Positions 1 through 64,000 of a stretch of DNA of 64,000 bases are shown piece after piece. A program made the position numbers and the translations under genes. Source of the stretch: Henckelia pumila (taxonomy: Eukaryota > Streptophyta > Magnoliopsida > Lamiales > Gesneriaceae); contig NC_133121.1 in assembly GCF_033568475.1 (NCBI RefSeq), positions 74,668,589-74,732,588 of the forward strand, given 5' to 3'. Below the pieces are notes generated by a model that made no database searches, had not been told where the DNA came from, and was given only the letters and a program-made list of their open reading frames with translations. The number at the start of each line of letters is the position of its first letter. Position 1 is the stretch's first letter.

Positions 1-2124
1 AAACTGCCCTTCAATAGTTCATATATGGGGACGAATCCCCCTTAAATTGTCACACTACTTCAACTTCCAACATAAAATATTTTCTTTTGCTCAACCTTAA
101 ACATTAAATCATGCATAAAAATTATTTCATGAATGCATGTACTTAAATAAAATTTGTGTCCTTCATATATATTTAATTTAATTTCATACTATCATATAAA
201 TATAAAAATAACTTCCATGCATAAAAATAATTAAATATATATTCAGGACACATGCAATTTCTCATGGGTTGTACTGAACTGCTGGCCCTAAACTCTCATG
301 CCCATTTACTTAAATCTGGCCCATTAACACTGAGACTGGCCCATTAACATAGTTAAGCCCAACATTACATTTCTAAGCCCAATTAATTAATTAAAGCCGA
401 TTAGCACATATTTGGCCCAATAACAACTTAATCTGGCCCAATAAGCCTAAAAGCCCAAAGACTGGCCCAATAATTTCCGTGGGCTCCAAAGCCCATAAAA
501 ATTATTGAACTAACTTAAAATAATTATTCAAGCCCATTAAGAAACTTAAATGTAGCCCATTAATTTAATTAATCTAATTAGCCCATTTAAAACACTTTAA
601 CTTAATAATTAACTTAAAAATAAAATACCCGAGCCCGACTAACTTAACCCAGACCCGGACCCACTAGACTTGACCCATGACTTACTGAAACCGACCCGGA
701 CCCATGACCCGACCCGGAAAGCACCTAGAACCCTAAAACCCAAAACCCTATTTCCCCTTGTGCTGCGGCCGTGAGCAGCCCTGAGCGGCTTTAGAAAAAC
801 TAACCATGCTGCCTGCTCCGGCCACCTTTGGCCATGAAAATACCGCCCATACTTAGCCAACATCAAGACGGTTCTAACCCCAAAACTTTTACCTCAAAAG
901 GATCTCTGTAGAGGGAGAACGAACCAAAACAATCTACCCCTAGTTTCTGCTCACGCGCAGAACGCGACCAGAGGCTTCAGGCCGTTCGGCCGCTCATCTC
1001 CGGCAACCACCGGCCGGAAAAATTACCTGTAAAACCTTCCCCAAGGTCTGGGGGTTCTAACTCAATTGGAATCACCCTCAAACTCGTCTTCAATAGTGCA
1101 CAAGAACCATTCTCCTAAAACCGCTCAAACTGCAACCTGTTGCGCATCAGAAATAGATGGCTTCGGTTCCAGCCTGTTACACCCATAAAACCTGACCAAT
1201 CTCAACCCTAGGGACCCAAAACACCCACCTAGACATGCACCAGCAGTTGGTCGTACCATGTTGGAAGAAAACGTGAGTAATGATCAAACAAATGCATAAA
1301 CATGTCATGAACATCAAAACCGATCCTTAAATCTGAAAATTTGAAGAAAAATCGATGCTACACAATACACACTCTATAATATCTGATAGGTACGAAAATT
1401 TGGAAGAAAAACATGCCTTGCACCGTTGAATGGAAAGAAAAAGACGTATATGACGATTTCGGGACGACGAGACGATGATCAACCACCTTGGAAGCTTGAG
1501 AAATCAATCTCCTATGGAGTTTTCTTGCTAGAACGATGAAGAAGATGATGGAGAAGTGGGATGGCGGCTGGAAGCTTCAAACGTAGGGTTGGGGTTTGAT
1601 TTTTGGGTGTTTTTGATTAATTAGAATATAGGGTAATTAAAATATTATTAAGGGTTTTAAATATACAATATATATATAACTTAAAAACTCTAAATAACAA
1701 GTAAAATCTGATACCAAAATTAAAATCCGGAAATAAATATTTAAGGGAATTTTAAAGATAGTAAAAAGTCATTATTTTGGCTAAATTTGAATAAAAATTA
1801 ACCCTTAAAATTATATAAAATTAAATACTGATAATTTTGAGGAAATAAAACTCAAAATAATATTTTTGGGCTCTTAAAAGGCTCATGAAATAAATTGGAT
1901 AGAAAGTTGTCATCTCGTCCGTCCACGGTCCCGTCTACGCGATAAAATAATTTAAATACTAAAAATCATAAAAATCTCAAATTATGGGTTAAATGCTTGA
2001 AAATAAATCTTAAAACATGCACAAATAATTCACATAAATATTTAACCCATATTCTAATATTTTAAATAAATAAATTCCCTAATTATGCATGCGAATTTAC
2101 GTATTAAAAATACCGGGTGTTACA
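1..2124 (-). repeat. gypsy-1 3' LTR (partial, runs off the window)
   Basis: It matches the right LTR from 7018 onward and ends at TTACA just before the purine tract. By comparison with the other copy, about 710 bp of this LTR lie outside the window. Confidence 0.9.
318..586 (-). promoter_or_regulatory. Cluster of TGGGCY (site II) motifs in the gypsy-1 3' LTR
   Basis: About a dozen TGGGCC/TGGGCT hexamers, read on the minus strand, fall within 270 bp. A telo-box-like AACCCTAA at 729-736 lies upstream in element orientation, and an AT-rich TATATA stretch near 236-243 lies downstream. Site II plus telo-box is a known plant promoter combination for ribosomal-protein and growth genes. That it drives this LTR is my inference. 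Confidence 0.55.
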
Positions 2125-2150
2125 ATTCTCCCCCCCCCCCCCCCTCTTAA
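2125..2150 (-). other. gypsy-1 polypurine tract
   Basis: On the minus strand this is a purine tract next to the 3' LTR. It contains a run of 15 G, unusually long next to the 5 G of the matching tract in gypsy-3. Confidence 0.85.
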
Positions 2151-2179
2151 ATTGGATTTCGTCCTCAAAATTAAAGTAC

Positions 2180-2686
2180 TTAACTGAACAACTCCGGGTA
2201 GTGAGTCCTCATATCTGCCTCGGTCTCCCAAGTAGCTTCCTCCTCTGAGTGATTCAGCCACTGGACTCTGACCATCGGTATGACCCGCGTCCTCAATCTG
2301 CGCTCCTCCCTAGCCAAGATCCGTATAGGCCTCTCCTCAAATGCTAACTCCGGTGTCAACTGAAGAGGCTCAAAATCCAACACATGCGACGGGTTAGAAA
2401 CATATCTCCGAAGCATGGATACATGGAAAACGTTGTGCACTGCTGCAAGCCCTGGCGGTAGAGCTAAACGGTAGGCCAACGTGCCAACTCTCTCCAAGAT
2501 CTTGAATGGCCCTATATATCTCGGATTAAGCTTACCTCTCCGGCCAAATCGTACCACTCCCTTCATAGGTGACACTCTCAGAAACACGTGATCACCTACT
2601 GCGAACTCCAAATCTCGTCGTCGAGTATCTGCATAACTCTTCTGACGACTCTGAGCAGTCCTCATGCGATCCCGAATATGAGTCAC
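2180..2686 (-). pseudogene. gypsy-1 integrase C-terminus with chromodomain-like tail
   Basis: This open stretch of 168 codons starts with the end of integrase, where GPFKILERVG and AVHNVFHVSMLRRY are the typical GPY/F-type motifs of Ty3 integrases. It finishes with VQWLNHSEEEATWE, the signature of the chromodomain-like module (CHDII) used by plant chromoviruses to direct integration to heterochromatin. The stop at the end precedes the purine tract directly, as expected for the last part of pol. Confidence 0.85.
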
Positions 2687-2698
2687 AATGTCAGCTGT

Positions 2699-3454
2699 CT
2701 ACTCCACAATCTCAGGACCCAGTAAAATCCTCTCACCAACCTCATCCCAATTCATAGGAGATCTGCATCTCCTCCCATACAACGCTGCATAAGGAGCCAT
2801 ACCTATAGACGACTGAAAACTGTTGTTATAGGTAAATTCCACTAATGGAAGTCTAGTCTCCCACGAGCCCTGAAAATCGATGACACAGGCTCTCAGCAAG
2901 TACTCAAGAATCTGCATCACCCTCTCTGACTGACCATCTGTCTGGGGATGAAAAGCTGTGCTGAACAGTAGTCTAGTCCCCAATGCTATGTGCAAACTCT
3001 TCCAAAACGCGGATGTGAATCTCGGATCTCTATCGGATACAATGGACACAGGTATGCCATGCAATCTAACAATCTCCTTGATGTAAAGCTCTGCATACTG
3101 TGTCAAGGAGTAGGTAGTCCTCACGGGCAAGAAATGAGCTGACTTGGTGAGTCTATCCATGATCACCCAAATAGCTGTGCAACCTCTGTTACTCCTCGGA
3201 AGGCCAACTACAAAATCCATCGTAATGTTCTCCCATTTCCATTCCGAAATAGGAAGAGGTCTAAGAAGTCCTGCTGGACGCTGATGCTCTGCCTTGACTC
3301 GCTGACAAGTCAAACACTCTGACACCACTCTCCCGATGTCTCTCTTCATCCCGGGCCACCAATACAATAGCTGAAAATCTCTGTACATCTTCGTACTTCC
3401 GGGGTGAATGGAGTACGGAGATGTGTGAGCCTCTGCTAGAATCTCAGCTCTCAA
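2699..3454 (-). pseudogene. gypsy-1 integrase zinc and catalytic core part
   Basis: 251 codons. The N-terminal zinc-binding region (HPGSTKMYRDF followed by CLTCQRVKAEHQ) is followed by the catalytic core with ITMDFVVGLP and a later IVSDRDPRF block, and then HPQTDGQSERV, which carries the catalytic glutamate. This is the standard order for Ty3/gypsy integrase. It lies between the RNase H part and the chromodomain tail. Part of a broken fossil; not expected to be functional. Confidence 0.88.
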
Positions 3455-3472
3455 CTGATCGACGTTCGGTAC

Positions 3473-5374
3473 TCACATCCTACCACGGTACTGAACAATG
3501 CCATCTACAACTGTATAAAGTCGACCACCCTTGGCCTCATCTCTCTGCCTCCAACACTGTAACTCCTCATCAGTAGTCTGTCCAACTCTGATCCGATCTC
3601 GTAGAATCGGTTGCACCATCAACACTGACAAGCTCGGTGCATGACCACTCGAGTAAAACTCCAAATCAAACCTCTGAATCTCGCTCTGCAGTGGTAACTG
3701 CACTGTCAAACACGATACCACTGTCGACTTCTGACTCAAAGCATCGGCCACTACATTAGCCTTACCTGGATGGTAACTAATGTTGCAGTCGTAATCCTTC
3801 ACTAACTCCAACCATCTCTGTTGCCTCATGTTCAACTCCTTCTGAGTGAAGAAGTACTTGAGGCTCTTGTGATCCATGAAAATCTTGCACTTCTCGCCAT
3901 ACAAATAGTGCCTCCAGATTTTCAAAGCGAAGACCACTGCTGCTAACTCCAAATCATGTGTCGGGTAGTTCTGCTCGTGAATCTTCAGCTGCCTCGACGC
4001 ATAAGCAATAACCTTACCACACTGCATAAGTACTGCGCCTAAACCTAGCTTAGACGTGTCGGTGTACACCACTAACTCCTCGTGTGGTACTGTCATCGCT
4101 AAAACCGGTGCGGTAGTGAGTGTTTCCTTCAGCTGATCGAAGCTCCTCTGACAGTCTGGACTCCAAATAAACTTCGCATTCTTCTTGGTTAAGGAAGCCA
4201 AGGGTACTGCAATAGAGGAAAAACCCTTGATGAACTTCCTATAATATCCTGCCAAACCCAAGAAACTGCGAATCTCCGAAGCATTCTTTGGAATCCCCCA
4301 ATTCTGAACCGCCTCAACCTTCGACTAATCCACTGCAATCCCATCTCTCGAAATAATGTGGCCAAGAAATGCCACCTGATCAAGCCATAACTCGCACTTG
4401 CTGAACTTGGCATACAAACGATGCTCCCTCAAAGTCTGCTAGGCTGTCTGTAGATGCTGCCTATGCTCCTCAATGCTCCTAGAGTAGATCAAGATATCAT
4501 CAATGAATACTATGATGAACTGATCGAGATACGGCTGAAATACCCGGTTCATGAGATCCATGAAAACCGCTGGAGCATTGGTCATCCCAAATGGCATCAC
4601 TAAGAACTCGTAATGCCCATAACGTGTCCGAAAAGCAGTCTTGGACACATCTGCATCTCTAACTCGCAGCTGATGATAACCAGATCGCAGATCGATCTTG
4701 GAGAACACTGAAGCTCCCTGCAACTGGTCAAATAAGTCCTCTATCCTCGGCGGTGGGTACTTATTCTTCACCGTGACTCTGTTGAGCTCTCGATAATCGA
4801 TGCACAGTCTCACACTGCCATCCTTCTTCTTCACAAATAACACTGGAGCTCCCCATGGAGAAAAGCTAGGACGAACAAAGCCTTTCTCTAATAACTCCTG
4901 AATCTGCTCCTTCAACTCTTTCATCTCGGTAGGAGCAAGTCTGTACGGTGCCTTAGAGATAGGCACGGTGTCTGGAAATAAGTCTATACTGAACTCCACC
5001 TCTCTCACTGGTGGAAGTCCTGCAACATCCTCCGAAAAGATGTCCGAAAAGTCACGAACCACCTCTATCTCTGATAATGATCTGCTAGATGGTTTTGAGG
5101 CCGTGACAATACTCGCTAGAAAACCTCGGCAACCCCGTCTCAACAACTTTCTCGCCTGAATAAGAGATATCACCTGAGGAGTACTACTGCTCTGAGATGC
5201 ATGGAAGGTAAACGGGTCGCCTTCTGATGGTTTCACTGACACTGATCTCCGACGAAATTCAATCGAAGCTCCATTGACTGTCAACCAGTCCATACCCAAT
5301 ATTAAATCAAAGCCGCTCAACGGCAAAACCACTACATCTGCGCGGATGGAGTGTCCCTGTAGCTCTAACTCCAT
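3473..5374 (-). pseudogene. gypsy-1 protease end, reverse transcriptase and RNase H part
   Basis: In element order the region holds the end of the aspartic protease domain ([10 protein letters not shown]), a linker, reverse transcriptase with the substrate block [16 protein letters not shown] and the catalytic FIDDIL motif, then the RNase H part with [24 protein letters not shown] and ALSQK. These motifs identify a Ty3/gypsy polymerase. The open stretches are interrupted, so this is fossil sequence. Confidence 0.88.
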
Positions 5375-5377
5375 CTC

Positions 5378-6118
5378 TCAGATGACACTGGAGGTAGTAA
5401 TAATCTGTCCTGACGGCATAGTGGCATCATAACCACTGTTGGCAATCTCCGGTGTGATGCCTATCCGTCGGATAAACTCTAGGGAGATAAACGAATGCGT
5501 AGCCCCTGAATCTAGCAACGCAAACGTGGAGTTTCTTTCTACTAGAATTCTCCCGATGGTTAAGGAGGTATCTGGGTCTGTCTCCTCAACCTGCATGACA
5601 AACACCCGTCCAGTGGTGTTCTTCTTCCTTGGGCAGTTGTATGCCCCATTCCCTAGTTCCTTGCAGTAGTAGCAAACGTTGGAACTGATCAAACACTGAT
5701 CTGAGTAAGCCCTCTAACACTATGGGCACAAGGGAACTACTCCTGTCTTAGGGGCCCCGCCCCTCTGCTGCTGCTGCGGCTGGCGCCCCTGATGCCTCTG
5801 CTGTTGTCCCTGCTGATTCGGGCCCTTAGACGGCCCAGTAAACTGCTTCTTCACATAAGGCTGCGAAGATGGTCGATAAGCTCCTGGCTGGAACTGCCTC
5901 TTGCCTTGCTGTTACCGCTGCATCTCTCGTCTCCCTTCCTCAGAACGCAATGCTCTGCTAACTGCCGCCTCGTAAGTAGTGACATCCAACATGCGAACGT
6001 CATGCTTGATGTCAGCCCGCAATCCATCCACAAACTGTCTCAACTTGTCTGGTGCACTCAGCAAAAAGAGGCACGAAGCGGCACCCTCTCTCGAACTGGG
6101 TAATGTAATCCACCACAT
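5378..6118 (-). pseudogene. gypsy-1 gag and protease remnant
   Basis: Minus-strand fragments include a zinc-knuckle remnant (CYYCKELGNGAYNCP) and the protease active-site block LLDSGATHSFIS. Upstream are glutamine-rich stretches and the gag end. The gag part is shorter than in a complete Tekay element. It sits between the reverse transcriptase part and the leader with the primer site. Confidence 0.75.
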
Positions 6119-6291
6119 GTTTCTTTACGTAAATCGACATGCATAACTAAGTACTTAAAAATTTTCTGCTAACAAAAATGCTCTAGTCTTAAACATGATA
6201 CGACTAAATCAGACTAAAAGCAATTAAAACTTACAGACTGGTAGCGTGGATTTCTGAGCTCGCATAGCAGTGATGACCCCACCAAGAACGC

Positions 6292-6304
6292 GGCTCTGAT
6301 ACCA
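6292..6304 (-). other. gypsy-1 primer binding site (initiator tRNA-Met)
   Basis: On the minus strand it reads TGGTATCAGAGCC, complementary to the 3' end of plant initiator tRNA-Met. It lies two bases from the LTR edge at 6307. The leader between here and gag (6119-6291) holds nothing else recognisable. Confidence 0.9.
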
Positions 6305-6306
6305 AT

Positions 6307-8920
6307 TGAAACGACCGGACATTCTAAAATAATATATATGCGGAAATTTTTTTTTTTTTTAAATAATACTAAGTAAAATAGATGTACATACATGCCCATA
6401 CATATATGCACAAAATAAACAGATTTAAAATAACTCAAATAAAATGCAACAATTAAAAAATTAAATGTCTGAGTCATGCATTAAATAAAAATGTTGTCCG
6501 AAACAATTAAATAAAAGTTTGCATGCACTGAAAATATTTAAATAAAAATAAGTACTAGTACCAACCACTGAAAATGAATAAAAAGAACGACATGTTTAAT
6601 TATTTCATAAAACATAATCATAAAGACTCAGACGACGGCCGCGGGGGATCACTGTATATCCACTCATAGGTCCTCGCCTCCGGTGGGTACTACATCCTCT
6701 ACGTACTCACCTGCACCATACCAGTGTAGTGAGCCTAGAGGCCCAACATGCTAACATAACAAGGGTTTAAAATAATTTAAATCACTTTAATACTAATACA
6801 TAACATATACATGAATGAGCATGCTTAAAATATCATGAACATAACATAACTTAAATTAAACTTGAATATCATAATAATACATAAACATTGTTGAGCAAAG
6901 TATTTTCTAACATCGCATGGTTGTATCCATAGTGTAACCTTAAATCATACATTAAATACTGATCAGCGTGGAAACCAACGTACGTGGCGGTGACGAATCA
7001 CCTCTTAAATAGGCAGTAAACTGCCCTTCAATAGTTCACATATGGGGACGAATCCCCCTTAAATTGTCACACTACTTCAACTTCCAACATAAAATATTTT
7101 CTTTTGCTCAACCTTAAACATTAAATCATGCATAAAAATTATTTCATGAATGCATGTACTTAAATAAAATGTGTGTCCTTCATATATATTTAATTTAATT
7201 TCATACTATCATATAAATATAAAAATAACTTCCATGCATAAAAATAATTAATTATATATTCAGGACACATGCAATTTCTCATGGGTTGTACTGAACTGCT
7301 GGCCCTAAACTCTCAAGCCCATTTACTTAAATCTGGCCCATTAACACTGAGACTGGCCCATTAACATACTTAAGCCTAACATTACATTTCTAAGCCCAAT
7401 TAATTAATTAAAGCCCATTAGCACATACTTGGCCCAATAACAACTTAATCTGGCCCAATGGGCCTAAAAGCCCAAAGACTGGCCCAATAATTTCTGTGGG
7501 CTCCAAAGCCCATAAAAATTATTGAACTAACTTAAAATAATTATTCAAGCCCATTAAGAAACTTAAATGTAGCCCATTAATTTAATTAATCTAATTAGCC
7601 CATTTAAAACACTTTAACTTAAAAATTAACTTAAAAATAAAATACCTGAGCCCGACTAACTTAACCCGGACCCGGACCCACTAGAATTGACCCATGACTT
7701 ATTGAAACCAACCCGGACCAATGACCCGACCCGGAAAGCACCTAGAACCCTAAAACCCGAAACCCTATTTCCCCTTGTGCTGCGGCCGTGAGCAGCCCTG
7801 AGCGGATTTAGAAAAACTAATCGTGCCGCCTGCTCCGGCCACCTTTGGCCGTGAAACTACCCCCCATACTTATCCAACATCAAGACGGTTCTAACCCCAC
7901 AAATTTTACCTCAAACGGATCTCTGTAGAGGGAGAACGAACCAAAACAATCTACCCCTAGTTTCTGCTCATGCACAGAACGCGACCAGAGGCTTCAAGCC
8001 ATTCGGCCGCTCATCTCCGTCAACCACCGGCCGGAAAAATTACCTGTAAAACCTTCCCAAAGGTCTTGGGGTTCTAACCCAATTGGAATCACCCTCAAAC
8101 TCGTCTTCAACAGTGCACACGAACCATTCTCCTAAAACCGCTCAAACTGCAACCTGTTGCGCATCAGAAATAGATGGCTTCGGTTCCAGCCTGTTACACC
8201 CATAAAACCTGACCAATCTCGACCCTAGGGACCCAAACACACCCACCTAGACATGCACCAGCAGTTGGTCGTACCATGTTGGAAGAAAACGTGAGTCATG
8301 ATCAAACAAATGCATAAACATGTCGTGAACATCAAAACCGATCCTTAAATCTGAAAATTTGAAGAAAAATCGATGCTACACAATACACACTCTATAATAT
8401 CTGATAGGTACGAAAATTTGGAAGAAAAACATGCCTTGCACCGTTGAATGGAAAGAAAAAGACGTATATGACGATTTCGGGACGACGGGACGATGATCAA
8501 CCACCTTGGAAGCTTGAAAAATCAATCTCCTATGGAGTTTTCTTGCTAGAACGATGAAGAAGATGATGGAGAAGTGGGATGGCGGCTAGAAGCTTCAAAC
8601 GTAGGGTTGGGGTTTGATTTTTGGGTGTTTTTGATTAATTAGAATATAGGGTAATTAAAATATTAATAAGGGTTTTAAATATACAATATATATAACTTAA
8701 AAACTCTAAATAACAAGTAAAATCTGATACCAAAATTAAAATCCCGAAATAAATATTTAAGGGAATTTTAAAGATAGTAAAATGTCATTATTTTGGCTAA
8801 ATTTGAATAAAAATTGACCCTTAAAATTATATAAAATTAAATACTGATAATTTTGAGGAAATAAAACTCAAAATAATATTTTTGGGCTCTTAAAAGGCTC
8901 ATGAAATAAATTGGATAGAA
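6307..8920 (-). repeat. gypsy-1 5' LTR (partial)
   Basis: It starts TGAAACG next to the primer site and aligns with the left LTR. Compared with the left copy, about 220 bp of its outer end are missing, because copia-C sequence begins at 8921. Confidence 0.9.
7316..7602 (-). promoter_or_regulatory. TGGGCY (site II) cluster in the gypsy-1 5' LTR
   Basis: This is the same dozen or so motifs as in the left LTR. Individual motifs are gained and lost between the two copies, but the cluster is kept. A telo-box-like AACCCTAA lies at 7746-7753. Confidence 0.55.
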
Positions 8921-9166
8921 TATACAGTGACTATAAGATGTGTTTCATGATAGCCATCCCCATGTGCTACCACATCTCACATACACTATAGTATATTCAA
9001 GGTCTTCATCTAAACATCTTATAGTATGTCACAACATAATAATATGATAAAAGATAAAGTAAATGCCATTATAAAAGTGTAAATTATATTAAACAAAAGA
9101 TTGTTTATACATAGAGTCATAAAAGCCCTTAGCCACAAGTTGGCTCACTGGGCACCTACTCTTTCA
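8921..9166 (-). repeat. copia-C 3' LTR start
   Basis: Read on the minus strand it begins TGAAAGAGTAGGTGCCCAG, as in the copia-A LTR, and stops after 246 bp at the junction with gypsy-1. The purine tract lies at 9167-9180. Confidence 0.88.
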
Positions 9167-9180
9167 ATCTCCCACTTACC

Positions 9181-10812
9181 CTAAAGCCAACTAGTCATAC
9201 TACGTAGTCCCATTGCTTCGCGATGTTTGTCAAATAATGGTCCTGGCAAGGGCTTAGAAAGTGGATCAGCGATATTGTCTGCAGAGGCCACTCTCTCGAC
9301 AGTGATGTCTCCTCTTTCCACGATATTCCGGATGATGTGGTATTTTCTCAGTACGTGTTTGGATCTTTGATGAGACCTTGGTTCCTTTGCCTGAGCAACG
9401 GCACTCGTGTTGTCACAGTACACCAGGACTGGACCAATAGCTTCAGGAATAACGCCCAACTCTTGGACGAAATTCCTCATCCAAACGGCCTCTTTAGTAG
9501 CAGCTGATGCCACAATGTATTCTGCCTCAGTGGTGGAATCCGCTGTGGTGTCCTGCTTGGAACTCTTCTAAGAGACAGCACCGCCATTGAGCATGAACAC
9601 AAATCCAGAGGTTGACTTCGAGTCATCCACATCACTTTGGAAGCTAGAGTCGGTATAGCCTTCCAATTTCAGTTCTCTTCCTCCATAAACCATGAATACA
9701 TTCTTAGTTCTTCTCAAGTACTTAAGAATATCCTTCATGGCTTTCCAATGCATTTGACCGGGATTGGCTTGATATCTGCTCGTGACACTCAGAGCAAATG
9801 CCACATCTGGTCTGGTAGATATCATCCCATATATGATACTCCCTATGGCTGACGCATATGGTATGTGTGTCATTTTCTCTATCTCTTCGTCAGTCTTGGG
9901 ACACATAGACTTGGATAGAGAGACTCCATGACACATAGGTAGATGTCCTCTCTTGGACTCATCCATTGAAAACCTTTTCAATATGGTGTCGATGTAGGTT
10001 GCTTGAGTTAGTCTTATCATTCTCTTAGATCTATCTCTATAGATCTGTATCCCTAGAATATAGGATGCCTCACCCAAATCTTTCATCGAGAATCTACCTG
10101 ATAACCATATCTTTGTTGATTGCAGCATCCCTACATCATTCCCAATGAGTAAGATTTCATCAACATAAAGTACTAAGAATGTCACAGCATCCTTAACTAC
10201 TTTCTTATATACGCACGGTTCCTCCGGGTTCTTGATGAAACCAAAATCCTTTATAGTTTCATCAAATTTCTGGTTCCAACTTCTTGTTGCTTGTTTGAGA
10301 CCATAGATCGATCTCTGAAGCTTGCATACCTTATGCTCGCTTCCCATGGATGTGAATCCCTCGGGCTACATCATATAGATTTCTTCCTTAATGTTTCCAT
10401 TAAGAAATGCAGTCTTCACATCCATTTGTCATATCTCATAGTCATACCATGCTGCTATGGCAATAAGGATTCTTATGGACTTGAACATTGCGACTGGTGA
10501 AAAAGTTTCATCATAGTCAACTCCTTGTCTTTGAGTATAACCTTTTGCCACCAATCGTGCCTTGTAGGTCAGTACCTTTCCATCAGGCCCAAGTTTTCTC
10601 TTATAGATCCATTTACACCTTATTGGAACAATTCCATCGGGAGGATCTACTAAATTCCAAACTTGGTTTGTATGCATCGAATCTATTTCCTACTGCATAG
10701 CTTCAAGCCATAAATTCGAATTCGCATCAGAAATTGCTTCCTTGAAGTTTCTTGGATCACATCCAATGTCGGGTTCACTTTGATCCCCTTCAAGAAGAAA
10801 ACCATATCTAAT
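9181..10812 (-). pseudogene. copia-C reverse transcriptase and RNase H part
   Basis: The protein is nearly the same as the polymerase end of copia-A and copia-B. It has the template block YKARLVAKGYTQRQGVDYDE, a YVDE variant of the usual YVDD box, TRPDVAFALSV, and an RNase H end with VYCDNTSAVAQAKEPRS and ADPLSKPLPGPLFDKHREAM. These motifs and the order RT then RNase H at the 3' end fit Ty1/copia. Broken in a few places. Confidence 0.85.
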
Positions 10813-10988
10813 AGGGTTCACATCCAAAGCGGCCCACGTCAACCAGATCGCACGTTCACATCATGTCATTCAGTCTATTTCATCTTTTCTATCCGCGGAT
10901 TGGACTGAAAGAGTCGGGAATAGGACAGCGAGGAATCGGAATAACAAGAAGTACGAGTAAGAAAATAAAATAAAAATTAATGAAAAAT

Positions 10989-11106
10989 GGGTGCAACACG
11001 AGGACTTCCAAGGGGGTCACGCATCCTAGTACTGCTCTTGCCCAAGCACGCTTAACATCGGAGTTCTAATGGAATCCGATGAATTAGTGCTTGTTTGATC
11101 GCACCC
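10989..11106 (-). rRNA. 5S rRNA: 5S rRNA copy 1 (diverged)
   Basis: Full-length, about ten changes from the array consensus, spread over the internal promoter region and the 5' third. Probably a pseudogene. First copy at the left edge; the unit's spacer is cut by copia-C. Confidence 0.85.
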
Positions 11107-11507
11107 AAAAGTGAATGAATTCTTTATTGTTTTTTCTTTCGAATTGCGGATCGGAGAAATAGGCGCTGCACTTTCAAACAGACGTAAATTTCGGTCGGCT
11201 GAGAGTTACGGAAGCTTTAGCCTGCTCACAGAAAACTCGTCTCGATACCTACAGCTCGCATCTCGGTCAAAGAGACAGAGACGCTCAAATTCCAACCCGA
11301 AAATGGGCTTTTGAGGCGTTTTTCCTGTAGGGCACGTTGGGACCCACCAAAGAGGCCCGCGTCATCCAGATCGCACGTTCACGTCGTGTCATTCAGTCTA
11401 TTGCATCTTTTCTATCTGCGGATTGGACTGAAAGAGTCTGGAATAAGACAGCGAGGAATCGAAAGAACAAGAAGTACGAGCTAAAAAAAATGAAATTAAT
11501 GAAAAAG

Positions 11508-11625
11508 GAGTGCTACACGAGGACTTCCAAGGGGATCACCCATCCTAGTACTGCTCTCACACAAGCACGCTTAACTTCGGAGTTCTGATGGGTTCCGGTG
11601 CATTAGTGCTGGTATGATCGCACCC
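11508..11625 (-). rRNA. 5S rRNA: 5S rRNA copy 2
   Basis: Full-length with about seven changes. Its upstream flank has the CTTGATTG type instead of CTTTATTG (plus strand), shared with copies 14, 17 and 24. Confidence 0.88.
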
Positions 11626-12024
11626 AACAGTGAATGGATTCTTGATTGTTTTGTCTCTCGAATTGCGGATCGGAGGAACAAGCTCTGCACTTTCAAACGG
11701 ACATAACTTTCAGCCGGCTGAGAGTTACAGGAGCTTCAGCTTGCTCACGCGAAGCTCGTCTCGATACCTACAGAGTGTATCTCGGTCAACGAGACGGAGA
11801 CTCTAAAATTCCAACCTAGAGATGAAATTTTGGGGCGTTTTTCTCGTAGGGCACGTTGGGTCCCACCAAAGCGGCTCGCATCACCCAGATCGCATGGTCA
11901 CGTCGTGTCATTTAGTCTATTTAATATTTTCTATCCGCAGATTTGATTGAAATAGTCGGAAATAGGACAGGGAGGAATCGAAAGAACAATAAGTAAGAGT
12001 AAAAAAAAGAAATTAATGAAAAAG

Positions 12025-12142
12025 AGGTTCCACAAAAGGACTTCCCAGTGGGTCACCCATCCTAGTACTACTCTCGCCCAAGCACGCTAAACTTCGGAGT
12101 TCTGATGAGATTCGGTGCATTAGTGCTGGTATGATAGCACCC
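12025..12142 (-). rRNA. 5S rRNA: 5S rRNA copy 3 (diverged)
   Basis: Full-length, about thirteen changes, clustered at the 3' end of the RNA where the terminal helix strand is altered. Likely pseudogene. Confidence 0.85.
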
Positions 12143-12544
12143 AACAAAGAATGAATTCTTTATTGTTTTGTCTCTCGAATTGCGGATCGAAGAAACGGGT
12201 GCTGCACTTTCAAATGGACGTTACTTTCGGTCGGCTGAGAGTTACGCGAGCTTTAGCCTGCTCACGCAAAGCTTGTCTTGATACCTACAGTGCGCATCTC
12301 GATCAAAGAGACGGAGACACTCAAATTCCAACCCGGAGATGGACTTTCGGGGCGTTTTTGCCGTAGGGCATTTTTGGAACCACCGAAGCGGCCCGCGTCA
12401 CCCAGATCGCACGTTCACGTACTGTCATTCAGTCTATTGCATCTTTTCTATCCGCGGATTTGACTGAAAGAGTCGGGAATAGGAAAGAGAGAAATCGGAA
12501 TAACCTGAAGTACGAGTAAGAAAAAAAAGAAATTAATGAAAAAG

Positions 12545-12661
12545 GGGTGTAACACGAGGACTTTCAAGGGGGTCACCCATCCTAGTACTGCTCTCGCCCA
12601 AGCATGGTTAATTCGGATTTTTTATAAGATTTGGTTCATTAGTACTGGTATGATCTCACCC
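12545..12661 (-). pseudogene. 5S rRNA: 5S rRNA copy 4 (strongly diverged)
   Basis: 117 bp with roughly twenty changes concentrated in the central part that should hold the box A and intermediate promoter elements. The most decayed full-length copy of the array. Confidence 0.85.
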
Positions 12662-13063
12662 AAAAGTGAATGAATTCTTTATTGTTTTGTCTCTCAAATT
12701 ACGGATCGAAGGAACAGGCGCTGCACTTTCAAACGGACATAACTTTCGGTCGGCTGAGAGTTACAGGAGCTTCAGCCTGCTCACGCAAAGCTCGTCTCGT
12801 TACCTACATCGTGCATCTCGTTCCAAGAGACGGAGAAGCTGAAATTCCAACCCAAAGATGAACTTTTGATGCGTTTTTCCCGTAGGGCACGTTAGGACCC
12901 ACCGAAGCGGCCCGCGTCAACCAGATCGCACATTCACGTCATTTCATTCAGTCTATTGCATATTTTCTTTCCTCAGATTGGACTGAAAGAGTCGGGAATA
13001 TGACAGTGAGGAATCGGAATAACAAAAAGTACGAGTAAGAAAAAAAAGAAATTAATGAAAAAT

Positions 13064-13180
13064 GGGGCAACACGAGGACTTTCCAGGGGTCACTCATCCC
13101 AGTACTGCTCCTGCCCAAGCACACTTAACTTCGGAGTTCTGATGGGATCCGGTGCATTAGTGCTGGTCTGATCTCAACCC
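13064..13180 (-). rRNA. 5S rRNA: 5S rRNA copy 5 (diverged)
   Basis: About nine changes plus short losses at both gene ends (GGGGCAAC in place of GGGGTGCAAC on the plus strand). It lies downstream of a spacer of the GTCCAAGAG/GATGCGTTTTT subtype. Confidence 0.85.
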
Positions 13181-13580
13181 ACAGTGAATGAATTCTTTAT
13201 TGTTTTTTCTCTCGAATTGCGGATCGGAGGAACAGACACTGCACTTTAAAACGGACATAACTTTCGGCTGGCTGAGAGTTACGGAAGCTTCAGTCTGTTC
13301 ACGCGAAGCTCGTCTCGATACTTACAGTGTGCATCTCGGTCAAAGAGATGGAGATGCTAAAATTCCAAACCGGAGATGGACTTTTGGGGCGTTTTTACAG
13401 TAGGGCACGTTGGGACCCACCAAAGCGGCTTGCGTCACTCAGATCGCACGTTCATGTTGTGTCATTCAGTCTATTGCATCTTTTCTATCCGGGGATTTAA
13501 CAGAAAGAGTCGAAAATAGGACATGGAGGAATCGAAAGAACAAGAAATACGAGTAAGAAAAAAAAGAAATTAATGAAAAA

Positions 13581-13590
13581 GGGGTGCCAG
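13581..13590 (-). pseudogene. 5S rRNA: Gene-less 5S unit (only the 3' tip of the gene remains)
   Basis: After the usual T-run region only GGGGTGCCA remains of the 5S gene, and spacer resumes at once with GGCACTGCACTTTC. About 165 bp, covering nearly the whole gene and the promoter-proximal spacer, are missing. The spacers at about 13181-13580 and 13591-13935 are close sister copies, so the loss followed a tandem duplication. Confidence 0.85.
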
Positions 13591-13935
13591 GCACTGCACT
13601 TTCAAACAGACATAACTTTCGGCCGGCTGAGAGTTACGAAAGCTTCAGTATGTTCACACAAAGCTCGTCTCGATACCGACAGTGTTAATCTCGGTCAAAG
13701 AGATGGAGTTGCTAAAATTCCAAACCGGAGATGGACTTTTGGGGAATTTTTACAGTAGGGCAAGTTGGGACCCACCGAAGCGGCTTGCGTCACTCAGATC
13801 ACACGTTCACGTTGTGTCATTCAGTCTATTGCATCTTTTCTATCCGAGGATTTAACAGAAAGAGTCAAAAATAGGACATGGAGGAATCGAAAGAACAAGA
13901 AATACGAGTAAAAAAAAAAGAAATTTATGAAAAAG

Positions 13936-14053
13936 CGGTGCCACACAAGGACTTCCAAGTGGGTTACCCATCCAAGTACTGGTCTCGCCTAAGCACGGTT
14001 AACTTCGAAGTTCTGATGCGATCCGGTGCAATAGTTCTGGTATGATCGCACTC
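13936..14053 (-). rRNA. 5S rRNA: 5S rRNA copy 6 (diverged)
   Basis: Full-length, about fifteen changes spread along the gene. Likely pseudogene. Confidence 0.85.
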
Positions 14054-14444
14054 AACAGGAAATGAATTCTTTATTATTTTGTCTCTTGAATTGCGGATCG
14101 GAGGAATAAGCGCTGCACTTTCAAACGGACATAACTTTCGGTCGGCTGAGAGTTTTGGGAGCTTCAGCCTGTTCACGCAAAGCTCCTCTCGATACCTACA
14201 GCGCTCATCTCGGTCAAAGATCCCGAGACGCTCAATTTCCAACTCGGAGATGGAATTTTGTGGAGTTTTTCCACGTTGGGACCCACCGAAGCGGCCCACA
14301 TCACCCAGATCGCTCGTTCACGTCGTGTCATTCAGTCTATTGCATCTTTTCTATCCACGGATTGGGCTAAAAGAGTTGGGAATAGGACAGAGAGAAATCG
14401 GAATAACAAGAAGTACGTGTAAGAAAAAAAAATTAATGAAAAAG

Positions 14445-14562
14445 GGGTGCAACACGAGGACTTTCCAGGGGGTCACACATCCTATTACTGTTCTCGCCCA
14501 AACACTCTTAACTTCGAAGTTCTGATGGGATCCGGTGCATTAGTGCTGGTATGATCGCACCC
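14445..14562 (-). rRNA. 5S rRNA: 5S rRNA copy 7
   Basis: Full-length, about nine changes. The 5' half of the RNA is close to consensus, and the changes lie mostly in the box C and 3' regions. Confidence 0.88.
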
Positions 14563-14964
14563 AAATGTGAATGAATTCTTTATTGTTTTGTCACTCGAAT
14601 TGCGGATCGGAGGAACAGGCGCTGCACTTTCAAATAGACGTAACTTTCGGCCGGCTGAGAGTTACGGGAGCTTCAGCCTGCTCACACAAAGCTCGTCTCG
14701 ATACCTACATCGCGCATCTCGGTCAAAGTGATGGAGACACTCAAATTCCAACCCGAAGATGGACTTTCGGGGCGTTTTTCTCGTAGGGAACGTTGGGACT
14801 CACCAAAGCGGCCCGCATTACCTTGATCGCACGTTCACGTCATGTCATTCAGTTTATTGCATCTTTTCTATCTGCGTATTGGACTGAAAAAGTCAGGAAT
14901 AGGACAGCGAGGAATCGGAATAACAAGAATTACGAGTAAGAAAAAAAAGAAATTAATTAAAAAT

Positions 14965-15082
14965 GGGTGCAACACGAGGACTTTCAAGGGGGTCACCTAT
15001 CCTAGTACTGCTCTCGCCCAAGCACGCTTAACTTCGGAGTTCTGATGGAATCCGGTGCATTAGTGCTGATATGATCGCGCCC
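14965..15082 (-). rRNA. 5S rRNA: 5S rRNA copy 8 (among the best preserved)
   Basis: Full-length, about six changes, one being the recurrent CTTTCAAGG variant (plus strand) near the 3' end. The middle of the gene matches consensus. Confidence 0.9.
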
Positions 15083-15483
15083 AAAATTAAATTATTCTTT
15101 ATTATTTTGTCTCTCGAATTGCGGATCGGAAGAACAGGCGCTCCACTTTCAAACGGACATAACTTTCGGCCGGCTGAGAGTTACGGGAGATTCAGCCTGC
15201 TCACGCGAAGCTCGTCTCGATACCTACAGCGCACATCTCGGTCTAAGAGACAGAGACGCTCAAATTCCAACCCGGAGATGGACTTTTGGGGCGTTTTTCA
15301 CGTAGGGAATGTTGGGACCCACCAAAGTGGCCTGCGTCACCCAGATCGCACGTTCACGTCGTGTTATTCAGTCTATTGCATCTTTTCTATCCGCGGATTT
15401 GACAGAAAGAGTCTGGAATAGGAAAGCGAGGAATCGGAATAACCAGAAGTACGAGTAAGGAAAAAAAGAAATTATTGAAAAAT

Positions 15484-15601
15484 GGGGGCAACACGAGGAA
15501 TTCCCAGGGGGTCACCCATCCTAGTACTGCTCTCGCCCAAGCATGCTTAACTTCGGAGTTCTATTGGGATCCGGTGCATTAGTGCTGATATGATCGCATC
15601 C
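15484..15601 (-). rRNA. 5S rRNA: 5S rRNA copy 9 (among the best preserved)
   Basis: Full-length, about six changes. It keeps the ordinary CCCAGGGGG sequence (plus strand) near the 3' end. Confidence 0.9.
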
Positions 15602-16001
15602 AAAAGTGATTGAACTCTTTATTGTTTTGTCTCTTGAATTGCGGATCAGAGGAACATGCGCTTCACTTTCAAACGGACATAACTTTTGGCCGGCTGAGAG
15701 TTACGGGAGCATCAGCCTGCTCATGCGAAGCTCGTCTCGTTACCAACATCACACATCTTGGTCCAAGAGATGGAGACGCTCAAATTCCAACCCGGAGATG
15801 GACATTCGATGTGTTTTTCCCGTAGGGCACATTGGGACCCACCGAAGTGGCCTACGTCAACCAGATCGCACATTCACGTCGTGTAATTCAGTCTGTTGCA
15901 TATTTTCTATCCGCGGATTGGACTGAAAGAGTCGGGAATAGGACAACGTGGAATCGGAATAACAAGAAGTACGAGTAATAAAAAAAGAAATTAATGATAA
16001 A

Positions 16002-16034
16002 GGGTGCAACACGAGGACTTCCCAGGGGGTCACC
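16002..16034 (-). pseudogene. 5S rRNA: 5S rRNA copy 10, 3' piece (split by LARD insertion)
   Basis: 33 bp that match the array consensus, ending with TCACC (16030-16034), the left copy of the insertion's target duplication. The rest of the gene is at 21143-21227. Confidence 0.92.
16030..16034. other. Target site duplication TCACC, left copy
   Basis: TCACC precedes TGACCGG of the LTR here and follows TTATCA at 21138-21142. The site is about nucleotides 86-90 of the 5S RNA. Confidence 0.95.
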
Positions 16035-17418
16035 TGACCGGCTAAATTGGTTTGATAAAAATCTACTAGCAAGCGCACCAGGTCAAGTAATAGTAAAGTG
16101 GACTGAGAGTCCAAGTATCGATCCCACAGGGACTGCAGTCAATTCTCAAGAATTAATTATTTTACTTAATCTAGACAAAATAATAGAAGGATTTTGATTA
16201 AATAAAATAAGAATATAAAATAAAAACTGATTAAAAAAATAAGAATAAAAATAACTGAAGATAAAAATAATCAAGACAAAGACAACCAAGACACACGTAG
16301 GTACCGAACAAATTTTGTAACATGTAGTCGATTCAGGACTCAAATTTAATCTTAATTCACGGGAATTCTCCTAATTTGTTCAAATGACTATTTCTAGAAC
16401 AATCAAACCTATTCAAATATTGATGAACTAATCTTTCATAATTCTAATCAAATTTGAATGCATTAAATATTTGTGAAAATTCAGTTTACACCTAAACCGC
16501 ACACTGAAACCGAATTCTATTTCTAGTCGGTTTTATAATATGTTAATTATCAGAGTGATCAAAATCAAAACCTCCTCTGTCGATTTGGAATTGATTAACA
16601 TGCAAGCAAATAGTTGATCAGACTATTCACAAGACAAATATAAATCTGACAATCAATAAAATAAAATCAACTCTAAAAAATCCCAAACAAACATCCAAGT
16701 TTTCTACATGAATTTGTTCGGCCCAATCACGCCGTCTTGGTTGAAAATAAACTACTCAATAATTAAAAACAATAATTCAAAAATAAAAATAAAAAGAAGA
16801 AAATAAAGAAGAAATCTTCTCTCCCAAGCCTTGTAGCCGCCTCCTCTGTGTTGTCTGCGCTCTGGAGTTTCCGAAACCCTCAAAAATATGTTATATCTTG
16901 TATATATATGGTCCGAAACGCCTATCAGTTAATTTCCTCCCAAAACAAGGATTTTTCGGAACACATATGACCCCCGAACATGCGCGCGCGCAGGAGAAGC
17001 CTCGCGCGCGCGCAGAAGTTAAAAACAGAGATCTGATCACGAAACTCGCGCGCGCGAGCTTGATTCTCTCGCGCGCGCAGTACAAAAAATCTGCGCCGAG
17101 CGACAATTTTCAAAAATTCATATCTCGAGATCTAGCCGTCGGATTGAGCTGAAATTTGGACAGCAGCTTTAAAACATCTTTAAATTTAATCGGAACGGTG
17201 GAGATTGGATTTCAATGTCTCTAAAATTAAATATGATTTTTCGATCAAGGCTGCTCCGTAATTCACTCTTCAAAAATCCATTTTCCTACAAAATTAACCC
17301 AAGGAGTGAAATACACACACATGCACTAAAACACATAAAAACACATAAAAATAATATGAATGCACACAAAATAAACATAAAAATAACATGAAATAATGCA
17401 TACAAAATGCACTTATCA
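16035..17418 (-). repeat. LARD 3' LTR
   Basis: 1384 bp, TGACCGG...TTATCA on the plus strand. It aligns with 19749-21137 end to end with small length changes in the alternating CG tracts. Confidence 0.95.
16980..17083. repeat. Alternating (CG)n tracts in the LARD 3' LTR
   Basis: Four tracts of 9-12 alternating C and G bases, two of them forming the self-complementary CTCGCGCGCGAG type, within about 100 bp. Confidence 0.85.
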
Positions 17419-17456
17419 ACACCCCCATACTTAAACCTTGCTCGCCCTCGAGCAAG
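17419..17456 (-). other. LARD purine tract with adjoining hairpin
   Basis: On the minus strand a perfect 8-bp stem, CTTGCTCG / CGAGCAAG with loop AGGG (17437-17456), is followed by GTTTAAGTATGGGGGTGT, the purine tract next to the 3' LTR. A similar hairpin before the purine tract is seen in plant Athila/Tat elements. A second module lies at 18371-18411. Confidence 0.85.
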
Positions 17457-18370
17457 ACATGAAAAAACAACATGCAAACAAAAACATAAGTAAGGACGAT
17501 TCATAAATGTGCAAAGCCTCTGAGAAGTTTAATCACAAAACAAAAAAACACAGACATGCTCTCAACTTTTCATAATACACCTTCGGTTTAACGTGAACGT
17601 GTGTGTGTGAAATGTCATTCCAGTTTCATACAACTTAGACCGAATTCGTCTCAAATCTGCTTAGCGACCTATGACAAATCAGTGCAAGTTTCACTCTTCA
17701 AGTGCTCATTCCTTCCAACGACCTCTAGACTAAACCCACCTCCCTTGAGATAATGAATTACACACCTCCGGATTTTGCACCCGGTATTGCATTAGCCCCA
17801 ATAATTACCCGCTGACTTAGCTATAACTGGCTAGGATACGAAAAATCATTCTATTTTTTCTTTCTAATCCCCTCGTCTATAGCCCGGATGGAGCATCAAT
17901 CCCATTGAATCCGCATACTTAGCCTTAAATTTGATTTTTTTTTTTTTAAGGATTTTAATCCTTTCAAGGCCCGGATGGAATTGTATATAAATTTTTCTAG
18001 GTGCGCCCAAGATCATAAGTATAAACTAGAGCCTCATCAAAATTCATAGAACACAATCAAGATCCACAAACCACCTATTGCCGTGCAATGGTCAAACAGA
18101 CAGAAACTTCATCAAATCTTTCGCTACAATTCACTGGTCTAACATTAGTGCTTAAAAATATTCACGGTTCAACCTAAAGTTTCTCATGTCCAGTCAAGAG
18201 CAAAAAAAATTTCAAAAATCCATTTTTTTCAAACTTCATCATCATAGGCTACCATGACTTATCCTACCCATGCAGGACAACACAAACAACAACAAAAACA
18301 TACTATATGCAAACAGATATGAAACGAACTTTATGCAACACAAACACAAAACATAATGAAATAAACTAGT
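17457..18370 (-). other. LARD non-coding internal region
   Basis: I see no gene in these 900 bp. Two GGATGGA-type motifs (about 17885 and 17964) and a T run at 17937-17948 are the only distinct features. Confidence 0.6.
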
Positions 18371-18411
18371 CTACCCCCCCATACTTATCCAAAGCATTGC
18401 CCTCAATGCTT
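18371..18411 (-). other. Second, internal hairpin-plus-purine-tract module of the LARD
   Basis: On the minus strand AAGCATTG AGGG CAATGCTT (18392-18411, perfect 8-bp stem) precedes GGATAAGTATGGGGGG. The stem differs from that of the end module, but the loop AGGG and the purine tract agree. Confidence 0.8.
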
Positions 18412-18661
18412 CAGACAATGAACAGAATTCAAAACGAACAAAAACACAATGAAAACAGAAATAACACTCCCCTGGTTTTCGTTTCATTCTCTTCCTTCTT
18501 GACGGCATCAGCTGGGACAGTAGCATCAGTCTAGATATATCGGCAGGCATGACCAACTGGCATGGGAAAGAAAACAAAATCAAATAAAAACAAAATAAAA
18601 ACAAAATAAAAAAAAAAGCAAAAACACTGGGTTGCCTCCCAGTCAGCGCTAAAATTATAGT

Positions 18662-19576
18662 CTATAGCCCGACTATGCAGAAGCCACCATCAAAGAGCGG
18701 CTGCCGCCCATAGTAAGAATCATACGATTCTACGTATGGGTTTTGAATTTCTTCGCCCTCAAGCTTGGCGTGATATTTGCAGTTTAAGCTTGTCGGTCCA
18801 ACAGTACTTGGCATAAAATTTTTCCTTTGGAAAGAGACTCTAATTCTAGGTTGAAGCTCAAAGAGGATGTAATACTGTGGAGGTGGCGTCAATGGCAAAA
18901 AAGTATCTTCTAACGGTGTACATAAAACGACCACTGACGAGGTAAAATCTCTCTCCTTGTATAGTTCTTCCTCCTCCACTATTACGTTTGGCTCTTCTTC
19001 ACAAGAAGATTCCTCAAAAATGATTTCTTCATGCTCTGGCTCAGTTACTTCACTCTCTTGACAGATCTCAAAAATTGGTTCTCTAAGAAGCGCAATCTGT
19101 TCATCCAAAAGACTTATGCGGCTTTCTAAAAATTGATTTGACTCTGTCTGCTGTCGCACAAGATTTTCCAACTGAGCCACATAATCTTCAAAACGCCCTA
19201 TGCACTCTTCTTGATGCTCCGGTGGCTGGTTCGCAAAATTTTTAGAGTTGATATCTGGAGGATATTGGTGACTCCAACCCTGCAGTGAAGGATCACAATG
19301 CCAATGGTAGTCAAAATCTGCCATATCATGTAACAAGTGCATCGCACTGTCTTCATCTCTTCTAAACAATTGACTGCCAGTGGCCAACGCTCCATAATCC
19401 CCCCAACTTCTTGTAATCTCATCCAAACCACCATAAAAAAATTGAGTGAGGGTATAGCTCGAAAATTTATGGCATCGAAATCTGTTCGCCAAATCATTGA
19501 ATCTCCCCCAAACAGCATAGAATGGCTCCAAGTATTGCTGGCCAAATCTTGTGAACACCTGATGATGATCCATCTC
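18662..19576 (-). CDS. LARD gag-like open frame
   Basis: The minus-strand frame is open for 396 codons from 19852, but the first 92 codons read from the LTR across the primer site, so the Met at about 19576 (MDHHQVFTRFGQQY) is the likelier start, giving 304 codons. EPFYAVWGRFNDLANRFRC resembles the capsid region of plant Ty3/gypsy gag proteins. A coiled-coil stretch (LENLVRQQTESNQFLESRIS) and a long acidic segment follow. No zinc knuckle or protease is seen. The intact frame suggests the protein mattered for mobility. The gag assignment is inferred from this short resemblance. Confidence 0.65.
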   Translation of the reverse strand, partial: EMDHHQVFTRFGQQYLEPFYAVWGRFNDLANRFRCHKFSSYTLTQFFYGGLDEITRSWGDYGALATGSQLFRRDEDSAMHLLHDMADFDYHWHCDPSLQGWSHQYPPDINSKNFANQPPEHQEECIGRFEDYVAQLENLVRQQTESNQFLESRISLLDEQIALLREPIFEICQESEVTEPEHEEIIFEESSCEEEPNVIVEEEELYKERDFTSSVVVLCTPLEDTFLPLTPPPQYYILFELQPRIRVSFQRKNFMPSTVGPTSLNCKYHAKLEGEEIQNPYVESYDSYYGRQPLFDGGFCIVGL

Positions 19577-19724
19577 CAAGTACCTCACAAGCAAAAGAAA
19601 AGAAAAAAAAATCAAAATTAAAATAAAATTAAAATAAAATAAAAAAACGAAAGAACGAAAAGATAGAAATAAAAAAAAATGTCTAGCCTCAAGCAAACAA
19701 TCTATCCTAATATCAACTAAACAG

Positions 19725-19742
19725 TCCCCGGCAACGGAGCCA
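19725..19742 (-). other. LARD primer binding site (tRNA-Asp-like)
   Basis: On the minus strand TGGCTCCGTTGCCGGGGA, one base from the tRNA-Asp complement common in Athila/Tat elements. It lies six bases from the 5' LTR edge. Confidence 0.85.
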
Positions 19743-19748
19743 AAAACT

Positions 19749-21137
19749 TGACCGGCTAAATTGGTTTGATAAAAATCTACTGGCAAGCGCACCAGATCAT
19801 GTAATAGTAAAGTGGACTGAGAGTCCAAGTATCGATCCCACAGGGACTGCATTCAATTCTCAAGAATTAATTATTTTACTTAATCTAGACAAAATAATAG
19901 AAGGATTTTGAATTAAATAAAATAAGAATATAAAATAAAAACTGATTAAAAAAATAAGAATAAAAATAACTGAAGATAAAAATAATCAAGACAAAGACAA
20001 CCAAGACACACGTAGGTACCGAACAAATTTTGTAACATGTAGTCGATTCAGGACTCAAATTTAATCTTAATTCACGGGAATTCTCCTAATTTGTTCAAAG
20101 GACTATTTCTAGAACAATCAAACCTATTCAAATATTGATGAACTAATCTTTCATAATTCTAATCAAATTTGAATGCATTAAATATTTGTGAAAATTCAGT
20201 TTACACCTAAACCGCACACTGAAACCGAATTCTATTTCTAGTCGGTTTTATAATATGTTAATTATCAGAGTGATCAAAATCAAAACCTCCTCTGTCGATT
20301 TGGAATTGATTAACTTGCAAGCAAATAGTTGATCAGACTATTCACAAGACAAATATAAATCTGACAATCAATAAAATAAAATCAACTCTAAAAAATCCCA
20401 AACAAACATCCAAGTTTTCTACATGAATTTGTTCGGCCCAATCACGCCGTCTTGGTTGAAAATAAACTACTCAATAATTAAAAACAATAATTCAAAAATA
20501 AAAATAAAAAGAAGAAAAGAAAGAAGAAATCTTCTCTCCCAAGCCTTGTAGCCGCCTCCTCTGTGTTGTCTGCGCTCTGGAGTTTCCGAAACCCTCAAAA
20601 ATATGTTATATCTTGTATATATATGGTCCGAAACGCCTATCAGTTAATTTCCTCCCAAAACAAGGATTTTTCGGAACACATATGACCCCCGAACACGCGC
20701 GCGCGCGCAGAAGAAGCCTCGCGCGCGCGCAGAAGTTAAAAACAGAGATCTGATCACGAAACTCGCGCGCGCGCGAGCTTGATTCTCGCGCGCGCGCAGT
20801 ACAAAAAATCTGCGCCGAGCGACAATTTTCAAAAATTCATATCTCGAGATCTAGCCGTCGGATTGAGCTGAAATTTGGACAGCAGCTTTAAAACATCTTT
20901 AAATTTAATCTGAACGGTGGAGATTGGATTTCAATGTCTATATAATTAAATATGATTTTTTGATCAAGGCTGCTCCGTAATTCACTCTTCAAAAATCCAT
21001 TTTCCTACAAAATTAACCCAAAGAGTGAAATACACACACATGCACTAAAACACATAAAAACACATAAAAATAATATGAATGCACACAAAATAAACATAAA
21101 AATAACATGAAATAATGCATACAAAATGCACTTATCA
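19749..21137 (-). repeat. LARD 5' LTR
   Basis: 1389 bp. A TATATATA stretch at about 20617-20628 is a candidate TATA box on the minus strand. The alternating CG tracts lie 70-180 bp upstream of it. Confidence 0.95.
20695..20800. repeat. Alternating (CG)n tracts in the LARD 5' LTR
   Basis: The same four tracts as in the 3' LTR, three of them two to four bases longer here. The length changes are the most variable part of the LTR pair. Confidence 0.85.
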
Positions 21138-21142
21138 TCACC
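21138..21142. other. Target site duplication TCACC, right copy
   Basis: Immediately follows the LTR end TTATCA and continues into the 5S gene. Confidence 0.95.
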
Positions 21143-21227
21143 CATCCTAGTACTGTTCTCGCCCAAGAACGCGTAACTTTAAAGTTCTTATGGGATCCGG
21201 GGCATTAGTGCTTGTATTATATCACCC
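21143..21227 (-). pseudogene. 5S rRNA: 5S rRNA copy 10, 5' piece (split by LARD insertion)
   Basis: 85 bp that complete the 118-bp gene with 16002-16034. About eleven changes, more than its 3' piece carries. Confidence 0.92.
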
Positions 21228-21629
21228 AACAATGAATGAATTCTTTATTGTTTTGTCTATCGAATTGGGGATCGGAGGAAAAGGCGCTGCACTTTCAAAC
21301 GAACATAACTTTCGGCCGGCTGAGAGTTACGTGAGCTTTAGCCTGCTCACGTGAAGCTTGTCTCGATACCTACAGCGCGCATCTCAGTCAAAGAGATGGA
21401 GACGCTCAAATTCCAACCCGAAGATGGACTTTCGGGGCGTTTTTCCCATAGGGCACATTGGGACCCACCAAAGCGGCCCGCGTCACCCAGATCGCACGTT
21501 CACGTCGTTTCATTCAGTATATTGCATCTTTTCTATCCGCCGATTGGATTGAAAGAGTGGGGAATAGGACAACGAGGAATCTGAATTATAAGAAGCACGA
21601 GTAAGAAAAAAAAGAAATTAATGAAAAAG

Positions 21630-21746
21630 GGGTGCAACACAAGCACTTTAAAGGGGGTCACCCATCCTAGTACTGCTCTTGCCTAAGAACGCTTCACTTC
21701 ATAGTTCTAATGGGATCCGGTGAATTAGTGCTGGTATGATCGCCCC
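21630..21746 (-). rRNA. 5S rRNA: 5S rRNA copy 11 (diverged)
   Basis: 117 bp, about fourteen changes, with one base missing at the 5' end of the RNA (CGCCCC on the plus strand). Likely pseudogene. Confidence 0.85.
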
Positions 21747-22148
21747 AAAAAGTGAATGAATTCTTTATTGTTTTGTCTCTCGAATTGCGTATCGGATGAA
21801 CAGACGCTGCACTTTGAAACGGACATAACTTTCGGCCGACTGAGAGTTACTGGAGCTTCAGCCTGCTCACGCGAAGCTCGTCTTGATACCTACGTGCGCA
21901 TCTCGGTCAAAGAAACGGAGACGCTCAAATTCCAACCCGGAGATGGACTTTTGGGGCATTTTCCCGTAGGGCACGTTGGGACCCATAGAAGCGGCCCGCG
22001 TCACCCAGATCGCACGTTCACGTCGTGTCATTCAGTCTATTGCATCTTTTCTATCCGCGGAATGGACTGAAAGAGTTGGTAATAGGACAGCAAGGAATCG
22101 GAATAACAAAAAGTACGAGTAAGGAAAAAATAGAAATTAATAAAAAAG

Positions 22149-22227
22149 GGGTGCAACACGAGTACTTCCCAGGGGGTCACCCATCCTAGTACTGCTCTCG
22201 CCCAAGCACGCTGGTATCATCGCACCC
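22149..22227 (-). pseudogene. 5S rRNA: 5S rRNA copy 12 with internal 39-bp deletion
   Basis: Only 79 bp. The sequence jumps from CAAGCACGCT to GGTATCATCG. GCT occurs at both ends of the lost segment, so a microhomology or slippage deletion is likely. Box A and the intermediate element are gone. Confidence 0.92.
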
Positions 22228-22626
22228 AAAAAGTGAATGAATTCTTTATTTTTTTGTCTCTCGAATTGCGGTTCGAAGGAACAGGCACTGCACTTTCAAA
22301 CGGATGCAACTTTCAGCCGGCTGAGAGTTACGGGAGCATTAGCCTGCTCACGCGAAGATCGTCTCGATATCTATAACGCGCATCTCGGTCAAAGAGATAG
22401 AGATGCTCAAATTCCAACCCGAAGATAGACTTTCGGGGCGTTATTCCCATAGGGCATGTTGAGACCCAACAAAGCAGCCCGCGTCACCCAGATCGTACGT
22501 TCTCATTGTGTCATTAAGTCTATTGCATCTTTTCTATCCGCCGATTGGACTGAAGGAGTCGGGAATAGGACAGCGAGAAATCGGAATAACAAGAAGTACG
22601 AGTAAGGAAAAAAATTAATGAAAAAG

Positions 22627-22744
22627 GGGTGCAACATGAGGACTTTCAAGGGGTTCACCCATCCTAGTACTGCTCTCTCCCAAGCACGCTTAACTTCAGA
22701 GTTCCGATGGGATCCGGTGCATTAGTGCTGGTATGATCGCATCC
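22627..22744 (-). rRNA. 5S rRNA: 5S rRNA copy 13
   Basis: Full-length, about eight changes, with the CTTTCAAGG variant. Upstream flank of the CTTGATTG type. Confidence 0.88.
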
Positions 22745-23147
22745 AACAGTGAATGAATTCTTGATTGTTTTGGCTCTCGAATTGCGGATTGGAGGAACAT
22801 GCGCTGCACTTTCAAACGGACATAACTTTCGGCCGGCTGAGAGTTATGGGAGCTTCAGCCTGCTCACGCGAAGCTCATCTCAATACCTACAGAGCGCATC
22901 TTGGTCAAAGAGATGGAGACGCTCAAATTCCAACCCGGAGATGGACTTTTGGGGCGTTTTTCCCCTAGGGCATGTTGGGACCCTCCAAAGCGGCCCGCGT
23001 CACCCAGATCGCACGTTCACATCGTGTCATTCGGTCTATTGCATCATTTCTATCTATCGATTGGACTGAAAGAGTCGGGAATAGGACAACGATGAATCGG
23101 AATAACAAGAAGTACAAGTAAGAAAAAAAAAGAAATTAATGAAAAAG

Positions 23148-23265
23148 GGGTGCAACACGAGGACTTTCAAGGAGGTCACCCATCCTAATACTGCTATCGC
23201 CCAAGCACGCTTAACTTCGGAGTTTTGATGGAATCCGGTGCATTAGTGCTGGTATGATCGTACCC
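23148..23265 (-). rRNA. 5S rRNA: 5S rRNA copy 14
   Basis: Full-length, about eight changes, with the CTTTCAAGG variant. The middle third matches consensus except for isolated transitions. Confidence 0.88.
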
Positions 23266-23662
23266 AAAAATGAATGAATTCTTTATTGTTTTGTCTCTCG
23301 AATTGCGGATTGGATGAACAGATGCTACACTTTCAAACATAAATAACTTTCTACCTGCTGAGAGTTACGTGAGCTTCAGCCTGCTCACGCAAAACTCGTC
23401 TCGATACCTACAACGCGCATCTTGGTCAAAGAGACTGAGATGCTCAAATTCTAACCCGGAGATGGACTTTCGGGACGCTTTTCCCACAGGGCACGTTGGA
23501 ACCCACCGAAGTTGCCAGCGTCACTCAGGTTGCACGTTCACGTTGTGTCATTCAGTCTATTGCATCTTTTTTATTCGTGGATTGGACTGAAAGAGTCAGG
23601 AATAGGCTAGCGAGGAATCAAAATTAGATGAAGTAAGAAAAAATAAGAAATTATTGAAAAAG

Positions 23663-23780
23663 GGGTGCAACACGAGGACTTCCCAGGGGGTCACCCATCC
23701 TAATACTGCTCCTGCCCAAACACGCTTAACTTCAGTGTTCGGATGGGATCCGGTGCATTAGTGCTGGTATGACCGCACCA
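23663..23780 (-). rRNA. 5S rRNA: 5S rRNA copy 15
   Basis: Full-length, about eight changes. Keeps the ordinary CCCAGGGGG near the 3' end. The first base of the RNA is changed (ends CACCA on the plus strand). Confidence 0.88.
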
Positions 23781-24183
23781 AAAAAAAAATGAATTCTTTA
23801 TTGTTTTGTCACTCGAATTGCGGATCGGATGAACAGGCGCTGCACTTTCAAACGAACATAAATTTCGGCCGGCTGAGAGTTACGGGAGCTTCAGCCTTCT
23901 CATGCGAAGCTCATATTGAAACCTATAGCGCGCATCTCGGTCAAAGAGACGGAGACGCTCAAATTCCAACCCGGAGATGGAATTTCAGGGCGTTTTTTCC
24001 GTTGGGAACGTTGGGACCCACCAAAGCAGCCCGCGTCACCCAGATCTCACCTTCACATCGTGTCATTCAGTCTATTGCATCTTTTCTATCCGCGGATTGG
24101 ACTGAAAGAGTCGGGAATAGGACAACGAGGAATCGGAATAACAAGAAGTACGAGTAAGAAAAAAATAAAAATTAATGAAAAAT

Positions 24184-24301
24184 GGGTGCAACACGAGAAC
24201 TTCCTGGTGGATCACCCATCCTAGTAGTGCTCTCGTCCAAGCATGCTTAACTTCGAAGTTCTGATGGGATCCGATGCTTTAGTGCTGGTATGATCGCACC
24301 C
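24184..24301 (-). rRNA. 5S rRNA: 5S rRNA copy 16
   Basis: Full-length, about eleven changes, mostly in the 3' third. It is followed upstream by a spacer of the CTTGATTG type. Confidence 0.87.
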
Positions 24302-24704
24302 AACAGTGAATGAATTCTTGATTGTTTTGTCTCTCAAATTGCGGATCAGAGGAACAAGCGCTGCACTTTCAATCGGACATAACTTTCAGCCGGCTGAGAG
24401 TTACGGGAGCTTCAGCCTACTCACACGAAGCTCGTCTCGATACCTACTGAGCGCATCTCAGTCAAAGAGACGGAGACACTAAAATTCCAACCCAAAGATG
24501 GACTTTTGGGGTATTCTTCCCGTAGGGCACGTTGGAACCCACCAAAGCGGCGTGCGTCACCCAGATCGCACGTTCACTTCATGTCATTAAGTCTATTGCA
24601 TCTTTTCTATCCGCGGATTGGACTGAAAGAGTCGGGAATAGGATAGCGAGGAATCAGAATAACAAGAAGTACGAGTAAGAAAAAAATAGAAATTAATGAA
24701 AAAG

Positions 24705-24822
24705 GGGTGCAACACGAGGACTTTCCGGGGGGTCACCCATCCTAGTACTGCTCTCGCCCAAGCACGCTTAACTTTGGATTTCTGATGGGATTCGGTTCAT
24801 TAGTGCTAGTATGATCGCACCC
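24705..24822 (-). rRNA. 5S rRNA: 5S rRNA copy 17
   Basis: Full-length, about eight changes. Several fall in the segment for nucleotides 20-50 of the RNA. Confidence 0.88.
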
Positions 24823-24970
24823 AAAAGTGAATGAATTCTTTATTGTTTTGTCTATCGAATTGCGGATCGGAGGAACAGGCGCTGCACTTTCAAATTAACA
24901 TAACTTTTGGCAGGCTGAGAGTTACGGGAGCTTCAGCCTGCTCACGCAAAGCTCGTCTTTATACCTACAG
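24823..24970. repeat. Partial 5S spacer, joined directly to another spacer
   Basis: About 148 bp of spacer stop after ATACCTACAG, and a new spacer starts at CTTTATTGTTTGTC with no 5S gene in between. This explains the 648-bp distance to the next copy. Confidence 0.8.
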
Positions 24971-25352
24971 CTTTATTGTTTGTCTCTCAAATTGAGGATC
25001 AGAGCAATAGGCGTTGCACTTTCAAACGGACATAACTTTCGGCCAGCTGAGAGTTACGGGAGCTTCAGCCTACTCACGCGAAGCTCGTCTCATTACCTAC
25101 AGCACGCATCTTGGTCCAAGAGACGGAGACGCTCAAATTCCAACCCAGAGATGTACTTTTGATGCGTTTTTCCCGTAGGGCAAGTTGGGACCCACAGAAG
25201 CTGACCGCGTCAACCAAATCACACGTTCACGTCGTGTCATTCAGTCTATTGCTAATTTTCTATCCGCGGATTAGACTGAAAGAGTCGGGAATAGGACAGC
25301 GAGGAATCGGAATAACAAGAAGTGCGAGTAAGAAAAAAAATTAATGAAAAAG

Positions 25353-25469
25353 GGATGCAACACGAGGACTTTCCAGGGATCACCCATCCTAGTATTGCTC
25401 TCGCCCAAGCACGCTTAACTTCAGAGTTTTGATGGGATCTGGTGCATTAGTGCTGGTATGATCGCATCC
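25353..25469 (-). rRNA. 5S rRNA: 5S rRNA copy 18 (diverged)
   Basis: 117 bp, about nine changes, including a short loss in the G run near the 3' end of the RNA. Confidence 0.86.
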
Positions 25470-25864
25470 AATAGTGAATGAATTCTTTTTTTTTGTCTCT
25501 CGAATTGCGGATCGGAGGAACAGGCGCTGCACTTTCAAACGGACATAACTTTTGGCCGGCTGAGAGTTACGGGAGCTTCAGCCTGCTCACGCGAACCTCG
25601 TCTCATTACCTACAGCGCGCATCTCGGTCGAAAGACGGAGACGCTCAAATTCCAACTTGAAGATGGACTTTTGGGGCATTTTTCCCGTAGTGTACGTTGG
25701 GACCCACCAAAGCGGCCCGCATCACCTAGATCACACATTCACGTCGTGTCATTAAGTATATTACATCTTTTCTATCCATTGATTGGACTGAAAGAGTCGG
25801 GAATAGGACAGCGAGGAATCGGAATAACAAGATGTACGAGTAAGAAAAAAAATTAATGAAAAAA

Positions 25865-25982
25865 GGGTGCAACACAAGGACTTTCAAGGGGGTCACCCAT
25901 CCTAGTACAGCTCTCGCCCAAGAACGCTTAACTTCAGAGTTTTGATAGGATCCAGTGCATTAGTGCTGGTATGATCGCACCC
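25865..25982 (-). rRNA. 5S rRNA: 5S rRNA copy 19 (diverged)
   Basis: Full-length, about eleven changes, with the CTTTCAAGG variant. Confidence 0.86.
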
Positions 25983-26385
25983 AAAAGTGAATGAATTCTT
26001 TATTGTTTTGTCTCTCGAATTGCGGATCAGATGAACAGGCGCTGCACTTTTAAATGGACATAAATTTTGGCCGACTGAGAGTTACGTAAGCTTCAGCCTG
26101 CTCACGCGAAGCTCGTTTCGATACCTACAGCGCCCATCTCGGTCTAATAGACGGAGACGCCCAAATTCCAACACGGAGATGGAATTTTGGGGCGTTTTTC
26201 CCATAGGGCGTGTTGGGACCCACCAAAGCAGCCTGCGTCACCCAAATCGCACGTTCACGTCGTTTCATTCTGTCTATTGCATATTTTCTATCCGCGGATT
26301 GGACTGAAAGAGTCGAGAATAGGACAACAAGAAATTAGAATAACAAGAAGTAAGAGTAAGAACAAAAAAGAAATTAATGAAAAAT

Positions 26386-26503
26386 GGGTGCAACACGAGG
26401 ACTTCCCAGGGGTTCACCCATCCTAGTACTGCTCTCGCCCAAGCACGCTTAACTTTGTAGTTTTGATGGTATCCGATGCATTAGTGCTGGTATGATCGCA
26501 CCC
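26386..26503 (-). rRNA. 5S rRNA: 5S rRNA copy 20 (among the best preserved)
   Basis: Full-length, about seven changes. The 3' half of the RNA is nearly consensus, and the changes cluster in the central promoter region. Confidence 0.9.
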
Positions 26504-26906
26504 AAAAGTGAATGAATTATTTATTGTTTTGTCTCTCGAATTGCGGATCGGAAGTACAGGCCCTGCACTTTCAAACTGACGTAACTTTCGATCGGCTGAG
26601 AGTAACGGGAGCTTCAGCCTGCTCACGCAAAGCTCGTCTCGATACCTACAGCGCGCATCTTGGTCAAAGAGATAGAGACGCTCAAATTACAACCCGGAGA
26701 TGGACTTTTGGGGCGTTTTTCCTTTAGGGCACGTTGGAATACTGCGAAGCGGCCCGCGTCACCCAAATCGCATGTTTACGTCGTGTCATTCAGTCTATTG
26801 CATCTTTTCTATCCGCGGATTGAACTGAAAGAGTCGGGAATAGGACAGCGAGGAATCGGAATAACAAGAAGTATGAGTAAGAAAAAAAAAGAAATTAATG
26901 AAAAAG

Positions 26907-27024
26907 AGGTGCAAAACGAGGACTTTCAAGGGGGTCACCCATCCTAGTACTGCTCTCGCCAAAGCACGCTTAACTTCGGAGTTCTGATGGGATCCGGTGC
27001 ATTAGTACTGGTATGATCGCGCCC
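26907..27024 (-). rRNA. 5S rRNA: 5S rRNA copy 21
   Basis: Full-length, about eight changes, with the CTTTCAAGG variant. The central promoter region matches consensus, so this is one of the few copies in which box A to box C could still work. Confidence 0.9.
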
Positions 27025-27423
27025 AAAAGTAAATGAATACTTTATTGTTTTGTCTCTCGAATTGCGGATCGGATGAACTGGCAACGCACTTTCAAACGGA
27101 CATAACTTTCAACCGGCTGAGAATTACGGGAGCTTCAGCCTGCTCACGTGTATCTCGTCTCGATACCTACAATGCGTATCTCGGTCTAAGAGACAAAGAC
27201 ACTCAAATTCCAATCCGAAGATGGACTTTTGAGGCGTTTTTCTAGTAAGGCACGTTGGGACCCACTGAAACGGCTCACGTCACCCAGATCGCACGTTCAC
27301 GTCATGTGATTCAGTCTATTGCATCTTTTATATCCTTGGATTGGACTGAAAGAGTCGGGAATAGGACAGCAAGGAATCGGAATAACAAGAAGTACGAGTA
27401 AGAAAAAAAAAATTAATGAAAAA

Positions 27424-27540
27424 GGGTACAACACGAGGACTTTCAAGGGTTCACCCATCCAAGTAGTGCTATCGCCCAAGCACGCTTAACTTCGGAGTTC
27501 TGATGGGATCCAATGCATTAGTGCTGGTATAATCGGGCCC
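27424..27540 (-). rRNA. 5S rRNA: 5S rRNA copy 22 (diverged)
   Basis: 117 bp, about twelve changes. The 5' end of the RNA is altered (AATCGGGCCC on the plus strand). Likely pseudogene. Confidence 0.86.
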
Positions 27541-27940
27541 AAAAGTAAATGAATTCTTTAATTTTTGTCTCTCAACTTGTGGATCGGATGAACAGGCGCT
27601 GCACTTTCAAACGTACATAACTTTCGGCCGGCTAAGAGTTACGAGAGCTTCAGCCTTCTTACGTGAAGCTCGTCTCGATACCTAAAGCGCACATTTTGGT
27701 CAAAGAGACAGAGACGCTCAAATTCCAACCCGGAGATGAACTTTTGGGGAGTTTTTCCCGTAGGGCACGTTGGGACCCACCGAAGGGGCCCGTGTCACCC
27801 AGATTGCACGTTCACATCGTGCCATTCTGTCTATTGCATCTTTTCTATCCTCGGATTGGACTGAAAGAGTCAGGAATAGAACAGCGAGGAATCAAAATAA
27901 CAAGAAGTACGAGTAAGAGAAAAAAGAAATTAATGAAAAG

Positions 27941-28058
27941 GGGTGCCACACGAGGACTTTCCAAGGGGTCACCCATCCTAGTACTGCTCTCGCACAAGCA
28001 CGCTTAACTTCGTAGTTCTAATGGAATCCGATGCATTAGTGCTGGTATGATAGCACCC
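27941..28058 (-). rRNA. 5S rRNA: 5S rRNA copy 23
   Basis: Full-length, about ten changes. Upstream flank of the CTTGATTG type. Its spacer closely resembles that upstream of copy 16. Confidence 0.87.
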
Positions 28059-28460
28059 AACAGTGAATGAATTCTTGATTGTTTTGTCTCTCAAATTGCG
28101 GATCGGAGGAACAAGCGCTGCACTTTCAAACGGACATAACTTTCTGCCGGTTGAGAGTTACGGGAGCTTCAGCCTGCTCATGCAAAGCTCGTCTCGATAC
28201 CTACAGAGCGCATCTCAGTCAAAGAGACGGAGACACTAAAATTCCAACCCGAAGATGGAATTTTGGGGCGTTTTTCCCGTAGGGCATGTTGGGACCACCG
28301 AATGGGCCCGCGTCACCCAGATCGCACGTTCACGTCGTATCATTCAATATATTGCAACCTTTCTATCCGCGGATTGGACTAAAAGTGTCGGGAATAGGAT
28401 AGCGAGGAATCGAAATAACAAGAAGTACGAGTAAGAAAAAAATAGAAATTAATGAAAAAG

Positions 28461-28577
28461 AGGCGCAACACGATGACTTCCCGGGGGTCACCCATCCTAG
28501 TACTGCTCTCGCCCAAGCACGCTTAACTTCGGAGTTTCGATGGGATCCGGTGCATTAGTGCTATTATGATCGCACCC
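28461..28577 (-). rRNA. 5S rRNA: 5S rRNA copy 24 (last copy)
   Basis: 117 bp, about nine changes. Its spacer stops at 28809, where gypsy-3 LTR sequence begins. Confidence 0.88.
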
Positions 28578-28809
28578 AAAAGTGAATGAATTATTTATTT
28601 TTTTGTCTCTCGAATTGCGGATCGGAGGAACAGGCGCTGCACTTTCAAACGGACGTAACTTTCGGCCGGCTGAGAGTTACGGGAGCTTTAGCCTGCTCAC
28701 GCAAAGCTCGTCTTGATACCTACAGCACACATCTCGGTCAAAGAGACGGGGAAGCTCAAATACCAACCTGGAGATGGAATTCCGGGGCATTTTTCCCGTA
28801 GGGCACGTT

Positions 28810-29878
28810 CCTCTACACCCAGGCCACTCACAGTATAGCCCCCAAAACATCTAAACATAAGAAACATAAGACATAAGCCAGATAACAAAAGCTCAATCAA
28901 TCAACCAAATACGAGTTCCACATGCTTGAACAAGTATTGATGCAAATATGTGATTTTTAAGGGAAACTCGAGAACCAACTGTCCCGAGTATGCTATCCCG
29001 CTACGATGACTGCTTTTAACTTTCAATGCAGTAGTTCCAACTCTGAATAAGCTACAACAAAAGATTATATCAAAAACTATACAATCTAAACAACAACAAC
29101 GACTCAAGGTAATCTCTATTCCGATCTTCTTCCAACTCTTAACGATCAATAACTGTTAACTCCGGGCTTGACAACTCCAAAAAAAACTGTTCAGATACAA
29201 AAATATGATCAACAACGACGATCAATTCACAAGCCAAAGATCAACAACTCAAAACGGTTCAAATCTCCAAAAACTCAACCGGCGGCATAATAGCTATAAC
29301 TGAACAAACCAAAAACGCAGACAGCAGTTCAATATCGATATCAACTCGTATCAATTCTAATACAACAATAACAAGGCAATTCCAACAAATCTCAAAACCT
29401 CTAAAAATCATAACAATTCCAAAGGTCGCTCTATTTCAAAACCGACAGATAATAAACGATCATAACTCTGTCAAGAACAACATACTCGAATCTCGAACGA
29501 TTCTAAAAACATCCGAAAAATGGAATGTATCTGATTGTAGAAAAACTTACGATATAACGAAGCTCTCGCTGCAGTGATCGCTAAACTGCCTTCAGAAATA
29601 AATTCCAATGGCCGGATCGAGCTCGAACTAAAATCTGGAAGCTTGGAAGTTCAAAGGGGCGGCCAACAATGGAGGGAGGCATGCAAGGAAGGTGATGAAG
29701 AAGAGAATGAGTCAACTTGCCTTATAAATATCTAATAAAACCGATATTTGCATTTTAGTCCCTGAAAAATCTAAAATTTGCAAAATAGACCCCGATCAAT
29801 AAAAAGTCGGCTCTTGAACTCTGGAAACTCTGATTATCTCAAATAAACTCATTTAAGATAAAAAAACAGGGCGTTACA
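28810..29878 (-). repeat. gypsy-3 3' LTR (partial)
   Basis: It ends in GCGTTACA directly before the purine tract, as gypsy-1 does. No partner LTR is in the window, so the assignment rests on position and on the LTR-end bases. No gene is seen in it. Confidence 0.65.
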
Positions 29879-29898
29879 ATTCTCCCCCTCTAAGAAGA
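29879..29898 (-). other. gypsy-3 polypurine tract
   Basis: On the minus strand it reads TCTTCTTAGAGGGGGAGAAT-like purine-rich sequence next to the LTR end, in the same position as in gypsy-1. Confidence 0.75.
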
Positions 29899-29976
29899 GA
29901 TTTCGTCCTCAAAATCAATAAGAAACACAACTCATAAGATAGAATAAAGAACTAAAGACAGTAAGAAGAACTCACG

Positions 29977-30213
29977 TCATCCGAATAACTTAGGAAAACG
30001 CTGTCTCATGTCAGATTCTGTCTCCCAAGTCGCTTCCTCAACTCCGTGATGGCTCCACTGCACTTTCACCAACGGAATCAACTTGGTTCTAAGCTGCTTC
30101 TCCTTCCAATCAAGGATTAGAATTGGTCGTTCAAAATAGCTCAAAGTTTCTTCTAACTCGGCTTCGTCAGGCTGAAGGATATGAGAAGGATCTGGATGAT
30201 ACTTCCGCAGCAT
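29977..30213 (-). pseudogene. gypsy-3 integrase end with chromodomain-like tail
   Basis: 78 codons. MLRKYHPDPSHIL is the usual end of Tekay integrase. VKVQWSHHGVEEATWE is the chromodomain-like signature, followed by the stop. Close to the same part of gypsy-1, though clearly a different copy. Confidence 0.85.
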
Positions 30214-31390
30214 AGAGACGTGAAAAACCTCTAAATACCAGATAAAGATGGAGGAAGTGCAAGTCTGTAGGCAAGATCGCCTATCTTCTCGAGAATCTCG
30301 TACGGACCGATGAATCTCGGAGATAACTTCCCTCTCTTTTCAAATCTGACAGTACCACTGAAAGGAGAAATCTTAAGGAATACACGGTCTCACTGATCAA
30401 AACTCAGAGGTCTACGTCTGACACTCGCATACTTCGCCTGTCTTTCCTGAGCTGACTTCATTCTCAACTGAATGATCTTAACTTGTTCTGCCATATTTCT
30501 AAGCATATCCGGTCCCAAATCAGGTGACTTGGACAAATCGTCCCAAAACAATGGAGATCGGCACTTCTTTCCGTACAAAGCCTAAAAAGGCACTATACCG
30601 ATAATCGCTTGGAAGCTGTTGTTGTAAGAAAACTCGACAAGAGGCAAAAAATCTTGCCAACTAGTGCCAAAGTCTAGCACTACCGCTCGCAGCATATCCT
30701 CTAAAGTCTAGATAGTCCGCTCTGACAGTCCATCGGTCTGAGGATGATAAGCTGTACTCAGAAGCAATCGAGAACAAGTGCCTCCTGCAGACTATGCCAA
30801 AAGTGTGAAGTGAATCTAGGGTCTCGGTCTGAAACGATCGACTTCAGCACACCATGCAGTCTCACAACATTTCTAACATACAACACAGTCATCTGATCAT
30901 GACGATACGTCATCCTGTACGGAATAAAACAAGCAGACTTCGTCAATCGGTTGATCACTACACAAATAGCATCGCATCCTCGAACATATCGAGGTAGCTT
31001 TGTGACGAAATCCATAGAAATGTGATCCCATTTCCATTCAGGAACAGATAAACTGTGAAAGAGACCACCGGGTCACTTTCGCTCTGCTTTCACTTGCTGA
31101 TAGTTCAAACATCGAGATACAAATCTCGCAACGTTGCTCTTCATTCTCTTCCACCAGAACTGGTTCTTCAGATCATTGTACATCTTACGACCTCCAGTAT
31201 GAACACTAAACCGACTGCAATGAGCCTCTCGAAGAATACGCTGTCTCAACTCCGAAATATCAGTCACAACAATATGGTTATTTACAAACAAAAAGTCATC
31301 TCTAACCTGGAATTCAGACTGATGCCCAGATTTGACTTTCTCTACTGAAACCTGAATGCTCGGCTCAGACTTCTGTGCTTCTTTGATCAA
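30214..31390 (-). pseudogene. gypsy-3 integrase part
   Basis: Fragments in several frames carry the zinc region (HTGGRKMYNDL and CLNYQQVKAE), the core start MDFVTKLPR, the SIVSDRDPRFTSHFW block, and MYGKKCRSPLFWDD near the end. The order and content are those of Ty3/gypsy integrase, broken in several places. Confidence 0.82.
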
Positions 31391-31405
31391 TACAAAAAGC
31401 TCTGG

Positions 31406-32901
31406 CTAGGCTTGAATAGCGCATACTCTGATAGTCTTCCTATCTGATTCAAACTCCAGACCAGAATTGCAACAATCATCGATCAACTGAGAAACATCAA
31501 TAGTAGAAAGAGATAAAGAACATAGTTTTCGGCTCAAGGCATCTGCAAGTGCATTTGACTTTTTGAAGTAATACTTGATTTCACAGTCGAAATCCTTTAA
31601 CAGATCTAACCATCTCCTCTGTCTCATATTCAGCCCTACCTATGAAAACAAGTACTTAAGACTCTTATGATCAGAAAAGATCTCGAAAGACTTACCATAA
31701 AGATAGTGACGCCAGATCTTCAGAGCAAAAATGATCGCAGCTAGTTCAAGATCATGAACCGGATAACGAGTCTCATGCGACTTCAGCTGCCTCGATGCAT
31801 ACGCTATCACATGCTTATGCTGCATAAGAACACAACCCAAGCCTTGGTTAGAAGCATCACAATAGACTGTGAAACCTCCAGTACCTTTCGAAATAGAAAG
31901 AATCAGAGCACTACTCAGTCTCCTCTTCAGATCAACAAAGCTAGCCTCACAATCTGCAGTCCAGACAAAAGGCGCATTCTTCTGAGTCAGCTGGGTAATA
32001 GGCTTGGCAATAGACAAAAATCCCTCGATGAATCGGCGATAATAACCAGCTAAACCCATGAAGCTTCGGATCTCAGGCACTGATGTAGGTCTAGGCCAAT
32101 TCATAACCGCTTCAATCTTGCTGGGATCGACAGAAATCCCATCTCCAAAAATAATGTGGCCGAGAAAGACAACTCGATCTAACTAGAATTCATACTTAGA
32201 TAGCTTGGAAAACAACTGTTCAACTCGCAAAATCTGCAAGACGATCCTCAAGTGCTCTGCATGGACAGTACGGTTCTTTGAATAGATAAGAATATCACCG
32301 ATGAAGATAATCATGAACTCATCTAAAAAGCGCTGAAAGATACGGTTCATCAAACCCATAAAAACCGCTGGAGCGCTAGTCAAACCAAATGACATGACTA
32401 TAAACTCGAAATGACCATACCTTGTTCTGAATGCGGTTTTAGGAACATCTTTCTCTCGCACTCTCAGCTTGTGATAACCTGATCTCAGATCAATCTTCGA
32501 ATAGACAGAAGAACCCTGCAGCTGATCAAAAAGGTCATCTATTCGGGGTAAAGGATACCTGTTCTTGATTGTAGCCTGATTCAGTTGACTGTAGTCAATA
32601 CAGAGCCTCATAGAACCATCCTTCTTCCAAAGAAACAGAACAAGAGCACCCCAAGGCGATACACTAGGTCTGATGTATCACTTGGAAATCAAATCCTCAA
32701 GCTGCTCCTTCAACTCTCTCAGTTCAATAGGTGCCATACGATAAGGAGCTTTGGAAATAGGTTGAGTACCTGGCACTAAGTCAATGCTGAATTCGATCTC
32801 TTGAATAGGCGGCAATCCAGGAACATCTTCCGAAAACACATCAGCAAAATCTCTAACCACTGGTATATCCACCAATTCCGAGCTAGATTTCAGTACATCA
32901 A
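31406..32901 (-). pseudogene. gypsy-3 reverse transcriptase and RNase H part
   Basis: Reverse transcriptase blocks [20 protein letters not shown] and FIGDILIYS are followed by [25 protein letters not shown] and [15 protein letters not shown] of the RNase H part. The upstream linker [18 protein letters not shown] matches the protease-RT junction seen in gypsy-1 and gypsy-2. Fossil sequence, cut on its right by the Athila LTR. Confidence 0.85.
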
Positions 32902-34275
32902 TGATAGTTGTGTTTTGTTTGCATATTTTGATGTTATTTTGTTAGTAATTTGCATGCATTTATTTGCTTTTGTTCTTGTTTTATCTTAGTTTTGTAATTT
33001 GCATGCATTTAGCTTCATAACATATTTTCGGGTTTAATGTGTAGGAGGCGTCGAAGTTGAAGAAAAGGAAGGCAGAAAATCGAAGATTATTGGGCGCTCG
33101 AGCGGATGAACTCGAGCGACCGAGCGCCGCGTCTGGTGAGGCAAAACAGAGAATCACATATTTTTGAGCGCTCGAGCGGATGAACTAGAGCGATCGAGCG
33201 GCCAAAAAGTTTGAAAAACAGAGAATTGCATATTATTGAGAGATCGAGCAGCCATACTCCTGCGCTCGATCGCGCTAGGCTTTTCGGAAAGGATTTGGTA
33301 ATTTTGGAAACTCTTTTATTTTGGACTCTAGACTTTATTAGGCTTTTAATTCCGTTTTTGAGGGGTTATTATCAGATTTTGGAGACCCAAAAAGGCGGCT
33401 AGGTTTTATTCTTTCAATTTTCTCTCTAGTTTCCTTCTCTTCTTTTAATTTTTATGGATTTGGTGATGAATCGTTGTAGCTAAACCTTTTTACTTGGTTG
33501 AAGGAGACAAAACCTTGATATAATTTATTCATGAGATTATAATTGTAGTGTTTAATTCTTGTTAAGTATCAATATTTGATCTGGTTTATTTCATGCTTGT
33601 ATGCGAGATTTTAGGATTGCCATCTTAGGATTTTGTTTTGCAAACTATAACTAAATTAGAGTTCAAATCCGTAATTGTTTGAATTAACTAATTTGCAAAG
33701 TAACTATGTTTGATATTTTCTGCTGTTGAATTTATTGAATCGTAGGGTCAAGTATTGACTAGGCTAAATACAACTGCTGGTGTTTGTGTTGTCTAGGTTC
33801 GTCAGTTTTAATAGTTTGAATGCTATCGTAAATTTAAATCTAGATCGCTAGAATCCGGATTAATTTATTGGTAAGGGTTAATCTAGAATGTTGTTTTCTG
33901 ATTAGCCAAACTTAAGGTGAAACAGGAATTTGGTTTCCAATGATGAATACTTGATAGGATTAATTATTTTTAGGGAATCGATGAATGAATAATGAATATC
34001 AAGGTGTAGTCGACCGATACCAAGTCTCATCTCTTATTGATTTCTTTACTTTAATTTTCAATCTTGCATGCTAGTAATCTTATTAATTTTAATTGCTTAA
34101 AATTTTCAGTAGTTAATCCAAATCTCAAAAACCCCTTTTATTTATTTCCAGTATTTTAAGAACACAATTAAATTTACCTTTCCTCGTGGGAACGATCCCT
34201 ACTCACACTACTACATTTTTAGTGATTATCTGATTGAGTTGGGTAATTTGGGCATGACACGATTAAGAGCTACCA
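32902..34275 (+). repeat. Athila-like 5' LTR
   Basis: It begins TGATAGTTGTG where gypsy-3 coding sequence stops, and ends CTACCA just before the primer site. The left edge is judged from loss of gypsy-3 similarity, so it may be off by a few bases. Confidence 0.75.
33088..33280 (+). repeat. Three tandem copies with CTCGAGCG palindromes in the Athila LTR
   Basis: Copies of about 70 bp start near 33088, 33161 and 33231. Each has a GAGCGCTCGAGCGGATGAA-like core and an AAAACAGAGAAT tail; the third copy is partial and degraded. The core is self-complementary (CGCTCGAGCG). Confidence 0.75.
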
Positions 34276-34280
34276 AATTT

Positions 34281-34298
34281 TGGCGCCGTTGCCAGGGA
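34281..34298 (+). other. Athila-like primer binding site (tRNA-Asp)
   Basis: TGGCGCCGTTGCCAGGGA, one base from the tRNA-Asp complement typical of Athila elements, five bases from the LTR end. Confidence 0.9.
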
Positions 34299-34394
34299 AC
34301 GGTGTTTAATTTATTGTGTTCTATTTCTTTTAGTTTTGTTCTATTTTATCTCACTCTCCCCCCGTTTCTTTGTTTCTAGTTTTCTCTCTCGTTC

Positions 34395-35735
34395 ATGCTT
34401 TCAGGTGATTTTTCTAAAGAAGATTTTCTCTACGACCCGGAGATTAAAAGAAGTTTGCACAGGCGAAGGAGAGAACTCTGTAGGCAACAACAAGAAGCCG
34501 CTGCTCAAGCTGCTTTTCCAGGAGAAGAAGAGATGGCTGCTAATGCGAACCTGATTCTTAGACAATTGGGCACTCCTAATCCCAATCAACAACCTTTATG
34601 TATTACTTTTCCTACACTAGAAAAAAATGCTACTTTTGAGCTCAAATCTGGATTAATTCACTTATTACCTTCCTTTCATGGTCTTGCGGGTGAGGACCCG
34701 AATAAACACCTGATGGAATTCCATGTGGTTTGCACGAGTATGAAGCCCCATGGAGTGACAGAGGAGCAGATTCAACTGAGGGTCTTTCCTTTCTTTTTAA
34801 AGAGTGCTGCTAAGGATTGGTTAAACTACTTGCCCTCTGGTTCTATCACAACATGGACAGAGATGAAAAGAACCATTATGGAGAAATACTTCCCAGCCTT
34901 TAGAGCTGCGAACATCCGGAAGGAAATCTATGGAATCAAACAATACTCAGGAGAATCACTGCATGAATACTGGGAGCGGTTCAAGAAACTTTGTGCTAGC
35001 TGTACGCAACACCAGATAAGTAAAAATCAATTAATACAATTTTGCTATTAAAGTTTGTTACCTCATGACAGGAGTATGCTAGACGCAGCCAGTGGAGGAG
35101 TTTTTGTGGACAAAACTCCGGTACAAGCGAGGAATTTGATAGAGAGTATGGCTGCCAATTCTCAGCAATTTGGCACCATCAGGAATGAGCTTGCACCAAG
35201 GAAGAACAACGAGGTAAATGTCTCTTCCCTTGAACAACAGTTAATTGAATTCACGTCTCTTGTGCGTCAGATTGCTGTAGGGAATGGACAAACCGCAAAG
35301 GCATGTGGGATTTGTGCTGCGGTGGGACATGCTACTGATACGTGTCCCACACTTCAAGAAGAGTCGGTAGAATAGGTCATTGCTACTGGAGGATTTCCTG
35401 GACCACCACAGCGGAAATATGATCCCTATTCCAACACATACAATCCTGGTTGGAAGGATCATCCCAATCTGAGATATTAGAATCCTCAAGCAAATCAATC
35501 GGGGCCTCAAACACCACAGCACAATCAAGCTTATAGGCCACCGTACCCTCAACAACAACAGCGACCTCAAATACCAACACTAGGTGAGTTTCTTGAAAAT
35601 ATCGTTAAGGATCTTGCAACTAATATTGTAGCTTTTCAACAGGAAACAAGAGCAAGTATCCAAAACTTGAACATCCAGATGGGGCAGCTCGCCACCGCCA
35701 TCAATAAGCTAGAAACACAACATTCTAATGCTTAA
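34395..35735 (+). pseudogene. Athila-like gag part
   Basis: FELKSGLIHLLPSFHGLAGE, EYWERFKKLCASC and AASGGVFVDKTP are standard Athila capsid blocks. CGICAAVGHATDTCP is the zinc knuckle, and a YDPYSNTYNPGWKDHPNL block closes gag. The capsid protein would package the element's RNA. Broken fossil. Confidence 0.87.
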
Positions 35736-35801
35736 CCATCTCAAACAATCCAAAACCCAAGAGATAACGCAAGTGCAATCACTCTAAGGAATGGGAAGGA
35801 G

Positions 35802-37040
35802 TTGAAGATCAAGGAGAAAGAATTGGACACTCCAGCCAAAGAGGAGCTACAAGAAGAGCCAAAATTGACTGATGGCAAAGCATCCAAGGAAGAGACGTCA
35901 AGAGGTAAGTTTCCTCCACTTTCTGAGTATAAGCATGTTGCCCCTTTCCCCTTAGCACTTAAGGAATCTAGAAAAGATGAAGGGATAAAGGATCTTTATG
36001 AGACTTTTCGTAGATGTGAGGTGAATATTCCGTTGTTGGATGCTATTAAACAGGTTCCTCGATACGCAAAGTTTTTGAAAGAACTGTGCACAACAAAGAG
36101 GAAACAGACACTGAAGGGTTGTCAAAAAGTGGAATTTGGTGAGAACGTATCTACTGTGATCCAACGAAAGTTGCCCGCAAAATGCAAGGATCCAGGTATG
36201 TTTTCTATCCCATGCACTATCGGGAACGTTAGACTTGAGAAGGCCATGCTAGATCTAGGAGCATCAATTAATGTTATGCCATATTCTATTTATGCATCCT
36301 TGAAACTTGGTCCATTGAACAAAACTGGAATTGTTGTTCAGTTAGCAGATAGGTCTAATGCATATCCTAGGGGAATAGTAGAAGATGTGTTGGTGCAAGT
36401 GAATGAATTTGTATTTTCTGTAGATTTTTATGTGCTAGACATGGAAAACGGTGATCATAATAGTCCTATTCTGTTAGGCAGACCATTCTTAAAAACTTTC
36501 ATGACCAAAATTGATGTTCACAATGGCACACTCACTATGGAATTTGATGGAGAAGTTGTGAAATTCAATATCTATGATGCCATTAAATTTCTTGATAGTG
36601 ATGATTGTGTATTTTTTGTTGATATTGTGGATTACTTGGCACAAGATTTTTGTGAGTATGCAGGAAAAGATGATCTAGAGGTGGCTATTATTGCACCCAC
36701 TCAGCAGGATGATGAAATTGGATTCAGTGAAGAAGTGAAGGAGATAGATGGAATTCTGAACAGTGCTCCTGAGCTACCCCAGTTAGGTAATGTCTCCTAT
36801 TTATCTTTACCAATCCCTAATACTAGGCACCTTCCATCTGTTTTGCAGGCACCAGTGGTCGAACTAAAGACGCTTCCCAACCATCTTAAGTATGTTTTCC
36901 TTGGAGAAGGAGAAACATTACCAGTCATCATCTCCAATAGTTTAGAAGCCGATCAAGAGGAACAGTTGGTCAAAGTATTGCAAGAGCACAAGACTGCTAT
37001 TGGATGGACCATAGCAGATATCCCGAACATTTGGCGATCT
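35802..37040 (+). pseudogene. Athila-like protease part and start of the polymerase linker
   Basis: The active-site region AMLDLGASINVMPYSIYASL, QLADRSNAYPRGIVEDVLV and PILLGRPFLKTFMTKIDVH identify the Athila aspartic protease. KTAIGWTIADI, the block just before the Athila reverse transcriptase, is the last recognisable host segment before other sequence starts. Confidence 0.85.
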
Positions 37041-37293
37041 CAGATGTGTCGATATCAATGGTTTTGATGACTTATGTTGTGTTGAAAGGATATCTATCTA
37101 ATCCGATCGATTTGCGTAAAGCCCGCGATAGCAACGGAACCGGGGAGGGGGCTTCTTCCTATACCTATGAATTCGATTGGACCAGGCCCTGGAAGGAATT
37201 CCAGGGGGACCCTACGAGAATTTAGAAATCCGAAGCTTTGATAGAAGTGCGTTCGATTGATTCAATATCGATGAATCTAGAAAAGCGAGTTAT
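37041..37293 (+). other. Unassigned filler between Athila and gypsy-2
   Basis: About 250 bp that match neither the Athila polymerase expected here nor gypsy-2. An open frame of about 50 codons contains LSNPIDLRKARDSNG and EFDWTRPWKEFQGDP, and composition is closer to 45 percent GC than the AT-rich surroundings. I do not recognise it. An organelle-derived insert or repair filler is possible. The left boundary is uncertain by about 25 bp. Confidence 0.4.
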
Positions 37294-38274
37294 CTAGAAA
37301 GGCTTAGCTATCTGAGAGAAATTCTCCACAAAACGACGATAGTATCCTGCTAAACCAAGAAAACTATGAATCTCAGAAGCTATAGTCAGACGTGACCAAT
37401 TCAAAATAGCCTGTGTCTTGCTAGGATCAACAGATACACCATCCTGAGAAATGACATGACCAAGGAACACAACTCGGTTAATCCAGAAGTCACACTTACT
37501 CAGCTTCGCGTACAACTGTCTCTCCCTCAAGACCTGCAGTACAGTATAGAGATGGTAGGCATGATCATCCATGCTGTGAGAATACACCAAAATGTCATCG
37601 ATGAACACCACCACGAACTTATCCAGAAAGTCGCGGAAAACTCTGTTCATCAGATCCATAAAAACAGCTGGAGCATTCGTCAAACCAAAGGGCATCACTA
37701 GAAACTCATAGTGTCCATACCGCGTACGAAATGCTTTCTTAGGAACATCCTCCTGTCGAACTCGCAATTGATGATACCTAGACCTCAGATCCATCTTCGA
37801 ATAGATAGATGTACCCTGCAACTGATCAAAGAGATCATCTATCTGCGGAAGAGGATACTTATTCCTCACTGTCACCTGATTCAATTGGCGGTAGTCGATG
37901 CACAACCGCATTGAACCATCCTTCTTCTTGACAAACAGTACTGGGGCTCCCCATGGTGATACACTAGGTCGAATATAACCCTTATCAAAAAGATCTTGCA
38001 ATTGCTTCTGCAGTTCTTTCATTTCTGTCGGTGCCAATCGGTAAGGAGTACTGGAAATCGGTGCAGTCTCTGGCACTAACTCAATGCCAAACTCAATCTC
38101 CCTTACTGGTGGCAATCCTGGAATCTCCTCCGGAAACACATCTGGAAAGTCACGAACCACTGGTATCTCTTGGATATCTGGCTCTCCTAAGGATGCGTCA
38201 ATGGCGTAGATAAGGTAGCCTTCCCCGCCAGACTCTAACGCACGCCGGGCCTTCAGAGCTGAGATCACTGGCAT
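37294..38274 (-). pseudogene. gypsy-2 reverse transcriptase part
   Basis: An open stretch of 326 codons. The linker [20 protein letters not shown] is followed by [20 protein letters not shown], the FIDDILVYS catalytic box, and [18 protein letters not shown] at the RT-RNase H boundary, where the element stops. Length and motif order fit the first part of a Ty3/gypsy polymerase. Confidence 0.88.
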
Positions 38275-38343
38275 CGGGGGTCGCGCTCCCTCACCATAGA
38301 AATACCATGACTCGTCATCCTCTAGATGAAACTGGACAAACCT

Positions 38344-39531
38344 CTAATAGCAATCCACTATCGCTCGATAGGTAGTCAATAGATCTATCCCAATGATGCA
38401 ATCGAAATCCTCCATTGCTAGAATCATTAGGTTAGCACTAAGCTGATGTCCCTCGAAATCCAAAACACAACCCACAACTAGACGCTTGGCTAAAACCTCG
38501 CTACCCATAGGAGTAGAAACCACTAACAACACATCTAGAGGAATATATGGCAACTTATACTTCTTAGCAAAATGTGCTGAGACAAAAGAATGCGATGCAC
38601 CGGTATCAATTAAAACATATGCAGAAAAACCACATAAACTACAGATACCTGCAATCATCCGATCGCTGTCAGCCTCCGTCTGCTCCTGGTTAAGCGCAAA
38701 GACCTGACCCTGGGTACGTGTACGTGGTCTCAACGAAGAATGTCCCCGAGAAGGAGTCTGAGTAGGCTGTCTCTGAGACTGCTGCGGATGTTGGCGCTGC
38801 TGCGAATACTGCTGCTGGAAAGGTGGCTGCTGGTACTGAGGTGGCTGAACAGATGCCTGAGAACCTCTAGAACCACTCGCTGCTCCAATCAGCATAGGAC
38901 AATCTCTCTTTATGTGACCCTCCTGGCCACATTGAAAACATGCAGTGGCTGACCGACCACACTGCCCTGGCGGATGTCTGCGTCGGCACTGAATACACCG
39001 GTTCGGTCTATGTCCACCAAAACGATGCACTCCACCAGATCCAGAGGAAGAAGAAGAAGTACCTCCTTGCTTCTTGAAGGACTGTCCTCTTGGACCCAAA
39101 GGACTAGAGCTCGTTGGCCTGGAAGAAGATGAGTAAAGTCCCCTGTTCCTCTGATTACTGTCCTCGGCCTGGCGACAACGGTCCACCAAATCCTCTTAAG
39201 TCCCATCACCGCCCACAGCAACCATACGATGAATGTCAGGATTCAAACCCTGAAGAAAATGGTCAAACTTCGCCATAGAACTATCAGCAATATGAGGGCA
39301 AAAGGGTAGCAGATCAAAGAACTTTTGCTGGTACTCCTCGATTGTCATCGTCCCCTGTCACAAACTCAACAACTCACTGACTTTCGCCTGACGAAGAGCT
39401 GGAGTAAATAAAATCTCTGATAAGCAGTATGGAACTCCACCCAAGTAGTTGCACCTCTAGCTGCTATGAACGGTGCGGAAGTAGATCTCCACCACTTCCT
39501 CGCTCTGCCTTCAAGCATAAAGGCAAGAATC
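38344..39531 (-). pseudogene. gypsy-2 gag end and protease part
   Basis: The zinc knuckle CFQCGQEGHIKRDCP lies in the middle of a glutamine- and serine-rich stretch, after a gag part rich in polar residues. The protease follows with LIDTGASHSFVSAHFA and DFDCIIGIDLL. Gag continues upstream on the other side of the solo LTR, at 41381-41616. Fossil. Confidence 0.83.
39527..39531. other. Target site duplication GAATC of the solo LTR, left copy
   Basis: GAATC precedes TGAAAGAG, and the same five bases follow CCAACA at 41376-41380. Confidence 0.93.
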
Positions 39532-41375
39532 TGAAAGAGTAGGTGCCCGGTGAGCCAACTTGTGGCTAAGGGCTTTGAGGACTCTTTGTATAAACAATCT
39601 TTTGTTTAATATAATTTACACTTTTATTAATGGCAATGACTTTATCTTTCTTCATATTGTTATATTGTGATATACTATTGTTGTTTTGATAAAGACCTTG
39701 AATATACTATAGTGTATGTAAGATGTGGTAGAACATGGAGATGACTATCATGAAACACATCTTATAGTCACTGTGTATTCTAAACTGTTCCTAGTCGATT
39801 GAGCCGTCTGATAATAAGGATAAGGATCGCTCGAGTTTGAGACTAGCATTTGCGATGCAGAGTACCACGTTTCATTGGTAAGGAACATAGAGATGTTCGA
39901 AGCATGCAAATGGATATTCATACGATGAATGATCGAACTACCCTATCCGGACTTTCCAAGTGGTTATCACTTATCGAGTGGATAAAGTCCGCGGTTTTGG
40001 TTGTACACCATTAGTCCTTACTACTTGAAACATCATTGAGACTCTATATGCTAGTACTGTACTTTGACTCGTTTACCGACTCTATTGGGGTCATCAGGTG
40101 TCGGGATTGGGTACAGTTATAACACATATAGGAGTCGATGCTTTGTTGTCAAGGATTCACCACATACTTGCGAGTGTGGATATCCTATGCGATCTGAGGA
40201 GATATTAGTGTGACGAATCTTTGGCCAGAGTACATGATGTGTTTTAAGAAATGGTTTCTTAGTAGCACATGCGATGTCACTATTTGATCTTCAAGATGTA
40301 TTGCATAGTTATCGAATCTCGAACGACTCTTGATTTACCAATGGTTGTTGATTCGATCGGGATATATGGATGAAGGGACCGTACTGTATGCTAACCAAAA
40401 TCTATTGGTTCTTGCAGGCACTATCAGTGATACCTAGGGAATCATGGGGCGATGTTGCTAGGCGCTCTTATCATGATTCGATGGGCAAGTCGGAAATTGT
40501 TGTTCCGAGTCACAAGGAGTTGTAAGCCCACGGCTAGCTGTATCCCTGAACCATTGAGGGTCACACAGAGTAATGGATTTTTAATCCCCGTTGAGATAGT
40601 TAAATTTAAAGAGTTATATTTAATGAACAAAGAAGTTGGACTTCTTATTTAAGAGTAGAGGAGTAAGATTTTCTAAAATGACATAGGGATGGGCATTTTT
40701 GGAAACCACTGAATTCGGATTCAGAAAAATTTATCTTGACTTTAAAAGGTGCAGAAATGGTTTCTGTGCACATTGGTGAAATCGGTTTATCAATCGGAGT
40801 CATGATGAATTTTATATTAATTTCTGAACATGCGGGCTTTGCTTGTCGGGCTTGAACTTATGACTAATGGGCCCTAAGCTGTTAGCGGCCTACATTATAA
40901 ATAATTTATTGTAGTACAGAAATTACACAGAACAGGTCACAAATTTTCGAAAAACCTAGTATTTTTCTCTAACAGTGGCCGCCCCCCTCCCCTCTGCTCG
41001 GGAAAAATCCAGCCTGTGAATTTTGAATTACAGTCTGGTTTAACGGATCAAATTCGTTAATTCTCTTCGTAGAAACTTCTGATAGATTTTCTAGTGCAAT
41101 CTATCAGAGGGATTAATTATCCGTTCGTGGACCTGATTGAAGAACAATTCGTCCATCAGTTCCAGGGATATACAACAAGAGCAGAGCAATCTGTTGGTGT
41201 CCATAATCTCGCTTCGAGATTGGAGGTAAAAAATTTATAATTGTTATTTAATTTTTACACACACAATTTAATCGTTAAGTTTTGATACCCATTATGGAAT
41301 CGTTCCATATAAAATTTTTAAACTTCCGCTGCACCGGGTATCAATTCTGATTGATCTGATCGTCGTTCTCCAACA
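39532..41375 (+). mobile_element. Solo LTR of the copia-A family
   Basis: 1844 bp, TGAAAGAG...CTCCAACA, aligned along its whole length with the copia-A LTR. A perfect 5-bp duplication and no internal sequence show that a full element inserted in gypsy-2 gag and then lost its interior by LTR-LTR recombination. TATAAATAA at 40896-40904 is the family's TATA box. Confidence 0.95.
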
Positions 41376-41380
41376 GAATC
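41376..41380. other. Target site duplication GAATC of the solo LTR, right copy
   Basis: Matches 39527-39531. Confidence 0.93.
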
Positions 41381-41616
41381 TTCAACCTATCCTCAGCTGT
41401 GCAACGGAACTCCTAGAAGCACTGCTCCATCCTCTCCATCCAATCCTCCGCCTCTTCAGCTATCTCACCACCCGTCAAAGGCTTCGGGCTAAATTCCTTA
41501 AATCTACGCATGCTTACTCGCCTGTGCTCCTCGGGCTGTCCCCGATGTCTACGATCGTCCGGATCGCCCCAACGACCACCGTCTACGCTATCGTGACTTT
41601 TGTCGTAATCTGCCAT
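41381..41616 (-). pseudogene. gypsy-2 gag N-terminal part
   Basis: It begins at MADYDKSHDSVDGGRWGDPD, about 60 bases after the primer site, and contains FSPKPLTGGEIAEEAEDWME, typical of the start of chromovirus gag, where the first helices of the capsid domain begin. It is cut by the solo LTR. Confidence 0.8.
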
Positions 41617-41677
41617 CTGTTACAAAAGAACAGATAATTACATAATCCGCTTTACGATATTCCCAATGCAATGCGTC

Positions 41678-41689
41678 GCTCTGATACCA
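41678..41689 (-). other. gypsy-2 primer binding site (initiator tRNA-Met)
   Basis: TGGTATCAGAGC on the minus strand, four bases from the LTR edge. Confidence 0.9.
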
Positions 41690-42779
41690 AAAATGTAGTG
41701 ACCCAACCCGGATCCACTATCTAATCATAGTTATAGTAAAAGTGCATGCAATAAAATCTTAAAGCGTAAAGAGCGGATAATTTAAATACAACGAATCCAA
41801 TCGGAAAAATACAATCGACGCTGTCACAAGTGTATAAATACTGTTATACAACCAAATCGAAGGTTCAGGGTAAATAAATCCCTACCCACTACAACCTTGC
41901 ACTCCCCAAAGGTCAATCCTGCTGAGAGCTGCCTGGATCGTCCAGCCTCAAACTTGCCCCGCCACAAGGTACACAACGAATACCCAAACACAGGGGCGTG
42001 AGCTAGAATGCTCAATACAAAGCAATGATATAAATACAAATATGCGCACACAGATGATTTAAAACTCAAGTGAAAACACTTGCTCCTGGCGCCGGGAATA
42101 TACAGTATCGGCTAGAGAGCTACTCCGCGGGGTACTCGTATATTCCATATCAGGGCTGAGCCAACCCCATCCTGACCCGAATCCAAAACAGGATACAAGC
42201 CTCATACGGAAACTGTCAATCCTGACTCGAGTCCAAAATGAGATCATTGTTCCCTATGGAGACTGTCAATGACTCACATATCTCCGGATGCAGTCACACG
42301 TAAAATCATGTATGTGCTAAGGTGGTAAAACATGCTAAAACATGATAAAACATATAGCACATACTCATGCAACATATAAGCAGATATATCATGTCAGCTA
42401 TCTCGGTCAGTACTTACGTACCTCTAATCACTGCTGGTCAAACCTAGCTCTGCTGGTCTAGACTCCAAGCCTACTAGTCCAGTCTACTAGCTACTACATA
42501 GCAAATAACCATGCATCAACAATTAAGCTCTAAAAGCCTTAACTAAGCTATTGCATGCTCCTAAATATTTTTAGGATGCCAAAGCTATACCTGCGTCCGT
42601 CGTTAGCCCTTTGCTGTCGATAGCCTCAAACTAGGCCAAAGCTCCGCGACGACGTCTAGATCACTAAGCCACTTCTGGATTCCCCGTAGGACGCCTAGAT
42701 CTCCCTAGATCTGAGTTAGAAGGCTTAGGAATCGAGAGAGAAGAGAGGAAATTGGTGTGAGAAATGAATTCTCGGACCC

Positions 42780-42791
42780 TTTATTTATAGA
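42780..42791 (-). promoter_or_regulatory. Candidate TATA box of gypsy-2
   Basis: CTATAAATAAA on the minus strand, the best TATA-like match in this LTR. The hairpin array lies directly upstream. Confidence 0.6.
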
Positions 42792-42795
42792 CAAC

Positions 42796-43053
42796 GATCG
42801 GAGCCTCCGAACCTGGTTCGGAACGTCCGAACTCGATCGGAACTTCCGATCGCCCCTTCGGAGCTTCTGATCGCCCGATATTATGTCAGCCATGATGTCA
42901 CCTTGCTGACGTAAGTGATGACGTATACACTGAGTCTGATCGGAGCTTTCGATCTTGCCGACGGAGCTTCCGATCTCGATCGGAGCCTCCGATCCTGACA
43001 CGGAGCTTCCGATCTACTTCGGATCGTCCAAACTCCTCTTCGGACCGTCCGAT
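42796..43053. repeat. Array of inverted repeats with 3-base loops in gypsy-2 U3
   Basis: About nine to ten degenerate units. The best are GATCGGA-ACT-TCCGATC (42835-42851), GTTCGGA-ACG-TCCGAAC (42816-42832) and GATCGGA-GCC-TCCGATC (42978-42994): perfect 7-bp arms with a 3-base centre, arranged head to tail at 19-20 bp in the dense parts. Confidence 0.85.
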
Positions 43054-43126
43054 ATATCTTGGACTATTTAGGCATAATTTAGTAATTAATTACCTTAATT
43101 ACCTTGATTAATTGCGGGTTACTACA

Positions 43127-44985
43127 GAACCCCTCGCATCAGCCACAAAGGAAGTTGAACCTACCCATGATGGAGGTGGTTAAAGCTGAAATTATGAAAT
43201 TACTTGAAGTTGGGGTCATCTACCCAATCTCTGACAGTCAGTGGGTCAGTCCGGTTCAAGTGGTACCCAAGAAAATCGGAATTACTGTGGTGAAAAATAG
43301 GGATGACGAGATGGTTCCCACCCGTATTCAAAATGGGTGGAGGGTTTGTATTGATTATAGAAATCTTAATGCAAGAACCCGAAAGGATCACTTTCCTTTA
43401 CCATTTATTGATCAAATGATTGAACGTTTAGTATGCCATCCTTATTATTGTTTTCTTGATGGGTATTCTGGTTATTTTCAGATTACTATTGCGCTAGAGG
43501 ATTAGGAAAAGACGACATTCACTTGCCCGTTTGGCACCTTTGCTTATCGACGGATGCCCTTTGGACTTTGCAATGCACCGGCCACTTTTCAGCGGTGTAT
43601 GGTTAGTATTTTTTCTGACTTCATTGAGCATATCTTAGAAGTTTTTATGGATGATTTTACTGTCTATGGTGATTCATTCGAAAACTGTCTGTCTAACCTT
43701 GCGCTTGTCCTTAAGAGGTGTGTCGACACCAACTTAGTCTTAAATTCTGAAAAATGTCACTTTATGGTTGGGAAAGGTGTTGTATTGGGGCATGTCGTTT
43801 CATCTAAGGGCATAGAGGTAGACAAAGCTAAAATTGATATTATTCAGTCTCTCCCTTATCCCACATGTGTGCGGGAAGTGCGTTCTTTTCTTGGCCATGC
43901 AGGATTCTACAGGAGGTACATTCAGGATTTTGCCAAGATTGCTTCCCCCATGTGCAAATTGTTACAAAAAGATGTCCCATTTGAGTTTGATGAACCATGC
44001 AAAACATCTTTCGATAAACTCAAAGTCTTCTTGACATCTGCACCAATAATCCAGCCACCGGATTGGAGCAAGCCATTCGAGATTATGTGTGATGCCAGTG
44101 ACTATGCAGTTGGAGCAGTGTTAGGCCAAAAAGTTGGGAAATCATCGTATGCTATTTATTACGCTTCGCGTGACCTAAACGATGCCCAACGGAACTACTC
44201 CACCACTGAAAAGGAGCTTTTAGCTGTTGTTTTTGCATTAGAAAAATTTTGCTCTTATTTACTTGGTGCTAAAGTTATTGCCTATTCTGATCATGCAACT
44301 CTTCGCTTTTTGATGGCAAAAAAGGAGGCAAAACCAAGACTAATAAGATGGATACTACTGTTGAGCGAATTTGATGTAGAAATCAAGGACAAAAGAGGGA
44401 CCGAGAATCGAGTTGCTGACCACTTGAGCCGCCTAGTTCATATCGAGGAGGAGCTGAATTTGCGAGAAGAATTTCCTGATGAGCAATTACTTTCAGCAAG
44501 CGCCGAATTACCCTGGTACGCAAATATCGTTAATTATTTAGTGACTAAAGGGTTTCCTTCTGAATTTTCTAAGGCGCAAAGGGACAAATTGCGGAGCGAT
44601 GCAAGGTATTATGTATGGGATGATCCATACTTGTGGAAACACTGCGCTGATCAAGTTATACGTCGGTGTGTACCCGCGAGTGAGGTAATCCCTATCCTCA
44701 CGTTTTGTCATTCATATGCATGTGGTGGCCATTTTGGAGTGAAAAGGACAACAAGAAAAGTGTTAGATCGTGGATTTTTCTGGCCATCTTTATTTAGAGA
44801 CGCTTACGGGTTCTGTAAGTCGTGCGCTCAATGCCAAAAGACAGGTAATATCTCCCAACGTAAGGAGATGCCCCAGCAACCTATTTTAGTTTGTGAAATC
44901 TTTGATGTTTGGGGCATCGACTTCATGGGACCTTTTCCTAGTTCATATGGGTATATATATATATATTGCTTGCTATGGATTATAT
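43127..44985 (+). pseudogene. Athila-like reverse transcriptase, RNase H and integrase (first part)
   Basis: HQPQRKLNLPMMEVVKAEI and VIYPISDSQWVSPVQVVPKK open the polymerase. [11 protein letters not shown] is the catalytic box. [16 protein letters not shown] and [16 protein letters not shown] mark the RNase H part, and [19 protein letters not shown] with [11 protein letters not shown] the integrase zinc region. The integrase core stops at the copia-A insertion and resumes at 63507. Confidence 0.88.
44981..44985. other. Target site duplication of copia-A, left copy (TATAT)
   Basis: The right copy at 63507-63511 is TATGT. Four of five bases agree, so one base has changed since insertion. Confidence 0.8.
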
Positions 44986-46828
44986 TGAAAGAGTGGGTGC
45001 CCGGTGAGCCAACTTGTGGCTAAGGGCTTTGATGACTCTTTGTATAAACAATCTTTTGTTTAATATTATTTACACTTTTATTAATGGCAATGACTTTATC
45101 TTTCTTCATATTGTTATATTGTGATATACTATTGTTGTTTTGATAAAGACCTTGAATATACTATAGTGTATGTAAGATGTGGTAGAACATGGGGATGTCT
45201 ATCATGAAACACATCTTATAGTCACTGTATATTCTAAACTGTTCCTAGTCGATTGAGCCGTCCGATAATAAGGATAAGGATCGCTCGAGTTTGAGACTAG
45301 CATTTGCGATGCAGAGTACCACGTTTCATTGGTAAGGAACATAGAGATGTTCGAAGCATGCAAATGGATATTCATATGATGAATGATCGAACTACCCTAT
45401 CCGGACTTTCCAAGTGGTTATCACTTATCGAGTGGATATAGTCCGCGGTTTTGGTTGTACACCATTAGTCCTTACTACTTGAAACATCATTGAGACTCTA
45501 TATGCTAGTACTGTGCTTTGACTCGTTTACCGACTCTATTGGGGTCATCAGGTGTCGGGATTGGGTACAGTTACAACACATATAGGAGTCGATGCTTTGT
45601 TGTCAAGGATTCACCACATACTTGCGAGTGTGGATATCCTATGCGATCTGAGGAGATATTAGTGTGACGAATCTCTAGCCAGAGTACATGATGTGATTTA
45701 AGAAATGGTTTCTTAGTAGCACATGCGATGTCACTATTTGATCTTCAAGATGTATTGCATAGTTATCGAATCTCGAGCGACTCTCGATATACCAATGGTT
45801 GTTGATTCGATCGGGATATATGGATGAAGGGACCGTACTGTACGCTAACCAAAATCTATTGGTTCTTGTAGGCACTATCAGTGATACCTAGGGAATCATG
45901 GGGCGATGTTGCTAGACGCTCTTACCATGATTCGATGGGCAAGTCGGAAATTGTTGTTCCGAGTCACAAGGAGTTGTGAGCCCACGGCTAGCTGTATCCC
46001 TGAACCATTGAGGGTCACACAGAGTAATGAATTTTTAATCCCCGTTGAGATAGTTAAATTTAAAGAGTTAAATTTAATGAACAAAGAAGTTAGACTTCTT
46101 AATTATGAGTAGAGGAGTAAGATTTCCTAAAATGACATAGGGATGGACATTTTTGGAAACCACTGAATTCGGATTCATAAAAATTTATCTTGACTTTAAA
46201 AGGTGTAGAAATGGTTTCTGTGCACATTGGTGAAATCGGTTTATCAATCGGAGTCACGATGAATTTTATATTAATTTCTGAACATGCAGGCTTTGCTTGT
46301 CGGGCTTGAACTTATGACTAATGGGCCCTAAGCTGTTAGTGGCCTACATTATAAATAAGTTATTGCAGTACAAAAATTACATACAACAGGTCACAATTTT
46401 CGAAAACCTAAGTATTTTCTATCAATAGTGGCCGCCCCCCTCCCTCTCTACTCGGTAAAATCCAGCCTGTGAATTTTGAATTTGCAGTCTGGTTTAACGG
46501 ATCAAATTCGTTAATCTCTTCGTAGAAACTTCTGAAAGATTTTCTAGTGCAATCTATCAGAGGGATTGAATATCCGTTCGTGGACCTGATTGAAGAACAG
46601 TTCGTCCATCAGTTCCAGGGATATACAACGAGAGCAGAGAAATCTGTTGGTGTCCAAAATCTCGATTCGAGATTAAAGGTAAAAATTTTATAATTGTTAT
46701 TTAATTTTTACACACACAATTTAATCGTAAGGTTGATACCTATTATGGAATCGTTCCATACAAAAATTTTAAACTTCCGCTGCACCGGGTATCAATCCTA
46801 ATTGATCTGATCGCCGCGTTCTCCAACA
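44986..46828 (+). repeat. copia-A 5' LTR
   Basis: 1843 bp, TGAAAGAG...CTCCAACA. TTATAAATAA at 46349-46358 is the likely TATA box, putting the transcript start roughly 440 bp before the LTR end. Confidence 0.95.
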
Positions 46829-46829
46829 G

Positions 46830-46842
46830 TGGTATCAGAGCC
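46830..46842 (+). other. copia-A primer binding site (initiator tRNA-Met)
   Basis: TGGTATCAGAGCC, one base after the LTR end. Confidence 0.95.
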
Positions 46843-46960
46843 AGGTTGCTCAGATCAAGCGATTAAATTTAATCGATTGTACAAAAAAAAATTTTGGCCT
46901 CGGTTTTTGAAACAAAATAAATATTTTAAAAATAAAAACTTTTTTTTTTCGGGCAAAAAC

Positions 46961-47010
46961 CCGGGCAGCGATTGGATCGCTGCCCGGGGGGGCAGCGATC
47001 GTCGCTGCCC
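46961..47010 (+). repeat. GC-rich hairpin pair in the copia-A leader
   Basis: CCGGGCAGCGAT-TGG-ATCGCTGCCCGG (perfect 12-bp arms) is followed by GGGCAGCGA-TCG-TCGCTGCCC (perfect 9-bp arms). The same place in copia-B has about 14 units. Confidence 0.92.
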
Positions 47011-47284
47011 GTCCCGACCCCATTAGGGCGCGGGCAGCCCGGGAATGTCCCGGGCGGCCCGCGGGAAAAATTAATTTTAATTTTTAAATTAAATTTTAAT
47101 ATGTTAAAATTCTATTTTTGGTCCGATCGAAAATTGTTTTGATTGGTCCACGAGGCGCCGGATCGAATTGTTCGAGTCCGGAAATTTTAAAATTGATTTT
47201 TGGATAAATTTGAATTTTTGGAAAATTTTAATATTTTATCCTTAAATTGAATTTTGAAATTAATTATTTTTGGTACAATTGATG

Positions 47285-47432
47285 ATAAGATATGATCTTA
47301 TGGATATATTGATAAAATATGATTTTATGTATAAAATTGGATTTTATAGATAAAATATGATTTTATTTGATAAAAAGATAAAATATGATTTTGTATGTAA
47401 AATAAGATTTTATGTATGAAATATGATTTTAT
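47285..47432 (+). repeat. AT-rich hairpin array in the copia-A leader
   Basis: Seven units in 148 bp, period about 21. Examples: ATAAGAT-ATG-ATCTTAT (47285-47301), ATAAAAT-ATG-ATTTTAT (47312-47328), TATAAAAT-TGG-ATTTTATA (47330-47348). Arms are 6-8 bp with a 3-base loop, mostly ATG. Two units have one arm mismatch. Confidence 0.9.
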
Positions 47433-48586
47433 CCTTTTAAATTTAAATTGCCATTGCATGTTATCCAATAAATTAATTTTGAATTAAATGTTATTGGATA
47501 AGGATGATCGATTGCCATGACCAATTTTGTAGGTGTATGTTAGGAATTTACATTTGTTTTTATTGTTGTTGGTTTTATTAATGGGCCTCGTTTATGGCCC
47601 AATATGAATGTCATATGTAATAAAAGTGGGCTTGGTTTATGGCCCGTTCCCACCCCTTAAAAATGTATCCCCTACTTGTCATTTTTATTTATTGTAAATA
47701 CATTAGATTTAGTGGGAGATCAAGATTTGAAGATGGAGGTGGGCCCAGCAGACAATAAAGACAGAAGAAATGTAAATTGGAAGCAAATGTAATAGGATTG
47801 CATTGCATACTGCATATTACCTAGGATTGGACTAAGACTCGTGATTGGCAACCACGGGTCGATTAGAAATGGAATCGATCATCCTATATAATATGTGATA
47901 TTATAGTTGTATGCATGTTTTATACAAAATTGTGTGAATCCGACAAGCATACAAAATTTTAAAAATGATGAGACAAATTTTCATAATTAAAAATCTCTCA
48001 TTTTAAATATGATTTAAAATTGATATCAAGATAAATAAAGGAAATTTAAATTTGTTTAAATGTTCCTACCTTCCATCAACGATCAATGTATGAGATGCTA
48101 CCCGCGGATACGGTCCGGCTCATATTATTGGGGGGGCCCGTTCATCGGAAAGCTGTACATTGGATCGACACATGTTGTAAGTTGGGTGGAACTCCCATGG
48201 GATCGGCTCATATTATTGGGGGATCCACATGGCGACCATCCATCACAACTTAATATTGATGGGTCATCTTGACATGTCACAATAAACGGCGTCATATTAT
48301 TGGGCCCTTATTGGACATGAGGTAAAAACGTGGAGGTTGCTTTGGAAGCAATTGGGCTCTACCTTTTGAAAATTATGGTTGGCTGATATTATTCGGGACC
48401 ATAAGTTTGTCAATTGGACTCCATGTTCTCACTAAGGAAAACAGTTTTCCGTTTTCACTAGAGGGTAGTGAAATCGTTAAAATAGTGGGAGTGAGATTCA
48501 TAAAATAAATTTCGCCTATTTTATGTCTTAGTAAATTGCTTAAACAATCACTGATATTTGTCAGTTTCTTTTCAGTATTTCATAAG

Positions 48587-49430
48587 ATGAATTCGCGTAA
48601 TCCACTTTTCTCGATCCTCGAACAAAATAAGTTGACTGGCGCAAACTATACGGAATGGTTCCGTAAGTTGAAGATAGTCTTGACTTCGGAGAAGATGCTC
48701 TACGTGTTAGAAAATCTCCTCCGAAGGAAGCACCAGCTGACGTAAGTCCGGAGGAGTTAGCCAAGCTTGATACATGGTGGGACCATGATATCAAGACCAA
48801 ATGTTATATGCAAGCCTCGATGTCTGATGAACTCCAGAGGCGATTTGAGGACACCGTGAATGCTGCTGACATTCACGTTCAACTCAAGGAACTTTTTGGG
48901 GCTCAATCGAGGGCTGAAAGGTTCGCTACTGTAAAGGAGCTAATGACGTGTCGCATGCGTGAAGGGACTTCGGTCCGTGATCATGGGGTACGAGTGATTT
49001 GGCTCATACAAAAGTTGGTAACCCTTGATTTGGTGTTGGAGCATGAACTCAACGTGGACTTACTACTTCTGTCTCTACCTTCTTCGTTTGACGGATTTGT
49101 GGTGAATTTCAATATGAACAAGATAGAGGCCTCCCTTGAAGAGATGGTCAATATGCTTGTGACATATGAATCCACATTAAAGAAGGATAAACCGGCTTTC
49201 TTGGTGGGCTCCTCTTCTTCTGCTAAGAAGGGGCCAAGTACAAAGGGCAAGAAACGTTCTGCCCCACCCAAGAAAATCAAACCCGAGAAGAAGTACAAGA
49301 CAAAGGCTTCAAACATGGAAAAATCCAAGGATGTTTGCCATTACTGCAAGAAGCCCGGTCATTGGAAGCGTAACTGCAAGGAATATCTAGAGCAGTTGCG
49401 AACTGCGAAGGGTATGTTCTATATTGAAAT
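48587..49430 (+). pseudogene. copia-A gag part
   Basis: It starts MNSRNPLFSILEQNKLTGAN, typical of copia gag, and contains LEEMVNMLVTYESTLKK, a lysine-rich linker, and the zinc knuckle CHYCKKPGHWKRNCKEYLEQ. In Ty1/copia elements gag and pol are made as one polyprotein. Broken fossil. Confidence 0.87.
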
Positions 49431-52400
49431 AAATGTTTCACTTAATACTACTTCTTGGGTATTGGATACCGGATGTGAATCTCACATTTGCAATGATTTG
49501 CAGGTGATGACAAGAAGTCGCAGGCTTAGAATGGGTGAGACCCAGCTGAGGCTCGGAAATGGTTCCAGAGTTGAAGCTAAAGCCGTGGGAGATGTTTATT
49601 TATTTTTGCAGAACGGTTTTAAGTTACTTTTAAGAGATGTTTTATTTGTTCCGGATTTGATTAAAAACATTATTTCTGTTTTTATGCTTGATAGAGATGG
49701 TTATTCTTGCAATTTTGTGAATGGGATTTGCAATATTTACAAGAATGAATGTTTAATTGGAAATGGACAACTTGAAAACGATCTATACAACTTAAAACTA
49801 AAAGACGTTCCAATAAATTATGTTGATAAACCGGCAACAACAAACAAAAGGAAAATCGATAGCCAAAACCCGGAAAACCTTTGGCACGCTAGGCTAGGTC
49901 ATATTTCCTGAAGGAGGATGAATAAGCTAGTGGGAGAGGGCATGTTTGATATGTCTGATATTAACTCTCTACCTACTTGTGAATCCTGCCTAAAAGGAAA
50001 AATGACTAAATCCTTTTAAGGGGAAACCTGAGCGTAGTCAAAATCTGTTGGATTTGATCCATACAGATGTTTGTGGTCCATTTAGAGTTGGGACTCAATA
50101 TGGCCACACCTACTTCATTACATTTACTGATGATTATTCAAGGTATGGGTATTTATATTTAATGAAATAGAAGTCTGAAGCATTTGAAAAATTCAAAGAA
50201 TTCAAGGCTGAAGTAGAAAACAAGCTAGGCAAAAGTATTAAAGCACTTCGATCGGATCGAGGTGGAGAATACTTGAGTACCGAGTTTTTGGACTATCTAA
50301 AAGAGAATGGGATTCTCTCTCAGTGGACTCCTCCTATGACACCACAGCTTAATGGTGTATCGGAGCGTCGTAATCGAACTTTGTTGGACATGGTTGTCCA
50401 TGATGAGCTTCACTGAGCTTCCACCTTCGTTTTGGGGCTATGCCTTGAAACGGCGGTATTGTTGTTGAACAACGTCCACACTAAAGCAGTGGACAAAACA
50501 CCATACGAGTTATGGAATGGCAAAGCTCCTAAGTATTCGTACTTGAGGATTTGGGGATGTCCTGCTTACGTGAAGCGGACAGTGGGAGATAAGTTGGATA
50601 GTCGATCCAGCTTATGTTATTTTGTAGGGTATCCGAAGAATTCAATCGGATAATATTTCTATTATCCTGCTGAAACAAAGGTGTTTGTTTCGAGGAATGC
50701 CACCTTCTTGGAGAAGGAGTTCTTATTGGATAAGAAAGGCGAGATGATGGAACTCGAAGAAATTCGAGAAGAACCCGAAATATAAAATAACGATCCTACA
50801 CCTCAGGAACCATTGCTGGACACGCCTATACCTAGAAGATCCGAGAGGACTTCTAGACCTCTTATTCGATATGGTCTTCTTCTTGAAGGGGATCAAGATG
50901 AACCCGATTTTGGATGTGATCCAAGAAACTTCAAGGAAGCAATTTCTGATGCGGATTCAAATTTATGGCTTGAAGCTATGCAGACGGAAATAGATTCGAT
51001 GCATACAAACCAAGTTTGGTCTTTAGTAGATCCTCCCGATGGAATTGTTCCAATAGGGTGTAAATGGATCTACAAAAGAAAGCTTGGGCCTGATGGTAAG
51101 GTATTGACCTACAAGGCGCGATTGGTGGCAAAAGGTTATACTCAAAGACAAGGAGTTGACTATGATGAAACTTTTTCACCAGTTGCGATGTTCAAGTCCA
51201 TAAGAATCCTTATTGCCATAGCTGCATGGTATAACTATGAGATATGGCAAATGGATGTGAAGACTGCTTTTCTTAATGGAGACATTAAGGAAGAAATCTA
51301 TATGAAGCAGCCTGAGGGGTATACATCCATGGGAAGTGAGCATAAGGTATGCAAGCTTCAGAGATCAATTTATGGTCTAAAACAAGCATCAAGAAGTTGG
51401 AACCAGAAATTTGATGAAACAATAAAAGATTTTGGTTTCATCAAGAATCCGGAGGAACCATGCGTGTACAAGAAAGTAGTTAAGGATGCTGTGACATTCT
51501 TAGTACTTTATGTTGATGACATCTTACTCATTGGGAATGATGTAGGGATGTTGCAGTCAACAAAGATATGGTTATCTGGTAGATTCTCGATGAAGGATTT
51601 GGGTGAGGCATCCTATATTCTAGGGATACAGATCTATAGAGATAGATCTAAGAGAATGATAGGACTCACTCAATCAACCTACATCGACACCATATTGAAA
51701 CGGTTTTCAATGGATGGGTCCAAGAGAGGACATCTACCCATGTGTCATGGAGTTTCTCTATCCAAGTCTATGTGTCCCAAAACTGATGAAGAGATAGAGA
51801 AAATGACACATGTACCATATGCGTCAGCCATAGGTAGTATCATGTATGGGATGATATCTGCCAGACCGGATGTAGCATTTGCTCTGAGTGTCACGAGCAG
51901 ATATCAAGCTAATCCCGGTCAAATGCATTGGAAAGCCGTGAAGGACATTCTTAAGTACTTACGAAGGACTAAGAATATGTTCATGGTATATGGAGGAAGA
52001 GAACTAAAATTGGAAGGCTATACCGACTCTAGCTTCCAAAGTGACGTGGATGACTCGAAGTCAACCTCTGGATTTGTGTTCATGCTCAATGGCGGTGCTG
52101 TCTCTTGGAAGAGTTCCAAGCAGGACACCACAGCGGATTCCACCACTGAAGCAGAATACATTGCAGCATCAGCTGCTGCTAAAGAGGCCGTTTGGATGAG
52201 GAATTTCGTCCAAGAGTTGGGCGTCATTCCTGAAGTTGTTGGTCCAGTCCCGGTGTACTGTGACAACACGGGTGCCATTGCTCAGGCAAAGGAACCAAGG
52301 TCTCATCAAAGATCCAAACACGTATTGAGGAAATACCACATCATCCGGAAGATTGTGGAAAGAGGAGACATCACTGTCGAAAGAGTGGCCTCTGCAGACA

Positions 52401-52495
52401 ATATCGCTGATCCACTTACTAAGCCCTTGCCAGGACCATTATTTGACAAACATCGCGAAGCAATGGGTCTACGTAGTATGACTAGTTGGCTATAG
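49431..52495 (+). pseudogene. copia-A protease, integrase, reverse transcriptase and RNase H part
   Basis: Protease WVLDTGCESHICNDL, pre-integrase NLWHARLGHIS, integrase core HTDVCGPF and SDRGGEY, reverse transcriptase WQMDVKTAFLNGD and YVDDILLIG, and RNase H TTADSTTEAEYIAAS follow in the Ty1/copia order (integrase before RT). The last 560 codons are one open stretch. Other stretches are broken. Confidence 0.9.
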
Positions 52496-52509
52496 GGCAA
52501 GTGGGAGAT
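52496..52509 (+). other. copia-A polypurine tract
   Basis: GGCAAGTGGGAGAT directly before the 3' LTR. Confidence 0.85.
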
Positions 52510-54018
52510 TGAAAGAGTGGGTGCCCGGTGAGCCAACTTATGGCTAAGGGCTTTGATGACTCTTTGTATAAACAATCTTTTGTTTAATATTATTTACACT
52601 TTTATTAATGGCAATTACTTTATCTTTCTTCATATTGTTATATTGTGATATACTATTGTTGTTTTGATAAAGATCTTGAATATACTATAGTGTATGTAAG
52701 ATGTGGTAGAACATGGGGATGTCTATCATGAAACACATCTTATAGTCACTGTATATTCTAAACTGTTCCTAGTCGATTGAGCCGTCCGATAATAAGGATA
52801 AGGATCGCTCGAGTTTGAGACTAGCATTTGCGATGCAGAGTACCACGTTTCATTGGTAAGGAACATAGAGATGTTCGAAGCATGCAAATGGATATTCATA
52901 TGATGAATGATCGAACTACCCTATCCGGACTTTCCATGTGGTTATCACTTATCGAGTGGATATAGTCCGCGGTTTTGGTTGTACACCATTAGTCCTTACT
53001 ACTTGAAACATCATTGAGACTCTATATGCTAGTACTGTGCTTTGACTCGTTTACCGACTCTATTGGGGTCATCAGGTGTCGGGATTGGGTACAGTTACAA
53101 CACATATAGGAGTCGATGCTTTGTTGTCAAGGATTCACCACATACTTGCGAGTGTGGATATCCTATGCGATCTGAGGAGATATTAGTGTGACGAATCTCT
53201 AGCCAGAGTACATGATGTGATTTAAGAAATGGTTTCTTAGTAGCACATGCGATGTCACTATTTGATCTTCAAGATGTATTGCATAGTTATCGAATCTCGA
53301 GCGACTCTCGATATACCAATGGTTGTTGATTCGATCGGGATATATGGATGAAGGAACCGTACTATACGCTAACCAAAATCTATTGGTTCTTGTAGGCACT
53401 ATCAGTGATACCTAGGGAATCATGGGGCGATGTTGCTAGACGCTCTTACCATGATTCGATGGGCAAGTCGGAAATTGTTGTTCCGAGTCACAAGGAGTTG
53501 TGAGCCCACGGCTAGCTGTATCCCTGAACCATTGAGGGTCACACAGAGTAATGGATTTTTAATCTCCGTTGAGATAGTTAAATTTAAAGAGTTAAATTTA
53601 ATGAACAAAGAAGTTGGACTTCTTAATTATGAGTAGAGGAGTAAGATTTCCTAAAATGACATAGGGATGGACATTTTTGAAAACCACTGAATTAGGATTC
53701 AGAAAAATTTATCTTGACTTTAAAAGGTGCAGAAATGGTTTCTGTGCACATTGGTGAAATCGGTTTATCAATCGGAGTCACGATGAATTTTATATTAATT
53801 TCTGAACATGCAGGCTTTGCTTGTCGGGCTTGAACTTATGACTAATGGGCCCTAAGCTGTTAGTGGCCTACATTATAAATAAGTTATTGCAGTACAGAAA
53901 TTACATACAACAGGTCACAATTTTCGAAAACCTAAGTATTTTCTATCAATAGTGGCCGCCCCCCTCCCTCTCTACTCGGTAAAATCCAGCCTGTGAATTT
54001 TGAATTTGCAGTCTGGTT
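52510..54018 (+). repeat. copia-A 3' LTR, first piece
   Basis: 1509 bp ending with TGGTT (54014-54018), the left target duplication of copia-B. The second piece is at 63173-63506. Confidence 0.95.
54014..54018. other. Target site duplication TGGTT of copia-B, left copy
   Basis: The same five bases follow the copia-B end at 63168-63172. Confidence 0.95.
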
Positions 54019-55881
54019 TGTAAGAGTGGGTGCCCAGTGAGCCAACTGTGTGGCTATGGGCTTTGTTGACTCTTTGTATAAACAATCTTTTGTTTAATAT
54101 TATTTACACTTTTATGGCAATGACTTTATATTACTTCATATTGTTATATTGTGATATACTATTGTTGTTTTGATAAAGACCTTGAATATACTATAGTGTA
54201 TGTAAGATGTGGTAGAACATGGAGATGTCTATCATGAAATACATCTTATAGTCACTGTATATTCTAAAACCGTTCCTAGTCGATTGAGCCGTCCGATAAT
54301 AAGGATAAGGATCGCTCGAGTTTGAGACTAGCATTTGCGATGCGGAGTACCACGTTTCATTGGTAGGGAACATGGAGATGTTCGAAGCATGCAAATGGAT
54401 ATTCATAGGATGAATAATCGAACTACCCTATCCGGACTTTCCAAGTGGTTATCACTTATCGAGTGGATAAAGTCCGCGGTTTTGGTTGTACACCATTAGT
54501 CCTTACGACTTGAAACATCATGGAGACTCTATATGCTAGTACTGTGCTTTGACTCGTTTACCGACTCTGAGGGGGTCATCAGGTGTCGAGATTGGGTACA
54601 GTTACGACACATATAGGAGTCAATGCATTGTTGTCAAGGATTCACCACATACTTGCGAGTGTGGATATCCTATGCGATCTGAGGAGATATTAGTGTGACA
54701 AATCTCTGGCCAGAGTACTTGATGTGATTTAAGAAATGGTTTCTTAGTAGCACATGCGATGTCACTAATTTGATCTTCAAGATGCATTGCATAGTTATCG
54801 AATCTTGAGCGACTCTCGATATACCAATGGTTGTTGATTCGATCGGGATATTTGGATGAAGGGACCGTACTGTACGCTAACCAAAATCTACTGGTTCTTG
54901 TAGGCACTATCAGTGATACCTAGGGAATCATGGGGCGATGTTGCTAGGCGCTTTACCATGATTCGTTGGGCAAGTCGGAAAGTGTTGTTCCGAGTCACAA
55001 GGAGTTGTGAGCCCACGGCTAGCTGTATCCCTGAACCATTGAGGGTCACACAGTGTAATGGAGTTTTAATCCCCGTTGAGATAATTAAATTTAAAGAGTT
55101 AAATTTAATGAACTAAGGAGTTGGACTTCTTAAATAAGAGTAAGGGAGTAGGATTTCCTAAAATGACATAGGGATGGACATTTTTGGAAACCACTGAATT
55201 CGGATTCAGGAAAATTTATTTTGACTTTAAAACGTGCAGAAATGGTTTCTGTGCACATTGGTGAAATCGTTTCATCAATCGGAGTCACGATGAATTTTAT
55301 ATTAATTTCTGAACGAGCGGGCTTTGCTTGTCGGGCCACAGCTTATGATTAATGGGCCCTAAGGTGTTAGTGGCCTGCATTATAAATAAGTTATTTCAGT
55401 ACAGAAATTACACACGATAGCTCATAATTTTGAGAGAAAAAAAAACGAAACCCTAGCCCCTCTCTCAAGCTTGGCCGTCGCCCCCCTCCCTCTCTGTCTG
55501 AGAAATTCCGGTCTGTGATTTTGAATCGCAGTAAGGAATAACGAATCAAATTCGTGTATTCTCTTCGCAGAAAACTTCTGATAGATTTTCTAGTGCAATC
55601 TATCAGAGGGATTTAAACCTCTGTTCGTGGACCTGATTGAAGGCGTTCATCGGTTCCAGGGAGAGACAACAAGAGCAGAATTGTTCTGTTGGTGTCCATT
55701 AATCTCGTTGCGAGATTTGAGGTAAAATTTATTTAATTGTTATTTAAATTTTACACACACGTAATTCAATCGATGAACGGTTGATACCCATACCATGGAA
55801 ACGTTCCATGAAAAATTTTTAAACTTCCGCTGCACCGGGTATCAATCGTAATTGGTCTGGGAACTCACCAGTTTTCCAACA
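54019..55881 (+). repeat. copia-B 5' LTR
   Basis: 1863 bp. TATAAATAA at 55381-55389 is the likely TATA box. Confidence 0.96.
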
Positions 55882-55882
55882 G

Positions 55883-55895
55883 TGGTATCAGAGCC
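55883..55895 (+). other. copia-B primer binding site (initiator tRNA-Met)
   Basis: TGGTATCAGAGCC, one base after the LTR end. Confidence 0.95.
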
Positions 55896-56006
55896 AGGTT
55901 GCTCAGATCAATCGATTGAATAATCAATTGTACAAAATTTTTGAGTCTCGGTTTATGAAACAAAATAAATATTTTTAATAAAAAAAAAATTTTTTCGGGG
56001 CAAAAC

Positions 56007-56323
56007 CCGGGCAGCGATTGGATCGCTGCCCGGTGGGGCAGCAATTGTTGCTGCCCCGGGCGGCGCACGGCGCCGCCCAAAGGGGGCGCACAGCGCCGCC
56101 CAAGGCGGCGACCGTCGCCGCCTAGGGCGGCCCACGGCGCCGCCCAGGGCAGCGCTGTGCGCTGCCCAGCGCAGCGCTGGGCGCTGCGCAGGGCAGCGCT
56201 CGGCGCTGCCCAGGGGCGGCGCTCGGCGCTGCCCAGCGCAGCGCTGGGCGCTGCGCAGGGCGGCGCTCGGCGCCGCCCAGGGCAGCGCACGGCGCCGCCC
56301 AGGGGCGGCGCCAGGCGCTGCCC
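56007..56323 (+). repeat. Expanded GC-rich hairpin array in the copia-B leader
   Basis: About 14 consecutive inverted repeats in 317 bp, period 21-22. The first (56007-56033) has 12-bp arms and loop TGG, the second (56035-56057) 10-bp arms and loop TTG. Most others have 8-9-bp arms of the GGGCAGCGC or GGGCGGCGC type around loops such as ACG, TCG, TGT, TGG and CCG. Most arms are perfect and a few have one mismatch. Copia-A has only two units here. Confidence 0.93.
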
Positions 56324-56618
56324 TAAGGGAGCAGCCGGGCTGCCCCCGGCCCGCGCCCCGGGTGCGGGCCGACCCGGGAGTGTCCCGGGTGGCCCGCGGG
56401 AAAAATTAATTTTTAATTTTTTTATTAATTTTAATATTTAAAAATTTTATTTTTGGTCCGGTCAAAAATTGTTTTTGATTGGTTCACGAGATTTCGGATC
56501 GAATTGTTCGAGTCCGTAAATTTTAAAATTGATTTTGGATAAATTTGAATTTTTGGAAAATTTTAATATTTTATCCGTAAATTGAATTTTGAAATCAATT
56601 ATTTTGTTACAATTGATG

Positions 56619-56766
56619 ATAAGATATGATCTTATGATATATTAGATAAAATATGATTTTATTTGTAAAATTGGATTTTATAGATAAAATATGATTTTAT
56701 TTGATATGGAGATAAAATATGATTTTATATGTGAAATGTGATTTTATATATAAAATATGATTTTAT
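56619..56766 (+). repeat. AT-rich hairpin array in the copia-B leader
   Basis: 148 bp, the same span as in copia-A, from ATAAGAT-ATG-ATCTTAT (56619-56635) to ATAAAAT-ATG-ATTTTAT (56750-56766). Some arms differ from copia-A. Confidence 0.88.
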
Positions 56767-57917
56767 CTTGTTTAAATTTGAATTGCCACAGCATGTTATC
56801 CAATAAATTAATTTTGAATTAAATGTTATTGGATAAGGATGATCGATTGCCATGACCAATTTTGTAGGTGTATGTTAGGAATTTACATTTTGTCTTTATT
56901 GTTGTTGGTTTTATTAATGGGCCTGGTTTATGGCCCGATATGAATGTCATATGTAATAAAAGTGGGCTTGGTTTATAGCCCGTTCCCACCCCCTAAAATG
57001 TATCCCCTACTTGTCATTGTTATTTAATTGTAAATACATTAGATTTAGTGGGAGATCAAGATTTGAAGATGGTGGGCCCAGCAGACAATGAAGACTGAAG
57101 AAATGTAAATTGGAAGCATATGTAATAGGATTGCATTTGCATACTGCATATTACCTAGGATTGGACTAAGACCCGTGATTGGCAACCACGGGTCAATTAG
57201 AAATGGAATCGATCATCCTATATAATATGTGATATTATGATTGTATGCATGTTTAGACATAAATTGCGTGAATCCGGCAATGCATGCAATAAATTAAAAA
57301 TGATGAGACAAATATTTTTTATAAATAAAATCCCTCATTTTAAATATGATTTAAAATTTATATCAAGATAAATAAAGGAAATTTAAATATTGTTTAAATG
57401 TTCCTACCTTCCATCAACGGTCAATGTATGTGATGCTACCCGCGGATACGGTCCGGCTCATATTATTGGGGGGGCCCGTCCGTCGGAAAGCTGTACATTG
57501 GATCGACAAATGTTGTAAGTTGGGTGGAACTCCCATGGGATCGGCTCATATTATTGGGGGATCCACATGGCGACCGTCCATCACAACTTAATATTGATGG
57601 GTCATCTTGACATGTCACTTTAAACGGCGTCATATTATTGGGCCCTTATTGGACATGAGGTAAATACATGGGGGTTGCTTTGGAAGCAATTGGGCTCTAC
57701 CTTTTGAGAATTATGGTTGGCTGATATTATTCGGGACCATAAGTTTGTCAATTGGACTCCATGTTCTCACTAAGGAAAAAGTTTCCCGTTTTCACTAGAG
57801 GGTGGTGAAATCGTTAAAATAGTGGGAGTGAGATTCATAAAATAAAATTCGCCAATTTTATGTCTTAGTAAATTATTTAAACAATCATCGATAATTGTCT
57901 GTTTTATCTCAGTAATC

Positions 57918-58611
57918 AACATGTTTCTGTTCTCCAACAAAACAAACTTATTGACGCAAACAAACACAGAATGATTCCATAAGTTAAGATTGTCCTAAGT
58001 TCGGAAAAGATTTTCTAAGTGTTAGAAAAGGCTTCTCCGAAAACAGCCCCGGCTGATGTAACTAGAGAAATGGTTGGACCATGATCTCAAGGCAAAATGT
58101 TACATACAAAATTGGACAAGTCTAAACAAGTTTGCCATCACTGCAAGAAACCCGGTTATTGGAAACGTAACTGCAAGGAATACCTCGAGCAGTTGCGAAC
58201 TGCAAAGGGTATGTTATACATTAAAATAAATATTTTTAATACTACTTCTTGGGTATTGGATACCAGATGTAGATCTCATATTTGCAATGAGTTGCAAATG
58301 ATGATAAGAAGTAATAGGCTAAGGATGGGTGAGACCCAGTCAAGGCTCGGGAATGGTTCCAGAGTTAAATCCATAGCTATGGGAAATATTTATTTAAATT
58401 TTGCAGAACGGTTTTAAATTATTGTTAAGAGATGTTTTATTTGTGCCAGATTTAATTAAAAACATTATTTCTATGCTTGATAGAGATGGTTATTCTTGTA
58501 ATTTTGTGAATGGGATTTGCAATATTTACAAGAATGAATGTTTAATTGGAAATGGACAACTTGAAAACGATCTATACAATCTAAAACTAAAAGACGTTCC
58601 AGTAAATTGTA
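57918..58611 (+). pseudogene. copia-B gag and protease remnant
   Basis: CHHCKKPGYWKRNCKEYLEQ is the zinc knuckle, WVLDTRCRSHICNEL the protease region, and LLRDVLFVPDLIKNIISMLD the block after it. Less of gag is recognisable than in copia-A. Fossil. Confidence 0.8.
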
Positions 58612-61290
58612 TTGACAAACCGGCGACAACAAACAAAAGGAAAAATCGATAGTCAAAACCCGGCAAACCTTTGGCACGCTAGACTAGGTCATATTTCCTC
58701 AAGGAGGATGAACAAGCTAGTGGGAGAGGGCATGTTTGATATGTCTGATATTAACTCTCTACATACTTGTGAATCCTGCCTAAAAGGGAAAATGACTAAA
58801 TCTCCTTTTAAGGGGAAGCCTGAACGTAGTCAAAATCTGTTGGATTTGATCCATACAGATGTTTGTGGTCCATTTAGAGTAGGGACTCAACATGGCCACA
58901 CCTACTTCATTACCTTTACTGATGATTATTCTAGGTATGGGTATTTATATTTAATGAAATATAAGTCTGAAGCATTTGAAAAGTTCAAAGAATTCAAGGC
59001 TGAAGTAGAAAACAAGCTAGGTAAAAGTATTAAAGCACTTCGATCGGATCGAGGTGGAGAATACTTGAGTACCGAGTTTTTGGACTATCTAAAAGAGAAT
59101 GGGATTCTCTCTCAGTGGACTCCTCCTATGACACCACAGCTTAATGGTGTATCGGAGCGTCGTAATCGAACTTTGTTGGACATGGTTCGATCCATGATGA
59201 GCTTCACTGAGCTTCCACCTTCGTTTTGGGGCTATGCGCTTGAAACGGCGGTATTGTTGTTGAATAACGTCCACACTAAAGCAGTGGACAAAACACCATA
59301 CGAGTTATGGAATGGCAAAGCTCCTAAGTATTCATACTTGAGGATTTGGGGATGTCCTGCTTACGTGAAGCGGACAGTGGGAGATAAGTTGGATAGTCGA
59401 TCCAGCTTGTGTTATTTTGTGGGGTATCCGAAGAATTCAATCGGATATTATTTCTATTATCCTGCTGAAACAAAGGTGTTTGTTTCACGGAATGCCACCT
59501 TCTTGGAGAAGGAGTTCTTATTGGATAAGAAAGGCGAGATGATGGAACTCGAAGAAGTTCGAGAAGAACCCGAAATACAAAATAACGATCCCACACCTCA
59601 GGAACCATTGCTGGACACGCCTGCACCTAGAAGATCCGAGAGGACTTCTAGACCTCCAGTTCGATATGGTCTTCTTCTTGAAGAGGGTCAAGATGAACCC
59701 GACATTGGATGTGATCCAAGAAGCTTCAAGGAAGCAATTTCTGATGCGGATTCGAATTTATGGCTTGAAGCTATGCAATCAGAATTGGATTCGATGCATA
59801 CTAACCAAGTCTGGACTTTAGTGGATCCTCCCGATGGAATTGTTCCAATAGGGTGTAAATGGATCTACAAAAGAAAGCTTGGGCCTGATGGTAAGGTATT
59901 GACCTACAAGGCGCGATTGGTGGCGAAAGGTTATACTCAAAGGCAAGGAGTTGACTATGATGAAACCTTTTCACCAGTTGCTATGTTCAAGTCCATAAGA
60001 ATCCTTATTGCCATAGCTGCATGGTATGACTATGAGATATGGCAAATGGATGTGAAGACTGCTTTTCTTAATGGAGACATTAAGGAAGAAATCTATATGA
60101 AGCAGCCTGAGGGGTACACATCCATGGGAAGCGAGCATAAGGTATGCAAGCTTCAGAGATCAATTTATGGTCTAAAACAAGCATCAAGAAGTTGGAACCA
60201 GAAATTTGATGAAACAATTAAAGACTTTGGTTTCATCAAGAACCCGGAGGAACCTTGCGTGTACAAGAAAGTAGTTAAGGATGCGGTGACATTCTTAGTA
60301 CTTTATGTTGATGACATCCTACTCATTGGGAATGATGTAGGGATGTTGCAGTCAACAAAGATATGGTTATCAGGTAGATTTTCGATGAAGGATTTGGGTG
60401 AGGCATCCTACATTCTTGGGATACAGATCTATAGGGATAGATCTAAGAGAATGATAGGACTCACTCAATCAACCTACATCGATACCATATTGAAACGGTT
60501 TTCAATGGATGGGTCCAAGAGAGGACATCTACCCATGTGTCATGGAGTTTCTCTATCCAAGTCTATGTGTCCCAAGACTGATGCAGAGATAGAGAATATG
60601 ACACATGTACCATATGCGTCAGCTATAGGTAGTATCATGTATGGGATGATATCTACCAGACCGGATGTAGCATTTGCTCTGAGTGTCACGAGCAGATATC
60701 AGTCTAATCCTGGTCAGATGCATTGGAAAGCCGTGAAGGACATTCTTAAGTACTTGCGAAGGACTAAGAATATGTTCATGGTTTATGGAGGACGAGAACT
60801 CAAACTGGAAGGCTATACCGACTCTAGCTTCCAAAGTGATGTGGATGACTCGAAGTCAACCTCTGGATTTGTGTTCATGCTCAATGGCGGTGCTGTCTCT
60901 TGGAAGAGTTCCAAGCAGGACACCACAGCGGATTCCACCACTGAGGCTGAATACATTGCAGCATCAGCTGCTGCTAAAGAGGCCGTTTGGATGAGGAATT
61001 TCGTCCAAGAGTTGGGCGTCATTCCTGAATTTGTTGGTCCAGTCCCGGTGTACTGCGACAACACGGGTGCCGTTGCTCAAGCAAAGGAACCAAGGTCTCA
61101 TCAAAGATCCAAACACGTACTGAGGAAATACCACATAATCCGGGAGATTGTGGAAAGAGGAGACATCAGTGTCGAACGAGTGGCCTCTGCAGACAATATC
61201 GCTGATCCACTTACTAAGCCTTTGCCAGGACCATTGTTTGACAAACATCGCGAAGCAATGGGTCTACGTAGTATGACTAGTTGGCTATAG
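58612..61290 (+). CDS. copia-B pol frame: integrase, reverse transcriptase, RNase H
   Basis: 892 open codons. Pre-integrase zinc region with HARLGHIS and CESCLKGKMTKSPF (residues 20-65). Integrase core with aspartates near 83 (HTDVCGPF) and 146 (RSDRGGEY) and glutamate near 182 (SERRNRT). Reverse transcriptase with WQMDVKTAFLNGD and the YVDD box at 565-568. RNase H with TTADSTTEAEYIAAS near 770 and the end block ADPLTKPLPGPLFDKHREAM. The enzymes copy element RNA into DNA and insert it. In this family they are normally released from a longer gag-pol polyprotein, so the first Met here is not a natural start. The element as a whole is broken. Confidence 0.9.
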   Translation: MTNRRQQTKGKIDSQNPANLWHARLGHISSRRMNKLVGEGMFDMSDINSLHTCESCLKGKMTKSPFKGKPERSQNLLDLIHTDVCGPFRVGTQHGHTYFITFTDDYSRYGYLYLMKYKSEAFEKFKEFKAEVENKLGKSIKALRSDRGGEYLSTEFLDYLKENGILSQWTPPMTPQLNGVSERRNRTLLDMVRSMMSFTELPPSFWGYALETAVLLLNNVHTKAVDKTPYELWNGKAPKYSYLRIWGCPAYVKRTVGDKLDSRSSLCYFVGYPKNSIGYYFYYPAETKVFVSRNATFLEKEFLLDKKGEMMELEEVREEPEIQNNDPTPQEPLLDTPAPRRSERTSRPPVRYGLLLEEGQDEPDIGCDPRSFKEAISDADSNLWLEAMQSELDSMHTNQVWTLVDPPDGIVPIGCKWIYKRKLGPDGKVLTYKARLVAKGYTQRQGVDYDETFSPVAMFKSIRILIAIAAWYDYEIWQMDVKTAFLNGDIKEEIYMKQPEGYTSMGSEHKVCKLQRSIYGLKQASRSWNQKFDETIKDFGFIKNPEEPCVYKKVVKDAVTFLVLYVDDILLIGNDVGMLQSTKIWLSGRFSMKDLGEASYILGIQIYRDRSKRMIGLTQSTYIDTILKRFSMDGSKRGHLPMCHGVSLSKSMCPKTDAEIENMTHVPYASAIGSIMYGMISTRPDVAFALSVTSRYQSNPGQMHWKAVKDILKYLRRTKNMFMVYGGRELKLEGYTDSSFQSDVDDSKSTSGFVFMLNGGAVSWKSSKQDTTADSTTEAEYIAASAAAKEAVWMRNFVQELGVIPEFVGPVPVYCDNTGAVAQAKEPRSHQRSKHVLRKYHIIREIVERGDISVERVASADNIADPLTKPLPGPLFDKHREAMGLRSMTSWL

Positions 61291-61304
61291 GGCAAGTGGG
61301 AGAT
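61291..61304 (+). other. copia-B polypurine tract
   Basis: GGCAAGTGGGAGAT between the pol stop and the 3' LTR. Confidence 0.88.
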
Positions 61305-63167
61305 TGTAAGAGTGGGTGCCCAGTGAGCCAACTGTGTGGCTATGGGCTTTGTTGACTCTTTGTATAAACAATCTTTTGTTTAATATTATTTACACTTTTA
61401 TGGCAATGACTTTATATTACTTCATATTGTTATATTGTGATATACTATTGTTGTTTTGATAAAGACCTTGAATATACTATAGTGTATGTAAGATGTGGTA
61501 GAACATGGAGATGTCTATCATGAAATACATCTTATAGTCACTGTATATTCTAAAACCGTTCCTAGTCGATTGAGCCGTCCGATAATAAGGATAAGGATCG
61601 CTCGAGTTTGAGACTAGCATTTGCGATGCGGAGTACCACGTTTCATTGGTAGGGAACATGGAGATGTTCGAAGCATGCAAATGGATATTCATAGGATGAA
61701 TAATCGAACTACCCTATCCGGACTTTCCAAGTGGTTATCACTTATCGAGTGGATAAAGTCCGCGGTTTTGGTTGTACACCATTAGTCCTTACGACTTGAA
61801 ACATCATGGAGACTCTATATGCTAGTACTGTGCTTTGACTCGTTTACCGACTCTGAGGGGGTCATCAGGTGTCGAGATTGGGTACAGTTACGACACATAT
61901 AGGAGTCAATGCATTGTTGTCAAGGATTCACCACATACTTGCGAGTGTGGATATCCTATGCGATCTGAGGAGATATTAGTGTGACAAATCTCTGGCCAGA
62001 GTACTTGATGTGATTTAAGAAATGGTTTCTTAGTAGCACATGCGATGTCACTAATTTGATCTTCAAGATGCATTGCATAGTTATCGAATCTTGAGCGACT
62101 CTCGATATACCAATGGTTGTTGATTCGATCGGGATATTTGGATGAAGGGACCGTACTGTACGCTAACCAAAATCTACTGGTTCTTGTAGGCACTATCAGT
62201 GATACCTAGGGAATCATGGGGCGATGTTGCTAGGCGCTTTACCATGATTCGTTGGGCAAGTCGGAAAGTGTTGTTCCGAGTCACAAGGAGTTGTGAGCCC
62301 ACGGCTAGCTGTATCCCTGAACCATTGAGGGTCACACAGTGTAATGGAGTTTTAATCCCCGTTGAGATAATTAAATTTAAAGAGTTAAATTTAATGAACT
62401 AAGGAGTTGGACTTCTTAAATAAGAGTAAGGGAGTAGGATTTCCTAAAATGACATAGGGATGGACATTTTTGGAAACCACTGAATTCGGATTCAGGAAAA
62501 TTTATTTTGACTTTAAAACGTGCAGAAATGGTTTCTGTGCACATTGGTGAAATCGTTTCATCAATCGGAGTCACGATGAATTTTATATTAATTTCTGAAC
62601 GAGCGGGCTTTGCTTGTCGGGCCACAGCTTATGATTAATGGGCCCTAAGGTGTTAGTGGCCTGCATTATAAATAAGTTATTTCAGTACAGAAATTACACA
62701 CGATAGCTCATAATTTTGAGAGAAAAAAAAACGAAACCCTAGCCCCTCTCTCAAGCTTGGCCGTCGCCCCCCTCCCTCTCTGTCTGAGAAATTCCGGTCT
62801 GTGATTTTGAATCGCAGTAAGGAATAACGAATCAAATTCGTGTATTCTCTTCGCAGAAAACTTCTGATAGATTTTCTAGTGCAATCTATCAGAGGGATTT
62901 AAACCTCTGTTCGTGGACCTGATTGAAGGCGTTCATCGGTTCCAGGGAGAGACAACAAGAGCAGAATTGTTCTGTTGGTGTCCATTAATCTCGTTGCGAG
63001 ATTTGAGGTAAAATTTATTTAATTGTTATTTAAATTTTACACACACGTAATTCAATCGATGAACGGTTGATACCCATACCATGGAAACGTTCCATGAAAA
63101 ATTTTTAAACTTCCGCTGCACCGGGTATCAATCGTAATTGGTCTGGGAACTCACCAGTTTTCCAACA
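61305..63167 (+). repeat. copia-B 3' LTR
   Basis: 1863 bp, the same length as the 5' LTR and no difference noticed. Confidence 0.96.
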
Positions 63168-63172
63168 TGGTT
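63168..63172. other. Target site duplication TGGTT of copia-B, right copy
   Basis: Matches 54014-54018. Confidence 0.95.
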
Positions 63173-63506
63173 TAACGGATCAAATTCGTTAATCTCTTCG
63201 TAGAAACTTCTGATAGATTTTCTAGTGCAATCTATCAGAGGGATTGAATATCCGTTCGTGGACCTGATTGAAGAACAGTTCGTCCATCAGTTCCAGGGAT
63301 ATACAACGAGAGCAGAGAAATCTGTTGGTGTCCAAAATCTCGATTCGAGATTAAAGGTAAAAATTTTATAATTGTTATTTAATTTTTACGCACACAATTT
63401 AATCGTAAGGTTGATACCTATTATGGAATCGTTCCATACAAAAATTTTAAACTTCCGCTGCACCGGGTATCAATCCTAATTGATCTGATCGCCGCGTTCT
63501 CCAACA
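63173..63506 (+). repeat. copia-A 3' LTR, second piece
   Basis: 334 bp completing the LTR and ending CTCCAACA. Followed by TATGT, the right target copy of copia-A. Confidence 0.95.
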
Positions 63507-64000
63507 TATGTATCGAAATGGGTGGAAGCAAATGCCACCCGTACTGACGATTCTAATGTTGTTGCAGAATTCATCAAGCACAACCTTTTCTCTAGATTTG
63601 GGATTCCACGAGCTATCATCAGCGTTAGAGGCACACATTTCTGCAACCGAACGGTGGCTAGTTTGGTTAAAAAGTACCATGTGACGCATAGGATCTCCAC
63701 CGCATACCATCCACAATCTAACGGTCAAGCTGAGGTATCGAATAGAGAAATTAAATCCATCCTAGAAAAGACAGTGAATCCAAGAAGAAAGGATTGGAGC
63801 TTTTGTTTGGATGATGCTTTGTGGGCGTATCGTACCGCATTCAAGATACCGATTGGAATGTCTCCATATCGGCTAATTTTTGGAAAACCATGCCATCTTC
63901 CAGTGGAATTGGAGCATAGTGCCTTTTGGGCTATCAAAAACTTTAACATGCAGATGGATGAGAGTGGCGAGCACCGAAAGCTGCAGTTGCAAGAATTCAA
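63507..64000 (+). pseudogene. Athila-like integrase core (second part, runs off window)
   Basis: [35 protein letters not shown] (with the catalytic glutamate) and [19 protein letters not shown] are standard Athila integrase blocks. It continues the core interrupted at 44985. Confidence 0.88.

Follow-up and report, generated by a model that had tools for sequence, protein, structure and literature searches.

The leader of copia-B, an LTR retrotransposon of Henckelia pumila, carries 14 consecutive head-to-tail palindromes (U1-U14, 56007-56323) that begin 112 bases past its primer binding site, and this hairpin array is a real and unusual feature. Complementarity between the two arms of the units has been kept beyond what independent drift would leave, and the capacity to form hairpins is apparently what is kept. 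All positions are those of the window, i.e., the whole stretch of 64,000 nucleotides of contig NC_133121.1 that was analysed.

Results

Plant LTR retrotransposons, nested in one another, and a satellite make up the window. The array lies in the younger of two nested copia elements, which are laid out as follows.

44986..63506, + strand: copia-A, its 3' LTR split by the copia-B insertion
46830 to ~48590, + strand: leader of copia-A
54019-63167, + strand: copia-B, inserted in the 3' LTR of copia-A
54014..54018 (left) and 63168-63172 (right): 5-bp target-site duplication TGGTT flanking copia-B
54019..55881, + strand: 5' LTR of copia-B, 1,863 bp, with a TATA-like box at 55381
55883..55894, + strand: primer binding site TGGTATCAGAGC of copia-B, Met-tRNA type
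57914..58600, + strand: broken gag region of copia-B, with 10 to 20 stops per forward frame
58606..61290, + strand: pol ORF of copia-B, 894 aa
directly upstream of 61305: polypurine tract (PPT) AGTGGGAG of copia-B
61305..63167, + strand: 3' LTR of copia-B, 1,863 bp

Copia-B belongs to Ty1/copia (Pseudoviridae), as its integrase precedes RVT_2, its LTRs run TG..CA and its target-site duplication measures 5 bp. The pol ORF encodes GAG-pre-integrase, integrase core and reverse transcriptase domains; copia-type pol domains are found in both elements and a copia-type gag domain in copia-A. A protein search returned 7,933 relatives among 7,972 scored matches, and among the 120 matches listed, identity was highest (89%) to a protein from Henckelia pumila, across 30% of the query. 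The Met-tRNA assignment of the primer binding site is in accord with the cited part of PMC2829016. An earlier reading made from the sequence only had called copia-B very young, which is borne out by two LTRs that are 100% identical over 1,863 bp each and by TGGTT on either side; the LTR pair of copia-A is about 1% apart (99.07% over 1,512 and 99.4% over 339 aligned bases). The window also holds a solo LTR of the copia-A/copia-B family (39532-41375), bordered on both sides by a 5-bp GAATC duplication and apparently situated within a Ty3-like element, and satellite-like tandem arrays at 10824-16034 and 21138-28809 with a period of ~515 bp, whose copies are roughly 82-89% identical to one another and which are interrupted by inserted DNA.

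The gag region of copia-B is about 0.5 kb shorter than that of copia-A; on visual inspection, it has lost most of its capsid part, and the zinc-knuckle region is altered yet recognisable. Since gag is broken and the LTRs are identical, another copy probably supplied the Gag that packaged this RNA, and copia-B is probably a Gag-less copy that moved recently, in trans. Both gag and pol of copia-A are frame-broken, so the window contains no intact partner for copia-B. The best 100-nt fold reaches -98 kcal/mol in the copia-B array (-75.4 kcal/mol in copia-A), and copia-B has 55 ATGs between its presumed transcription start, placed from the TATA-like box, and its gag region; together these make cap-dependent scanning to gag implausible.

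The array itself consists of two parts.

56007..56057, + strand: hairpins U1 and U2, common to copia-A and copia-B
56058..56323, + strand: hairpins U3-U14, at 22/23-bp spacing, consensus GGGCRGCGC-NNN-GCGCYGCCC

The sequence-only reading had described about 14 head-to-tail inverted repeats with a 3-base centre, and exactly such an array was recovered: 14 palindromes with arms of 9-12 bp (12 bp in U1, 10 bp in U2, 9 bp in the rest), a 3-base centre and a centre-to-centre spacing of 22-26 bp (26 bp from U1 to U2, 22 or 23 bp thereafter). Nine of the 14 units are perfect over nine pairs; U4 has two imperfect pairs and U6, U10, U13 and U14 have one each. Tandem Repeats Finder (TRF) reports a period of 22 bp with 12.2 copies and 80% matches, and additionally periods of 67 bp and 89 bp, which together with the sequence identity of U8 and U11 indicate that units were duplicated in blocks. 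The array has a G+C content of 82%. Its CpG observed/expected ratio is 0.96, and that of the copia-B LTR and the remaining leader is 0.9, so the array appears to be a G+C peak more than a special CpG-rich island.

Folding as RNA, a check that the sequence-only reading had proposed, supports the structure. The region 55990-56400 folds at -370.2 kcal/mol, whereas 100 dinucleotide shuffles average -269.5 kcal/mol (sd 6.5), giving z -15.5, and the fold is therefore not a mere by-product of G+C content. A chance origin of the fold was rejected, as 0/100 dinucleotide shuffles folded as well. When the fold is unconstrained, many units pair with their neighbours and form long rods, not single hairpins.

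Pairing in U3-U14 is retained better than sequence, as had been claimed: the arms mismatch at 0.056 of pairs (5.6%) inside units, whereas arms differ at 0.157 of positions (15.7%; the mean of 0.182 for left and 0.131 for right arms) and centres at 0.505 between units. If a single founder unit had been duplicated and then drifted, the two arms of a unit should be at least as different from each other as arms of different units, because they parted first; the observed within/between ratio is opposite to this expectation. We simulated six null models, i.e., star, uniform or late duplication, each with CpG mutation at 1x or 10x, in 1,500 runs per model, and kept runs whose between-unit divergence was 0.6-1.6 times that observed. 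No run among the 1,302-1,476 retained for each of the six models had a within/between ratio as low as the observed one. These models presuppose one perfect founder unit, and several founders would weaken the test, though several founder hairpins would themselves need explaining. Pure slippage with independent drift was rejected on the basis of these models.

Permuting right arms among units gave p 0.0001 for U1-U14 and 0.0013 for U3-U14, and a weak signal for U7-U14 alone (p 0.085 with Watson-Crick pairs, 0.028 if G-U is included). Pairs were also counted over 13 distinct rows, comprising U2-U14 and the second copia-A hairpin: 96.6% of cells are paired and 5/9 pairs are changed on both sides. 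None of 500 shuffles was as high on four measures and slid pairings were all lower; on a fifth measure, the number of further pair types, 20/500 shuffles were as high, and related sequences may beat every shuffle without any structure. The permutations and pair shuffles thus agree with the six models in speaking against arm changes being no more paired than unit duplication would give, the outcome that would have refuted the sequence-only reading, though weakly so for U7-U14.

The matched arm changes that the sequence-only reading had stressed are real in kind, with 102 of the 108 arm pairs in U3-U14 being Watson-Crick, 2 G-U and 4 unpaired, but they are weaker evidence than its wording implied because independent events are few. 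The shortest trees found, of which 10 of 25 were examined, require 18 changes, 11 of them in the 18 arm sites and 7 in the 3 centre sites (P 0.009). In sampled reconstructions matched events average 1.4 to 2 and unmatched ones 7 to 8.3; for matched branch events, the count of about 2 exceeds an expectation of 0.14 (P 0.006). The most telling matched change is a double transversion, G-C having become C-G at pair 2 in both U8 and U11, and such a change is beyond CpG decay. At its pairs 1 and 9, U5 carries A-T. Pair 5, the most variable, occurs as G-C, A-T, G-U and A-C in 5, 4, 2 and 1 of 12 units; it lies in a CpG in both arms, and its variation looks much as independent CpG decay would leave it. 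As units are related and do not constitute independent samples, support from covariation is weaker than the p values imply.

Copia-A has just two hairpins at the matching place (46960-46988 and 46990-47010), as had been noted. The first is identical to U1 over all 27/27 bases. The second differs from U2 at 3 positions, all of them changes of CpG to TpG or CpA, so that the single matched pair change in U2 is explicable by methyl-cytosine decay. Copia-A lacks U3-U14; about 22 G+C-rich bases stand there, aligning weakly to the U3-U4 junction, and may be the remnant of a lost array. Growth from 2 to 14 units, as proposed by the sequence-only reading, is not supported by the comparison, which covers two leaders (n=2). 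The leaders diverge at 7.6% (130/1,713 aligned positions), from which at most 1.4 changes in the unit centres would be expected since the split of copia-A and copia-B, and the shortest trees need at least 7 (P 0.0005, weakening to 0.12 under a threefold higher mutation rate of the array). Arm changes are unremarkable (11 vs 8.2 expected; P 0.20). Because its centres have diverged more than the comparison predicts, the array perhaps dates from the split or before, in which case copia-A would have lost it; alternatively, its centres may mutate unusually fast. An estimate from UPGMA parsimony (24 changes, 10 in the centre; P ~2e-6, array older than the split) was superseded by the shortest trees with their 18 and 7 changes.

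The six imperfect pairs in U1-U14 comprise 2 G-U, 2 A-C, 1 G-G and 1 C-C. These mismatches show no wobble bias, whereas RNA selection would be expected to favour G-U. Energies are nearly equal on the two strands, both for the unconstrained fold (sense -301.8, antisense -296.9 kcal/mol) and with pairs restricted to at most 28 bases apart (sense -261.0, antisense -255.2 kcal/mol). Imperfect pair types and strand energies thus do not separate RNA from DNA structure, and strand-specific RNA selection was rejected as an established fact since there is no wobble bias and both strands fold alike. The centres are free and unconserved, which argues against a loop recognised by proteins or kissing contacts. 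The sequence-only reading had offered a selected RNA structure or copying during reverse transcription; between these, the slower change of the arms compared with the centres (P 0.009) tips the balance towards folding capacity having been retained, be it in RNA or in DNA.

Downstream of the array, the leader contains further structures.

56327..56390, + strand: three G+C hairpins past the array; the first is U15-like with one mismatch
within 56327..56390, + strand: second of these, GCCCGCGCC-CCG-GGTGCGGGC, with one G-U
within 56327..56390, + strand: third of these, ACCCGGGA-GTG-TCCCGGGT, common to copia-A with one matched pair change
56619..56766, + strand: A+T-rich palindrome array of copia-B, ATAAAAT-ATG-ATTTTAT and variants
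57438..57752, + strand: four stem-loops of copia-B with the shared loop UAUUAU, kept in copia-A at 48100-48414

The A+T palindromes, with 7-bp arms and a centre that is mostly ATG, share the 3-base-centre architecture of the G+C array, and copia-A has them as well (TRF 47284-47432). Among maximal perfect hairpins (stem of 7 or more, loop of 3-15), a 3-base centre is found in 22/41 of the copia-B leader and 9/20 of the copia-A leader, vs 9/91 at window positions 1-44900; the leader is not unique in this respect, given 4/8 in the copia-B LTR and 3/12 in copia-B pol. We further compared 20 copia-B hairpins with stems of 6 or more outside U3-U14 with copia-A. Of their 145 pairs, 129 are the same in both elements, 2 differ on both sides, 3 changed to wobble, 8 are broken and 3 fall in gaps. 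The reverse comparison of 17 copia-A hairpins gave 114 unchanged, 2 both-sided, 5 wobble, 3 broken and 0 gaps. Both two-sided changes are in G+C hairpins, and the comparison of the two leaders revealed no matched change in A+T hairpins.

The four UAUUAU stem-loops lie 84-92 bases apart and have identical loops on differing stems. One inner-stem pair is changed from C-G to G-C in copy 4, another pair is broken in copy 3, and 21/500 shuffles reach the covariation score of these stems (n=4). The constant loop on changing stems is suggestive, resembling protein-binding RNA more than the array does, and marks out the stem-loops as candidates for a packaging or dimerisation element in the copia-A/copia-B family.

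Rfam gave 10 matches up to E 1 in 54000-58700, none reaching the gathering score; a known Rfam RNA was rejected because the microRNA matches were far below that score and mostly on both strands. For related loci, 6 pattern matches in viral contigs included 0 relatives. A leader motif had 0 matches in prokaryote contigs and 2 exact 17-base matches in viral contigs (L001, L002), which we take as chance, and the leader had no match in plasmids. Among the literature found by title or abstract, nothing dealt with an array of hairpins in the leader of a classic copia, which is no proof of absence in print.

Discussion

The closest published parallel to the array are the repeated motifs (RMs) of Sireviruses, clustered palindromes that number 8 to 32 per element and are reported, in the cited part of PMC2829016 (Bousios et al. 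2010), from the LTRs and the linker/ENV region as Sirevirus-specific and absent from classic copia. Array and RMs are alike in consisting of many short palindromes clustered in non-coding copia DNA, in forming a G+C peak and in changing rapidly, and some RMs have 8-bp arms, a 3-base centre and a CGG-CCG core, such as the published palindrome CACCGGAC-NNN-GTCCGGTG (PMC10760457) and the Sorghum RM AGGGCGGC-AGT-GCCGCCCT (PMC2829016). In its arms, the latter matches the outer part of U12 at 15/16 bases, the array units having two more inner pairs. CGG and CCG occupy the two arms in 4/14 units (U3, U5, U6, U12), against at least 8 CGG-CCG units in the RM comparison. Unlike the RMs of these reports, the copia-B cluster is located in the transcribed leader past the primer binding site and not in the LTR or linker/ENV.

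The likeness is one of kind and not of membership, because copia-B failed four tests for Sireviruses and its placement there was rejected. The Sirevirus linker between pol and the 3' LTR averages ~1.5 kb, if the figures in PMC2829016 are full length, linker and LTR; in copia-B the pol stop ends at 61290 and the LTR starts at 61305. In place of several identical linker PPT copies, this 14-base linker has a single tract. The Sirevirus PPT octamer is AGGGGGAG, and copia-B has AGTGGGAG, whose third-position G to T change is listed as common in classic elements (PMC2829016, cited part). At the 5' junction, Sireviruses have CA/ATTGG-TATCAGAGC and copia-B has CA/GTGG-TATCAGAGC. The Sirevirus AT/TG attachment site between PPT and LTR is present (AGTGGGAG-AT-TG). 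As to the polyC-rich integrase signal of Sireviruses at the LTR 3' end, no C run above 3 was apparent by eye in the final 105 bases of the LTR region.

Our preferred reading, which we hold tentatively and with somewhat less than even confidence, is that the array is a fast-turnover, RM-like palindrome cluster in the leader of a classic, non-Sirevirus copia, kept for its capacity to fold. Units would be gained and lost through tandem duplication and deletion, with template switching at hairpins, whether in replication or in reverse transcription, probably helping; once the arms of a unit ceased to pair, that unit would be lost or overwritten. As its likely role, the array would give the genomic RNA a self-complementary 5' domain that blocks scanning, keeps this RNA from translation and may favour its dimerisation and, presumably, its packaging. 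Since scanning is unlikely and Gag probably comes from another copy, our best guess is a folded 5' domain serving packaging, not translation. Copia-B, without a working gag and probably packaged in trans, might have most to gain from such a domain and little to lose. Barley BARE2 provides a precedent, as it is unable to produce Gag and the particles of BARE1 package it (PMC3735527); this copia pair likewise combines an untranslated leader with a Gag-less subfamily packaged by a partner, but a hairpin array goes unmentioned in the cited part of that paper. The leaders of CaMV and RTBV, reverse-transcribing plant elements too, are strongly folded and contain upstream start codons; this likeness is by description, and theirs is one large stem-loop without tandem small hairpins (PMC5902531, cited part).

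The strongest competing explanation is template switching, which may also operate jointly with selection. As a full alternative it states that a polymerase, either the reverse transcriptase of the element or a host enzyme, folds back or switches template and slips whole units, copying one arm from the other so that paired arms are a by-product; we consider this somewhat unlikely. Such switching can generate perfect stems in one event as well as compensatory changes (PMC8794818), and it would fit the fold without strand bias, the 3-base-centre palindromes in two unrelated leader sequences, G+C and A+T, and the excess of 3-base centres in both leaders over positions 1-44900. That centre is, however, not leader-specific, as it recurs in LTR and pol of copia-B, and it is 4-base, not 3-base, loops that are enriched among instantaneous compensatory changes (PMC8794818, cited part). 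Centre inversions, the clearest mark of switching, are absent in U1-U14 except possibly for ACA/TGT (U4, U7), and the A+T hairpins are without matched change between copia-A and copia-B. Arm copying alone should also not slow the arms relative to the centre, yet the arms do change less. A plain tandem repeat, in which a palindromic unit was duplicated by slippage and drifted neutrally, its pairing being without effect, is so improbable that we give it almost no weight: block duplication is plain and CpG decay covers part of the variation, including all 3 differences between U2 and copia-A, but the six neutral duplication models, which assume one perfect founder, and the pair shuffles reject it.

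The palindromes could instead act on DNA, as two-fold-symmetric sites or CpG-rich boxes that influence transcription, as proposed for RMs. The architecture and copy numbers (8 to 32) of published RMs (PMC10760457, PMC2829016) are in line with such a regulatory cluster, and conserved arms with a free centre fit a pair of half-sites. We nevertheless judge it unlikely, as matched changes in both arms are unexpected if half-sites are read separately, the array (CpG observed/expected 0.96 vs 0.9 around it) does not appear to be a special CpG-rich island, and it lies in the leader downstream of the presumed start site, not upstream of the TATA-like box. A source of small RNAs, with the array rod being cut by Dicer-like enzymes as an alarm to the host or, as in CaMV, as a diversion of silencing, is very improbable: hairpins of 9-12 bp are too short for Dicer, which leaves just the long-range fold to serve. 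In its unconstrained form this fold does link distant units into long rods, small RNAs are drawn to palindrome clusters in the LTRs of maize Sireviruses (PMC10760457, PMC5311732), and decoy siRNAs arise from the CaMV and RTBV leaders (PMC5902531).

Copying and selection could also be combined in a more speculative proposal that appears distinctly improbable to us, in which reverse transcriptase folds back on the nascent strand, makes and multiplies hairpins with a 3-base centre, and Gag-less copies keep the longest arrays. Any sequence would serve, G+C and A+T arrays alike, and the longest-array RNAs of translation-free Gag-less copies would dimerise and package best. Were this true, array length would be a quickly evolving weapon among competing retrotransposon RNAs. 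Whether fold, regulatory box or copying by-product is at work is testable within this one family, in which copies with 2 and with 14 hairpins stand side by side.

The untranslated leader region of Drosophila copia varies in repeat number, and we know of no hairpin array of 14-unit size in it. It resembles the copia-B leader in being a regulatory leader right after the 5' LTR (PMC2443393, cited part); the symmetry of its activator is as cited in PMC2829016. RM-type palindrome clusters were reported from Sireviruses only, in LTR and linker (PMC2829016, cited part), and a similar cluster is described here from the leader of a non-Sirevirus copia.

As a separate observation, palindromes of the type CGATCGGAA-C-TTCCGATCG, with a 1-base centre and a CGG-CCG core, are clustered at 42796-42995. 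They lie inside an LTR-like stretch on the minus strand (~41694-43126), presumed to be the LTR of a Ty3-like element on account of ends that look LTR-like by eye and of RVT_1 and RVP_2 frames close by on the minus strand, and are presumed to be another instance of RM-like boxes outside Sireviruses.
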